DNA of 64,000 nucleotides from Sphagnum magellanicum (lineage: Eukaryota > Streptophyta > Sphagnopsida > Sphagnales > Sphagnaceae): assembly GCA_021904315.1 (NCBI GenBank), contig CM038922.1, positions 7,291,347 through 7,355,346 on the forward strand, given 5' to 3'. The notes beneath the pieces were generated by a model. The model ran no database searches. It was not told the DNA's origin and worked only from the letters and a program-made list of their open reading frames with translations. The position numbers and the translations under genes are program-made. Shown one piece after another: positions 1-64,000 of the stretch. How positions within the stretch are numbered: position 1 is the stretch's first letter; each line of letters starts with the position of its first letter.

Positions 1-60
1 TTGGGTCTTTAACCCTAATCCTAACCCAATCCTAGCCCTAATTCTAAACCTTATTCTAAC
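1..60. repeat. Degenerate telomere-like CCCTAA-type repeats
   Basis: Several irregular variants of CCCTAA / CCTAACC occur in the first 60 bases. They resemble decayed plant telomere repeat (CCCTAAA)n. Two cleaner units, CCTAAACCCTAAACCC, occur again near 4784-4799. They are too irregular to be a chromosome end and are read as interstitial remnants or chance AT-rich repeats. Confidence 0.35.
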
Positions 61-129
61 GAAACCCAATTCTATTGTGTTTTCTGTTCTCTAGGAAAAA
101 CAATTTCTGCTCCAGAATGCGCTGAACCT

Positions 130-612
130 ACACCCAATGATAATCTGGTGATACATTGTTAGGATTTGAATGTACTAGCCGACCCTAATACCTATTAACC
201 AAATCCTAATGGCAAAAGTGCACACCCCTAACTATTAGGTCTTAAGAGATTTAACTTTGGCTGCCAACATTGTGTTATACAATTCACACTTGCCATGGAT
301 GTTTTGACAAATATCACTCTTTATCTCAATTTCATCCCTACCGTTCACACCTACATGCAATGATAATTTGGTGGTATGTTGTTAGGAATGATAGTAGTAC
401 TACTAACGCGACCCTAATACCTATTAACCAAATCCTAATGGCAAAAGTGCACACCCCTAACAATTAGGTCTTAAGTAATTTAACTTTGGCAGCCAACATT
501 GTGTTATACAATTCACACTTGCCATGGATGTCATGACAATTACCACTTCCTATCTCAATTTCATCCTTACCGTTCACACCTAGGTGCGACGAATTTTTTG
601 GTGGTATGTTGT
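130..612. repeat. Tandem repeat, 229-bp unit, about 2.1 copies
   Basis: The stretch from about 130 to 360 is repeated from about 360 to 590 with a period of 229 bases. For example, GGCAAAAGTGCACACCCCTAA begins at 211 and again at 440, and GACCCTAATACC at 181 and 410. A third partial unit (TTTTTTGGTGGTATGTTG) ends near 612. The copies differ by scattered substitutions. The short open frames across it are not convincing as genes. Confidence 0.85.
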
Positions 613-2459
613 CTCCCTCCCATTGAACTTTTGTTGTCTTCCCTGTCAAGCTTTCTTCAAAAACATTGACTCGTCTTTATCTTTATCATTCTCTTCTATA
701 TCAATCCTCTCTTTCTCTCCTTTCTGAATTTTTTTTTCCAAATCTAGCAACAGAAAACCCCCAAAAACCACTTTTATTTAATTTATTTAATTAAAAAAAT
801 CATTAAGTAATTAACTTTCACCCATAATAGAAAGACTGATGCTGCCATCCTTGAGACTCTGATGCAGTAACACTGGACTATGTAAGGTGTTGTCCAAATA
901 CAAGTGCAAATTTTGGCCGGTTTCTTTCTGTTTTGGTAGGGGGTTTGGGGACTTGAAAGTGGTTGTCGTGGGTTTGAATACTCTTCTACTTGGTGCAATT
1001 AGGCCCACTTTATGCTAGGTATCACAGCCAATGTTCAACCCAAATCAAGCATTCCTATTGGTGTAAATCCCAGGGGCTTTACATTAGGAGTCAAGGCTGA
1101 AATAGAAAAAATATTTTCAATCTGCCCCCAAGCAACTATAAAATGCTGAACTTTATGTATGGCTTTGTATTGGCCAAAAGGCTTAAAAAAAAAAAGGATA
1201 CCACCGAATTTGGGAAGCCAATTTGCAACCCTAGGGGGGCCAATGTTGGAGCATTTATTAATATCCTGACATCAATGTTCTAGCATTTATTAATAACTTC
1301 GGTGCCAAACAACAAGCCAAAAATGCTCGAAGCTGGCCCAAGTTTTTTCAGTCTGGACTCCAAGTGTAAAGAGTGCATAATTAGTGTGTTTTAGAATCTG
1401 TCAACTTTCCCACGGTACACACGGTTCTGGCCCACACAAAATGTGGTAGCTTAAGGGATTTTGGCCCCTAGGTAGTAAGGTCTATTTTTTACGAGGATTT
1501 TTGGAAGATGATATTTTGGTTTGTGTTGAACCCTGAGATTAGTTACAGAGTTATGATATCTTGAAGGATTTTGGTTTCTTTTAGAGGAGTTTTTTGAAGA
1601 TTATATTTTGGCATAGTGAAATATTTAAATTTCCATAATTCTTCTTTTGCCTTAAGATACTTTTTCGATGTAAACGGCAAGGCCACACAGTGTGACACAC
1701 CCCTTGTTTTGTATGGTGTGAGCATTCCATTTTTCAAATTCCCCCTGCCTAAAGCAAAACAATAGTTCGCATCTATAACATGGCTTGCACATTTCCACTA
1801 AAAAGAAAGTGTGAGCGAGGTTTTATTTTTGTAGGCAAATAAATCATCAGACAAATGAGTTCCCAGTTTGAACTCTTGAAAAGAAATTGTGTGAGACTGA
1901 GAGATATGTGTAGGATAATAATGCCTGGCGAAAGACATGTGTAGGACATTTACATAAGACCAGTGTGGAGCTGAACCTGGGCTCGTATTGTTGTTTTGCC
2001 AATTTGGTTTTTGTTTGGTTCAAAACAATTTACAAAAAAATAGCACATATCATTAAACTGGATGAAAAATAGTGGTATAATAATGGTGTGAAAACTAGCT
2101 TTGGCATTGCACTTATGTGCAACATACTATGTTCTTATAGGGGTGGTATTAGCAAACTGACTATATTCAATTGACCAGTCACAATGATTGGTTCACATGT
2201 TGAGATTTAAATGATGTCTCAATAAAATTATTATTCAAAACCCATGTTTATGGGGTTAAGCTCAATCTATTTTCTCTCGTTTGAACAAGAGAGAAGACAA
2301 CTTCTAATTCATTAGAGGTATGAATTTAATTTTTTCCTTATTTTATTCATTTAAGGTTTTAAATTTGTATATATTTTTAAATATTTTGCACTATTATTTA
2401 GTTATCAAAATCACGTATTTTCTTTTATTTAGGGTTTTTTCCTTAATTTTTAATATTTA
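613..2459. other. AT-rich stretch, nothing recognised
   Basis: About 1.85 kb without a convincing coding frame, RNA gene or terminal repeat on either strand. Short open frames at 783-1008 and 1543-1737 (minus) lack any family resemblance and overlap one another. There is a homopolymer A run near 1186-1196. Confidence 0.4.
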
Positions 2460-3760
2460 TAGATTAATTGTTCTTTGTGTTTGGCATGTGTTGAAAACAT
2501 GGCGCTTACAGTCTATGGAAAAAATAAAATATGTGAAAATAAGGTGTGTAATACTCAAATGTCTTCACTTGGTGATGTTCATGTCCATCAACCTAAAGGA
2601 GATTGTTGAATTGTTCAAAGCACGTGGGAAAGAAAAAATGATCAAATGTTTTAATAACCTTAAACCCAATGATACATGAACCCAATATTTTTGGGCTTAC
2701 TATTGCCAACTTGGTACGTGATTAATTCATTTTGAACCCAATATTTTAAGGTAATTTTGACACTTATGAAATTAAAACCTTAACTTTCATGTGTAATGTG
2801 CATGTTAATGTAGATTTGTGGATGGTTGGTTTTCGTCAAGTGCCACACTCCAATCAAGATATGCAAACTAACATAGAATCTTTCCATGGGGCATTGAAGC
2901 ATTGATTCTCCTTTGATATAAAAGGCCTCAAAGGATGTCACATTGATTGGTTGGCATGGAGGCTCATTACGATTATGGCATGACACTACATGCACCAAAC
3001 AAAGATGAAGAAATGTGAATTCACCAAGAACAAGGTCATCCAACGACTTGTGACATCAAATGTGTACAAAACAAGGTTGATCGCACACACCGATGTCATT
3101 CAACCTACTTTGGAAAGTGAGGACAATGTTAATGTTTGGAATGTGAGGAGCCAAACCCATCTCAATGTCATATACATTCTAAACTTTCCTTTCATTGAAT
3201 ATGCATCTTGCACATGTAAGAGGGTGTTGCGTGAGAATTTGTGCAAGCACCAAATTGTTATTCTCTTGGCATGCACCGACCTTATTAGTAATGATATATA
3301 TCATCAACCATTGTGGCACATGGTATGGGAACAATCATGGTGGGTTGAAAGCCATGTTTGTATATTTGAGATATTTGTAGGTGCATAATGGTTTTTCAAA
3401 AGATGAGGGTTACAATGAAAACAAAATTGATGGGGCAAGTGCTATAGCCATTGATGGCCTTCTAACCATAAAGGGCAATGGCTTTTTTTCTTTTGATGAT
3501 GTCCACAATGATGAATTCGAAAATTCATCTACCCCCATGGACTAACCCTTTTTTGACTACAAGATGCAATGGTGGAGATCACAACCGAATGTAAGACAAA
3601 TGTTAACCTTCAACTTTGTGACCATGTAGCATCTTTTGTAAAACAAGTTACATTAAACATCCAGATAATTTGTTTGACATGGGCCAATGAATCAATGCGC
3701 CTAGGAATGGTCTTTAATCAAATGGAGGATGGACTAAGGAACTCAATTAATTAGTTAAAA
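2460..3760 (+). mobile_element. MULE (Mutator-like) transposon remnant with SWIM zinc finger, copy 1
   Basis: Decayed MULE transposase on the plus strand. An upstream frame (about 2460-2675) carries a C-x-WH-x-LK-x-W-type stretch, as in the part of MULE transposases after the catalytic core. A downstream frame (2990-3388) has a SWIM zinc finger, CxCx(n)CxH, with Cys at residues 74, 76 and 85 and His at 87 (about 3209-3250). SWIM fingers follow the transposase core in MULE and FAR1-type proteins. The reading frame is interrupted between these blocks, so the element cannot make a full transposase. The stretch 2480-3090 is alignable to 45585-46190 in a second copy, which shows this is a family. 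The catalytic N-terminal domain was not found here, and no terminal inverted repeats were identified. Element ends are therefore approximate. Confidence 0.65.
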
Positions 3761-4270
3761 TATTGACTTGAAACTATGTTGCAACATGCAAATTTTCGTA
3801 ACAGAAGGATTCAAGAATATAAGGGTTTATGGTACTTGTACGGAACACCAATGTAACGAATTTTATTCCACGCATTTGTCTATGGATTAATTGTTCAATG
3901 TGAAAAGAAAAGTTGAAACAACTACTTTTACACCAAACTAAAAAATCCATTTTCAAAATCAGTATAAAAAAGATGAATTGTGAAATAATAACAATAAATT
4001 ATTTTTCATCCTAATAATCTTCACGAAAACCACATAAGATCACCACAAATAAACATACATTCTCGTTGTTATGTAATTCCTTGATAAAGGTAATGAACGT
4101 TAAAAAAAACAATAAACGTATAAAATAGTGATGCATGGGGGTATTGCATACCAACAAAAGGAAGCCTTTCACTATGCCAAACCAAGATGCTCGTAATGTT
4201 GATTTCAATAAGTTTAATTATGGTATATGGTGCATGTAATGTGAGTATTGTTAGGCACTAGAAAAATTGC
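3761..4270. other. AT-rich stretch, nothing recognised
   Basis: About 500 bases between the MULE remnant and the 105-bp repeat array. No coding frame with family resemblance, no structured RNA and no repeat seen. Confidence 0.35.
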
Positions 4271-4895
4271 AAAACCTTGATGAAGGTAATGCATTTTTGT
4301 ATGATATTAGTTCTAGTGTACACACTCTATTGTGCAAATAATTGCGAAGCAACAGACTATCAGAATTTTAAATGTCGAACTTCAATGAAAGTATTTCTTG
4401 TCTACATGATGTTAGTTCTAGTGTATATACTTTGTTGTGCAAATATTGCAAAACAACAAAAAATAAAAACTTTAAATGTCAAACCTTGATGAAGGTAATG
4501 CATTTCTAGGTGATGTTAGTTCTAGTGTATGTACTTTGATGTGTGGGTTTTGCAAAGCAACAAAATATTACATTCATGAATGTCATAGTGTGATGAGGGT
4601 TTTTTTTTTTTGTATGATGTTAATTATTATGTACATACTTTGTTGCGCAAGTATTACAAAGTAACAAAAGATTAAAATCTTGAATGTCAAACTACGATGA
4701 AGGTACTATTTTTTTGTTTGATGTTAATTCTAATGTATGTACTTTGTTGTGTGGGTATTATGAAATAACAAAATATTACAATCCTAAACCCTAAACCCTC
4801 ATGAAAGTACTACATTTTTCATGATGTTAGTTTTAATATATCTACTATATTGTGCAAATATTGCGAAATAATAAAAGATTCCAATCCTTGAAATC
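4271..4895. repeat. Tandem repeat, ~105-bp unit, six degenerate copies
   Basis: Units begin near 4271, 4376, 4481, 4582, 4687 and 4793 with variants of ACCTTGATGAAGGTAATG. Each carries a GATGTTAGTTCTAGTGTATG-like block followed by CTTTGTTGTGCAAATATTG. The period of ~105 is a multiple of three, so short frames (4277-4489, 4476-4664) read as a hydrophobic ~35-residue repeat. No start context or wider gene structure supports translation. One unit holds two exact CCCTAAA telomere-type repeats near 4784-4799. Confidence 0.85.
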
Positions 4896-5700
4896 ATTGG
4901 GTATTGCAAAACCATAATCATATCCAAATTGGGCTCCCTTTAACACAAAATTGAAGGAATTTAACAATATTTGCATTGAGGTTCTCAAATATCATTGGTG
5001 GAAATGACTGCCATTCATTTTACTTATAACATTTTATGAGGGCTAGAGTACATACAATCAATTCATTTGAAATACTTTCATATGGGTAGATGTAAATATT
5101 TTACTTATGCCACCACCTTTGGGCTTTCCCTTACACAATGATAATTCTATTTGCTCTTTTCATCCTTCCTAATCTAATCAATAAGGAGCAAACGGTGATG
5201 CAAAGAAGAAAAAAATGTTTCATTAACACTTTCATAATCCAACACTAGCTCTCCGCATCCATTTACTAAAATTGAAGATAGCTTGTTTGTTTTGTTTGTC
5301 ATGTGGAGATCTCCCAAACCACAATGCCCCGTACCACACACTTGGTAACATTAAAAAGCCCTCAATGAATAGTGATGCAATAAAAATATTTCCTAATGTT
5401 TATACCTCTGGTCCAAGAGTTATTGAATATTGAACAATTTTGTCATTGAAAATATAATAAAATAAAATCAGAAATCTTTTAGAGAAATTGGCGCGCAACT
5501 TTGGTTCCGTTAAGTAGGATTTTATAGAGGTGGTTTTGTAATTTCTAGACCTAAGGTGTGTGAGATATGGAAGTTTTAGATAATTTTTGTCATTGAAAAT
5601 TCAAGTAAATTTTTTAAATGATTTTTGAAGGAGAAATAAGTTGGGTAACAAGCTCACTCTTGAGCCAAGAGCACAAGGCTAAACACAAAGCAACTGCAAC
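4896..5700. other. Unrecognised AT-rich flank downstream of the VWA gene
   Basis: Nothing supportable is seen on either strand. It lies on the 3' side of the minus-strand VWA gene and may include its terminal flank. A candidate minus-strand AATAAA is at 5702-5707. Confidence 0.3.
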
Positions 5701-5701
5701 T

Positions 5702-5707
5702 TTTATT
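5702..5707 (-). terminator. Candidate poly(A) signal for the VWA gene
   Basis: AATAAA on the minus strand, about 420 bases downstream of the VWA stop codon. The motif is exact, but in AT-rich DNA it is common, and plant poly(A) signals are loose. This is a guess at the transcript end. Confidence 0.2.
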
Positions 5708-6124
5708 GAAAGAGAATCACAAACAAAACCTGGAATGGAAACAACCATAAACTCGATCATTATAAATAATGAGTGGAGTGTACAAATCCTTCCATAGTGA
5801 CAAGAGGTAGCTTGACAACAAGGTAGACACAAGACGTAGGTAACATAACGCAATACAAGAACACTAGGGAAGTAAATGAGGGAAATCAAAACTCAGACAG
5901 CAATTTAATCTGGCTATATTTATGGCTACACACTGAGAACCAAAGATAGAAATATGGCCAAGTTGAGAAAAAAAGGGCTGGTTCAACAGGGTGGGAATAA
6001 ACCGGTCGATTTTTTCTTTCTTTAGATGGAACCGGCCATTGAAAACGTTTGGATCCAAAAGTTTCCAGAAAAAAACGGCCGTTTAGGAGCCCCCACCAAA
6101 CTCCCGTCTCCACCACAACTGCGC

Positions 6125-7060
6125 TCAGCGCCAACCCAGATGCTTCAAGCCGTCACGGAAAGTATCCATTTCGTTCACGGTTTTGCTCATTTTCTCCTCA
6201 ACTTCGCTTAAAGAGGAAGCGTATTCCTCATTCCTGGTCAACCGTACGTCCCTGCCGTGATCGAGCGAGAGTGTGAGTGTGAGAATCGCCTTGATTTGGG
6301 TGCGGAGATCGTCGAACGCCCGGCTCATGTCTTCGGCCTTGCTTGTCTCGTATTCGATCAATGCCGTCTTTTTAACCCTCGCTTGCAGCTCTTCTTTTAG
6401 CGGCGAGTTTTGTGGAAGATTAGCCGTGACGAATATGATGTGAAGCCTATTGATTGGCGCCATCTTGATCTGTAGCATCATAGTTTCCAGATTCGTCTTG
6501 CTGTTGTTGTCCATGCCGTCGGTGAAGGGTACCAGGAAGCAATCCGCGTCGACGGTAGACCGATTCTTTTGCTCTCCTATCTGAAATTTCAGGGCTTCCA
6601 CCACCGCGTCGTACAGGCGAGTTTCGCGGCCGCCTTCGCCACGCAGAACGTTCTCGTACTGCTCTCGGATGCACTCAGAATTGGAATCTAAGTCTTCGGC
6701 TTCAAACTTGCACAGCAGCGTCGTCGTTTTGTTGAATGCCCAGATGTAAACCACGTCCCCGTCGCGCAGGGTCTCCCTCACGAGCTTCTCGAACTGTTTG
6801 AGCAGCTGCTGCCACACCTTGGTGCGTTTTGCACCTGGACAGCGCATCCGGGTTGATCCAGTAGCGTCCAGCAAGATGTGGATGACCGCAATACCATCGT
6901 TGGGCTTGTGAATGTTGTATTCGCCGGCAATACTTTGACCGACACCCACATCATACTTCAGGTTCCAGTTTTCCTGAAAGGATGGCACTCCCGATTGCGG
7001 TTGCCTTCGTAGCTGCCGACTCGTCTTGCGGAGGCTTATGGCACGCTCGTCGGAATCCAT
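6125..7060 (-). CDS. von Willebrand factor A (VWA) domain protein, single exon
   Basis: Intact 311-residue frame with ATG at 7060. The VWA fold is recognised by its metal-ion-dependent adhesion site. DATGS (residues 65-69, the DxSxS position with Thr for the first Ser) follows a hydrophobic strand (AVIHILL). ETRLYDAV (146-153) supplies the Thr of the second loop, and FTDG (179-182) the final Asp. VWA domains with this site usually bind Mg2+ and a protein partner. The frame then continues to a C-terminal helical part (about 240-311) rich in Lys and Glu. There is no signal peptide and no membrane segment, so a cytosolic or nuclear place is likely. Base composition is clearly GC-richer than the surroundings, and codon use is protein-like throughout. 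The partner and process are unknown; proteins with only this domain are widespread in plants and protists. It stands alone, 1 kb from a hAT transposon, and appears intact. Confidence 0.85.
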   Translation of the reverse strand: MDSDERAISLRKTSRQLRRQPQSGVPSFQENWNLKYDVGVGQSIAGEYNIHKPNDGIAVIHILLDATGSTRMRCPGAKRTKVWQQLLKQFEKLVRETLRDGDVVYIWAFNKTTTLLCKFEAEDLDSNSECIREQYENVLRGEGGRETRLYDAVVEALKFQIGEQKNRSTVDADCFLVPFTDGMDNNSKTNLETMMLQIKMAPINRLHIIFVTANLPQNSPLKEELQARVKKTALIEYETSKAEDMSRAFDDLRTQIKAILTLTLSLDHGRDVRLTRNEEYASSLSEVEEKMSKTVNEMDTFRDGLKHLGWR

Positions 7061-7436
7061 GAGTAATAATCCCTTTGTCCGATTCCAAACTTCTGTACTT
7101 CAACGTGCAGACTGCGCTCACAGCTCCAAAATAGATTGAGAATGCTAAGCTTAATAATACAGCTTCACAAATTAGCACAGCAAACGCTAGCTGCAGCAAG
7201 GTATGTCAGAGGTCTGAGCTGGATCTAACACAAAATTCCCAAAACACTCAACTGTTACGTACCTGATCACCAACTGCAGCTCAGCAGTGCAATCTGGGTC
7301 GCACTAGTCTTCACTCCCGGCGTTGTCCCAATCTAGATGCTTAAAAACTGTGGCATGTGTACCAAATCCCACTGATCGACAACCAAAAACTCCAAAACAA
7401 CTTTGGTGATGATAATTCATAGTATCAAACTTCAAC

Positions 7437-7442
7437 TATATA
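7437..7442 (-). promoter_or_regulatory. Candidate TATA box for the VWA gene
   Basis: TATATA within AACTATATAGTT, about 375 bases upstream of the VWA start codon in a GC-moderate flank. The motif is palindromic, so direction is inferred only from the neighbouring gene. No transcription start can be seen. Confidence 0.2.
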
Positions 7443-7499
7443 GTTTCCTCATCTAGGTTCGGGACAGTCACACCAGCCCAGCTGCAAGATGGGTGCCGT

Positions 7500-8086
7500 G
7501 TGGACAGGCAACACTGTTTTGTTCTACACCTATGCCACAACTAACCAAAGTAGGTAGCTATGCACCAACAGTGTCGGTCTCCAATAGACTTTTGAACATA
7601 CCAGTCTAGCCCTAGACCCTGTTGATATATGGCTTTTTTTTTTTTCCATACCAGGCTGGTACTGGTTCTGAGTACTTTCCAGTATTGTGAGGGTATCTGG
7701 CGGTTCGAAAGGTAAAAACCGGCGGTTCAGGGTCAGGTTCTTGCAACCCGGACCCAAGTTGACATCAACTTGCTGGAACTGACACAAGAATCGGACCATG
7801 GAAAAAATGTTTTGTTACATCCAAAATTGGAATTGTGAAAATACTTTTTTGAAAACAGGGTAGGATTACCCTACACTTTCATACAAGTCTAATCCTGGTA
7901 TTGGGTCCTAGACAAATTTCTGGCTAGTATGCGATATGTAATATACACCTAGTATTGAGACAGGTATAAAATTGATACTAGGCTATCCAAAGTTCTTACC
8001 AGGCTGGTATTAGTATGGGGGGGTTGTATGAGGTTTGTATTGTCTCAGTTCATACCAAACTAGTAGCGACATAGTAGTGTTGATAC
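7500..8086. other. Unrecognised flank with repeated ACCAG/CTGGT words; hAT target
   Basis: The words TACCAGGCTGGTA, TACCAGTCTAG and GATACTAGGCT recur irregularly through this stretch, and similar words continue after the hAT insertion (12085 onward). No gene is recognised. The hAT element entered here, at GTTGATAC. Confidence 0.35.
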
Positions 8087-8489
8087 CAGTGTTGGGAAAA
8101 TATCCTGAAAATACAGATATCCTGATAGATATCACTCAAGATGTCACTTGTAAAAAAATTTGATATCAAAGTTCTTGATATCCTAGGTGATATCCTTATT
8201 TTTGAATCTCAAAATTATGAGATCTGGTCACATAATATCCAGACAGGGTAAAAAAATGTAAAAATTTGATATCTAAGGTGGATATCAAATCCCTGTCCAA
8301 ATATGGACATGAGAGGGGATTGCATTTAGGGTTTAAGGTGTAGGTTGTTAGAACGGAAAAAAAACATGGGCACTGCCATTAAACCTAACAAAAACCCTAA
8401 AACCATAATAAAAAGGGGTTTGAGCTTCAACTCAAGCCCTAACTCCTTTTTGGGCTTCTTTTTGCATCGTTGATGTTCCTCCCATTTTA

Positions 8490-8960
8490 GGTTGTTGCTA
8501 CTCTCCTTTTTGTGTTCATTGTTATTCTTCTTTTCATTCGTTGTTGTTTTCCTCTTCGCTCATTACTCCTTTCTCTTCACATTCAATGCTACTTTCCTTC
8601 ACACTCGTTGTTGTTCCTTTTTGTGTTCACTATTGCTATCTTTCACACTTGATGTTACTTCTCTTTTCAAGTAGTGTTATCCTCTTCTTCACGTTCACTA
8701 TTGCTCTCATCTTCTTCCTTGTTGTTGCTTTCTTCTCTATATTCAATCATGTTCACCTCTTCGTACTCATTGTTGCTCTCCTCTTCACACACATTATGGC
8801 TCTCCTCTTTGTGCTCGTTGTTGCTCCCATTCATGTTGACTATTGCTCCTACCTTCTTTGCGTTTGGTGTTAATCCTTTTTGCATTGGTTGCCACTCCTC
8901 TTTGCACTCATAACCATGTACAAAATCCTTCATTGTTGTTCCTTTTCATGCTTGTTGTTA
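8490..8960. repeat. Minisatellite inside the hAT element, ~24-27 bp units
   Basis: Degenerate repeats around TTGTTGCTCTCCTCTTTGTGC run for ~470 bases. On the minus strand they read as a 9-residue acidic repeat resembling SNNEHKEES, open from 8933 to 8667, which is expected of any in-phase 27-bp repeat. It sits in the 5' non-transposase part of the hAT element. The left breakpoint of the large tandem duplication is at its 3' edge. Confidence 0.8.
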
Positions 8961-9393
8961 TTTGTCCTTTTCACGTTCCTACCCATGTGCTGTTATTGGT
9001 CAAAGGAGTTGTACTACTCCCCACCATTCTCTCTTGTAGGTTGGGAATCATTAATAGGGTGAATTTTTTTTCCAATAAATTTTTTTTTCCTACTTTTTTT
9101 TTTCCCTTTCATTTCTTTTTTTTTTTGTTTTTTTTGTTTTTCCCCTCTTTTTTTTCATTTTTATAAAAACATTAGTTTCTAGTTGTGTGGCGCAAGGCTT
9201 TTTATAAATTGTTTTGGACCCAAACATAAATCCTTTGAACAATTTTTTTGATAGTTTTGTATCTTTGTTTACTTGTAAATGTTTTGCATCATATTTAATT
9301 GTGCACCTGAGTATCATCACGTCACATATCAACACATCACATTTGTTTCTTTAGTTTTTTCCACATTTTGGCCTTGTAGAATAGTTGTGAAAG

Positions 9394-11810
9394 ATGGAAA
9401 GGTCAAATGAATATGACAACCAAACAATGCAAAATGAAAAACCTATAATACACATAAATTATGAAATTGAAGTTGATCAAGTAATGGAAGAAAAGGAAAT
9501 CCAAGCTCACAAATTGAAATTAGTAGAGTTTCAAGATTATGTGAAGGAATTGACGAAGAAAAGACTAACACATTTTGGAACAATTACAAATTCAAAGAAA
9601 AAAATGACATCTTCATAATAAAAATGCCCTATGTTAGTTTTTTATTGTGTTAAGGACAACTCAAAAATAAACCTTGATGCTCCTCAAATGATGCATTGTT
9701 TGTTGTGTCATTTTCAACATGTCTTTTCTTCGAATGCAAGAAAATAATTAAGGAAAAGTCTAATACCATATTACAAAATAGATGGCATAGTTCATGTTTG
9801 TAGAAACATCTTGATGTAAACCATCCAATAATGTTTTTAAAATTTTGGGAAGAAATTGATAATCAACGGAGAGAACATGTTGAAAGACAATTTGCAAAGA
9901 AAAAAGTGAATATTTCCATTTTCCCATATTTGAATGTTTTGCTTCAAAAGATCCCTTCAAAAAAGAATGATGTGGAGTAAAAAGTGTTTGTGGAAAATCT
10001 TACATTTTTTGATATTGAAAAATCACTTGCCTTTGCAATTTGTAAAGAATGTGTGGTTAAAGCATTTGGTGTTGCAATTATGCCCTCATGTTCAATTCCT
10101 TTTTCGAATTTTTTTTTCACAGATCATTTTGCCTAAATTGATGGAGAAAACTAAAAAAACATATGTTTTGCCTTTGTTAAATGAATGTTATTGTGTTATA
10201 GTCAATTTTGATCTATGGATGTTCAAGGCTACACATGATGTGTTTGCTATGGTCATAATGTTTTGGGATCTGATTAGAAACCAAAACAAGTAACTCTTGG
10301 TTTGTTTAAAGTTGTTGAAATTACAAGACAAGCGTTGATGTATATGGCTTGAGAAATTAAATAATAGCATATGTGAAAGATAAGGGTTCACATTTAAATA
10401 CATTGACTAGTGCTTTGAAATCTATTATCAAATGTGAGACTTTGGGTTTGGAAGAAAACTTTCAAGGACCTTCTTATGGTCATGGTTTTTCCAAAGTGTG
10501 CCAATATGCCAAAATTGATGAAACAATTTATAAGAGCTTGAAATATGTGTCTATTAAGTCTACCCAAACAAATTTGCAAAAATAAATTACTTGCCCAAAG
10601 AAATCCAATAAATGTCATAAAAAATGGAACAAAAACTTGCATTGAAGCTATTTTGAAGCCTAGAAAACTGAACACTCTAGTGAAAATTATGTTAGTTTTA
10701 TTTCAGTCATTTTATTTTGCTCCATTTTTGCAAGTCTTTTGTTTTTGGTTATTATAAATTGTAAGTTGTTTTGTGGATCCTTCATATATTTCTATGGGTT
10801 TGCAAGTAAAATCATATTTTTTCAAAAGGCATTACAATTTAGGGTGATAGTTGTTCTTTATTATAATCGATAAACTGCAATAAGGATTACTAGTCATGTC
10901 CCTCCACCTTTAACGTGGCACATATCTCAAATCATTGTTGATGTTTTGTCTTCAATTGTAAGTGCTTATGTGTTGAATCAATGCCATAAACATTAGTTAC
11001 ATTTTGATGTTTTAAATGCAATAATCACTATGAACTTCAAATTTAAAGAAGGCTTTGGAGTTTCATCTAATTTGGAAGATTTAATTTATGACGATCCTAT
11101 TGTAGCTTTGGAGTTATCATTGCTTACATCTAACATTAGGAGGGAAGTTTTTGGGGTCTTAAATGGCTTTCTTTCATTCTTTAAGAAATATGAAAAAAAT
11201 AAAACAAATAACATATTGTCCTTTATGTTAGACCCTAGATTTAAAAGTCTAAAGTTGGTTTCATCTCTTCTTGGTCGAAAACATCATGCTTCCATTGTGG
11301 AAGAATATGATCAACGATCCTTATTTCCTTTGTTTTTTGAAATGTTAACACATCCTCCACCCTATGACAAAATTTGGACCTGTGGCAAATATGCAATTTG
11401 ATGAATAAAGTAGTTTTAACATTTTTGAGATGTCTGTTGGAACCAATGAACTCACGAAGGAGGTGGTAGTGATGAATAAGGAGTTACAAATGTTTAAAAG
11501 GTTGCATGTGAATGTCAACACTGAATCTATGTTTCCAATTGTGGTATTTCTTGTCTATCAATTCTTGGCATTGTTGGTTTTCAAATAGAAACTAAGAAAA
11601 AAAATTCATTGGCTTGAATATTTACAAATTTGAAAAGATGTCCCTTACAATCAAATAATTTAAATAAGATAATTTTTTATGATAAAAATTGGCCCAATCA
11701 TCTTAAGGTGGCTTGTACTTCAGCTTTTAGTTTGATAGAGTTTATTGAAAATGATGTTGCCTTCAAGGAAGAATTAAAGCAATATGAAGGTGTATTTGAG
11801 TGAGATGAAC
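9394..11810 (+). pseudogene. hAT transposase, broken, copy 1
   Basis: Frame pieces in order: an N-terminal ATG-started piece (9394-9618), rich in Glu and Lys; a middle piece (about 9930-10330) with the FDLWM...HDVFAM block typical of the hAT catalytic core, followed by a K-Q-V-T-L-G-L-F-K stretch; and a C-terminal piece (11030-11401) with LEDLIYDDPIVAL and FMLDPRFKSL, which match the conserved LDPRFK region of plant hAT transposases. The pieces lie in different frames and are separated by stops, so no full-length protein is made. The C-terminal dimerisation motif is not clear. The relationship to the second copy (15590-17310) shows the breaks are partly shared and partly private. Confidence 0.8.
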
Positions 11811-12092
11811 TTTTGGACTAGTAACTTTATTTGGATATATTTTCAAGCAAAAAAAATATTTTATTTTGTTATTTGGAATATTAGGATATCTTATGAATAT
11901 TAATGTTGGCATATATCTTGTCGTATTGAAATCGAAAATTAAATTGATTTCTTTTTTGATATCTTTACAAGATATTACAAGTGATTTTTTTAAAAATAAT
12001 ATTAATTGAAGCCAGTGGATAACAAATAGGTGGATAACTGAAATTGGAAAATATCCAAAAAAATCTTATATCCGTCCAACACTGGTTGATAC

Positions 12093-14757
12093 CAATGTCA
12101 TGCAGTTCTTCCTTTTGAAAAGAACCTTCAGCCCAGTTTTGATTTTATTTTGAATCTTTAGAGGTTCTTTAGGTGCGAGTTTGAGCTCAAATCTCCCCAA
12201 TTTGAAACCATGTGGTATCAATTTTAGCACATTTTCAAAATTCAAGAACCTCCAAGCTTGGTTTAAAAGCCAAGTTCAACTCCATGTACACATTACACAT
12301 TCCCCTATGCTAGATATTGTAGAGGTACAAAGTTTTATAACAAATTAAAATCAAGGTCGATATAAATATGAAGTTCAATAACTAATTAAAAAGATAATAT
12401 TTAACTCTAAATTGAGCTTACTTATTAACTTTTTTTTTTTAAATGAGCTTCCATATTTGAAAACTTGCCCCTTTTTTCAACAGGTTTTTTTTCGTGATTC
12501 CAATTTCAAGTCTGAATCTAGCACAAAAACAAAACAAAAACACACTAGTTCCATATTTTGGTTCTTATAGTCATTCCAACAAAAAGGATGTGAACTTGGG
12601 CTTGAATCACAAGAGCCTGACCTTGAACCCCCCGGGTTTAACACTGCAAACCCGATATCCTCACAACATTGCTTGATACCAAGTGCAATCCTATATACCA
12701 GACTAACATTGGTAAGAACCATTCACATGCACAGTCTGCAATTATTTGACCCTTTCCAATTTAAATTGAGAACTATGGTTGTGTATTAGTACATGGTGTT
12801 TAAATTTTGATAGCCATGTGGCTATATTTTAGAACAGTTGGGTATTCGATTTTTGAGAACCATGGTGAGCAACCCTAAGTTCCAACCCAATCCATGTCAG
12901 GGGTTTAGTGCAGTTTCTAGTCATTCACAAGAGTGTTTGACCTGAAACTTTTTTTCAATTTTGTGATGCAGCTGAAGTGGTGATCATCCATAAGATAATT
13001 TAGCCCAAATTCTATAATTAAAAATATGTAAATTAGCATCCTTTTATATTTTTGGGCTACCTACTAAAACTTAGGATAGAATCTGAATTTTTTTTATTTA
13101 ATTTTTTTCTTGAAAGCTGGCAACTGAAATACCCTAAAAACACACTAAATTTTCACCATTGTCCCCTGGGATTTTGAAAACAAAATTCTCCATTTGAACA
13201 AAAATTGCCCAAAAAATAAAATGCTCAAATGTGACGCTGGAACCTATTCTTTATTTAAATATTTTTGGAACCTTGGTTATTCTTTATTCTTAGTTATTGT
13301 TATTCTTTAACTTGGTTGTGATTCATGCACAACTGCCTCCTCATCCAGGGTTTCCAATGGATGGTGGGTCTGGTGAATGCTGGGTCACATTAGTCCACAA
13401 ATCTCTATGGTGTATGATATAATATCCAGACTGACGAAAGGATATAAAAAAGACCGACAAAATTTTTACACTATATGGTGTATAATATAAAATGTCTTCA
13501 GCATATCAGTGTTGTCGGTTATTTGATTTTTTAAAATATCTCTGATTCCTCCGTTCTTTTGGCACGAGCGTTGGAGCCGGCCATGGGACTGGTTCCTGGC
13601 TTTATTGAAAACTATAGATAACAAAGGTTAAAGTGAGTTTGTAGCTTTTCTGAGAACCATCATTACTTATCAAAACGGGCTCTCTTGATCTTTTGGGAGC
13701 CACAACACAACCATGTGTAAGGAACTGCCCGGAGAACGACCGGTTTTTCATTCCATTTGCAACAGCCGCCCACCACTTCTCTGTACCGACTAACACACAA
13801 GTGAGTTTAGTTACCTTAGAAGTCAATAGTGCAAAATTTGATGCGCGTGGTCATTGGTTGCCTTAAAAGTCAGTAGCATACAACTTGAAGTGCATGGACT
13901 CTGGATACATTGCAAGGCAATAGCATAGACTTTGAGGTGCCTGAAGCAGTGTAAAAACTTTTCCTTCAGATTTTCAGGGATCTCCTTGAGCAGAATTCTT
14001 TTGGTGAGACACAGTCTTCAATTTCAATTTCAGGCATCAGCCTTTTCTTCCTTTTTCTTTTTTGAAGTACTTAAAATTGAGTTTCAGGGATATCTTTTTT
14101 ACATCATTTTTTATTTTATTTCGAGATCAATTTTCTTTCACTTATTCAGTTTTACTTGCAATGATTTTTGTTCTTTGTTCTAGTTAGCATGCATAGGGTA
14201 GAGTGGCTCCTCTTTGGAGCAGCCAAAAAAGAGCAGTAAAGCAAAAAAAAAAATTGAATTACAAGCATTTTTTTTCATTTTGACCCCTCCTACTTCATGA
14301 GTGCATAACTTTCTCTCTTTTTTTTTTGCTCAAATGGAGTGATTTAAACTGCTTTGAAGTTGCCATCTTAAGCTTTACAAAACATCTTCTAACTCTAACC
14401 GCAAGAGAGAAATATTTTAGGATTTTTTGAGGGGATCAGAAATAGGCTATGAGCTGTTTGGTCAGAATTTTCTGTAAAAACGTCCCCCCTTACTTGGGGG
14501 AGGCATAACTTTCTTTCCTCCAGTTCATTTTTGCCAATTTTCAGTGCAATAGATGTCCCATGAGGAGGGCTCCATCTACTCTTCGGACACCATAAACAAT
14601 GGGCCCTCCTGCAAAAGCAGCAAGCAAACTCTATCTCAAGTTATCACTCATGGGCTGTTCTATCCTATAACGGATAGTATTGGTAGTAAAACTTGCAGGA
14701 CAAGTTGCTCCAAACAACCAATGATTGTGTGGAACCAGCAATGTGAATGCAGAAATC
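12093..14757. other. Non-coding flank of the hAT insertion, duplicated
   Basis: No gene recognised. It contains a GC-richer islet (13550-13830) repeated almost unchanged at 18655-18935, which differs in base use from its AT-rich surroundings. A minus-strand frame there (13602-13826) is open in both copies. Of roughly nine base differences between copies in that frame most change the residue, so there is no sign of protein-level constraint. The islet could be a captured piece of a host gene or promoter. Confidence 0.4.
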
Positions 14758-14759
14758 TA

Positions 14760-15158
14760 AAGCACTGAGAAAATTTGTACTGTATGTGAGGGGCACCCTA
14801 TATCCATGAATTTCCCTCTAAGAAATTGGTAGTGATATTATATCTACTCCTCAAAGGTGAGGGTAAAGCCCTAGGGTGAGGCCATTCTCAAACTAAGGGG
14901 CCTAGAACGAGTTCAGCCCCACATTTTGAGAATGTCCCTCACCCATGGGCTTTACCTATCATAAAGCATGAGATAAAATTTATCATTAACCAAACCTATG
15001 TAGATCACAAAGTGTAGGAATGGGAGGGAAATTGTGCCTATTTATGGGTGTAAGAACCCTCCCACTATTGAGGAGTAGGGATAATATCCCTCCCATTTTC
15101 TAGGAGGGAAATTGATGGATTTGAGGTGCCCTCCAAATACACTACAAATTTGCTTCGA
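14760..15158. mobile_element. Palindromic MITE, copy 1 (right end cut by duplication junction)
   Basis: Long inverted arms: the left side AAGCACTGAGAAAATTTGTA onward (14760) mirrors the right side ending near 15158 in CTACAAATTTGCTTC. The arms include TTTCCCTC/GAGGGAAA and the ACTCCTCAA/TTGAGGAGT pair. An inner hairpin pairs GTAAAGCCC...GTGAGG with CCCTCAC...GGGCTTTAC. No coding capacity. The complete form is seen at 19847-20253. Here the last few bases are replaced at the tandem-duplication junction. Confidence 0.75.
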
Positions 15159-15589
15159 GTCCTTTTCACATTTCTACCCATGTGTTGTTATTGGTTGAAA
15201 GAGTTGTACTACCACCCACCGTTCCTTCTTGTAGGTTGTGAGTCATTAACATAGTGAATTCTTTTTCCAATAAGTTTTTTTTTTCCTTACATTTTTGTTT
15301 TTCTTTCATTTCTTTTGTTTTTTTAATTTTTTCCCTCTTTTTTCATTTTAATAAAAAAATTTGTTTCCCGTTTTGGTGCAAGGGTTGTTATAAATTGTTT
15401 TGGAAATAAACATAAATCCTTTGACCAAGTTTTTTGATAATGTTGTATCTTTGTTTACTTGTAAATGTTTTGCATCATAATTAATTGTGCACCTGAATAT
15501 CATCACATCACAAAACAACACATCACATTTGTTTCTTTAGTTTTCTCCACATTTTGGCCTTGTAAAATAGTTGTGAAAGATGGAAAGGT

Positions 15590-17310
15590 TAAATGAATAT
15601 GGTAACCAAACAATGCAAAATGAAAACTTATAATACACATAAATCATGACATTGAAGTTGATCAAGTAATGGAAGAAAAGGAAAATCCAAGCTTGCAAAT
15701 TGAAATTAGCACAATTTTCAGATTATGTGAAGAAATTGATGAATAGAAAACTAAACACATTTTGGAACAATTACAAATTCAAAGAAAAAAATGACATCTT
15801 CATAATAAAAATGCCCTAGGTTGGTTTTTTATTTTGTTAACGACAACTCAAATATAAACCTTGATGTTCCTCAAATGATGCATTGTTTGTTTTGTCATTT
15901 TCAACATGTCTTTTCTTTGAATGTAGGAAAATAATTAAAGAAAAGGTCTAATATCATATTACAAACTAAATGGCATAGTTCATGTTTGTAGAAATACCTT
16001 GATGTAAACCATCAAATAATTTTAAAAAAGTTTTGGGAAGAAATTGATAATCAATGGAAAGAAAATGTTGAAAGACTACTTGCAAAGAAATGAATGAATA
16101 TTTCCATTTTTTCCATATTTGAATGTTTTGTTTCAAAAGATCCCTTCAAAAAGGATGATGTGGAGTAGAAAATGTTTGTTGAAAATCTTACATTTTTTGA
16201 TATTGAAACATCACTTGCCTTTGCAATTTGTAAAGAGTGTGTGGTTAAAGCATTTTGTGCTGCAATTATGTCCTCATGTTCAATTGCCTTCCCGAAAATT
16301 GTTTTCACACACCATTTTGCTTAAATTGGTGGAGAAAACTAAAGAAACATATGTTTTGCCTTCGTTAAATGAATGTTATTTTGTTACTGCCAGTTTTGAT
16401 CTATGGATGCCCAAGGGTGCACATGATGTGTTTGCCATGGTCATAATTTTTTTGGGATCTAATTATAAACCAAAACAAGTAACTTTTGGTTTGTTTAAAG
16501 TTGTTGAAATTACAAGACAAGCATTGATGTATATGGCTTGAGAAATTAAATAATAGCATATGTGAAAGATAAGGGTTCAAATTTAAATACATTGACTAGT
16601 GCTTTGAAATATGTTATCAAATGTCAGACTTTAGGTTTGGAAGAAAGATTTCAAGGACCCTCCTATGGTCATTTTTTTCCAAAGTGTGCCAATATGCCAA
16701 AATTGATGAAACAATTTATAAAAGCTTGAAATATGTGTCTATTAAATCTACCTAGATAAATTTGCACAAATGAATTACTTGCCCAAAGAAATCTAATAAA
16801 TGTTATCAAGAATGGAACAAAACTTGCATTGAAGTTGTTTTGAAGCCTAGGAAACTAAACACTTTACTAAAAACTATGTTAGTTTTATTTTTAGTTACTT
16901 TATTTTGTTCCATTTTTGCAAGTCCTTTGTTTTTGGTTATTATAAATTATAAGTTGTTTTTTTGATCCTTAAACTATTTCTGCAGGTTTGCAAATAAAAT
17001 CATATTGTTTCAAAAGGCATTACAATTTAAGTTGACAATTGTTCTTTATTATAATCGACAAACTACAATGAGGATTACTAGTCATGTCCCTCCACCTTTC
17101 ACGTGGCACATATCTCAAATCATTATTGATGTTTTGTCTTCAATTGTAAGTGCTTATGTGTTGAACCAATCCCATAGACATTTGTTACTTTTTGATGTTT
17201 TGAATGCAACAATCATTACAAGCTTCAAATTTAAAGAAGAATTTGGAATTTCATATAATTTGGAAGATTTAATTTATGATGATCCTATTGTAGCTTTGGT
17301 CATGTGCAAT
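15590..17310 (+). pseudogene. hAT transposase, broken and end-less, copy 2
   Basis: Same transposase blocks as at 9394-11120. The core piece (16119-16541) stays open longer than in copy 1 and shows FDLWMPKGAHDVFAMV followed by KPKQVTFGLFKV. The C-terminal piece (17005-17316) has LEDLIYDDPIVAL and then runs into the deletion at ~17301, so the LDPRFK block is gone. It cannot move by itself because both terminal repeats are absent. Confidence 0.8.
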
Positions 17311-17316
17311 TTGTGA

Positions 17317-19846
17317 TTTCAATTTTGGCACATTTTTAAAATTCAAGAACCTCCAAGTTCGACTTGAAGGTATGCATTACACATTCCCCTATGCTAGATA
17401 TTGTAGAAGTACAAAGTTTTATAACAAATTAAAATCAAGACCGATATAAATATGAAGTTCAATAACTAATTAAAAAGATAATACTTAACTCTCAAGTTGA
17501 GCTTACTTATTAAGTTTTCAAAAAAAAATCACCTTCCATATTTGAAGAACTTGCCCCTTTTTAAAAGAGGTTTTTTTTCGTGATTCCAATTTCAAGTCTG
17601 AATCTAGCACAAAAACAAAACAAAAACACACTAGTTCCACATTTTGGTTCTTATAGTCATTCCAACAAGAAGGATGTGAACTTGGGTTTGAATCACAAGA
17701 GCCTGACCTTGAACCCCCCGGGTTTAACAATGCAAACCCGATATCCTCACAACATTTCTTGATACCAAGTGTAATCCTATATATCAGACTAACATTGGTA
17801 AGAACCATTCACATGCACAGTCTGCAATTATTTGACCTTTTCCAATTTAAATTGAGAACTATGGTTGTGTATTAGTACATGGTGTTTAAATTTTGATAGC
17901 CATGTGGCTATATTTTAGAACAGTTGGGTATCCGATTTTTGAGAACCATGGTGAGCAACCCTAAGTTCCAACCCAATCCATGTCAGGGGTTTAGTGCAGT
18001 TTCTAATCATTTACAAGAGTGTTTGACCTGAAACTTTTTTTTAATTTTGTGATGCAGCTGAAGTGGTGATCATCCATAAGATAATTTAGCCCAAATTTGA
18101 TAATTAAAAATATGCAAATAAAGAATAGCATCCTTTTATATTTTTGGGCTACCTACTAGAACTTAGGATAGAATCTGAGTTTTTTTTTTTTAAATTTTTT
18201 TCTTGAAAGCTGGTACCTGAAAGACCCTAAAAAAACACACTAAATTTTCACCATTGTCACCTGGGATTTTGAAAACAAAATTCTCCATTTGACAAAAAAT
18301 TGCCCAAAAAATAAAATGCTCAAACAATGACACTGGAACGTATTCTTTATTTACATATTTTTGGAACCTTGGTTATTCTTTATTCTTAGTTAATGTTATT
18401 CTTCAACTTAGTTGTGGTTCATACACAACTGCCTCCTCATCAGGGGTTTCCAATGGATGGTGGGTCTGGTGAATGCTGGGTCACATTAGTCCACAAATCT
18501 CTATGGTGTATGATATAATATCCAGACTGACGAAAGGATATAAAAAGGATATAAAAAAGACCGACAAAATTTTTACACTATATGGTGTATAATATAAAAT
18601 GTCTTCAGCATATCAGTGTTGTCGGTTATTTGATTTTTTAAAATATCTCTGATTCCTCCGTTCTTTTGGGGCGAGCGTTGGAGCCGGCCATGGGACTGGT
18701 TCCTGGCTTTATTGAAAACTACAGATAACAAAGGTTAAAGTGAGTTTGTAGCTTTTCTGAGAACCATGGTTACTTATCAAAACGGGCTCTCTTGATCTTT
18801 TGGGAGCCACAACACAACCATGTGTAAGGAACTGCCCGGAGAACGACCCGTTTTTCATTCCATTTGCAACAGCCGCCCACCACTTCTCTGTACCGACTAA
18901 CACATAAGTGAGGTTAGTGACCTTACACGTCAATAGTGTAAAATTTGATGCGCATGGTCATTGGTTGCCTTAGAAGTCAGTAGGATACAACTTGAAGTGC
19001 ATGGATTCTGGAGACATTGGAGGTCAATAGCATAGACTTTGAGGTGCCTGAAGCAGTGTAAAAACTTTTCCTTCACATTTTCAGGAATCTCCTTGAGCAG
19101 AATTTTGTTTCGTGAGACCCGGTCTTCAATTTCAATTTCAGGCATCTGCCTTTTTTTCTTTTTTCTTCTTTTAAGTACTTAAAATTGAGTTTCAGGGATA
19201 TCTTGTTTTTACATCATTTTTTATCTTATTTCGAGATCAATTTTTTTTACTTATTCAATTTTCCTATGCACTGATTTTTGTTCTTTGTTTTAGTTAGCAT
19301 GCATAGGTTAGAGTGGCTCCTCTTTGGAGCAGCCAAAAAAGAGCAGTAAAGAAAATAAGGTTTTTTCAAATTACAAAACGCATTTTTTTTCATTTTGACC
19401 CCTGCTACTTCATCAGTGCATAACTTTCTCATTTTTTTTTGCTCAAATTGAGTGATTTAAACTGCTTTGAAATCGCCATCTTAAGCTTTACAAATCATCT
19501 TCTAACTCTAAAAGCAACAGAGAAATATTTTAGGATTTTTTGAGGGGATCAGAAATAGGCTATGAGTTGTTTGGTCCAGAATTTTCCGTCCCCCCTTACT
19601 TGGGGGGGGGGCAGGGGGGGCAGGGCGCATAACTTTCTTGCCCCCAGTTCATTTTTGCCAATTTTCAGTGCAATATCTACTCTTTGGACACCATAAACAA
19701 TGAGCCCTCCTGCAAAAACAGCGAGCAAACCCTACCTTAAGTTATCACTCATGGGTAGGGATAGTATTGGTAGTAAAACTTGCAGGACACATTGCTCCAA
19801 ACAACCAATGATTGTGTAGAACCAGCAATGTGAATGCAGAAACCTA
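17317..19846. other. Duplicated non-coding flank, copy 2
   Basis: Counterpart of 12206-14759. It includes the GC-richer islet at 18655-18935 and G-rich runs near 19600-19625. Near 18536 a short extra GGATATAAAAA word is present relative to copy 1, a small local duplication. No gene recognised. Confidence 0.4.
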
Positions 19847-20253
19847 AAGCACTAAGAGAAAATTTGTACTGTATGTGGAGGGCAGCCTATATCCATGAAT
19901 TTCCCTCCTAGAAATTCAGAGTGATATTATACCTACTCCTCAAGGGTAAGGGTAAAGCCCTAGGGTGAGGCCATTCTCAAACTAGGGGGCCTACAACGAG
20001 TTCAGCCCCGCATTTAGAGAATGTCCCTCACCCATGGGCTTTACCTATCATAAAGCATGAGATAAAATTTATCATGAATCAAACCTATGTAGCTCACAAA
20101 GTGTAGGAATGGGAGGGAAATTGTGCCTACGTATGGGTGTAAGAACCCTCCCACAATTGAGGAGTAGGCATAATATCCCTCCCATTTTCTAGGAGGGAAA
20201 TTGATGGATTTAAGGTGCCCTCCAAATACGCTACAAATTTTCTTCCAGTGCTT
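19847..20253. mobile_element. Palindromic MITE, copy 2 (complete, 407 bp, TA-flanked)
   Basis: Begins AAGCACT and ends AGTGCTT with a TA dinucleotide immediately outside each end (19845-19846, 20254-20255). The long arms pair AAATTTGTA/TACAAATTT, TTTCCCTCCTAG/CTAGGAGGGAAA and CTACTCCTCAA/TTGAGGAGTAG. No coding capacity. A TA target suggests a Tc1/mariner-like mobilising transposase, but the TA could also be part of the arms. Complete form of the element at 14760. Confidence 0.75.
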
Positions 20254-20495
20254 TATGAGTGCTTTATTATAAGTGTGAGAACCCTCCACTATTGAGGAGT
20301 AAGCATAAGAACCCTCCCATTTATACACCTTGTGATTTGCAAAGGTTTGGTTCATGATAAATTTTGCCTCATGCTTTATGGTAGGTAAACCCTATTGGTG
20401 CGGGACATGCTCAAACTGCGAGGCCAAACTCAGCCATCACATTGTCATAGGTCCCTTATTTTGAGAATGCCCCCACCCCAGGGCTTTACCCTACA
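20254..20495. repeat. Partial inverted copy of the MITE interior
   Basis: The stretch reads as a diverged reverse complement of the MITE interior: TTGAGGAGTAAG, GGTTCATGATAAATTTTG, CATGCTTTATGGTAGGTAAA and CAGGGCTTTAC occur in the opposite order and strand to 19930-20165. This second, older copy abuts the complete one, making a larger palindrome. Confidence 0.6.
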
Positions 20496-20858
20496 CCAAA
20501 TAGCAAGGAACATTGCTCATGACAAGCTCACTAGAGAAAACATGACTTGCATGATGCCATAAAATTTTGGAAGAAGATATAGGTTGAAAAGAAGAATTTT
20601 AATGCTTTCCATGGTGGAACACACTTTCTTGGGGCCATTCCTGGATTTTCGATGGCCTGAGGAAAGTGACTTTCCCTATGCATGATATTTTTGGGGCCAG
20701 GTAACCAATGAAGAGGTGCAATGGTTACGCACAGTGCAGAATCCATCACTGAAAGTTTTCTACAAATTTTGTTGATGTAATTTTTCTTGTGGAAAGAACA
20801 ACAAAATTTGTTAAAAAATCACTGAACAAGATTCATAAAATTGTTCATCATTCTAATT
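20496..20858. other. Unrecognised stretch
   Basis: About 360 bases, moderately GC-rich around 20600-20750, with no convincing frame or repeat seen. Confidence 0.3.
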
Positions 20859-21776
20859 TAATAGAGTTATCTGTAACGCCCCGTGATTACGGGACGAGAA
20901 CAGCCAGTTTCAGCATAATAGGTAGGGTCTTCTTTGCAAGGGGTATTAGCCCAGGCCAAAAATGGTGATGAACTCTTCTGGGAACAGAAATTTCTTGCAA
21001 CCAATGGGAAGGCCCAAGCATGCAATCAACATGCCTTGCTTTTTTTTTTCCTTTTAAATTTTTTGGGGAAAGGGGGGGGGGGGGGGGGTGGGGCATTTTT
21101 TTTTTCTTTTTTCCTTGGTTCCCAATGTGTTCCCTTTGAGTTCCCATCAAGTTTCAAATATGTTCCCCAAGTTCCCAATGTGTTTCCCAACATGTTCTCC
21201 ATAGCACGTCACTTTTATCCCATATGCTTTGGCAAATGTTGTCCTCCTTTCACCTATATAGTCAGGCTGAACACAGGGACCTCTGTAGTTCAAATAGAAC
21301 CATCTATTTCGGGGAGCCTCCATAGTTTCATTTGTTTTGAGTGATGGGCCAATGAAATTGGCTCATTGCAAAAAACAAAAATTGAACTTGGGAGGCACCT
21401 CATCTAATTAATAGGAGAGGTGAATAGGAGGGGTATAGGGCAGCAAACAAGTAACTGGGAATAAAAATTTTACAAAACAAAATAACTGGGACCCAAACTA
21501 GTTTTTCCACCAATTTTGGTGGTAAACTAAGTTTCAGCCTAGCTTTCCTTTTTCGTGAGCACCTCCACTGCTGCTACATATATTTTCACTGCTCCTACTT
21601 GTACAACTACTAAAAATACTCTCGAATCTTCTGCATTAAATGCTGAGTTTCGGCAATTCATACTTAGATTAATAAAATTTCCTTACTTTGCAGATACCAC
21701 TGAAAGAGGGGATGGGGAGTGAAAACAGGCCCAAAGACAGGGTGAAGACAGGGTGACCTTATGGATAACTCTATTA
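20859..21776. repeat. 0.9-kb segment bounded by a 13-bp inverted repeat
   Basis: TAATAGAGTTATC at 20859-20871 is exactly mirrored by GATAACTCTATTA at 21764-21776. Directly inside the left arm is TGTAACGCCCCG, a common LTR-like start word. Inside are a run of 17 G (21072-21088) and repeated CAATGTGTT/CCCAA words. The stretch could be a non-autonomous DNA element or a chance pair around an old solo LTR. No matching TSD was found. Confidence 0.35.
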
Positions 21777-23926
21777 TGTATTGTCCAAGTTTTTAAAACT
21801 TTTCCCCATTAGTTCCATTTTCATCCTTTGCCCTAGTTTCTCAACTTTCTGACCTCGCATAGGATCCAATCTATAGGGTAGACCAGCTGGTGATCAAACA
21901 CTTAAGTGCTCAGGGCAGGCCCAATCCAAGGGGAGGGCTCCATTATTTCTGGTGTCCACACAAAATTTGAACCCCTCCTCTTCATGCATTTGACACACTA
22001 ACAATCATCAAAAACAGATTAAAAATGAGAAAGTTACAGCCCCCCAAAATAAAAAAGGTTGAAAACTTTAAAAAACAAACCATCAAACATTACAAAGGCC
22101 AGTTCCCAAACACCCAAAAAATTCTTTGTATGTTGTTCTATTGCTACCAGAGTTCAAAGACAATTTGTAGAACTTTAACACTCTTATAACAATTTACATT
22201 GTTTAAAATGAATAAGAAATAAAAAAGTTATGAGGTTTGAAAATATGAAAGGTCCAAAGAGAAGGGGAAAATAAAAAAACACATTTTGTAAGTTGAAAAG
22301 CTTTTTTTTTTCTTGTTATTTTTTCATTACTCCTTTTCCTTTGCACTTCAAATATGATTTCTAAAGCTTGAGGTAGCACTCCCATAACATTTTAAATCAC
22401 TTGAAATGAAGCACATATGATGAAAATGTAAATAAGTGTTCAATCATAAGCAAGCGATCGATGATGGGTCTATCATAAATACATTATACTAAAGTTATAA
22501 CATTGTTAAAGAAGGAATAACAAAGATGGTTTTAATGACTTTTAGGTCATTTGTTTCTTGTCTTAATTTTTTAGATCATCCAACTTCCCTAAATTAATGC
22601 ATAATCCATCCATCAATTGTCCCATTGTTACTCTTCCTTTGGTTCATTCATTGTGGAAAACATATAAATTGTCCAACTTCAAGTTCATCTATTGCCCAAC
22701 TTCTTCAATCTTTTCAATATCTCATTTATTGAGGTTCATTCATTGTCTAATTTCAATAGCCATATTGCTTCCTTTTTTCATATTTTCTCCATATTTGCCC
22801 TTCCCTTGGTAAGTATTAATTTATATCCTAAATATAATACAAATTTTGTAGCCACAAAATAAAACCATATTTTTAACAAATACATCTTGCAACTAACAAA
22901 ATATACAAAAACACAACAATTTTAACTCTATATTTCAAACAAATATATTTTCCACACATGATCAAAACAAATTGAAATCTATACTTCCAGCAAATAAATT
23001 TGCACATTAAAGTCATAATTCAAAACATACAATAGAATTGTTCATAACTATTTTTTCTTCCTATTTTTAAAATTCTCATACATTTACTTAATTATTTTGC
23101 AAGTATTCTTCAACTTTAAAAATGTAAAATACAATCCAAATTCACGTGGGAAAGGAAATAGTTCCAAATTACCTTCCAAAACCCAATTCAAATTCAAATA
23201 ATAGTAAATTTTATTTCCAACCATTCCTCTTTCTTGTTATTACCTATCATTATGCCTTAACATTAAGCTCCATATACTTTGGATTCCATTTTCAAAATCT
23301 TTGAATCTTGAATACTCAAAAATTATATCTTATAAATTATAACCAAAAATACTACTCAATTTTTACTTCTTTAAGTAATTATTACTCTACAACAAGTTTT
23401 TGGTGTTTGGCCTTTTATTGTTGATCTACAATTATAGATTGTTAAAGCCATCTATCCATTATTATTCCCCTCTTCTATTGAAAGTTCAATTGTAGATGTA
23501 TTAACATATTCAACAAATTTCTATGCTAAACATGGTTTTGGTTGTTAAATCAATTGAATGGGTTTAGCTTGCTACTATACCTATACTTGTACTATGGTCA
23601 ATTTTTTTTTTTAACCATGTGGTTGTTGAATAGCTACAACCTTTTCCTTAATGCCTCGGATTATACCACCACCTTATATCTTCTATGGTTTTATACTATG
23701 TTGTTTTACAAGTTTTGGTACTTCACCACTAGGACCTACTTTTTAATCATCCAACTTTGGATTGTTAGCTTTATATTACAAACTCTAAATTAAAATGTGA
23801 TACATAAATTAGGGTAAGCTTAGTTGTATGCCTTGATATTCTTCAAATACAACTCCTCATCTACTATGTGTTTGGTGAATTTTTTTTCGAGGTCTCTATG
23901 GACATATCCTCCACCAAACCCACCAT
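21777..23926. other. AT-rich stretch, nothing recognised
   Basis: Over 2 kb of AT-rich DNA without convincing coding frames, RNA genes or terminal repeats. Open frames at 22597-22812 and 23542-23793 are hydrophobic by composition and show no family features. Confidence 0.4.
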
Positions 23927-24084
23927 CACTACTAGAGAAACCCCATTTTGCAACTTGTTTTAAACAACTAAAAGTATCATTTCTGATTATTTTGGTTTCA
24001 AAAACCTCATTTTGTGACTTGTTTTAAGTGATTAAAAGTGTTGTTTATGACTATTTTGGTTTCGATAGGATTTTTCTACTTGTG
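23927..24084. mobile_element. CACTA-type MITE A, 158 bp, 3-bp TSD
   Basis: Starts CACTACTAGAGAAA and ends TTTTTCTACTTGTG, imperfect inverted ends of the CACTA kind, with CAT directly repeated on both sides (23924-23926, 24085-24087). The inside is two ~63-bp direct repeats (CATTTTG.AACTTGTTTTAA ... ATTTTGGTTTC). No coding capacity. A three-base target duplication is the CACTA (En/Spm) signature. Confidence 0.75.
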
Positions 24085-24230
24085 CATGTGTTTATTTTTG
24101 TGGCTTGTAATTCCATAGCCTTTTACTTCATTCTAATTATGGTATATTTCATCTTTAACTCATCATACTCCTACAATTTGTGCTTGAAGTAATATGGTTA
24201 CAATATTTTCATCTTCTCCATAATTATCTA

Positions 24231-24383
24231 CACTACAACAAAAGGTGTCCTTGTATACCAAGTGATTTACTAGATTTTGAGTGAATTCATTGATTTTAGT
24301 AAGCGGGGATTAGTTGGAAAATAGTGAGTTCGTTGGTCTAGTGAATGGGGACTAGTGAATTGCACCCACATTTTGTAGTAGTG
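24231..24383. mobile_element. CACTA-type MITE B, 153 bp, 3-bp TSD
   Basis: Starts CACTACAACAAAAGGTGTCC and ends ACATTTTGTAGTAGTG, with CTA duplicated outside (24228-24230, 24384-24386). A second member of the same family is at 43416-43540 in the same orientation. The body holds repeated TAGTGAAT / TGAGTGAATTCA words. Non-coding. Confidence 0.85.
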
Positions 24384-24386
24384 CTA

Positions 24387-25799
24387 CAACTAATGGGTAT
24401 CATTATATACAACTTGATTAGATTTATCATATGTGGCCTTTATTTAATCTTGATGCAACTATGTTTCATTTCTTTCCTACACTACCTATTCCAATTCCAA
24501 CTTCAAATGTTGGATCTATTTCTCCTAATTCAACATCACAACATCCAACCTCTTGTTGTAATTGGTTGGAGTAGCACATTGTGTTATAGTTATATCATTG
24601 CCACTTTTTTTTACAAAAGGAACACTATGAAACATGGCAAGTTTGTTGATTTTCATTCATCTAACATGGATGAAACTAGTTCAACTATTGTGGAACTTCT
24701 TTACAACTAGTGTAGTTGAAGTGCATACATTATGTTGCAATTAAGAATATGATTATTGGGTACAAAACAATCATCTAATAGTTGATCTTAATGTTATATA
24801 GTGCAATTGTCAAAAGTGATGTAAGTATTGTTTTATGACTTTTTTGGTGGTATATTGGGATGGTGATAATCTTAAAATTAGTGTTGTTAATAATGCTATT
24901 AATTTACAACTACATGATAAGTTTTTTTTATAATTATGGTATAAAAGTAAATGAATATATGGTTATTATTTTATTATTACAAAGGGTACCAATGATACCA
25001 TATTGCAATTGTTGATAATATGATGTATCTAATTACATTTAGCACATTTTTCATTTGTAAACATTGGAATTTATTACATGGTGTTAATTTACAACTAAGG
25101 TAATGGATGGGATGTTAACTTGCAATTAACAAATATGGTGGTCAAGCTAAGAAAATGATCCTATGTTGCAACTAACACATATTACATTAAATTACTATAT
25201 TATAACTAACTCCATCACTAATGTTACATTTTGTAATTAACATGGCACACCAAGCTACTATCTTAGCACCCAAAAGTGTCATGTTATGTCCATTTCATGA
25301 TTTTAGCATTCTCACTATTGTTTCCAACCTTTGATATCAAATCTTTCAAACATTCATGATAATTGTGCATTTTACAAAGGTCAATCCTCTCTTTTGCATG
25401 TTCACATTGAGACGATGTTTTATTTGTAATTGGTTCATAGTAGATTGCAAAACACTATCAATATTCAATTTTTTGTTGATTTAGGATCACACGCCAAAAG
25501 AAAGAAGAATTATCAAATTATTTGGTTTCCATGTTATAATTAAAAGTTATTCTTTATAATTAGAGGTTCTAAAATAAGAAAGGTTTTTAAAATTTGTTGT
25601 CCCAAACGAAAAATGTCAAATGAAGTAAGAATTCCAATAAAACATGCATAATGTCTTATTATGTGATATATTCACATATTTCATTGTTCCAATGTAGATT
25701 GTTTGTCCACATGTTTCAAATAAGATAACAAACATCCTCTTGATTATTTTCAATTCCTTTCATTTGATATGGCATGACATTTGCACATTGCGCAATCAA
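24387..25799. other. AT-rich stretch, degenerate; possibly the worn 5' part of the Gypsy fossil
   Basis: No supportable gene. Words such as TTGCAA(C/T)TAA recur irregularly from 24730 to 25260. The last few hundred bases may be the decayed gag side of the adjoining Gypsy fossil, but nothing diagnostic was seen. Confidence 0.3.
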
Positions 25800-27625
25800 G
25801 GAACTCACATAGGGGCAACTTTTCAAGCTAGCTTTAATTTGAAACAATATTTAAATGTCAAATTGTAGTCCACAAAGAAACCCACAACATTACCTACAAC
25901 CATAGAGACAACTAGTGGAATAATTGGTAGAGATCATCAAATGGTTATGATCCTGATTCAAATTGGCAAAAAAAATTGTTGAAAATATTTTGTTGAATGG
26001 AGGTTTTGGTGTCAACATCATGACTAATGAATTGAAACTTAAATTGGGTTTACAACTAGCAAAGCCTAAACCATATCATCTAAGGATGGCAAATCAAACA
26101 ACCATTAAGTTATTAGGTTTTATCAAGAATTTTAAAATTGCCATTGATGTGACACCCTACATATTCACATTTACAATCATGAACAACTTGTTAGATGCAA
26201 GTTATTTTATGTTATTGGGAAAGCCATCATTGAGAAATGCCAAAATCTCACATGAATAAAATACAAAATATGGTAACCATTGAGGGAAATGGGATGGGAC
26301 CATGAGAATAATGGTTGCAACAAAAAAGCCAACAACAATGTCAAATGATTGAAAGATGTCGAATGTTATGATCTCATGGAATGATATCAAGAAGGCATTA
26401 CTCATGATGATGTCATTTTTACTACTAAGCTAAATTTGTTCTGCATTGGAACCATTACATTCCCCAATGGATTATTAGACAAACTATCATAACTACAAGA
26501 AATTGCTCCAAACTCAAAGTGGACTTTGCTTAAAGGATGAAGAGAAGCCAACAAAGGTGGCCATAAGAGATGATGTGTTATACCAAGAGTTGAATGAGAT
26601 CTTAGATGTTCAATATCGTAAGAGTTTTAATAGGCATATTGAAAGAACCATTGAGATGGATGAAACATCAACACAAATCCATGTTCAAACTTCAAAAATT
26701 GCAAGATGTACTCTACCAAAGGAAGCACAAATATGAAAATAAACATGAGGACAAAATATAATCCTTGATTTTTGAGGGTTGTGATTTGGAGGAATTTTCG
26801 GCTACACAAGTTGAAAATTTACTCTAGGAATTCAAGGATGTTTTTGCTTGGAACTACAAAGATTTGAAGGGAATCCTTGTATAACTACTCCCACATATAA
26901 CTCAACATCAGATTGAGCTAAATATTACAATTTCACTGGTTCATCAAGCCTAGGACAAGATGAATTCAAACTATGCAACAATTTGCAAACATGATTTGGA
27001 CAATATTCATTAATCTATAAAAGTTGCAACATGGTTGTCTCTAATTGTTGTTGAGCCCAAGAAGAATGGCAAACTAAGGATTTGCATTGACGTTAGGAAG
27101 CTCAATGCAATCACAAAAAAAGATCCTTATCCTCTTACCTTTTAAGAAAGAAGTTCAAGATGTAGTTGTAAGACATGAGGCTTATTCTTTTCTAGATGGT
27201 TTCTAAGGATATCACCAGATCATGATTGTCCCTAAAGACTGGTACAAGACAACATTCATAATAATTGGGGAACATTTGAATGAATAGTCACACCATTTGG
27301 TTTGAAAATTCCTCAACCAACCAACCAATGTGTTGTCAACAAGGCATTTAAGGAATATCTTGATATTTGCATGAAATTGTATTTGGATGTGAATTCACAG
27401 TCTAGAGTGACATGCAAAGCCACTTTGCAAAACTTAGACTTCATTTAATATGCAGGGAATTTTTGCATTAATCTCAATCTAGATAAATGTGTTTGCCTAG
27501 TGTACTCTGGTAAGATACTAGGATTCATTGTCTCCAATGAGGGCAAACTACCAGATCCTAAAAAGATCCAGGAAATTGTGAACATGCCAGATCCAAAAAC
27601 ACCACAGCAGATACAGGCTTATACA
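25800..27625 (+). mobile_element. Ty3/Gypsy LTR-retrotransposon fossil 1 (protease to reverse transcriptase)
   Basis: Plus-strand remnants of a Gypsy polyprotein. A retropepsin-like block lies at 25963-26259 (NGGFGVNIM, then MLLGKPSLRNAK), and reverse transcriptase blocks around 27050-27125 (KKNGKLRICID, then KKDPYPL) and 27500-27620 (LGFIVSNEGKLPDPKKI). The family is a common plant Gypsy type. It is broken many times (well over five breaks) and lacks RNase H and integrase on the right, where it stops abruptly at ~27625 against GC-richer DNA. No LTR was identified. An old fossil. Confidence 0.8.
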
Positions 27626-30291
27626 TCAATACTTTGTTGCCAAAGTTTACTTAGTTTTTCTAATTCACAAGAAGTTGTGCAGTCTGCTACACAATTTAGC
27701 TTTTCACAATCTAGATATGTTAATGCCAGATGATCCTTTTGTATGTCAGAGATTAATGACCTTTGATGGTTGCCAACATACCTCAAAAGTTACATATAAC
27801 TGCCATTAAGCAGCTTAAAAATTTATTGAGCCCTAGCAGAAGGCTATGGTTGGATCCCAATTTTGATAAGTTGCCTGAACAGCCATCAATCACACAAATG
27901 CATCATTACCAGTCTTCAGGACCTATGTTGCTGTCACCAAATTTGAATGTCTATGACCAGTGAAAATCACCACAAAAACAAAATCTGCAGTACTTAAGTG
28001 GGTAACAGGCTACCAGAACAACAGTCTTTGATCCAGACAGACTTTGGGTATCTTTCTTTCCTGAAATGATGAAGAAATAACAGCAATGGTGTGAGAATGG
28101 TGGATCAACCATACCAAAAACAAATTGAGGGTGAAATATATTTTGCAAGGTGCCATTCATTTGTCCTCTATTTAACTTTACACTCAGCTGCAGCAAACAG
28201 CATCCACCATCAATGACCACTACTGTAATGTCATATTCTAATCTGACCTACAACCTACACCGCCAAGATCTCATAAGCTAGTACTTTGTGAAAGCCTGTC
28301 CAAAAATGTGTGGAAACATGTATCACTTACAAATTGCCAGTCTCTGACATGATGAGGTCATAGTCGTCTGATAATAGAGGGTCTGGACATCTGGACTGCA
28401 TTCCTTTCTATCCACTTTTACATCACATATCTCCAAGTGATACAACTGCTACAACCAAATTCCTGGTGCCACCCCATCTTGCAACACAATTTAGAAACAT
28501 CAAAAACAGTAAAAGAGCAGATTGCACTCATACTTGAATCAAGGTGGATGGTAATTTATGGTGGTCACTCCCATCTGGTGCAGTTTCAAACAAACAGAAT
28601 GAAGTGAATTCTTTGCATTTGTAACCAAGAATACAATGTCTAATGAACCAAAACAGAAGACACTTCACAATGTAGGTCTATATGATTTTCCCCTCGCATG
28701 ATAGTTCCCTATCCCTCACAAAGGAAATCAGACAAGGAGATGTACTAGTACACTTCTCATCTTATTGTCTTGGGCTAAAAAGGAGAAATATTTCATGAAA
28801 GCATTGAACTTACAGGACTTGATACCTGGCTGTTTTCAATAGCAGGGGAGGGTGTGCAGTGCTCGTTGTCATGATTCTCAGCAGTCCAAGCACTGAAAAA
28901 GCATGACTTGTGCTGTTGTCTTGCATAAGTTGCACCAAAGAGTTCAGTACAATTTGAGCATCTGCATCTCCCTTGAGCTTCCACCCCTGTAATGGAATGT
29001 AGTGAATTCCTACATTGCCCTCCCAGTATTCCAACTACAGTAATGGCAGAATCAATCACGAAGCCACAGGGTATTGGCTTCCAATGATCCTGAGCATTGT
29101 CTATGGGAGAGAGAGGAATCCAGAGTACTCGAATATGCACACTGTTTCTAAAACTGCTTGGGTTGTCATGATGGACTGGATGCCAGATCCTGTGCCTCAT
29201 ATTCTGTTCCTTTGACAAGATCTGAAGAGATTCAGGTAAAAACTTTCTCTTCAGATTTTGCTTTCACCATGTTTCAACTGTACACAAACAGCAAACTGTT
29301 ACATAACTCACATTTGACATTTGGATCCTGAAAACCATTACAAGCCAAAATCTAGAGCATAGCTGCTTGCATTCAACCAGTTGCAGCTGGCAATGAACTC
29401 ACCACCTGAAAACTTTGACACACTGCCCATTAAACCCTCTTCTAATTCAGTTAACTGGTATTGCTCCAGATTATAGATCTAGCATGCACTTAGCTCAGGA
29501 ATTTCAGCCCAAACCTCAGGGTGGTAATGAGCCTAAACCACCCCACTAAATAGCTTGAAGCTAAGTCAGAAATAACAATACCATATGTTGCTTTGTAAAG
29601 CAGTAAACAGCAATCCAATTGATAGACCAAAGTAGATGTGCCAGTGGCAGTGGGTTTTCATCTCTCCTTGAGAGTCAAAGTAGGGTCTCGTGATGGTTAG
29701 CCAATGGTCAAGCCATTAACATCCTCTTGTTCTCTCTGTAAGCAGATTCTACATATCTGGCAAAAGAACCTTACAACAGTAGAACACCAAAAGGTCAGAA
29801 TATGGAAAGGTAAGAAATTTCTACAGATTATCCATATGAAAGTGATAGTCCCATGCTTTATTAACTGTGAATGTTCATATCACCTTTGAGCTTTCACCTG
29901 TACAATGATACCTCAAGTAACAGTTGCAACCAAAATAATCATGCAACAGGAGGTTTTCCCACATTGTTTATGCAAGGATTAGCTCTCACACAAGAGAATA
30001 GACATACAAACCTCAAACTGTCATCAAAGAAGCAGTTTTTATGGATTAAGGAATAGATCTACTATTTTCTGCTTCCTGTGTGAGTAGCAGATCCTTAAGC
30101 ACTACAGTCAACAACATTTTGTCAAGCCACTGCTGTTGCTATCGCACTTGTTCCTTCACCCCAATGTAACCACAGACCAACAACAAGCTCTCATAAGACC
30201 ACTAGGAATTATACTATTTGTCTGACACAACTGTATAACATGTGTACTCAGAACTTCAAGAACCTTGTCAGCTGAGGTTACAAAGATAGAA
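27626..30291 (-). other. GC-richer stretch downstream of PEPC with weak exon-like signals
   Basis: Base composition is closer to the two host genes than to the repeats. On the minus strand two GTAAGT donor words occur (28808-28813 and 28328-28333 as read on the plus strand). The second closes an open stretch (about 28334-28418, after an AG at ~28419) whose phase continues through an AG at ~28067 into about 20 more residues and a stop. A longer open minus frame is at 28793-29218. A plus-strand frame is open at 27763-27963. None has a recognised family, so this may be an unknown spliced gene, the 3' transcript of PEPC, or chance. Confidence 0.25.
29857..29862 (-). terminator. Candidate poly(A) signal for the PEPC gene
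   Basis: AATAAA on the minus strand about 430 bases after the PEPC stop codon. Exact motif, but only positional support. Confidence 0.25.
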
Positions 30292-33200
30292 TTAGCCTGT
30301 GTTGCGCATGCCAGCTGCAATCCCATTGATGGTGATAAGAAGTGCATCACGGAGCTTGGGGTTTGAAGCATCCTGTCGCAGTCGGCGAAGGATCTCCACT
30401 TGAAGCATGTTGATAGGATCAAGGTAGGCAAGACGACTCTCAATCAATCGTCTCAGGGTCTTGTTGTTCTCTGAGAGCTTCTGGTGGCCACTCACATCCA
30501 GGACAGTTCGCTGAGTTGTATAGAAGGCTTCACGCAGCTCATTGCCCAGCTGCTGTCGGCTCGGTGATACCAGTACTTCATCATAGTGCTTGGCAATGGG
30601 AATGTCAGCCTTGGCAAGAACCATCTCTATCAAATCAATTGTCGACTGAAAGAATGGCCATTCTCTATACATAGCCTGCAGTTCTTCCTCATGTCCTCGA
30701 GAAAATGCAGCTTCAAGGCCAGCACCAACTCCTAACCAAGCAGGCAACACAAAGCGAGTCTGGGTCCAGGCAAAGATCCAAGGGATCGCACGCAGCTGGG
30801 ATACCCCACCTGCTTTCTTACGGCGAGTTGGTCGACTGCCAATGTTGAGGTTTCCAAGCTCTGCTTCAGGTGTTGCCTCATGAAAGTACTCCAGAAATTG
30901 GTTGTTCTGGAAAACAATGCTGCGGTAGTGCTTGCAGCTGGTATCAGAAATTTCTTCCATCACATTGCGCCAGCTTTCAGACCGGGGAGGATCAGGTGGG
31001 TGAAGTGTTGCCAGCAGCACTGCAGTGGTGTAAATCTCCAGCTGCCGCACAGCTGTTTGAGAGAGCCCAAACTTGGCTTGTATCATTTCTCCCTGCTCTG
31101 TGACACGCAGAGTGCCCATCACAGACCCCGGGGGTTGAGACTGGATAGCCAAGTACATAGGTCCACCTCCCCGACCAACACTGCCACCTCGGCCATGGAA
31201 CAATGTAACTTTGATGCCAAACTCCTTGCAAGCAGCTACCACATCTTCCTGAGCTTTGTAGAGCTCCCAAGCTGCTGTGAATCTCCCTGCATCCTTGCCT
31301 GAGTCTGAGTAACCCAGCATGACTTCTTGGTGTGCTTGATGGTTCCTGATGAGATGCTCACGGTACCAATCAATTTTGAGCAGCTTGCGAATCACAGTAC
31401 CTGCACCCCTCAAGTCTTTCACAGTCTCAAACAATGGCACCACCCGCAGTGTCTCACCAGGGCAAGTTATGCCAAGCTCCCCACCTACAACTAGGCGGGC
31501 TTCTTTCTGCAGCAGCTCTACTGCCAAAACATCACTTGCCTCAGCAGCCATGGAGATGACATAGGCACCAAGGGAATTTGTGCCAAGCTCAGCACTCACA
31601 CGGAAAGTATTCAGCACCTCGCGCACATCAGGCTTCACTTCTATGGTAGGTGGCACAAGAGGCCTTCTGCCCTTGAGCTCAGTGGTGAGGAACTTCAGTT
31701 TCTTCTCCTCATCCCACTGACTGTAGCTTCCAATCTCAAGCCATTGTGTGATTGAATCCAATGTGTCTGTGTGTCTGTCAGCCTCCTGACGAATATCAAG
31801 CTTCATCAGGGTCATGCCAAAAGTTGCCACACGGCGGATCAAATCAGTGAGCCGCCCATCTGCAAGTATCTCAGAGCTGCAAGCTTCCATAGATTCATGA
31901 CAAAGCAAGAGTGGCTCCATAAGCTGTTCACCTGTTTCATAGTAGTCATTAGGGTCATAATCACACGGGGTACCTTCAAGCATCTGCTCTGTCCTCCGTT
32001 GTGTGTTCACAAGCTTTTGTCTGACATGACCAAGCACAACTCTGTAAGGGGCAATATCAGGACGACCAATCATGCTTGGATTCAAAAGCTTATCCATGCT
32101 TGACTTGTTGAGGTTTGATTCTAAAAGAGTCTTCTTTTTGGTTGCAGCACCAGAGTGTGTTGGGGTTGTTGGAGTCGCTACTACTGGTTGTGAGGTATCT
32201 GCCATGTCTTTCAGGTTGAATCCAGCTGCACCACCATGCTCAGCTTTGACAGCAGTTGGGGAGCCTTCCTTGGAGTGCACTGCTGAGCTTGGGGCTGTGT
32301 TCAAATGTGATGGCACCTTAAATGTGGATAGCATATCAATGTCATCTTTCACTGGAAGCTCCATGATTGGCATTTCAGAATCCCCATCAGCACCTGTCAT
32401 TGGCATGTCTGCCCCAACTGGGAGATGTGCCGGCAAGGCTGGGCCATGGTACTCAGAGTGCTCTCTTTTCTCCCTTGGCTTCCAGCTAATATGGTGATGT
32501 TCTTCATGATCATGCTCTTTTGAAATGATGCTGTAAGCATAGTCAGCCAGTTTTTGGCTGCAAGTCATCATCGAAAGCTCAAATCGCAGACCATCAATCT
32601 CTCGCAGATAGAGATCAGCAGCTATCCACCTTGCCAAGAAGCAAACATCTCTTGTGACCTTGGCAGTAACATTGGGATTGCCATCCCTGTCTCCACCCAT
32701 CCAAGACCCAAACTTGATAGGTGTGCTTGTGAGAGGTAGTGGCCTCCCTGTGTGTCTCTTCAGGGCATTGCTCACTCGGCGCAAGTACTGAGGAACAGCC
32801 TTCCATAGAGTTTGCTCCACAATATGAAGTCCTCCACGAGCCTCATCAACAGGTGTTGGCTTCCGTCGTCGAATCTCATCTGTCTGCCAGAGTGAGATGA
32901 TCTCCCTCACCAGGTCTTCAATCAACTGCTCCTTGTCTTCTTGTGATAAGTCTGTTCTATCATTCCTCTCCAGCAGATGAGCAATGCGCAAATGCTTGTA
33001 CTGCAAAGTGCGGCGGTTAATCTGAGTTGGATGTGCAGTAAGCACAATCTCCACCTCCTGCTCACAAACAGCATTGTACACCTCATCCTGAGAGTAGCCA
33101 CTCTGAATGAGCCTGTTAAACACATCATCACAGGACTTGGACACATGGCCTGGTAACTTTGTCCTGCGCACTCTGTGGTGTGTCTCTGCAATCCCCATCA

Positions 33201-33492
33201 GATTCAGATAATGGCTGAAAGCACGGGCAAGAGGAACGGCCTCTTCCAAATCCATGCTGGAGAGCTCCCTCTCTAGCTGCTTGGAAAGCCATTCGGCTGC
33301 ATCTGTTATTCCAGCCATTCGCATATTGCACGCACTCTGCGCCAAGAGGCGCACTTTGTCTACTTTATCAGTAAAATGCTGCCCAACCTCTCGCTGCAGG
33401 CAGTCATTGAGCAAGTTCCCGAGCAGATGGCAATCATCATCAAATGCCTGGAATGAAATCTCTTCAGCGATGTCGTCCACAGTGTCTGTCAT
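30292..33492 (-). CDS. PPC4: Bacterial-type phosphoenolpyruvate carboxylase (BTPC, PPC4-like), intronless
   Basis: Intact 1,066-residue frame. The enzyme carboxylates phosphoenolpyruvate with bicarbonate to oxaloacetate and phosphate (Mg2+-dependent, cytosolic). Catalytic and binding motifs are all present: LTAHPTQ (151-157, active His), GGDRDGNP (266-273), LDIRQE (565-570), MLGYSDSGKDAG (725-736), FHGRGGSVGRGGGP (765-778) and IPWIFAWTQTR (903-913). It is assigned to the bacterial-type class because it begins MTDT-DDIAEEISF like plant PPC4, lacks the N-terminal phospho-Ser motif of plant-type PEPC, ends in RNTG instead of QNTG, and carries a ~150-residue low-complexity insertion (about 325-475, rich in His, Pro, Ser, Thr) typical of BTPC. 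In studied plants and algae BTPC joins plant-type subunits in a Class-2 complex that resists malate inhibition. The start is the ATG at 33492; the frame is open eight codons further upstream but without an ATG. Unusual: no introns, whereas flowering-plant PPC4 genes have many. Confidence 0.96.
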   Translation of the reverse strand: MTDTVDDIAEEISFQAFDDDCHLLGNLLNDCLQREVGQHFTDKVDKVRLLAQSACNMRMAGITDAAEWLSKQLERELSSMDLEEAVPLARAFSHYLNLMGIAETHHRVRRTKLPGHVSKSCDDVFNRLIQSGYSQDEVYNAVCEQEVEIVLTAHPTQINRRTLQYKHLRIAHLLERNDRTDLSQEDKEQLIEDLVREIISLWQTDEIRRRKPTPVDEARGGLHIVEQTLWKAVPQYLRRVSNALKRHTGRPLPLTSTPIKFGSWMGGDRDGNPNVTAKVTRDVCFLARWIAADLYLREIDGLRFELSMMTCSQKLADYAYSIISKEHDHEEHHHISWKPREKREHSEYHGPALPAHLPVGADMPMTGADGDSEMPIMELPVKDDIDMLSTFKVPSHLNTAPSSAVHSKEGSPTAVKAEHGGAAGFNLKDMADTSQPVVATPTTPTHSGAATKKKTLLESNLNKSSMDKLLNPSMIGRPDIAPYRVVLGHVRQKLVNTQRRTEQMLEGTPCDYDPNDYYETGEQLMEPLLLCHESMEACSSEILADGRLTDLIRRVATFGMTLMKLDIRQEADRHTDTLDSITQWLEIGSYSQWDEEKKLKFLTTELKGRRPLVPPTIEVKPDVREVLNTFRVSAELGTNSLGAYVISMAAEASDVLAVELLQKEARLVVGGELGITCPGETLRVVPLFETVKDLRGAGTVIRKLLKIDWYREHLIRNHQAHQEVMLGYSDSGKDAGRFTAAWELYKAQEDVVAACKEFGIKVTLFHGRGGSVGRGGGPMYLAIQSQPPGSVMGTLRVTEQGEMIQAKFGLSQTAVRQLEIYTTAVLLATLHPPDPPRSESWRNVMEEISDTSCKHYRSIVFQNNQFLEYFHEATPEAELGNLNIGSRPTRRKKAGGVSQLRAIPWIFAWTQTRFVLPAWLGVGAGLEAAFSRGHEEELQAMYREWPFFQSTIDLIEMVLAKADIPIAKHYDEVLVSPSRQQLGNELREAFYTTQRTVLDVSGHQKLSENNKTLRRLIESRLAYLDPINMLQVEILRRLRQDASNPKLRDALLITINGIAAGMRNTG

Positions 33493-34650
33493 CTCTCCTC
33501 TTTCCTTTCTCTTCAAAGAACTTCTTCAGCGTGGCTACCAACCAACGAACCCTTGAGCTGGAGAATCCCCCCAGGTTTAATCCACGTAACAGCAGTATTT
33601 GATTTGTCGCCTGCCTTGAAGAAGCTCCACGTTAATGGACTCTGTGTTTCCAGAGCATACCTCCTCACGTGACCAAGAGAACAACCATTTCTGTTATGTT
33701 CACGGCTTCTCCCACACAAAAACTGCATTCAAAGACCCGACTCTTCAGCAGACGTTACATACGCAAATCATCCACATCATCAACACACGTCTTTGCTTCC
33801 CTACACCGAAATCCACAAACAAATGCACGACAAACCTAGGAAACAGTACATGAAGCGGCGGCGGCGGAGCTAGAGGTTGTTCCGCATCCGTTGCTCTGTC
33901 TCCTCAAACACTTGAACAACGGCCAATGAATCTCTAGATCCGCATATTATCCATAAGCAAGCGACACAACCAAAACAACATCCCTATCTTTGACGATTTT
34001 AGAACAATGATCACAAATGCCACAGGACCCGAGTTCCGCAGACGTCGCAGAACCTAAGAAAACGCCAGCTAATTCACGAATGAATATAGTAGCTACGAAG
34101 CGGTACGCAAAACAGTCCTGAAGGAAACGGCAACAACATTGGCGGAACAAAAGAAAAGATATGAGAGAAACAAGAGCCTATTGTTGTTTTGTTGACGAAA
34201 ATATGAAGAATCGAGAAGATTCTGTCGTTTTGCTTTGTTTTGCTTACCACAGAAACCAAAACATAAACAACAAAGAAACTCGACAAGAAACAAAAGCAGC
34301 TGTTGTTTTTTTTGGTTTGTTTACCGTGAAAAAAAGGAAAACAATTCTCGACTTCCGCAAACAAAAAGAAAATCACAGAATTGGCGGGCGCGATTTTTGT
34401 TACTGCTTCACAGGTTCGCCGTCTTTCACGCCTCCAATTGAAACGAATCGAAGCAGAAATCCATCCCGAAAGCGTCGCTTGCTCTGCCTCTCGTTTCCTG
34501 TCCTCTCGTCTCTCTTCTGTGTCCGAGCGGCTGCGAGAAGACAGAAGAGAGACGGAGAGACAGAAGAGAGAGATGGAAGGCAGGGCATCTTTTGCGCATC
34601 TTTTGGTTATTCTCCATCGTCTATGCTAAAAACGAAAAGATAGGTTTGCT
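33493..34650 (-). promoter_or_regulatory. 5' flank and probable promoter/leader of the PEPC gene
   Basis: GC-moderate stretch upstream of the PEPC start, free of recognised repeats, ending near a CT/GA-rich patch at 34490-34580 such as plants have around transcription starts. A GGC run lies at 33855-33868. A perfect 14-bp inverted repeat sits at 34507-34554. No TATA box could be chosen. Open frames here (e.g. plus 34161-34643) lack family features and are not called. Confidence 0.35.
34507..34554. repeat. Perfect 14-bp inverted repeat (hairpin) in the PEPC upstream region
   Basis: CGTCTCTCTTCTGT (34507-34520) is exactly mirrored by ACAGAAGAGAGACG (34541-34554) around a 20-base loop. The arms lie in a pyrimidine/purine-rich patch about 1 kb upstream of the PEPC ATG. 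It may fold in a leader transcript or be a by-product of the CT/GA-rich composition. Confidence 0.6.
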
Positions 34651-34729
34651 TCTTTTACATTCGTCACGTCCTTTCTTCGTCATGGGCACATCGTGCAATG
34701 TCGAGACTCGAGACTCTACCAAAAAAATA

Positions 34730-35440
34730 TGCCCAAGCATTAACTGTTCACGAAAAAGACTGTATCCCTCTTTTACTTCCATGAGTTATCTTTCTCTGTC
34801 ATAGAAACGCGCAAAAAAGGTTTCTTTCCTGTTTCTCTCCTTTTTCTTTTTTTCTTCTGTCCTGTCTATCGATTTCTTTCGCTTTTTTGCTTGTGCCAAT
34901 TTAAAGAATTTCATATTAACTTGGAAATTATTTTCACGACAAGATATTTATTATTGCTAGAGTGGGTATTTAATATTGTAATGATAAAATAAATGGGTAT
35001 TTTTGTCTCAACTTTTGATTTCGCAAAGTTAACTTTTTCTTTTTTTCTTTTTTTCTGGTTTGCTGACTGTTCCCCAAAAAAATGGCACCCCTCTTTTACT
35101 TCCATGAGTTATCTTTTTCTGTCATAGAACATCGCGCAAAATAGTATCTTCCTCTTCTTTTTTCATTTTTAGCCTGTCATCGATTTCTTTAGCTTGCTGC
35201 CTTTTGCGAGTTTAAAGATTTTCAGATTAACTTGGGAATTCTTTTCACCGCGGATATTGCTAGAGTAACTATGTAATAGGCTAAGTAATCATTAAATAAA
35301 TTGGTGATTTTCTCAGTTTTTGATTTAGCAAAAAATAACCTTCTTTTTTGGGCTGACTGTTCACAAAAAAGATGGCATCCATCTTTTACTTCCATGAGTT
35401 ATCTTTCTCTGGCATAGGACATCGCACAAAAAAGGGTCCT
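34730..35440. repeat. Tandem repeat, ~290-325 bp unit, 2.3 copies, upstream of PEPC
   Basis: TTTTACTTCCATGAGTTATC appears at 34771, 35094 and 35384, followed each time by TTTCTCTGTCATAG-like text. In the first two units this is followed by ATCGATTTCTTT, TTAACTTGG and TTGCTAGAGT. Spacing is 323 and then 290 bases. The third unit is partial. No coding content. The array lies 1.2-1.9 kb upstream of the PEPC start. Confidence 0.85.
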
Positions 35441-35444
35441 TGCC

Positions 35445-37927
35445 TTGGGTTATCAATTCATAACATTTTTCAATATATTGTGGGCATCGCCATAACATAT
35501 ATTGAAATAAGAAATGCTGCTCTCCTGCAGCAGTGCTATTTTTTATTCAATTTTATGAAGTTGTTTAGTTAACAAGCATTAGGTTTTAGGCAGTAAATGA
35601 TGATGACTAGAACCCACCCATCTAATTAGTTTTTTAAATACTTTTTAAAATGCTACCAAACCAATATCTGGGTCGAAATGTGACCCCAAAAAAAAAAAAA
35701 TCCTCAGATTTGGCGAATTTTTTACCCAAAAACAGGGAATATGCAATAAAAATATTTTCAATTTTGACATTTGTGGAAAATTTTGTACCAAAAATTGGCT
35801 GGTTTGAAGATATCTCCATGCTCAACAACTGCAGGGGTAAGCTTAACCTAGACCTTGGGCCACCACCAGTATTCACATTGCCATAGTACCTAGCCTAGTT
35901 TACCTAGCAGCAAGGTGCCAAATAATTTATTTTATTTTGTCATCTACCATCAAAAGTAAAAATAATAGCATCTTACAATTTAACGTTATATTAAATAATG
36001 AAGTTAGCGTGCTTGAAATTTTTCTTTCAGGTTTTCCACATGGTAGGCAAGTATATTTCAAAAAAATTGGCAACTCCAAAAGAAAATTAATCAGTGCCTA
36101 ACCAGGCTAGGTACTACAATGGATGACATGAAATCTTTGAGCCCAAAAAAAAAGGTGGGTTGACATAATAGACAAATTATAATTTGTTGCATTTGCTTGG
36201 TTTTGGTAAAAGATTGAAAAGCACCCTAGCACAAAGGACAAGGGTGGACATAATAGACAAGTTAGAAATTAAATAAATAAGTAATTAAAGAAAAAACACC
36301 CAGCAAGGGAACAAGAGAAGAAAAAAGAAAGGACCCAAGTCCAAACAAAAGACCACACTTGAAAGCACAGAATGCACAATAGAAATTGTTGCATTTTGTT
36401 GTTGGCTTTTGGCCAAGATTGTGAAAGCACCCTCACATGGTGCTTCACAAGTTCTGGCCCCAAAAACTCAGGCCCCAGTAACTCTACTTGAATTCCTAGG
36501 GAGTCGAACTTATGAAGCACCTCGCTAGGATGCTTTACTTAGCTCAAAACATGAGGTGCATCCCCACCCCACTCAAAGGACAAAGACTCACTCAAGGGAG
36601 GATGACAAATGTAACAGCCCTGCCAGCCTGATAAAGAGAATTTCACACTTTTTCTGCAACAGAAGAAAGAAGGTGTAAAATACACCAGGTCAATGCAATG
36701 ATGTTTGCCATAATTTTTTTACCAAAGCTAGATTCATACATAGTCCAGGAGAGTCATTGATAATGTGAATGTAAATTAACACTATTCACAATACACTGAC
36801 CTGCAGAAATAAGTAGCCTGGTTGGTGACATGGCACACTATTAACCACACTACTTTGTGTGGTTGTGTCTGGTAATAAACTATATTTGCCTTTTCAAAAT
36901 CATTGGAAATTTTTAGATTCTCGATTACTCTATCAATTATTGCAAATTATCATCGCTCAAACACAACAAGTAAATTGCCAATATGCAACACCCCACCTAG
37001 TCCCTCCCTCCAAAACACATTGCAATTGCATGTTCACTCTCCCTACTCCCGATGCTTTACAAACATACAAATGTAGGGAACCTCTATCCTCCCTCCCATA
37101 AGCGCCACACAAGTTCAAAATCTACAAGCAGTCTACAATGCAGTGATTGCACGTGGCATTGACTAGGAGAGACAAAGGATGCGGAGCAGGATCAAATAGT
37201 GGTGGTGAAGCTCATCAATCCCATGTAACTTGGGATCACAATGAGATGTTCACATTCATCAAACTAAGCATGTTACACAAAAGGAGTTTGTGTATCAAAG
37301 AGTTCATAATGGTGCAAGGTTGGACTAAGATTGCAAATGAACTACAAAAGATAATCAAATGCATGTTGCCAGAATATGGCAAGATAAGTGGAACAATGTG
37401 AATTTTGATCCAATTAAAAAATAACAAACTACCACAAAGGGGCCAACCACAACACTTATTTTTGGGAGTTGATCACTATAAATGTGACAAGTTCAATTTG
37501 CCAAGGAAATTCAATTGATAGTGTTATTTGAAGGTGATTGAAATATTTCAAAGAAGGTGTCATGACCCAACTTGGGTGCATGATTGGAACTTTCGAAAAG
37601 GACAAAAATGTGTTATTCCTAAGATAAAGGAAGTTGATATTTCTAAATAAAAAATGGGCCAAATGCAAGATTTGAACACAATGAAAAAGAATTGGGTTGT
37701 AAAAGTGTCCCACAACTTAATACACTCCCACAAGTTGGGAAAGTGAAAAGGTTTAAAGAACTAAATTCCAAGCATTCCTAAATGGGAATTGCATTAAAAG
37801 TTGAAGTTGCAAAGTATTTTGAATCTTTGGGACAAAAGTGCAAGTAATAACATATTCTAAATTGGTCCCCAAGTATATCATTTGACAAGTCTTGAAATTC
37901 AAATATCAAAATTCGGCTTTCATTTTC
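35445..37927. other. Repeat-like AT-rich stretch, nothing recognised
   Basis: No convincing gene. A degenerate direct repeat around GACATAATAGACAA occurs at ~36163 and ~36247. TGTAACAGCCC at 36611 and TGTCATGACCCAACTTGGGTG at 37558 look like LTR starts but have no partner found here. Confidence 0.35.
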
Positions 37928-38822
37928 TGACATGTCCCCAAACTCCTTAAGGAACCCAAATGTGTGCCCCAAAGTGAAATAACGAAAAAAGAAAGGAATC
38001 AAGGCACGTTCCTTAGCTCGTAACACTTCGGGAGTAGAAGGGCTTGTTGGAGCTTTGAGATGGGATTAGGGCAAATTCATAAGTAAGAGTTCAAAATGAA
38101 ATCAACTTGCACAACCAAAGAAAGAAGGTGGTTAGTGCAAGTTGAATGTAAGTGGTGCAAAGAACTTAGTAGGGACAACCTCAAACACAAGTTTTACACG
38201 GCTCCAACTTGTGGGAAGAGGCACCACTCCCTCCCTTTAGTATACTTTGTAACTCTCCACATGGGCTACATCCAAATGGCATTTTTCCCCGGAATTGGGA
38301 CTCTTGTTGTCCCGAAAACTTTGGATGTTCATATCTTCCTCAAATCAAACCTTTTTGGAACATGCAAGGGCAATATTTTATAGCCCTCAAAAAGATCTTT
38401 CCAAAGGCGTATTTCACACCCCAATCAAAGATCATTTAGCCCCTATTCAAAGGGGATTTATGGTTGAAAGTCGAATTTTCAATTTGATTCCCGACCTTTT
38501 TTTTATATCATAATTCATGCATTTTAAATCTAAATGAACAATATGAGGACACTTTAGGCATCTACATTTTAAAATCTTTCCAATGGTATCTTTGGGGGCC
38601 CAATTTGGTACTTGTTTTCCTTTTCAACCAAGGCTTTGAACATTTGGGACTCTTGCACAAATGCAACTCCCAAAGTGGGAGTGCATTTAAAAGTCATTAG
38701 GCTCCATCTTTTGTAGTTTCCCCCATTTGTGAAAATGTGTTTCACACCCGAACACACTCTCTTGACCTCATGGGCCTTTGCACTCTACACTTAGTTGTGA
38801 ACCTAATGTTAAGCTTGTGACA
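37928..38822 (-). repeat. Putative LTR (3' side), 895 bp
   Basis: Shares ordered blocks with 41500-42394: AACACTT.GGGGTAGAA, GAGCT(C/T)(C/T)GAGATGGG, the CTTATAGTATTCTTTGT-like block, CCAAATG.CATTTT..CCC, AACTCCCAAAGTGGGAG and the terminal GTGACA. Same orientation as its partner. Confidence 0.55.
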
Positions 38823-41499
38823 TTTTCCGTTTGGAGTTGTGAGCTAAGAATTATGGCCAAAAAAATGATTGAAAATCAAAAGTCGTAATTTGACTATTGG
38901 CCATTGAAACCCAAGAAACAAAAATCAAATGATTTCCAATTGGAATGTGCAACACAACATTTGAAATGTATTGTTGAAAACTACAAGTTGGTGTGATTGT
39001 ATGTTCAATAAAAAACCTAATTTGAAAGAGTCATGAAACTTCAAAGTTTTGAAACATTACATTTCCCAATTTTGGGAGTTCAATTTGGGACTTTTGAAAA
39101 TTTTGGCCATTTGTATACACCTCATCGACAATCATAAACAAAACCCCATAATGAAAAAACAAGGAAATCACATTACATTAAAAAATCATCACCAAACATA
39201 ATGAAAAGAAGGATCAATGAGAATTTGTTTGCTAAGATCCCTAGTTTGCCAATGAATGTTAAAGTTCTTCCAAGTGGCCATATAGGCCTTCACAATGGAA
39301 GTCTAAGCAGAATGGAAAATCTTGTTACTAAAGTATTCATCATTAAAATGTAAGCAGTAGTATTTAGCCCATAAAAAATAAAGGATAAAACTACAAAAGT
39401 GATTTAGTAATTATTTAATGTAAATGTGAAACCACCAACATGCAACCTATGAATATGAGGATCATCTTCACTCCTAAAAACAATATTTCCTAACAAGATG
39501 AAATACCATGAAATATTAAAATCTTAGGAGCTTCCCATTTTAGTCCATACTTTAAAATAAATGTCCCAATCAACCATAGTTTTGGAGCAAGTCATGAGGA
39601 CGTGGAGTTTGAAAGGTTATTATAGACTTTGCAACTAGAAAAAACTCCCATGCATTCCAACCAACAACCAACTAGTAGTTATTGATTAAAGGTGAACCAA
39701 ATGAAGGTTGATACCTTGTGAGGTCTAAAATTATGTTAAAGTCTAGCAAAACTTTCTTGTTGGGAAATATCCTTCAACTCAAGTTGCTAAATGAACATCA
39801 TGAAGACAAAGGTAATGTGATTGTGACTTACATTAAAAAGGTAGCCCCTCTTTGACAATGTATCCAAATATGGGGCATCCCCAATGTGAGACATGGTTTT
39901 CCAATGCCATTCACCATGATTGATGAAGCCAAGATCAAAAAGCCACACAAGGCCTTTGATTGTAGAGCAATGTTAATTTTATATACTTTGAAATGAGTTT
40001 CATGATTATCTTGAATAAGCACCTTAACATGCATCAATCCTTTTGATTGAAGTTGAACAATGTGTGGGCTACTTCGGATCAACCTACCAAAAGCCAATTT
40101 ATTAAAGTCAAGAACAAAAATGGAATTAAAATGAACTTCAAAATTTTAATAAATCCATGAAAGGCTAGAGTTTTCTTCAATTCTTAAGTAAACCCACTCA
40201 CCTAATTGCATCATGTTAGTAGTAATTCAAGATCCCAAACTAGAAGTTGAAAAACTATGGAGTTTATGGGTATCTTTTAATGTGTAGTGTTGGCAAATTT
40301 AATAACATTAAGTTTGGTTGTCCCAAAGGTGTCACATTTTTGTGTAACCTACAATAGCCATGGCCTTTTTTGTAGTTGTAACACCAATACCAAATGGTAA
40401 ATTGTTTTATTAATAATAAAGGGGTTACCAAAAAATGATTATCACATTACTTCTTCCATGTTCTGAGGCTTAAATTTATCTAAGCTAACCTTTACATTTT
40501 TCTAAGCACCCAAGATGTCATTCGAAAAAAGAAAGGCAAATTTGCAAAACTTCATACCAACAAAAATTGAGTTTATATCCATTAGCATCATTGAGTCTGT
40601 GTGCCCAAAGGATTGGGCATGTTCTAATCTATGCATAGACTTTTCACTATGAACAAGGCCCAAAACTAGCAATTTAACAAGGAATGCCTCAAATTGTCCC
40701 TTAAGGTCAATTATACCTTGCCTTCCATTTCCAACAAGTTGGGTTTAAAAGTTCCACTTTGCTTTTGTTATTTTCCTATCAACATTTCTTCCCCAAATAA
40801 AATTGTTATACCTTTAAGTTGATCATTCATTTTTGGGGTTGGGTTCCAACAAGCTTTTAATTATCGCATTGAAGCCAGGAACACATGATTAAAAACGAGA
40901 ACTTTGCTAACAAATGAACATTTATTACTATCCCATGTAATTAGTTGGGCCTTAAGAAAGACCATTAAGCTTGTCGAAATTGACTATAAACAAGAAATGA
41001 ACACCTATTAGCACACCTAACTACTTAACACGTTCCCCTTGTAGAATCCATTTTATCCCAACATCCAAGCGAGTGCATTTGCACTAATAAAAACCACCTC
41101 CACCATTTTCTATTAATGTTTATCTTGGAGTATTTTAAACAAAAGTCTTTTAAAAATTCTTTTAAAATCTTTAAATTTTCTTCATACTATTATGTTAAGG
41201 TTTGTATTAAAATTTTGTTAAACATATGTCATTTTCAAATCATTTCAAGTCATTTTTATACTTGAAAACACTAGTTATAATGCACATTTTTTTATTCGTG
41301 ATATTGATTTGAAATTGATTCACGTGTTTCCATGATATATTATGAATTTTTTAATATAAATAAATCCAAAAATTTCAACACCAACTTAAATTGCCACTTA
41401 AAAACATGAAAAACTAAGCATTGGTTATGTTTGTTGTGCCTCATGTTAGTGTGAATGCACCTAGGCTTTCCAATCCTTTGGTTATCTTGCTACCCAAAT

Positions 41500-42394
41500 T
41501 GACACTCCCAAGCTCCTTGATAGATTCAAATGTGAGTTTAAAATGACAATAGTGGAAGGATAAAGAATTGAAACACGCTCCCTGGTTTGTAACACTTTTG
41601 GGGTAGAAAGGTGTGCTAGAGCTCCGAGATGGGGACTAAGACGAGTGACAAGCAATTCAATTATTCATACAGACCTACACAAACCAAACAATAAGTTGAT
41701 TAGTGCGTAATCAAAGCATTTTTGGTGCATAAACGAACCACGGGCAAACACAGAGTCACAAGACTCATCATGGCCTAGACTTAGGGGAAGCCATCACCTT
41801 CCCCTTATAGTATTCTTTGTGCCTAGCCACGGGGCCAACACCCAAATGTCATTTTGTCCCAGGACTCCCAAGTTGGAGTCCCGAAATTCCCTAAATTGGG
41901 ACTCCCGCAACTTTGGGGGCCCATAACTTTGTGTGTAGACCTTCGATTGAGGTGAGGTTCAAAGAAAAGTTGTAGCCCTTGTCGAGAGCTTTTCAACAGT
42001 ATGTGGCATTCCAATTGCACATAAGGAAATCAAGGCGATTCTTGACTTTTAGTGATCAGGAGTCAAAACCTTTTTTTTGGCCATAACTTATGTTTTAAGT
42101 GCCTAAATGTGTCATGCAAGACCATTTAGACATCTATGTTCCAAAAGCTTTCCAAATATATAAGGAAATTTTTAATCCAATGAGTTTTGACCCTTGTAAT
42201 CGCCCTCTAAAGATTTGGAAGTCCATCAGGACTCCAACTCCCAAAGTGGGAGCTCACTTGGGAGGGTGGGGGTTCATTCCTTCACATTTTCCTACATTCT
42301 CGGGAGCATGAAATGTGACTCCCAAGCTTCACTTTTGGCCTGCACCTTTGCCAACCCTTGCCTTGGTCACAAACCCAAGGCTAGGGTCGTGACA
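41500..42394 (-). repeat. Putative LTR (5' side), 895 bp
   Basis: Partner of 37928-38822, in the same orientation and of exactly the same length when bounded by TGACA at both ends. It is richer in GC than its surroundings and contains AACTCCCAAAGTGGGAG. On the minus strand its first bases are TGTCACGACCC, a start word seen in many plant Gypsy LTRs. Confidence 0.55.
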
Positions 42395-43415
42395 TAAATG
42401 GCAACAAACTTACCTCAATTATTTTTTCTCCAAAAGTAAGGCGAGAGTTATCCAGCTAGCATGAACGAACACCCATTAATGCATCAATTGGCAATTATGT
42501 CCACTAAATTATGGACCCTACGAATATTGCACTTACCACATCACTTGAATATTCTTACTTATTTACCCACCTTCTCTCCTACCTACCTACCCAACACCTA
42601 CATAACATCAATATCAAGGGATGAAAATAATGCAAATGTAGGTATTGCATTCAATTAGTTGGCATTAAATTAGACATATTCAAGCTCCCCATGCAAATAT
42701 TGCACTTGTGGACTCTTCCAACATCAATACCCCACCTTCAACCTCCACTTTCCACCATTTATTACATATTGTACACAATGTAATTAAATTTAATGCCTTG
42801 GTTTGAAAATTATTTTATAACCTAAAATGGATCAAAGAAGGATTTAGGGTTAGGTAGATGTGCCAAACATTTATGACTTGTGCAAAACATTATTTTTTAT
42901 ATTAATTAAATTTTAGTTTAGGTTAATTTTAATTTGGAAGAATCGTAAACATAGACATTAAAGAAGGGAAACTCATTTCTTCTCTTTTGAAAAGGAGTGG
43001 AGACATCGTTCAAGTTGGAAAGACATAAATTAGAAGGTAAAAGACAGATATTTTCCTTCATTCATTTAAATTTTTTATTCATAATTAGCTCATCCAAAAT
43101 TATTTTGTATAGTTATCAAGGTTACATGTAAAGTTTTGTAGTTATGGTTTAGGCTCTTTTGAAAGGAATATATGTTTAAGGTTTAATCTATCACCATATA
43201 ATTGTTTAGGGTTTTTTTTTTTTTTTTTTTTTTTTTTTTGCATGGATTTATTTGGAGTTATGGTTTGATTTAGGGTGGGAATGCTTTGCAAGGGGAATGC
43301 CATCACCTTATACCATCAAATTAAAGGTACTCCCCCCCTCGTCATTTGTTTCATTCATGGGTGGTTTTGATTTAATCACAATTAATTAGTTTCCTATATT
43401 AAATCAACATGAATA
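42395..43415. other. AT-rich stretch with a 28-T run
   Basis: No gene recognised. A homopolymer of 28 T lies at 43212-43239, bordered by GTTTAGGG-like text. It could be a poly(A) trace of a retroposed transcript on the minus strand, or simple sequence slippage. Confidence 0.4.
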
Positions 43416-43540
43416 CACTACAACAAAAGGTGTCCATGTACGTTAAATGATTTCACTGGATTTTGAGTGAATTCACTGGTCTAGTGAACAAGGTCTAGTG
43501 AACAAGGACTAATGAATTGCACCTACATTTTGCAGTAGTG
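43416..43540. mobile_element. CACTA-type MITE B family, second member, 125 bp, 3-bp TSD
   Basis: Starts CACTACAACAAAAGGTGTCC and ends ACATTTTGCAGTAGTG, flanked by ATA on both sides (43413-43415, 43541-43543). It matches 24231-24383 along its length with a ~25-base internal shortening. Different TSDs prove independent insertions of one family. Confidence 0.85.
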
Positions 43541-43659
43541 ATATAACCTACATTTTTATTATTATTCGAGAAGACTATATTAAGTTAGCAAATGTTTGAT
43601 TTTAATTCAAGAAATTTACATGCAATTATTGGTCTTGGATACAAATGTTATTTGCATGG

Positions 43660-44075
43660 GTTCCATGTACAATGTAGGTTTTAAGCATGTGGGTATTGCA
43701 TGATCAAGTATTAGGGGTAGTGTGGGTTTTAGGGTTTCATGTGGATATTACAAGAATGGCATGTCCAATGTGAATTTTAAGTTGGCATGCAAGTATTGTT
43801 AGGTTAAACCTCTCAAGTCCAACATGTGTTTTAGTTTGGTATGCATGTATTGCAAGGTTAAGTCCTAGGTCCAATGTACATTCAAGGTTCATATATGAAT
43901 ATTGTAAGGTTGGGTCCCATGTTTGGTATGCATGTGGGTGTTAGGTTGGCATGCAAATATTACAAGGGTTGGATTTGCAATTCTAATGTTTTTATTAGTT
44001 GGGCATGCAAGTATTGCCAACCTACATTCCATGCATAGTGTATTGATTAGTTTTGTATGTAAGTATTGTAAGATT
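43660..44075. repeat. Degenerate tandem repeat around GGCATGCAAGTATTGCAAGGTT
   Basis: About seven irregular units with variants of GGCATGCAAGTATTG, then AAGGTT, then CCAATGTG.GTTTTAGT. Spacing is mostly 55-65 bases. Related words (AGTATTG...CCCAATGTCTA.TGTGGGTT) recur at 46890-47265, so the repeat is a family in this region. No coding content. Confidence 0.65.
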
Positions 44076-44639
44076 TAGTATATTATCATGTTGTGTAGTT
44101 ACTACTCCCACAAAGGGGTATTGACTAATTATGTATTCCACTTATAATCATGGTTTAATGAAAAAAGGTTATTGTACGTGCATGTTTTACAAGTTTATAA
44201 ACATGGGCTAAATTCCCAAATCACAATCAATTCAAGTCCAAAGCCCAACAAAATCCCCTTTTTCAAATGTGGATTTGGTGTGAACTCCTGGGGTGACACA
44301 TGGAAGGACAAACAAAATGTCGATCAAGATTGTGTATATAACACATGCACATGTGTCTGAGTTTTTGAAAGTTCAGTAAGGTGATGTGGAAACTTTGGTG
44401 GAATCGAACACACACAAAAACTTACCCCCACAAAAGGATATCAAAACCCCATCAATAAATAACCACCTAGGCCATATTTGGTATAATGCGATGTTCCATG
44501 ATTTTGTTTTTTCTTTTCAAATGTCCTTCACAAACACATATGATCTTTACCATAGGTGTGTTTTGTAGGTATTTATATGCTTATGGTCTTGATGATCATT
44601 GCAATGACCCAAACCGTGTAAGATCAATCAAATAAGGAT

Positions 44640-46480
44640 GGTTGGCTACCTTTTTAATCAAGTTGTTGTACACATGACTTGATGTGGTGGAGTTATGTTT
44701 TTATCATCAAACACACACTTGAAGGAATGGTGAACCAACACATGGCCAACAAAATCTCGAATCATTTATTTGCATGTCATAGTGTGTTCCCCACAATTCA
44801 CAATTTTTGAAAGATCACATTTGGACTCAATTGAATCAAGGGCACACCATTACATTTGTGACAAACACACAAAAATTTGGTGGGAAGATGCAAATGTCAA
44901 AAAAACCATGACAAGGGATGACTTCATTTGATAACAAGACATCACATATTAATTTGGATCATAAACATAAGAGAAGGAATTGGCAATTGCACAAAATCCC
45001 AACCATTTTAATTCAATCTTGGGCTTTGCATCATTCAAAACTTGTATTTTATCTCCAAGAAGTTGAAAAAAATAATGGGATTGAAGTCCCATTCACCCTA
45101 AACATCCAAACACCAATGCAATGTCAATTCATGTTTGCATATGGGCATAATGGAACAATTTGCATGGATGCCACATTTGGCACAAATTATGTGAAATATC
45201 ATTTGTTTACCTTAATGGGCTTTGATGCCCATCACATCAAAATGCATCTAGCATGGATCATTACAAGTTGACAAATTGTGGATGATTTGATTGAAGGGTT
45301 CAAACCTTTGAAAGCAAAGATGTTGTCAATCATGCCTATTTGGAAACCAAATTGTTTCATTATCAATGATGCCGCTCAAGAGTTGCAAGCATTATAATAC
45401 ATATGAACCTTACTTTACCTTTTTCTTTTCAATTATGCTTAATGAAAGTCAAAAGATTTCTAAGGTCATTTCATTCCTATGAAGCTTACAATGTACTTAC
45501 ATATATAGCTAATGTTAAAAGTTGATATAATTTCTATGTGCATGCTTAGGATTGTTTGGGCCATGGGAAACATCCCTATCTTCCTTTGTGTGTGGCATAT
45601 ATTAAAGGCATGGCATTTACATGCAATGGAAAAGATCAAAGATGTTGAGTTCTGATGGACAATCCTTCATGATGCATGATATGATGTCCATCAAACCCAA
45701 GGAAAACATTGAGACTTTCAAAAAACAAGGGAGAATGAAAGCCTTGAAAAGTTTTGAGCAACATAGTCTTGGTGATTTTTGGATATTCTTGACTTTTGAA
45801 CCTATCATTGCCAATTTCATACGTGCTCATTTTCAATTTTGGTCTTTCAAAACATGTTTGTTTAATCATAGTTTCATAATTTTACATCCCTTTAAATGGG
45901 TATGATCATATTCTATCGACTAAAATTTTGATTTAATATTGCATTATGTGTTGCACTTTAGAGTTGTGGATGATTAGTCTTCAACATATGCCACATTCCA
46001 ACCAAGATACACAAGTGAGCATTGTGTTTTATCATGGTGCTTTAAACCATTAGCTTTCACTTTAAAACAAAAAGTTTTATAAGGCATCAAATCAATTGGT
46101 TGGTTTGGAGATTAACAACAATAGTTGCACAACATTACATGCACACATCCAAAATTGAAGAGGGGATTCATAAAAAACAAGGTCATGGAATGTATTATGA
46201 GATAGAGTGTGGATAAGGCAACATTGATCTCGTGACTCACCCATGTATCCCAACCATCCTTTGTGGTGTAAATGAACTAATGTTCTTTCCAAAGGAGCAA
46301 TTGAACTTTTTAGTTCATCAAGAGCCCCAATCTCATCCATAGGAAGCACACTTTCATCCATGGTTTCAATCAAACCAATGTGGACCATGCCACCTCAATC
46401 ATGAAAGTTGTGGCATAAGAAATCTGAAACATTCACCTCACAAAGGTGAATGAATCTTGCATTTGAGGATGTTGAATCTT
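44640..46480 (+). mobile_element. MULE (Mutator-like) transposon remnant, copy 2
   Basis: The best-preserved block (44918-45271) carries the MULE catalytic region: PFTLNIQTPMQCQFMF, then YGHNGTICMDATFGTN with the catalytic Asp in MDATFG, then FTLMGFD. After an interruption the CVWHILKAWHLHAMEK-type block follows (45585-45640). The region 45955-46190 then matches the stretch before the SWIM finger in copy 1 (2815-3030), with the shared words CCACATTCCAA and TGATTGG/CAATTGG-TTGG. Frame changes separate the blocks, so no transposase is made. Ends and terminal repeats were not identified. Copies 1 and 2 complement each other in which domains remain visible. Confidence 0.75.
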
Positions 46481-47475
46481 ATAAATTATGGTTTAGGGTA
46501 TTCAATTCAAAGGTTGAAGGATTGACATGAAATAATGCTTGTAAACACAAATGTTCGCAAGAGAAGATCTCATTAATAAAAATCAATCTTTTCATCCAAC
46601 GAGCATCATATTTATATTTAAATTGTTTGATTGTTCATATGTACTTAAGGTTCACAACATTGTTGTGTACCAAATAATAAAAATATTATTTTGTACTTGA
46701 CAATCCAATGTCTAGAATGTGTTTTATGTTAACATCAACCCCGCAATGTAATACAAAAGTCTAACTAATGGAGATACACATTATGGGCATTATGGTTCAC
46801 ATAAAATCACTGAGAAACACACAAACAATACCCAATAATTTTAAACATTGCAAACATTGGGAAGATGGTTTTCAATGAAGCTTTGGAAAACTAGATGCAA
46901 GTATTGCCCATTGACCTATGAGTTTGGGAAGTTTGGATATGGATATTTTAGTTATGTAATGCAAATTTGAAAGGATTATGGAGGTATTGTGGTTAATTAA
47001 CATCTAGATAAAATAATAATAATGCAAGTGTTGTAATTCAACCAAATTGCCAATGCATGTTAAGAAGACTATATGTAGGTATAATAGTTAGCACAAGGTG
47101 GGTTAAGTCTCATTATGTAGGTATTGTAATTGGAACATTTTTCTAATCTATATCAAGAAGAGTATATGAAAGTATTGCTATTAGACCCAATGTCTAGTGT
47201 GGGTTAAAATGACCATTATATGTAGGCATTGATGTTGGACCCAATGTCTAATGTGGGTTCATTAATTTATTCTATTCATTAATCACTATGTGCCTCCGGG
47301 CACTATGGTAAGATGTGAAAACACCCGATCCCATTCCAACCTTGAAATGTGAAATTGTCTTACGCCATATGTACTGATTTATAAATTTTGGGAGACATGG
47401 TATAAGCCCGGTCAACATATTTAATCTAATTTAAAGTTTCAATGTGCATAGTAAATATATATTTTTTGCCATAAA
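46481..47475. repeat. Degenerate repeats around GTAGGTATTG / CCCAATGTCTA
   Basis: The words TGTAGGTATTG, GAAAGTATTG and GACCCAATGTCTAGTGTGGGTT recur from 46890 to 47265 at ~55-70-base spacing. They resemble the array at 43660-44075. The rest (46481-46880) shows nothing recognised. Confidence 0.5.
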
Positions 47476-47594
47476 ATTTTACTGATTGGGTGGACCCTTT
47501 TTGCGGGTGCCAAAGCAAGTGAAGGCTCTAATAAATAAAATCAATACAGTGACTTTGACGAAGCTTATAAAGGGCACGAAGTGGGGGGTAGTAT

Positions 47595-47617
47595 GGGGGG
47601 GGGGGGGGGGGGGGGGG
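47595..47617. repeat. Run of 23 G
   Basis: Uninterrupted G homopolymer at 47595-47617. Able to form G-quadruplex structure, and a spot where sequence length is likely unreliable. Its surroundings (47480-48150) are less AT-rich than the neighbourhood. Confidence 0.9.
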
Positions 47618-48075
47618 AGGATGTGGCTTCGTAAAATCAAATGCAAAGCGGGAGAATGTAGCAAGACTAACAAAGAAAAAAAACAAGCATGCGCTGATTG
47701 ATGACGCTAAAAAAAATTTTATTGACCATGCATGATGATGAACTGGGCTATGAAATATCTGCAAATATCTTCAAAGAAAGCAACTTTGCAGTTGTTTTTC
47801 AGGCAAGCCAAAGGACTTGCTTAGTTGGCTTTGCGTTTTGCTTGTTAAATAAAATTACACGAAGCAATGATAAACAAACAATTGCCCGATGGTTCTTGCT
47901 TTGGGGGCTAAATCCTAAAGTATTGCTATGCAAGATTTTAGCTGAGAGATGAATTACCATAGAAAAATATGGTAGTAAAATACGATACTTATAAAAAAAG
48001 GTTATACTTAGGGCTAGGTAAATAATTGTTGTGCAAAAAAGGAATATTTTGCAATTGAATAAACTTTATTATGCT

Positions 48076-48148
48076 CGTGGGATAGAGTAATTGGTAACTC
48101 GTCATGTTCATAATCTGAATGTTGTAGGTTCAAATCCTATTCCCGCCA
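48076..48148 (+). tRNA. trnfM: Initiator-type tRNA-Met (CAU), organelle-like
   Basis: A full 73-base cloverleaf can be drawn. Acceptor arms are CGTGGGA (48076-48082) and TCCCGCC (48141-48147), with discriminator A. The D arm is GAGT/ACTC with loop AATTGGTA. The anticodon arm is TCATG/TCTGA with loop TTCATAA and anticodon CAT (48109-48111). The variable loop has five bases. The T arm is GTAGG/CCTAT with loop TTCAAAT. A mismatch at 1:72 (C-C) and A11:U24 in the D stem mark bacterial-type initiator tRNAs, as used in plant mitochondria and plastids. One anticodon-stem pair is broken (T-C), suggesting decay. No CCA is encoded. Most likely a nuclear copy of organelle DNA, not an active gene. Confidence 0.75.
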
Positions 48149-51100
48149 AATGTTATAAGTGTTTTTGGTAAATAGTGGAATCTAGAAAGCAGTGCATCTA
48201 TTACTTGCTTGTTTTTGTGCACTTTTTTTTTTCTCAAATAATAAATCGATCGGGTATAAAAGATATGAAAATGTTTATTTATATTATGAATGGTGTAAAT
48301 TAAATGATAAAGTAAATGTTTATGCAAATATAAGACACATATAATGGATTTTTGTTACATTGATGATCTTGAATAATCATTTATGGGACAATATGGAAGT
48401 TGATTGGTTAAGTTTCTTCAATGGCCTGATTTTTTGCATGCTTTTCCATTTGGTTATATTAACGTTAGTTTAGTATTTTTGGGGATCAATAATTAGCGCG
48501 CAAATTGAAAATGAATAATTCTGTAACTAATACAATTGCTTTTATGCTAATTATAGCTAGATCTATGAAATTGCCCATAACCAAACTATGTGTAGTTTGT
48601 TTGTTAAGGTGACTATACAAAAGTATTGCAATAATGCTTTACATATGCTTTGCATGGCCTTGCATGGAGATATTAAATTTCATGGGGGTCCTCTAGTTTA
48701 AGAACAAACTTATGTGGTTGGTGTTATTTTCAACGTGGCCCTATATACAAATATTGCATTTTAGGGGGGTTAGTCCATTTAAGTGAACTTATGCGACATT
48801 TGGTATTTTAAGGTTCATCATCAAATCAAAATTGCAACACAATTGATACATATGCAAAACAACTATGTTTTTTATGGCTTCAAACAACAATCTACAATCC
48901 ACCTCACAAAAATCTCCAATCACATTCACCATTGCTTCATCATCAATTTTATAATAATAATTTTATAATAAAGTATTCTTGCATTCACAAAACCATTTGT
49001 ACAAGTTGAAACAAATAAATAAATAAATTGCAATGTCATGGTGAAATTTTGAAAAGAACAAAGAAACACAAATGAAAACAATAAAACAAAATAATGATGT
49101 TGTTTGTTCAATAATAGCAACATTGCAATGAGAATGTAACACCAAAAAGGAAGCACTTAAAAGTGTAGTGGAAGTGATTACATTGAAAAAGTTGAAAGCA
49201 CTAACGTTTTAATGAAAATAGTGATGTCACTTGTTCAAAAATAACAATGTTACAATGAGATGCACAACATAGCAACAACACACAATAAAACATTGCAATA
49301 ACACAATTCAAAATGCAAAAATATTCTATAACTTCAAAAGCCAACAATGATCAAAGTTGGTGGAGAATGCTTTGAAAAGATGAACATAAAAATGTAATTG
49401 AGAACAAAGATAGTGAGATTTGACAATAGAAAGCAATTTTTAAGAAGAACAATTCGATGAATAGAAAAATATGCTTGAAAATGTGTAAAGTGTCACTTCA
49501 AGAAGTTGAATGAAGGTTTTGTTCTTAATGACAACACTTAATTTTTGAGTAAATTGTCATGAACAAAAATGTTTTTTGGTGAATTATTAACCTACCTACT
49601 AACAAAAAGACTAAAAAGTCCGAATGGCGATAAAAAAAAGTATCTAGGTCTACAAGTAGTTTAGGTAGAAGTAGGTTACTTTATAGGTATGTTTAGGTCC
49701 ATTATGTTAACTTTTCATCATTATCATTGAACCCTTAAGTTTGAATAGACCCTTAGAGTGGCTTCTAGATTTTTTAGATAATTTGAATCATTTATTATTA
49801 TACTACTACAGCATGTGCCATTGAGCACATGTTCTAATGCAATTTTTAGAAAGTACCTAGTACATACATTCGTTTGCAATCCAATTTTCTTTTAAATGAT
49901 TATTTTATTAAAATTCCAATTACAATAAATATTTCAAATTGTATAACTCCTACATCATAGGTCTAAAATTTACAAAACTATCTCATGCACCCACACTGGT
50001 TGTGGGTTATACAATAGTATGAGAATGCACCCTCGAAACTTAATTTGGATTCTAAATAAATTACTCAAAATTCAATAACTCTTGTGTTGCAACTCTAAAT
50101 AATACCTTGTTACACCCCTACTCAATGAGAGTTTTCCAACAATACTAAGAATAGAGCTTGGAACCCATCCCTACTCACCCTAGGCTTTCCAACAATACCT
50201 ACTAGGGTTCCTATGACCTAAGGCAATAACAACCTAGTGGGGACTTGATGCCATACCACATATATAGGTGCCTTATTTCAGTTTCATACTAAGCTTAGCA
50301 AAATTTTAAGTTTGGACCCAATAACAAGACCAAGCTGGTATAGAAAAATACTCAACACCAAGACCATGCTCATGTGTTCAAAAGTGGAAACTATACCTAC
50401 ACTGGTTAAATTATTGCATATGTCCATTCAAATTCTCTAAATAATTGGAAATTTAAAAAATTGAGGGGGGATGGATCCAAAAGGGAGGCTAAGGAATTTG
50501 TTCAATTTCAGTGTGAAGATTCAAGAGTGGTGATAGAGTTTCAAAGGTATTGCATTAAGAAAAGAGTTAAATGATTATTTTTGCTTTAGCACATAAATCT
50601 TTCACCGCATGCATGAGTAGAGGCTGAAGACATTTGGTTACATCTTTGTTGTTCTAAACTTGAGTTGTTCAAGTTTAGAACAACAATGATTTGGATACCT
50701 TATAAGATTCAAATTCCATATTAAAAATATCAAGTTTTCTTTTCTGGTCTAAGTTAAGTCATGGTAGGCTTATTGCCAACTACTTCCCTCCTTTTGACAC
50801 ATTCACATGGACCTGAGTAAGTGGCTGCTCAATGTTTAAAGCGTTGAGCCATTCCCACTTTTGTTTCACCAATATATTTCTAAAATGATTTAAGTAGAAC
50901 TTGGTGAAAGTTTGTGATATTTTAAAGTTTAATAAGTATGCAAACTTCAATAATATTGCTTTGTACTTTCAACAATCTATTTATTTGTTGTATGTTTTTA
51001 TATAGTAGTCATGGGCATTAAATGTTCATATTGATACCACAAGTAATTCTTAATTCATATGCCATGAGTTCAAAGGTTGGATCTTTTACCTTCCCTGTAT

Positions 51101-51339
51101 AACTTGTTGAATGATGACAAATCTTGTGATAAAGTGTTGAGAGTTCTTATGATGCAAGCCCTTGGAAACTTTTTTAACCATTAAAACTTCAGGCAAGTAA
51201 GGTGTGTAACAGATGGAGGGTCCCTTTGGGTCACAACCCTTGTGGGGGCGGTGCAAGCATGAAAATGCACATCAATGATCTTGTTGCATCATATCTTCAA
51301 ATATTACCGACTTGGTCCAGGCAAGTTGAGTCCACTCAC
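48149..51339. other. AT-rich stretch, small direct repeats and one strong hairpin
   Basis: No gene recognised. A ~130-base direct repeat is present at ~49084 and ~49215 (AAAATA.TGATGT...TTGTTCAA.AATA.CAA). A perfect 18-bp hairpin lies at 50646-50686. Short open frames on both strands (e.g. 48926-49156) are composition-driven. Confidence 0.4.
50646..50686. repeat. Perfect 18-bp hairpin with 5-base loop
   Basis: The arms TTGTTGTTCTAAACTTGA (50646-50663) and TCAAGTTTAGAACAACAA (50669-50686) are exact reverse complements, separated by GTTGT. No flanking repeat or T-run marks it as a bacterial-style terminator. In this genome it may be a foldback remnant. Confidence 0.85.
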
Positions 51340-51937
51340 AAGTGTTGTTGAGTGGATCATTTCCCAAGAGAAAAGAGTATATACAAGGTATCAAGTTTCT
51401 TTTCCAGAAAGGTAAACGAATTTACTTTCAAAAGAATGACAAGAAAGAAAGACATCAAAGAAAGCTTGAACTCCACTTGTGTGGAGTGTGGAGTTCCGGA
51501 CCCATCACCCCACACCCCCCAAGACATAGCACCTTTGGCCAGTCATGTGGTGCCCAGCTACTTGTGAGAAAAAGGTGTGCTTTCCGTATGCTCTTTACCT
51601 TTCTCTATGTCAGTTCAAGCATTGAGAAAGGTGGAGGACCAGCAGCGAACGGTTATTTGGAATTATAAAGAACCATCTGTTTTGGTTTTTATATTATTTC
51701 AAAACCAGAGGATCGTCAGTTTTGGTTCTTTGACAACATATCAGAATGAAAGAACTGTTGGTCCTGGTTATTTCAAAAACCTTAAAGAACTGATGGTTTT
51801 GTTGAAAGAATTGGCAATAAACTGATGGTTTTTATGAAAGAATTGGTGATGGATTTATGGCTAGTTGCTCGAGTCTTTGATTAAAAAAAGATCCATGCTT
51901 ATACACCAGAATTGGGTATTTGATTTCGCTGGGAACC

Positions 51938-52201
51938 ATGCCTATGGAATGTAAGAACCGCCCTGATATGCATAAGGGGTTTTTCCTGTTTCTAATAACT
52001 GCCAAACGCCGGAGAAGAGCATCTCCACCCACAGCAGATGTTCACTATATTTTAGATGAAGTATATCAATCAAACACAAAGATCTGGCGAAGATTTTGCA
52101 GCAAAGTTGAAGGGCACCTTAAAGAAAAGAAAACACAAGATAAGACCACCTCCAAAAGGGCCAGTAAAAGGAAAGGACTGTTTCTGATTGGCCAGTCATA
52201 A
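51938..52201 (+). CDS. Possible small protein of 87 residues, unknown
   Basis: ATG at 51938 opens a frame of 87 residues in a locally GC-richer islet (51340-52260). It is basic: an RRRR cluster near residue 24 and a Lys-rich C-terminal half. Trp and Cys are present and codon use is more protein-like than the neighbourhood. No family is recognised, no introns or promoter are seen and no second copy exists in the window. It may be an exon fragment of a lost or distant gene. Confidence 0.2.
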   Translation: MPMECKNRPDMHKGFFLFLITAKRRRRASPPTADVHYILDEVYQSNTKIWRRFCSKVEGHLKEKKTQDKTTSKRASKRKGLFLIGQS

Positions 52202-52261
52202 ATGATTGGCCGAGGTACTAACATTTAAATAGTCTCTCCGTTTATGCTCTCCTCTCCTTCA

Positions 52262-53696
52262 TGTGTCTGGGGAGTATGGGGTAATAATGAACACTGTATG
52301 TTGGATATGGTAAATTATACATACTACTAGAGGCCTGAATAGGGGGTGTAGGTGCAGATGCTCCAAAAGTAGGGAATGCTCTAGGGTGAGGGCCTTACTC
52401 AGGTTCCAGTGTTTCTTTTTTCAATTTTGTGATATGTAGGCAATATGGCTATTACCTAGAAGAAATTTACCCAAATTTGGGTATAAACTGGATATGAAAG
52501 TATCTTTTAAAAAAGATCCTTTCATAATCTTGGCTACCCATTGGAACTTATCACAAGACTCTTGTGATATGGAATTTTTTCTCTCAAAATCTGGCAAATT
52601 TGGGACATTTTTCCATGGAAAATACTATGTGTAGGTCAAAATCTTATTTTTTGAGTTGAAATTCAACCAAAATAAAGAAATCACAGTACACAATGTAAAG
52701 ATCATGCCACAAAATTTAGACAAACCACATGATCCCAAAAAATGGAAGATCCCTCTAAAAGTGGAAGAAATCTCTACCAAGAAACAAAATTTTGCTTAGT
52801 AAAATTCCATATTGAACCTTCCCTCTCCCTGAACACTATACAATGTTTGAAAATTCTTTACAGCATGAACATAGCCATTCCAGATTGGGTTGGTGTCAAA
52901 TAACAGCATCAACTCATTTGACTTGGAGTGGACATGGATTGCACCAATATAAACAACTATCAAATACAATAGCACCTTTTCAGGTTTGGCATCTGGTCCT
53001 GGATAATTATTTTATTTTTCAAAAATATGTGTATTTTTGGTTTTCTGGTTGCTGAATTTCTACATCTAAAAAAAAGATTGCCAAACCAAACGTGTGAAGG
53101 AAGATTAAACTTATTAACAGCCATTTTTGGCTAAACTATATTATGGGTGATCACCAATTCTGTTACATCATAAAACATCCATTTTTTGGCTAAATTTAGT
53201 GAGTTGGCTAAAACAATTCTCAAAATGGCTAAAATATGTGTTTATGGTTTTCAAGTCACCAAATTTTATTTTATTTTTATTTCAAATATTGCCAGATTTC
53301 TCTATTGAGTTCTAGCATGTAGCAAAAAAATGTCAAAGAATCTTTAATTTTGAAAAATATATATCTTGTTTATAACCAAATTTGGCTAAACTGTATTATG
53401 GATACTCCCGAATTCAACTACATCACAAATATGAAAAAAAGATCTAGACTCAGTAAGGGGAAATATTTAATTTACAGTTTTGAGTACATGGACATGCCAT
53501 AAAAAAAAAGTCATTGAAATTATCCACAAAGACAGTAAGCCCAAGAGTAGAGCCTTAGGTTTTGCTAAAATTCAAGACCACAATCAAAATCTAGGATGGG
53601 ACTCTACCAAAGGAAAATAGAAGAGAAAACTCCTCAACCTATGATGATTTGAATTTCCTTACCTCTCTTGTATGTTTACTTTGTGTACATGTGTAC
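52262..53696. other. AT-rich stretch, nothing recognised
   Basis: No convincing coding frame. The phrase TTTGGCTAAA(C/T)T(A/G)TATTATGG occurs at ~53127 and ~53384, a loose direct repeat of ~255 bases. Confidence 0.35.
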
Positions 53697-54020
53697 TTAA
53701 GGGCCTACCTATGTTATGGGATACTTAGGAGAGTTAGGGGATTGCACAAAGCCTACCTCAGGGGTAGCTAAGGATTTCCTAAGGGGACATTTAGGATAGG
53801 GCTTTATCTAACGGGCTATTTAGTATAGGGACTATCAAAACTTACATAAGGAGGTACATAAGGACTACCTAAAGGGTTACCTAGGACTATGTAAGGGACA
53901 TCTAAGGGCCTATCTAGGTTATGGGATACTTAAGGATTACTTAGGAAGCTAGTTGAAGCTTACCTAGGTTATGGGATACCTAAGGACTACATAAGGAGCT
54001 ATATAAAACTTGCCTAGCCT
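53697..54020. repeat. Degenerate minisatellite built on CCTAAGGACTACCTAAGG
   Basis: Irregular short units with the words TTATGGGATAC, CTAAGGACTAC, TAAGG and ACCTAGG run for ~325 bases. TTATGGGATACTTAGG appears three times in variant form (53714, 53928, 53968). Units of ~18-25 bases, strongly diverged. No coding content. Confidence 0.75.
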
Positions 54021-57000
54021 AAACCCTTGAACTTCAATTGGGGTTCAAGAATACCCCATAGTGTTAAGGAAAAGGAGAGCCTCCACAATAGTCAAGCTTC
54101 CATTGTCGTAAACATTGGGGTTCTAAATTTTGCCATCATCAACAATATCAAGCTCCTTAGTGTAACAAGTTCGAACTTTTCCTAGGTTTGTAGGTTTTGG
54201 CCTAAGTTCAAGAAAATCAAAGGTTTAAACCCAATATAAACTTGCAACAAGTCTTTGTTTTCTTTTTAAATTTTTGATTTTTTTCATCCTCAATTAGTTT
54301 GCAAATATTAGCTTATAATTAGACAAAAATGTTTCTTACAAAAAGGACCCAAACAGTTTTGTCTCGATGTGAACATGTCGTGACTCACATCATGATGTGA
54401 CCAATAATAATAATAAAAACAAAAAATCAAATTTTTGTTTTGGGGATTTCTTTGGAAATGCATCATGTCCTCCAATGGTGTTGGTTTGAAATGATTTTTG
54501 GGGCATTGTAATCATCTTTGGAAGGATCATAACTTGGTGGAGGTGAACCTACATAAATGTAAAGACCTACCTTGTTTTTTTATTTTTGGGTACCTAAATT
54601 TCCAAGGGATAAAATGTCACACCATTAATGTGAAATGCCATGTTGCTAATATTTTTCAATTTGTATTAAATGTTTTGTTGTAAGTTTTCAATTAAAGCTT
54701 ACAAAAATGGGATTATGTGGTGAATGAAATTGTAAATCCCATTTGTGTCATTTTTGAAATTTAATTGTGGGTTGTATCTAAAGGTGATGATTGTTCACAA
54801 CCTCGTTGTTTGTTTGTGGCAGATTGATGATTTGTATCTATCACATTTGTTGTGTTTACAATGAGCCCCATGTTAGTTTGGCCTTGTGAAATCTAATCAG
54901 TGGATGTAAACTTTGCCTTGTAGATTTAGGGATGGATTATAGCCATCCATGTGCGACATCCCTTTTTAGTTAAGGTTGTGGAACATGTTTTATGGTTTTA
55001 GGGCACCACAAAGGTGTCAAGGGTTTCATAACAAGGGGATACTTGAGTGGCACTAGTAGGTACACAAAACATAATGTGTGGTTTAGACCATTAGTGCCAT
55101 TGGCATCATTAAAAGGGGAATCTTTTGATTTAGATTTTGACATAATTTAATTCATGTCATCACACCATTGTTATGGGGCATGGAAGAAGTTTATGGAATT
55201 GCCAAAGGGCCACATTGGTATTCTGGAATGGTGGGCACCATTAAACTTGATGTTTTCATCTAGGAATTTGATAATTGATTTGATATGCAATAGATGCATA
55301 ATTCACATTTATCCACACCTTTCATGGCATGGCAAGGATTGTTTAAACATTTTAAGAAGTTGTCCATTTCTGGTATGAAATTTTGGAAAAGGAATTTAAG
55401 CAAAGAATGTGGGATGTTACTTTACTACAAATTAATCAAGCTATTTTGGCATATGTGTTCCTTCTAACTAAAAGAATTGAGTTGAACATGGTGGAAGAAA
55501 AAATGGTGACATTTTGGTTTCAAGGACAAAAAACACACCCTTGATCATTTCAACCACAAACCAACATGGACAATTGAATAAAAATGTTTTACAAAAAATT
55601 GAGGAGCCTTTGAAAGGAAATCAAATGCCATTGGCATCATTCTTGGGACAATAGCAATGAAATGCAAATTGTTAAACATGGACGAAATCACTTGAAAAGG
55701 GATTGTCCATAGAAAGGTAAGGGACAAGCTTAGGTCCAATGTACAACTACAATGTGAAGTACATTGTGGCAAGTCGGTAATGACACAACATGTTGTTATG
55801 ATGTGCATATCGAACTACAACCAAATTTGAATTGTGGCAATGAAAGTAGTTGGGGGCGTGGAAGGCCAATACCCAAGAAGGAAAAAATAATCAAAAGCAA
55901 AATACAAGGAGTAATTTGAATCCAAGTCAAGGATATGGAGGTCTTGTAAACCAAGGCATGGTAGCCAGGATTGCCTAATTAAAACAACCGCTTGTTACCA
56001 TGGTTATTACCCATTTCAACTCCAAGGCCTAATGATTCAATACAAAGCCTTAATTCATCTATTATGGCAAATTTGGCAAGAATAGGCTTCATGTGTGGAG
56101 TTGCATTACTAGAGCCAATGCATCCTACAATGGTGTTTATTTGATCAAATATTCAAGCCCAAAAACCTTGAAAAACATATGTAGTGTTGAATCTACAAAA
56201 GAGAAAGGTTAATCACCAAATTTGCCTTCCATAATCATTCACATTGGCAAAAGTTATGCCAACCTCTTCCATGTCGCCAATTTGATCGAATGTGATTAGA
56301 TCGGAACAAGTTGTGCCAATGGGAGGGACACCAAGTCTACTTTCAGTATCCATGGCAACAACCAACACTTTATTTGGGTCAACGACAATGGTTTTCCCAA
56401 CTTCTTCTTTTTGTAACAATGGTTGCAACCCCAAGATTTGGACCCATTGTTGTGTTAGAATTAGTGACCACATTTTGGGAATGTAGGGACATCCCAAAAT
56501 CATATGCAAGATTGGTAGATGTTGTGTCACAAGATGAACTTGTGGACACAAGAGTTGTGAGGATAACTTTTGTTACATCATTGTAAGTGGCAACTATAAG
56601 GCTACAAGAATTGTCTCTTAGGTTGATAATTGATCATGTGATGATAACACTAGGAGTGGTATTATTGGATAATGAACACAAGGTTTTATGTTTGATTATT
56701 TCATTGGCTAATAAATATTGGTCAAAACAAGTCTTGTTGGACTTTGGAGTTCAACCATTAATGTTAGGGCAAATAGCCATGGTAGGTTTGGTTTCACATA
56801 AGTAGATTCAAAGCCTTGTGCATTCTAGATACAAATTTCCTTAGGTGGATCAAAGAAGGTTCATGGGATTACATGTTAAGCACTTTATGTGAGATTGCAA
56901 TTAGATCATCCATTAATGGTTCCACCATGAAAATCAAGGTCATTGTGATAGGTGCCATGTCATATGATGTGCTAATAGGTGGAACAATTTTATAACCCAT

Positions 57001-57449
57001 GGGTTTCAAATTGGATTTCTAGATGGAAATTGCATCTTATAAACCAAAATCATAATCAAGAAATGGTAGGAATGTACACCTTCTTGAACATTTCATTTGG
57101 AGGAAACCTTTGAACAATAATAACATGATGCCAAGTTTGGTTGCATTTATTGGGATTGTGAATTTTGGTGGAGAGCTCCTAGAAGACAATGTTTCCTCAT
57201 AAGATAATTCCTTGATGTGGGAGGAGGAACAAGGAACGGATGTAATTAAAACCAATTTTGGCACTAATCAAGAAGCACATTAATGGGGCATTAATGCACA
57301 TTTGCAACATGTAGTAAAATGTTATGTGCAACAATCTTGGCAAGGGGCCTTTGCACCCATATTAATGGAAGCCAATTCTATTTTTGCTTTAACACCATCT
57401 CATTTGTTACCATTGGATACTATTTTAATTCTTTGGCAATGTCCCAAAG

Positions 57450-58860
57450 AAGGCATTTGTGTTTTGGAATTGTTTGAAGGAATGAACATGAGCTTAGTTG
57501 CAATGTTACAAGTGGGAATTTCAATGCACAAATGGGTGCAAATGAATTCAAACAAGCCAAAATTGATGTAAAAATGTCAATTTTTTTACAATTCTTGTTA
57601 CATTGTTTATGTGGTGCCACTTTAATGGCATGTGAATCATGGAAAGTTGTGCTTTAAAAATAATATGGATAAATTGAGAAATCAAAAAATGGATCAAAAA
57701 ATCTTCCAATATCAAATTTTGGTTTGAACAAAGGATGTTCAACAACTTCATTCAATAACATTACTTTCACATAGGGCCCTTTAGTTTTCATAGTAAAATT
57801 TCTTTGATCCTCAATTTTTTTGAGTAATAGGGTACTGTTAAACACATAAAAAGTAATCAAAATTTCATATTTTTTCAACTTTGTGTTTGTCAAAATTTAA
57901 GGATTAAAAAAGTTCATGAATCCTTTACGGAAATAAATGTGATGCAATGATGTATATGTTGTTTTAAAAGAGGCTTTAGCTTATAATATAAGAAATTAAA
58001 TTTGAAAATGTTAACATGTTTTGGTATGATTTGAAATTGTGACAATTTTTCAAGATGAAACACAAAATTTTGCAAAATCTATACATTTTCAAAAATTCAT
58101 ATTTATTCAAAATTAGTTGTAAAAAAACATATGACATATTGGGGCAAATATAAATTTAAAAAATAAAAAGTTTCATAATATTTAATTTCAAAACTCCGTT
58201 TTATGAAAACATGTTTTTTTAGCAAAAGACCCCAAAAAGGACAATAGTCCTAAATGCAAAGTAAACACATTGATTCGTTAAATGTCATTTGGACCCAAAT
58301 ACCTTTATGTGGAGAATGATGAGGTGGTTCAATGTGTTTTAATATGCCATGTGGCTTACCTTACTTAATAATATCTTGACTTGCTTTCATTATCAACAAT
58401 TTAAGGGAACTTAAAAGCTTGTAAATTGATATTTTGTTGATAGGTGCACCAATCTTGTTTTAGCAAGGACCAATTCATTTGGTCATAATTGGCTAGCCAT
58501 GCCAAGAACATTTGTTGGTAGGCCATGGTAATGGATTACAAGATAATCAATCTTGCATATTTTGGAAAATGTTATGAATGTTTTGTTATTTATAATTGCA
58601 CCAAACACCTTCTTTATCTTACATTTTGGAGAATGTTCCAATGATGGGTGATCCTTGAACCAAGGTATTGGCAAGTGTTCAACAAATATCTATGTAGATT
58701 GGATAAGTTGTGTTATTCAAGGTGGCAAGAGTAAGCTCAAAAGTTCATTGATTATGTCTACGGTGGACCATTATTTCATTAGATCACTTCTCAAGTGAGA
58801 ATATGATGGGGTGCATAGACCATCACTACTCATTGTTGACAATAGTTTGATAGGGGAAGT
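57450..58860 (+). pseudogene. Fossil cytosine-C5 DNA methyltransferase-like domain within the Gypsy element
   Basis: Three hallmark motifs of C5 methyltransferases occur in the right order. The SAM-binding motif I reads VLELFEGM...AMLQVGI (57464-57520). The catalytic motif IV is PCQ (58497-58505), followed by G-NGLQD as in the family's G..GL.D..S extension. Motif VI is ENVP (58629-58640), 44 codons after PCQ, a usual spacing. Downstream text to ~58800 resembles the part leading to motif VIII. Capture of C5 methyltransferases by retrotransposons is known from algae and other eukaryotes. Decayed and not functional as it stands. Confidence 0.75.
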
Positions 58861-60384
58861 TGTCACAACCAATTAGGTTTGGGGTGCCGGCAAGGTAAAA
58901 TAAACAATTTAGATTCCTTGTCACACACAAAAAGTAGCCATAAATAAGTTTTAATGTATTGAAAGTAGAAATGTTTTTTATTTAATGATCAACATGAGGA
59001 TAATATTTAATTTAATCACAATGATGTTGATTAATCACATATTTAATATGCGTTGAAGTAGATTTTTAAAAAATAATTGTATTTTTTTCCTACTTTTTAA
59101 GTTGTCCAAACTTGTACAAGTAGGTGAAAGTAAATGAATTATTGAATAATCTCCATTTTCAACATGATGTAGCTTTTAAATGTACTTGTCAATTATCACA
59201 TTTTAAATATTATAATAGAATACATTAAACTTCTAATGAAAAAACATGTTTAAGTTCAATTTGACTAGTCATTTTAAAACATACTTGTTATCAACTTTTA
59301 TTGTACCAAAGATTTTCAAATTTTTTCACCTCACTATAAAATCAAAGAAAATCACCATGCTTTTATCATGTTATTTCAAATTATTTTCAATCTACTTTTT
59401 TCTAATTGTGTCAAAAATTGGACCATTTTTTAATTGCCTTTAAGACCTATTTTTTCTATATATTTTACCATGTTTTTACCCTTTGATGACAAATCACCAT
59501 CGACATTAGTCAATAAAGTGGGGTGGTCGTGAATAACATTCCCTTGACATAGTTTAATTTTTCAATATTTCATGATTTTCAAAACAATGGGCCATGACTT
59601 GTTTGGGGATTCCCATCAACAAAATTTGGTTGAACCCAATGCCAATGAGTGCAAATGGGCTATGACATTTCTTATAGAAACTATCATGCCACACTTGAAT
59701 GAGGCATTTTGTTAACAAGTTTTAGGTTAAACAATGGACCTCAATTGTTTGACTAGGGTTATTAGTTTGGGTTTGGCTAAACAATGTTAACATTGCATGA
59801 CTATTCACATGGTGTGTCTAATACATCCTCTTTGCTAATTGAAATGGTTAAGGCACAAATTGGGGGCAAACACACAATAACTACAAGGTGGAAATACCCA
59901 TGGCAAATGTGGGATGAGGAGTGTTAAGGACAAGTCACTTGGAAGAAGTGGCCAAGGTTGTTGAAAGGGTGGGTGATTTTTTCAAAACAAAGGAAAATAT
60001 TCAATTCGCCATGGAAAAATTATGTTAGTATTTACCAAAATGAAAGATCCGGTTGGAGATTTTGTTAATCATTGAGCAAATGATGCATCTACTACTAACA
60101 AGTCAAGGTTGTGGTCACAATCCCAACATTGGATTTATAGTTATTGGAAATGAAAGAAGTAGGATCCACCAATTCCTTTGGGCCTACAAGGATGGACTTT
60201 TAATTTAAAGGACTTGGGGTCACTTAAGGGCCATGGAATTTAAACTAAATTGGCTAATGATACACCCACATTTCCAAGGCCTTGGAAGTATAATGATAAT
60301 GAAAGGTCTTTGATTCAATCAAGGACCCAAGATTGTGGGAGGCTAGATTGGTATAACTATTAATATGAGGATATGTTTCAACTA

Positions 60385-62266
60385 TTGTGATGTTTGTGAA
60401 GAAGGATGTGTTTGCCAATTGGATCAAAAGGTAGATGTGTGAGGATTATTGATCTATGAACTAGGAAACCAAGTCTGATAGATATGCCATGCCAACATTA
60501 GAGAATATCTTTGATACCATTTGGGCATGTTAAGGTGTTGAGCACCTAGGATTTAAGCTTAGGGTACCACTAACCACTTATAAAAAAAGGTCAATAAATA
60601 AAATACTACATTTTGGGGAATTAATTAGTTGGGAAAATATTGACTTTAAGGTTCATTCAAGGTTGTGGTACACAAAAGGAATGTTTCACCCTAAAATCAC
60701 TCTCAAGATATTACTTTGAATGACCATTACATTTATGAAAAAAATTATTTGGTAGATTTTTTTTCATTAGATACTCACATACTTCTTAATTAAAATGGTG
60801 GTATTTTTTTTATTTGGATAATTAAACCATGTCCTTAAGTGTCATGAAAGATGATTTAATAATTGTGTTTCAATATGTAATTTTATCAAAATGGACTCAA
60901 TAACACTAATAATATTTGTTCAAATTGTTCCATATTTAAACCAAAAATAGAATAAAATATGTTCTATATGATGGCATAAATTTTTTGTATGATAAATCAC
61001 TAAATTTGTGGAAGTGATGCTAGTGTCTTGTAATTTTTTCATAAAAAAACTGTGTTAATAATGACAATCAAATTAATTTTGTTAATTACAAAATTAAATT
61101 CCAAAAGTTTGGAAAGAAGTATAGGAGACATGGATGCAAAAGATAGGAAATTATTTGATGTTTTTAATAAGGTTTTGGCACTCCAAATGATAGTAGGTCA
61201 TTTTGGGAATATTTAAGAAATCTTCCATTCTTCTTTGGTTTATAATTAAACAAGACATTCAAAATTTGTTCAATTGATTTAAATCATTCATTATAACATT
61301 TATTGGTTGAAAGCCTAAACATACATATCCCCCTTTCATTGTTTAGCATTTCAAACATTCATTTTGTTGAGTTCTTACTTTAGAACTTGGGACATAGGAC
61401 AAAAGGGTGTCATGGTTCTTGTTACACAATACTCCAACCGTGAATGCACCCAAGTTATTGATGGTGGCTCTTGCCATTGAGTTGGAAAATGCCCCCATGA
61501 ATTTCCAAAAAATAATGGACAAGATTTTATTAAAGTTAGATTATGTTCAATGTTATATAGATGACACCATCATCTTTAGTGTTATGATGTAGGAGCATGA
61601 CAAACATATGCAAGGGGTGTTTTAATGATTGAGAACCCATGGAATGAAGTTGCATCCACTGAAGAGCATTTTTTCTATGACCATATTGAGTATCTAGGCC
61701 ATATGATCTATATTGGAAGGCCAAGGGTTCAACAAACAAAAGTGGATGTTATCACTTGCATTCCACATTCCATAGATGTGAGTAAAGTTCGAGCTTTCAT
61801 GGGATTAACAAACCACTACTAGAAGTTTGTCAAGGGGTTTAGTGTCATTTCCAAGCCTCTCACCAAGTTAACAAAGGTGGAGGAAACATAGTAATGGGAG
61901 GATGAACAAAAACATGTTTTTCAATAACTTAAAGCCCGATTGACCTTAGCACTAATCTTGAAGCGATTGCTTACATGAAGGTTGTTCCAATTGCTTATGC
62001 ATGTATATTGGAACATGTTGGGTCTTGGAATTGTGATCACCCATGTGGATGATGAGGGAAGAAAGTTTGTATTGGAATATGTTGGTCGTTTCGACAACAA
62101 TCTTGAATTTAAGTATAGCTCCTATGAAAAGGAATGCATTATTGCAATATGGGTGGTAGCTCATTTTAGGTGTTATTTGTATGGGAACCCATTCACTCTT
62201 ATCATAAATCATCAACCATTGAAATGGTTTATGGAATCCAACAAACTATCTAGCAAGTTTACATGA
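60385..62266 (+). pseudogene. Fossil reverse transcriptase and RNase H of Gypsy fossil 2
   Basis: RT fingers/palm text at 60385-60530 (FVKKDVFANWIKR, SDRYAMPTLENIFD), the catalytic YIDD box at 61554-61565 preceded by NAPMNFQKIMDKIL, the connection block (EYLGHMIY, then VRAFMGLTNHY) at 61685-61820 and RNase H at 61980-62266. About 800 bases between 60670 and 61380 are poorly recognisable and may hold unrelated sequence. The fossil is part of the element at 55100-62270. Confidence 0.8.
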
Positions 62267-62329
62267 TGGGCATCCATATTCATTAGTAGAACATTTGTTT
62301 TTTATAACTATCGTTTGCAACTAATTTTT

Positions 62330-62460
62330 AGTTGCATGTGACATCCAAATTGCATGTGACATATTATACATATGATGTACATATAATATGTTTGTACTTT
62401 TCATCCATTCATATCCATACAACAAGTTGCATATGCAACTACATGTGCAACTAAATGAAA
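62330..62460. repeat. Palindromic AT-rich cluster
   Basis: CAACTAATTTTTAGTTG is a small palindrome. ACATATTATA and TATAATATGT form a 10-bp inverted pair around a 13-base centre (62355-62391). TTGCATATGCAA is a third palindrome. Dense small palindromes at the right edge of the Gypsy fossil. Confidence 0.55.
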
Positions 62461-62612
62461 ATATTTTTTTATGACATGTGTTCATTAATTTCAAGCCAAT
62501 CATTTAATGACACATGAAATCTAAAGCCTATTTTGGCATTTATTATTTAAATTAATTGAGAAAATTTAGATTGTTCAATATAAGGTTTATAAGATGTTGA
62601 CACATGGCACCT

Positions 62613-62690
62613 AAATAAGTAAGTACGTAAATAAATAGGCCTAGGTAGGCGGGTAGGTAGGCCAAGGTAGGTAGGTAAATAGATGGTTGG
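62613..62690. repeat. Simple repeat (TAGG/TAAG)n
   Basis: Runs of TAAGTAAGTA and then GGTAGGCGGGTAGGTAGG over ~75 bases. A tetranucleotide microsatellite of the form (GTAG)n with GTAA variants. Confidence 0.8.
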
Positions 62691-63087
62691 GCCTAAGTGT
62701 TAAATGTTAATTTGATGACATTATTTTATTTTATAATTATGCTCTTCAACATGTTATTTTCTACATATTCTAGATGTGTAATATTAATAACAAATTACAT
62801 AAATCGGAAAGTAAAAGTTGACATAAATGTATTTCAAAATCCATATATGCGATACTATTACATTTTTAATAATCTAAGAATAGAATTAAAACCATATGGA
62901 ATTGAAAATACAAAACAAAATACAAAATACAAAGAAAACCATTGTTCTTTTCTATCAAAATCTTCTTCTAATTTCTTTCACATGAGCTTCTCCTATCTTC
63001 GAAACTCCTCCCATTAGTCCTTCCTGATTTCTTGCCATGAACATGAATTCAAATTATTAACCAGTCTTACCAATTCAGCCCTATGTT
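62691..63087. other. AT-rich stretch, nothing recognised
   Basis: An open frame at 62697-63017 is hydrophobic and Asn/Tyr-rich by composition, with no family features. Not called as a gene. Confidence 0.3.
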
Positions 63088-63222
63088 GCCATTCTGTCCT
63101 ACAATGACATTTCCTTTTGTCCACTATGTCCAATGATGACAATATAATTCTATCCACTCTATCCAATGGTGATTGTGCAATTTTTTTCATTATGTCTAAT
63201 GGTGACAATACAATTTTTCCTT
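63088..63222. repeat. Minisatellite, four ~34-bp units
   Basis: Units built on TCCACT(A/C)TGTCCAATGATGACAAT followed by a T-rich tail repeat about four times. On the minus strand this reads as a short repeat containing SPLD. No gene structure supports translation. Confidence 0.7.
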
Positions 63223-64000
63223 TAATATTACCCCCCATATACTTTGAATTTCATCTTCGAAATCTTGTGATATGGAATGTATAGAATTATATTGACAAAA
63301 AATATAACAAAATTATTTTAATTGTTCTTAATGGGCTAAGAGTTATCCTTAAACCACTACTATAGTTTGTTGTGTTACAGTAATAATTCCTTTAGTTATG
63401 GATTAGTCTTCCATTACTATTGAAAATTGTTCATTATGTTGCACATCTTCAATGGTCTCTATATGACCACTATTGCCTTCTTTTAAAGGTGTGTGCCTTG
63501 CTACAATAGTTGTACCATAAACTATAAATTGAAATATAGTCTAAACTATTACATATTCAATCGAATATGTATATTCAAGTACCTATTGCTACAACTATTC
63601 CTACATTTATGTGGATACAAATGTTGTTTGTTCCACTAGTTGGAATTCTTCTTGTTCAATAAGAACATTTTCCATTGCAACTCCTCCTTTCATTTCTTCA
63701 AGCACTACTAAATGCACTTAAATGTTTTTCCACTTGTGCCTACTTGAAACTAGTCCATGTCTAATCCTAGAAAGCTATCTTTTGGATTTATAGAAATAAA
63801 TGCACAAATGAACTTTGGATAGGCTTTTTTTATGCCTTGAATTTTCTTTTGTGCCTTGCTTCATTTGCTATATGTTCATCACAACACTTATACATCCTTT
63901 TACATAATATTTTGTATTAAATTCCACCAGATATCAATGTCTAATGCACCCAATTCCATGGACTTCTATCTAGTCCTAATGATGGTATTATGCATTAATA
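63223..64000. other. AT-rich stretch to window end, nothing recognised
   Basis: No gene, RNA or terminal repeat seen in the last ~780 bases. Loose repeats of CTACAACTATT/ACTATTGTACC-like words occur near 63430-63600. Confidence 0.3.

What the first reader, a model, noticed from the sequence alone, without database searches (positions are those of the whole stretch)
57450..58860. Gypsy fossil carrying a cytosine-C5 DNA methyltransferase domain
Between the retropepsin and RT of the plus-strand Gypsy fossil lie three ordered C5-methyltransferase hallmarks: motif I (LELFEGM..., 57464-57520), PCQ with a G-NGLQD extension (58497-58505 and on) and ENVP (58629-58640, 44 codons after PCQ). Such captures are known in a few lineages (published for algal and dinoflagellate retrotransposons). 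The position between protease and RT and the presence in this plant family deserve description: an element that could once write or manipulate DNA methylation on itself or its host.
Basis: partly seen in the sequence, partly recalled or inferred. Interest (0 to 1): 0.88.

Follow-up and report, generated by a model that had tools for sequence, protein, structure and literature searches.

The report
DNA-methylating enzyme inside plant retrotransposon fossil
A long-dead virus-like jumping gene in what looks like a land-plant genome carries the broken remains of an enzyme that writes DNA methylation marks, a combination described before from algae and dinoflagellates.

Summary
The finding holds in its core. 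The motif IV to VI stretch (58440-58700, frame of 58497) is a genuine C5-methyltransferase remnant. It matches PF00145 (E 0.0021, below Pfam's cut-off), NCBIfam dcm (5.6e-4) and three PHROGs methyltransferase families. Of 59 phage records matched, 45 are named methylases and 14 have no name; the frame-shifted control matches nothing. An HMM from ten phage methylases not picked through the window scores it 30.3 bits, against at most 8.5 in 60 shuffled windows. The same HMM makes motif I (57464) the second-best locus, in the correct order and strand. Downstream lie a Ty3-like reverse transcriptase and RNase H. The protease is recognisable only by eye; integrase, gag and LTRs were not found. The copy is dead: stops, frameshifts, three AT-rich interruptions. 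CWG sites are almost gone (o/e 0.06), as after long CHG methylation. Best reading: a fossil Ty3/Gypsy element whose Pol carried a C5-methyltransferase, comparable to KnitGypsy-Dnmt3 of a charophyte alga. A 2019 paper says land plants lack such transposons; the host here is unnamed but looks like a land plant (inferred). Intact relatives, a family tree and activity could not be tested.

The parts
56728..57060 (+). candidate retropepsin remnant upstream of the methyltransferase
   Evidence: by eye only; no protease hit in Pfam
57440..57571 (+). C5-MTase motif I (SAM-binding) remnant, LELFEGM at 57464-57484, within the open frame 57284-57571
   Evidence: unbiased HMM 8.9/8.7 bits, second-best locus of the window, 0 of 60 shuffled windows reach it; 4 of 4320 shuffled bins; N-terminus of one phage methylase, E=0.3. 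Against: no Pfam or NCBIfam hit; motif-I-only HMM exceeded by 4 of 30 shuffles
57600..58370 (.). AT-rich stretch A (60-bp GC 0.15-0.37) between motifs I and IV, probably an insertion; bounds approximate
   Evidence: GC profile; a 9-bp direct repeat at 57606/58304 is at chance level (280 of 500 shuffles have one); no convincing TIR
58440..58700 (+). C5-MTase motif IV (PCQ 58497-58505) to motif VI (ENVP 58629-58640) remnant
58692..58916 (+). possible continuation of the MTase (motif VIII region), same frame; unsupported
   Evidence: by eye; no Pfam hit in frame (the piece was out of frame); matches of longer pieces end at motif VI; no PDB hit
58915..59545 (.). AT-rich stretch B, nature unknown; bounds approximate
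   Evidence: GC profile; no Pfam hit in 58994-59500; a TG...CA candidate with a 5-bp repeat at 58843/59550 is at chance level (95 of 500 shuffles)
59548..59790 (+). possible C-terminal MTase end (motif IX/X-like), unsupported
   Evidence: by eye; Pfam, PDB and phage searches gave no MTase
60381..60570 (+). N-terminal part of a Ty3-like reverse transcriptase
   Evidence: the only 2 PDB hits at E<=10 are both Ty3 sequences, E=0.48 and 1.1; no RT hit in Pfam
60575..61390 (.). AT-rich stretch C interrupting the RT; bounds approximate
   Evidence: Ty3 RT residues 114-143 match before it and 184-248 after it; not similar to A or B
61398..61680 (+). reverse transcriptase core with YIDD
   Evidence: RVT_1 PF00078 E=7.2e-10; best PDB hit Ty3 RT 2.1e-5
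61979..62266 (+). RNase H of an LTR-type Pol
   Evidence: PF17917 E=1.6e-16, PF17919 E=1.9e-10

Best explanation
This is a dead, 3'-truncated or decayed copy of a Ty3/Gypsy retrotransposon whose Pol polyprotein carried a C5-cytosine DNA methyltransferase domain ahead of the reverse transcriptase (probably after a protease), in a genome that looks like a land plant's. Inferred mechanism: the enzyme was made as part of Pol, released by the protease, packed into the virus-like particle and used on the element's newly made cDNA, so that new copies arrived already methylated. That could disguise them as resident DNA or settle them into tolerated silent chromatin. Shown: MTase motifs IV and VI, motif I with weaker support, RT and RNase H downstream on the same strand, massive decay including near-total loss of CWG sites. 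Inferred: single polyprotein, protease, packaging, activity and target (I give this mechanism about one in three).
For: MTase identity: with controls. Motif I. Ty3/Gypsy Pol: RVT_1 7.2e-10, RNase H 1.6e-16, Ty3 as best PDB match of the RT core and as both PDB matches of the RT N-terminal piece. Same strand, order I-IV-VI-RT-RH. No second copy of any of the eight pieces in the window beyond hits of E 0.56 and 0.62. Heavy methylation decay: 8 CWG sites in 54960-62300, o/e 0.06 against 0.67 for the whole window; CpG o/e 0.13 against 0.31. Precedent for a DNMT in a Gypsy Pol ORF: PMC5890265, section 9 read; de novo CG methylation by retrotransposon DNMTs is stated in its abstract; the cDNA self-methylation idea is in its Discussion.
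Against: No protease, gag or integrase by profile and no LTR by repeat search. The MTase is interrupted by AT-rich stretches of unknown nature. The part after motif VI has no database support. No intact relative in the held collections, which hold hardly any plant DNA. CWG depletion also affects other blocks of the window, so it marks age and host methylation, not the element's own enzyme. That the host is a land plant is inferred, not shown.
Confidence: 0.82

Rival explanations
1. A host DNMT gene or pseudogene (or a gene captured by another transposon) landed inside or next to an ordinary Gypsy element; the AT-rich stretches are its introns.
For: AT-rich stretch A, and perhaps B, lie within the MTase region; a donor-like GTAA site occurs at 58895; PR and gag have no profile support, so the MTase is firmly flanked by Gypsy parts on one side only.
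Against: A similar AT-rich stretch also interrupts the Ty3-like RT, so such gaps are not special to the MTase; MTase and RT share strand and a CWG-depleted block; no border repeat above chance was found.
Confidence: 0.1
2. The methyltransferase came from an endogenised large DNA virus or bacterial DNA that lies beside the Gypsy fossil by accident.
For: Closest held matches are phage and plasmid MTases, although only such collections were searchable; giant-virus insertions in a moss are mentioned in PMC12344493 (passages seen).
Against: No other viral gene in the plus-strand pieces scanned between 54961 and 64000 (the minus strand was scanned only in 57001-59002 and 58480-58805); same strand and placed ahead of the RT; 26-46% identity to these enzymes is what a distant C5-MTase would show.
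Confidence: 0.05
3. Chance: the motifs are coincidences in decayed AT-rich DNA.
For: Motif I alone has no hit in Pfam or NCBIfam, and a motif-I-only HMM is not significant window-wide.
Against: 30.3 bits against a shuffle maximum of 8.5; convergent hits in Pfam, NCBIfam, PHROGs, phages and plasmids; frame-shifted controls empty.
Confidence: 0.02

Closest known systems
KnitGypsy-Dnmt3 of Klebsormidium nitens (de Mendoza et al. 2018, PMC5890265; abstract, passages and sections 9 and 11 seen)
   Same: Gypsy retrotransposon with a C5-methyltransferase in the Pol ORF; motifs not rearranged
   Different: there the domain keeps its key residues and is under purifying selection in a charophyte alga; here a single dead copy in an AT-rich genome that looks like a land plant. 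LTR layout, DNMT3 membership and domain order relative to KnitGypsy are untested
SymbioDIRS-Dnmt3 and SymbioLINE-Dnmt of Symbiodinium (PMC5890265, Discussion)
   Same: retrotransposons with captured cytosine methyltransferases
   Different: DIRS and LINE elements in dinoflagellates, an independent capture; here RT and RNase H are Ty3/Gypsy-like
Plant DNMT3 and DRM host enzymes (PMC6453930, passages seen)
   Same: C5-methyltransferase catalytic motifs
   Different: DRM has permuted motifs; here motif I precedes IV and VI. Host enzymes are not fused to RT (recalled)
Phage/plasmid C5-methylases such as L003 and L006
   Same: motif IV-VI sequence and a 39-46 codon spacing
   Different: stand-alone genes, 26-46% identical over the fragment

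Membership tests
C5-cytosine DNA methyltransferase (PF00145) | motif IV PCQ and motif VI ENV at the usual spacing with surrounding profile match | tested here: met
   Pfam E=0.0021 (18 of the 22 bits of the cut-off), NCBIfam 5.6e-4, unbiased HMM 30.3 bits versus shuffle maximum 8.5
C5-cytosine DNA methyltransferase (PF00145) | motif I (SAM binding) upstream on the same strand | tested here: met
   second-best locus, 8.9/8.7 bits, above all 60 shuffled windows; 4 of 4320 bins; but a motif-I-only HMM is exceeded by 4 of 30 shuffles and Pfam/NCBIfam are empty
C5-cytosine DNA methyltransferase (PF00145) | motifs VIII, IX, X | tested here: inconclusive
   seen by eye at 58692-58916 and 59548-59790; searches negative
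Ty3/Gypsy LTR retrotransposon | Ty3-like RT followed by RNase H | tested here: met
Ty3/Gypsy LTR retrotransposon | integrase after RNase H | tested here: inconclusive
   no Pfam integrase hit in 62250-64000, none either in 59700-60400 ahead of RT; the 3' part is decayed or missing
Ty3/Gypsy LTR retrotransposon | flanking LTRs, retropepsin, gag | tested here: inconclusive
   no LTR-like repeat: in 54000-64000 only a 31-nt 77% pair and three short inverted pairs, none in the whole-window self-comparison; no Pfam hits; retropepsin by eye only
KnitGypsy-Dnmt3-like elements | DNMT in the Pol ORF of a Gypsy element | tested here: inconclusive
   same strand and order as fossil pieces; a single continuous ORF cannot be shown because of decay
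KnitGypsy-Dnmt3-like elements | DNMT3 clade by phylogeny | not testable with these tools
   no eukaryotic DNMT set held; fragment short and decayed
[quoted passage not shown]
   one copy in the window, no genome held
DRM (domains rearranged methyltransferase) | permuted motif order with motif I after motif VI (order recalled) | tested here: not met
   motif I at 57464 precedes IV at 58497 and VI at 58629 on one strand; rests on motif I being real

The most novel reading that the evidence does not exclude
Land plants carried, and perhaps still carry, a lineage of Ty3/Gypsy elements with their own de novo cytosine methyltransferase, possibly inherited from before the split from charophyte algae. 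Such elements methylate their own cDNA, and the stated absence of DNA-methylase transposons from land plants is wrong.
Probability: 0.4. Interest if true: 0.82.

Novelty: new member of a known kind. Interest (0 to 1): 0.66.

Why it matters
Cytosine methylation is the plant's main weapon against retrotransposons, so an element that brought its own methyltransferase turns the usual arms race around. Morozov et al. [quoted passage not shown] A fossil in a land plant would contradict this and would place the capture, or its persistence, outside charophyte algae. Intact relatives would make it directly testable whether retrotransposons gain by methylating their own cDNA.

Tried and rejected
Whole 2-kb six-frame Pfam scan: 0 families in 6 of 6 frames; the signal appears only when shorter pieces are given. 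Relatives: IMG/VR scans with the MTase and RNase H pieces found none. A degenerate W-PCQ...ENVP pattern gave 79 viral loci, none similar to the RT, RNase H or PR pieces by tblastn at E<=0.1, over all 105 loci then held. The genome-contig scan gave 1 locus, a chance match inside an ORF of a bacterial contig. Own genome: none held. AT-rich stretches as one transposon family: no mutual similarity above shuffles; the direct-repeat candidates are at chance level; the TIR-like candidates (8 of 10 to 10 of 12 letters) were not tested against shuffles. Chance explanation rejected for motifs IV-VI. MTase part after motif VI: not supported; the C-terminal sub-HMM did not rank 59548-59790 among its first eight. 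Two pieces (58700-58916, 59550-59790) were out of the intended frame; in-frame pieces were negative too (59500-59790). A 16-sequence HMM gave 50.9 bits, but all its members came from matches to window pieces, so I rely on the 10-sequence HMM. Literature: searches; among the papers listed (20 of 28, 25 of 41, 20 of 162, 1 of 1, 7 of 7, 15 of 69, 0, 0, 25 of 916, 12 of 184) I saw no title or abstract start reporting a C5-MTase Gypsy element in land plants. The library holds open-licence papers only, so this does not prove absence.

Full report
Observation. LELFEGM starts at 57464 in one frame; PCQ (58497) and ENVP (58629) lie together in another. The two frames, the TAG directly before PCQ and many further stops show a dead copy. 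PCQ and ENV are 44 codons apart; in the 16 phage and plasmid methylases L001-L016 the spacing is 39 to 46, in 11 of 16 it is 43 or 44. PCQ-x(30-55)-ENV occurs once in the window's six frames and in 1 of 300 dinucleotide-shuffled windows. A motif-I-like regular expression by itself is common by chance: 2 in the window, mean 1.4 per shuffled window.

Profile tests. Six-frame scans of 57001-59002 as 2-kb pieces gave no Pfam family. Given as a short piece, 58440-58700 matches PF00145 with E=0.0021 and 18.0 bits, below Pfam's cut-off of 22. Six other pieces in the same frame gave 0.0023 to 0.046 in five cases and nothing for a 35-aa piece. NCBIfam gives dcm TIGR00675 at 5.6e-4, 19.7 bits, far below its whole-protein cut-off of 100.65. 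PHROGs gives three families, all DNA methyltransferase, E 0.0024, 0.0045 and 0.16. The same DNA in the other two plus-strand frames gives nothing in NCBIfam or PHROGs.

Database tests. tblastn of the 87-aa piece against 50,697 phage records returns 59 records at E<=10. Of these 45 are named methylase or methyltransferase, 8 hypothetical and 6 lack annotation; best E=7e-4. Plasmids: 11 records, 10 cytosine methyltransferases and one CheA, best E=0.4, which is the CheA. Shifting the query by one base gives no match in either collection. PDB searches by sequence found nothing for this piece. The motif I piece 57440-57571 hits one phage methylase only (two records of the same phage, E=0.3), over codons 2-31 of a gene annotated PF00145, which is where motif I belongs. 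In plasmids it gave two hits at E=5 that are not C5-methylases.

Unbiased control. Sequences found through the window would favour it, so I built a second HMM from ten methylases picked by me out of the 60 listed matches of the SPR phage enzyme (1732 records matched in all); none is among the 59 records. Over the whole window in six frames as 2556 overlapping fragments of up to 100 aa, the best is 58353-58652(+) with 30.3 bits, its neighbour 12.4, and next 57452-57751(+) and 57302-57601(+) with 8.9 and 8.7. Those are the motif I stretch, in the right order and on the right strand; the next locus has 7.2. Sixty dinucleotide-shuffled windows gave a mean maximum of 4.7 and a top of 8.5. In 40 further shuffles 4 of 4320 1.2-kb strand bins reached 8.7. 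Against this, an HMM of motif I alone scored the stretch 8.1, third locus of the window, and 4 of 30 shuffled windows exceeded that. I therefore treat motifs IV-VI as proven and motif I as well supported by place and score.

Surroundings. RT core: PF00078 at 7.2e-10 in the frame of 61380; best PDB match Ty3 RT, 2.1e-5. RNase H: PF17917 at 1.6e-16, 61979-62266. The piece 60381-60570 has only two PDB hits at E<=10, both Ty3 sequences (E=0.48 and 1.1), at RT residues 114-143, the part that should precede the core hit at 184-248; Pfam gave no RT there. So the element is Ty3/Gypsy-like and the methyltransferase sits ahead of its RT on the same strand. A retropepsin is plausible by eye but has no profile support, and neither gag, integrase nor LTRs were found. 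The MTase part after motif VI is seen by eye only (negative). No second copy of the eight pieces tested lies in the window.

Interruptions. Three AT-rich stretches, about 57600-58370, 58915-59545 and 60575-61390, split the coding remnants; the third splits the Ty3-like RT. They are not alike beyond shuffled sequence. A 9-bp repeat around the first and a TG...CA segment with a 5-bp repeat around the second are at chance level (280 and 95 of 500 shuffles have at least one). Insertions are the simplest reading, but this is unproven. Because the RT is split in the same way, the gap within the MTase is not good evidence for a host gene with introns.

Decay. In 54960-62300 there are 8 CAG/CTG sites, observed/expected 0.06, against 0.67 for the whole window; CpG is 0.13 against 0.31. 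CAA/TTG and CAT/ATG are in excess. This is what long CG and CHG methylation followed by deamination leaves; CHG methylation is a plant hallmark (established knowledge; CMT enzymes). Other blocks of the window show it too, so it reflects host silencing and age, not proof that the element's own enzyme worked.

Host. No assembly is held. The window holds an open frame of 1077 codons that is PEP carboxylase (PF00311). Among its 12 PDB matches the second is named PEP carboxylase 3 and the third a C4 enzyme (plant enzymes, organisms recalled), but 1fiy (E. coli as I recall) is only about 22 bits behind the best, so this is weak. Together with the CWG pattern and the many decayed repeats I infer a land plant; species and family are unknown.

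Comparison with what is known. De Mendoza et al. 2018 (PMC5890265; abstract, passages, sections 9 and 11 seen) describe Dnmt3 in the Pol ORF of an LTR Gypsy element of the charophyte Klebsormidium nitens, and DNMTs in DIRS and LINE elements of Symbiodinium, and propose methylation of the cDNA. Morozov et al. 2019 (PMC6338049, passages seen) state that transposons encoding DNA methylases are absent from land plants such as tracheophytes. A 2025 paper (PMC12344493, passages seen) mentions DNMT3 in retrotransposons of streptophytes and dinoflagellates, naming LTR Copia and DIRS. Plant DNMT3 persists in gymnosperms and was not detected in angiosperms (PMC6453930, passages seen). In the listings of my ten literature searches I saw no report of such an element in a land plant. 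I have an unverified recollection that intact polyproteins of this make-up exist unremarked in public gymnosperm annotation; no call supports it.

Verdict. Genuine and interesting: a fossil Ty3/Gypsy element with a C5-methyltransferase domain. The kind is known from algae and dinoflagellates, so I call it a new member of a known kind. Its host lineage is the surprise, and that lineage is inferred. Function (cDNA self-methylation) is inferred from the published relatives, perhaps one in three likely; family placement and activity remain to be tested.

Noticed in passing
30295-33525 (-): Uninterrupted 1077-codon PEP carboxylase frame (PF00311, two matched stretches). From memory plant bacterial-type PEPC genes have many introns, so an intron-free copy may be a retrocopy.
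   Followed up: partly
2001-5000, 9001-12000, 22001-27000, 37001-51000, 54001-64000: Blocks with CAG/CTG nearly absent (0-9 per kb) against 41-56 per kb at 28001-34000: a readable fossil record of CHG methylation decay.
   Followed up: partly
8964-20254 (+): Two large duplicated units, 8964-11111 with 15159-17299 (89.4% identical) and 12211-15165 with 17312-20254 (90.6%).
   Followed up: no
4272-4892 and 34743-35445: Local direct repeats with 70-84% identity between copies.
   Followed up: no
57600-58370, 58915-59545, 60575-61390: Three mutually unrelated AT-rich stretches of similar size inside the Pol remnants, of unknown origin.
   Followed up: partly
2984-3385 (+): Weak SWIM zinc finger match (PF04434, E=0.0093, below cut-off), as in MULE transposases or FAR1-like proteins (association recalled).
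   Followed up: no
48075-48149 (+): tRNA-Met gene (ARAGORN; Rfam tRNA).
   Followed up: no
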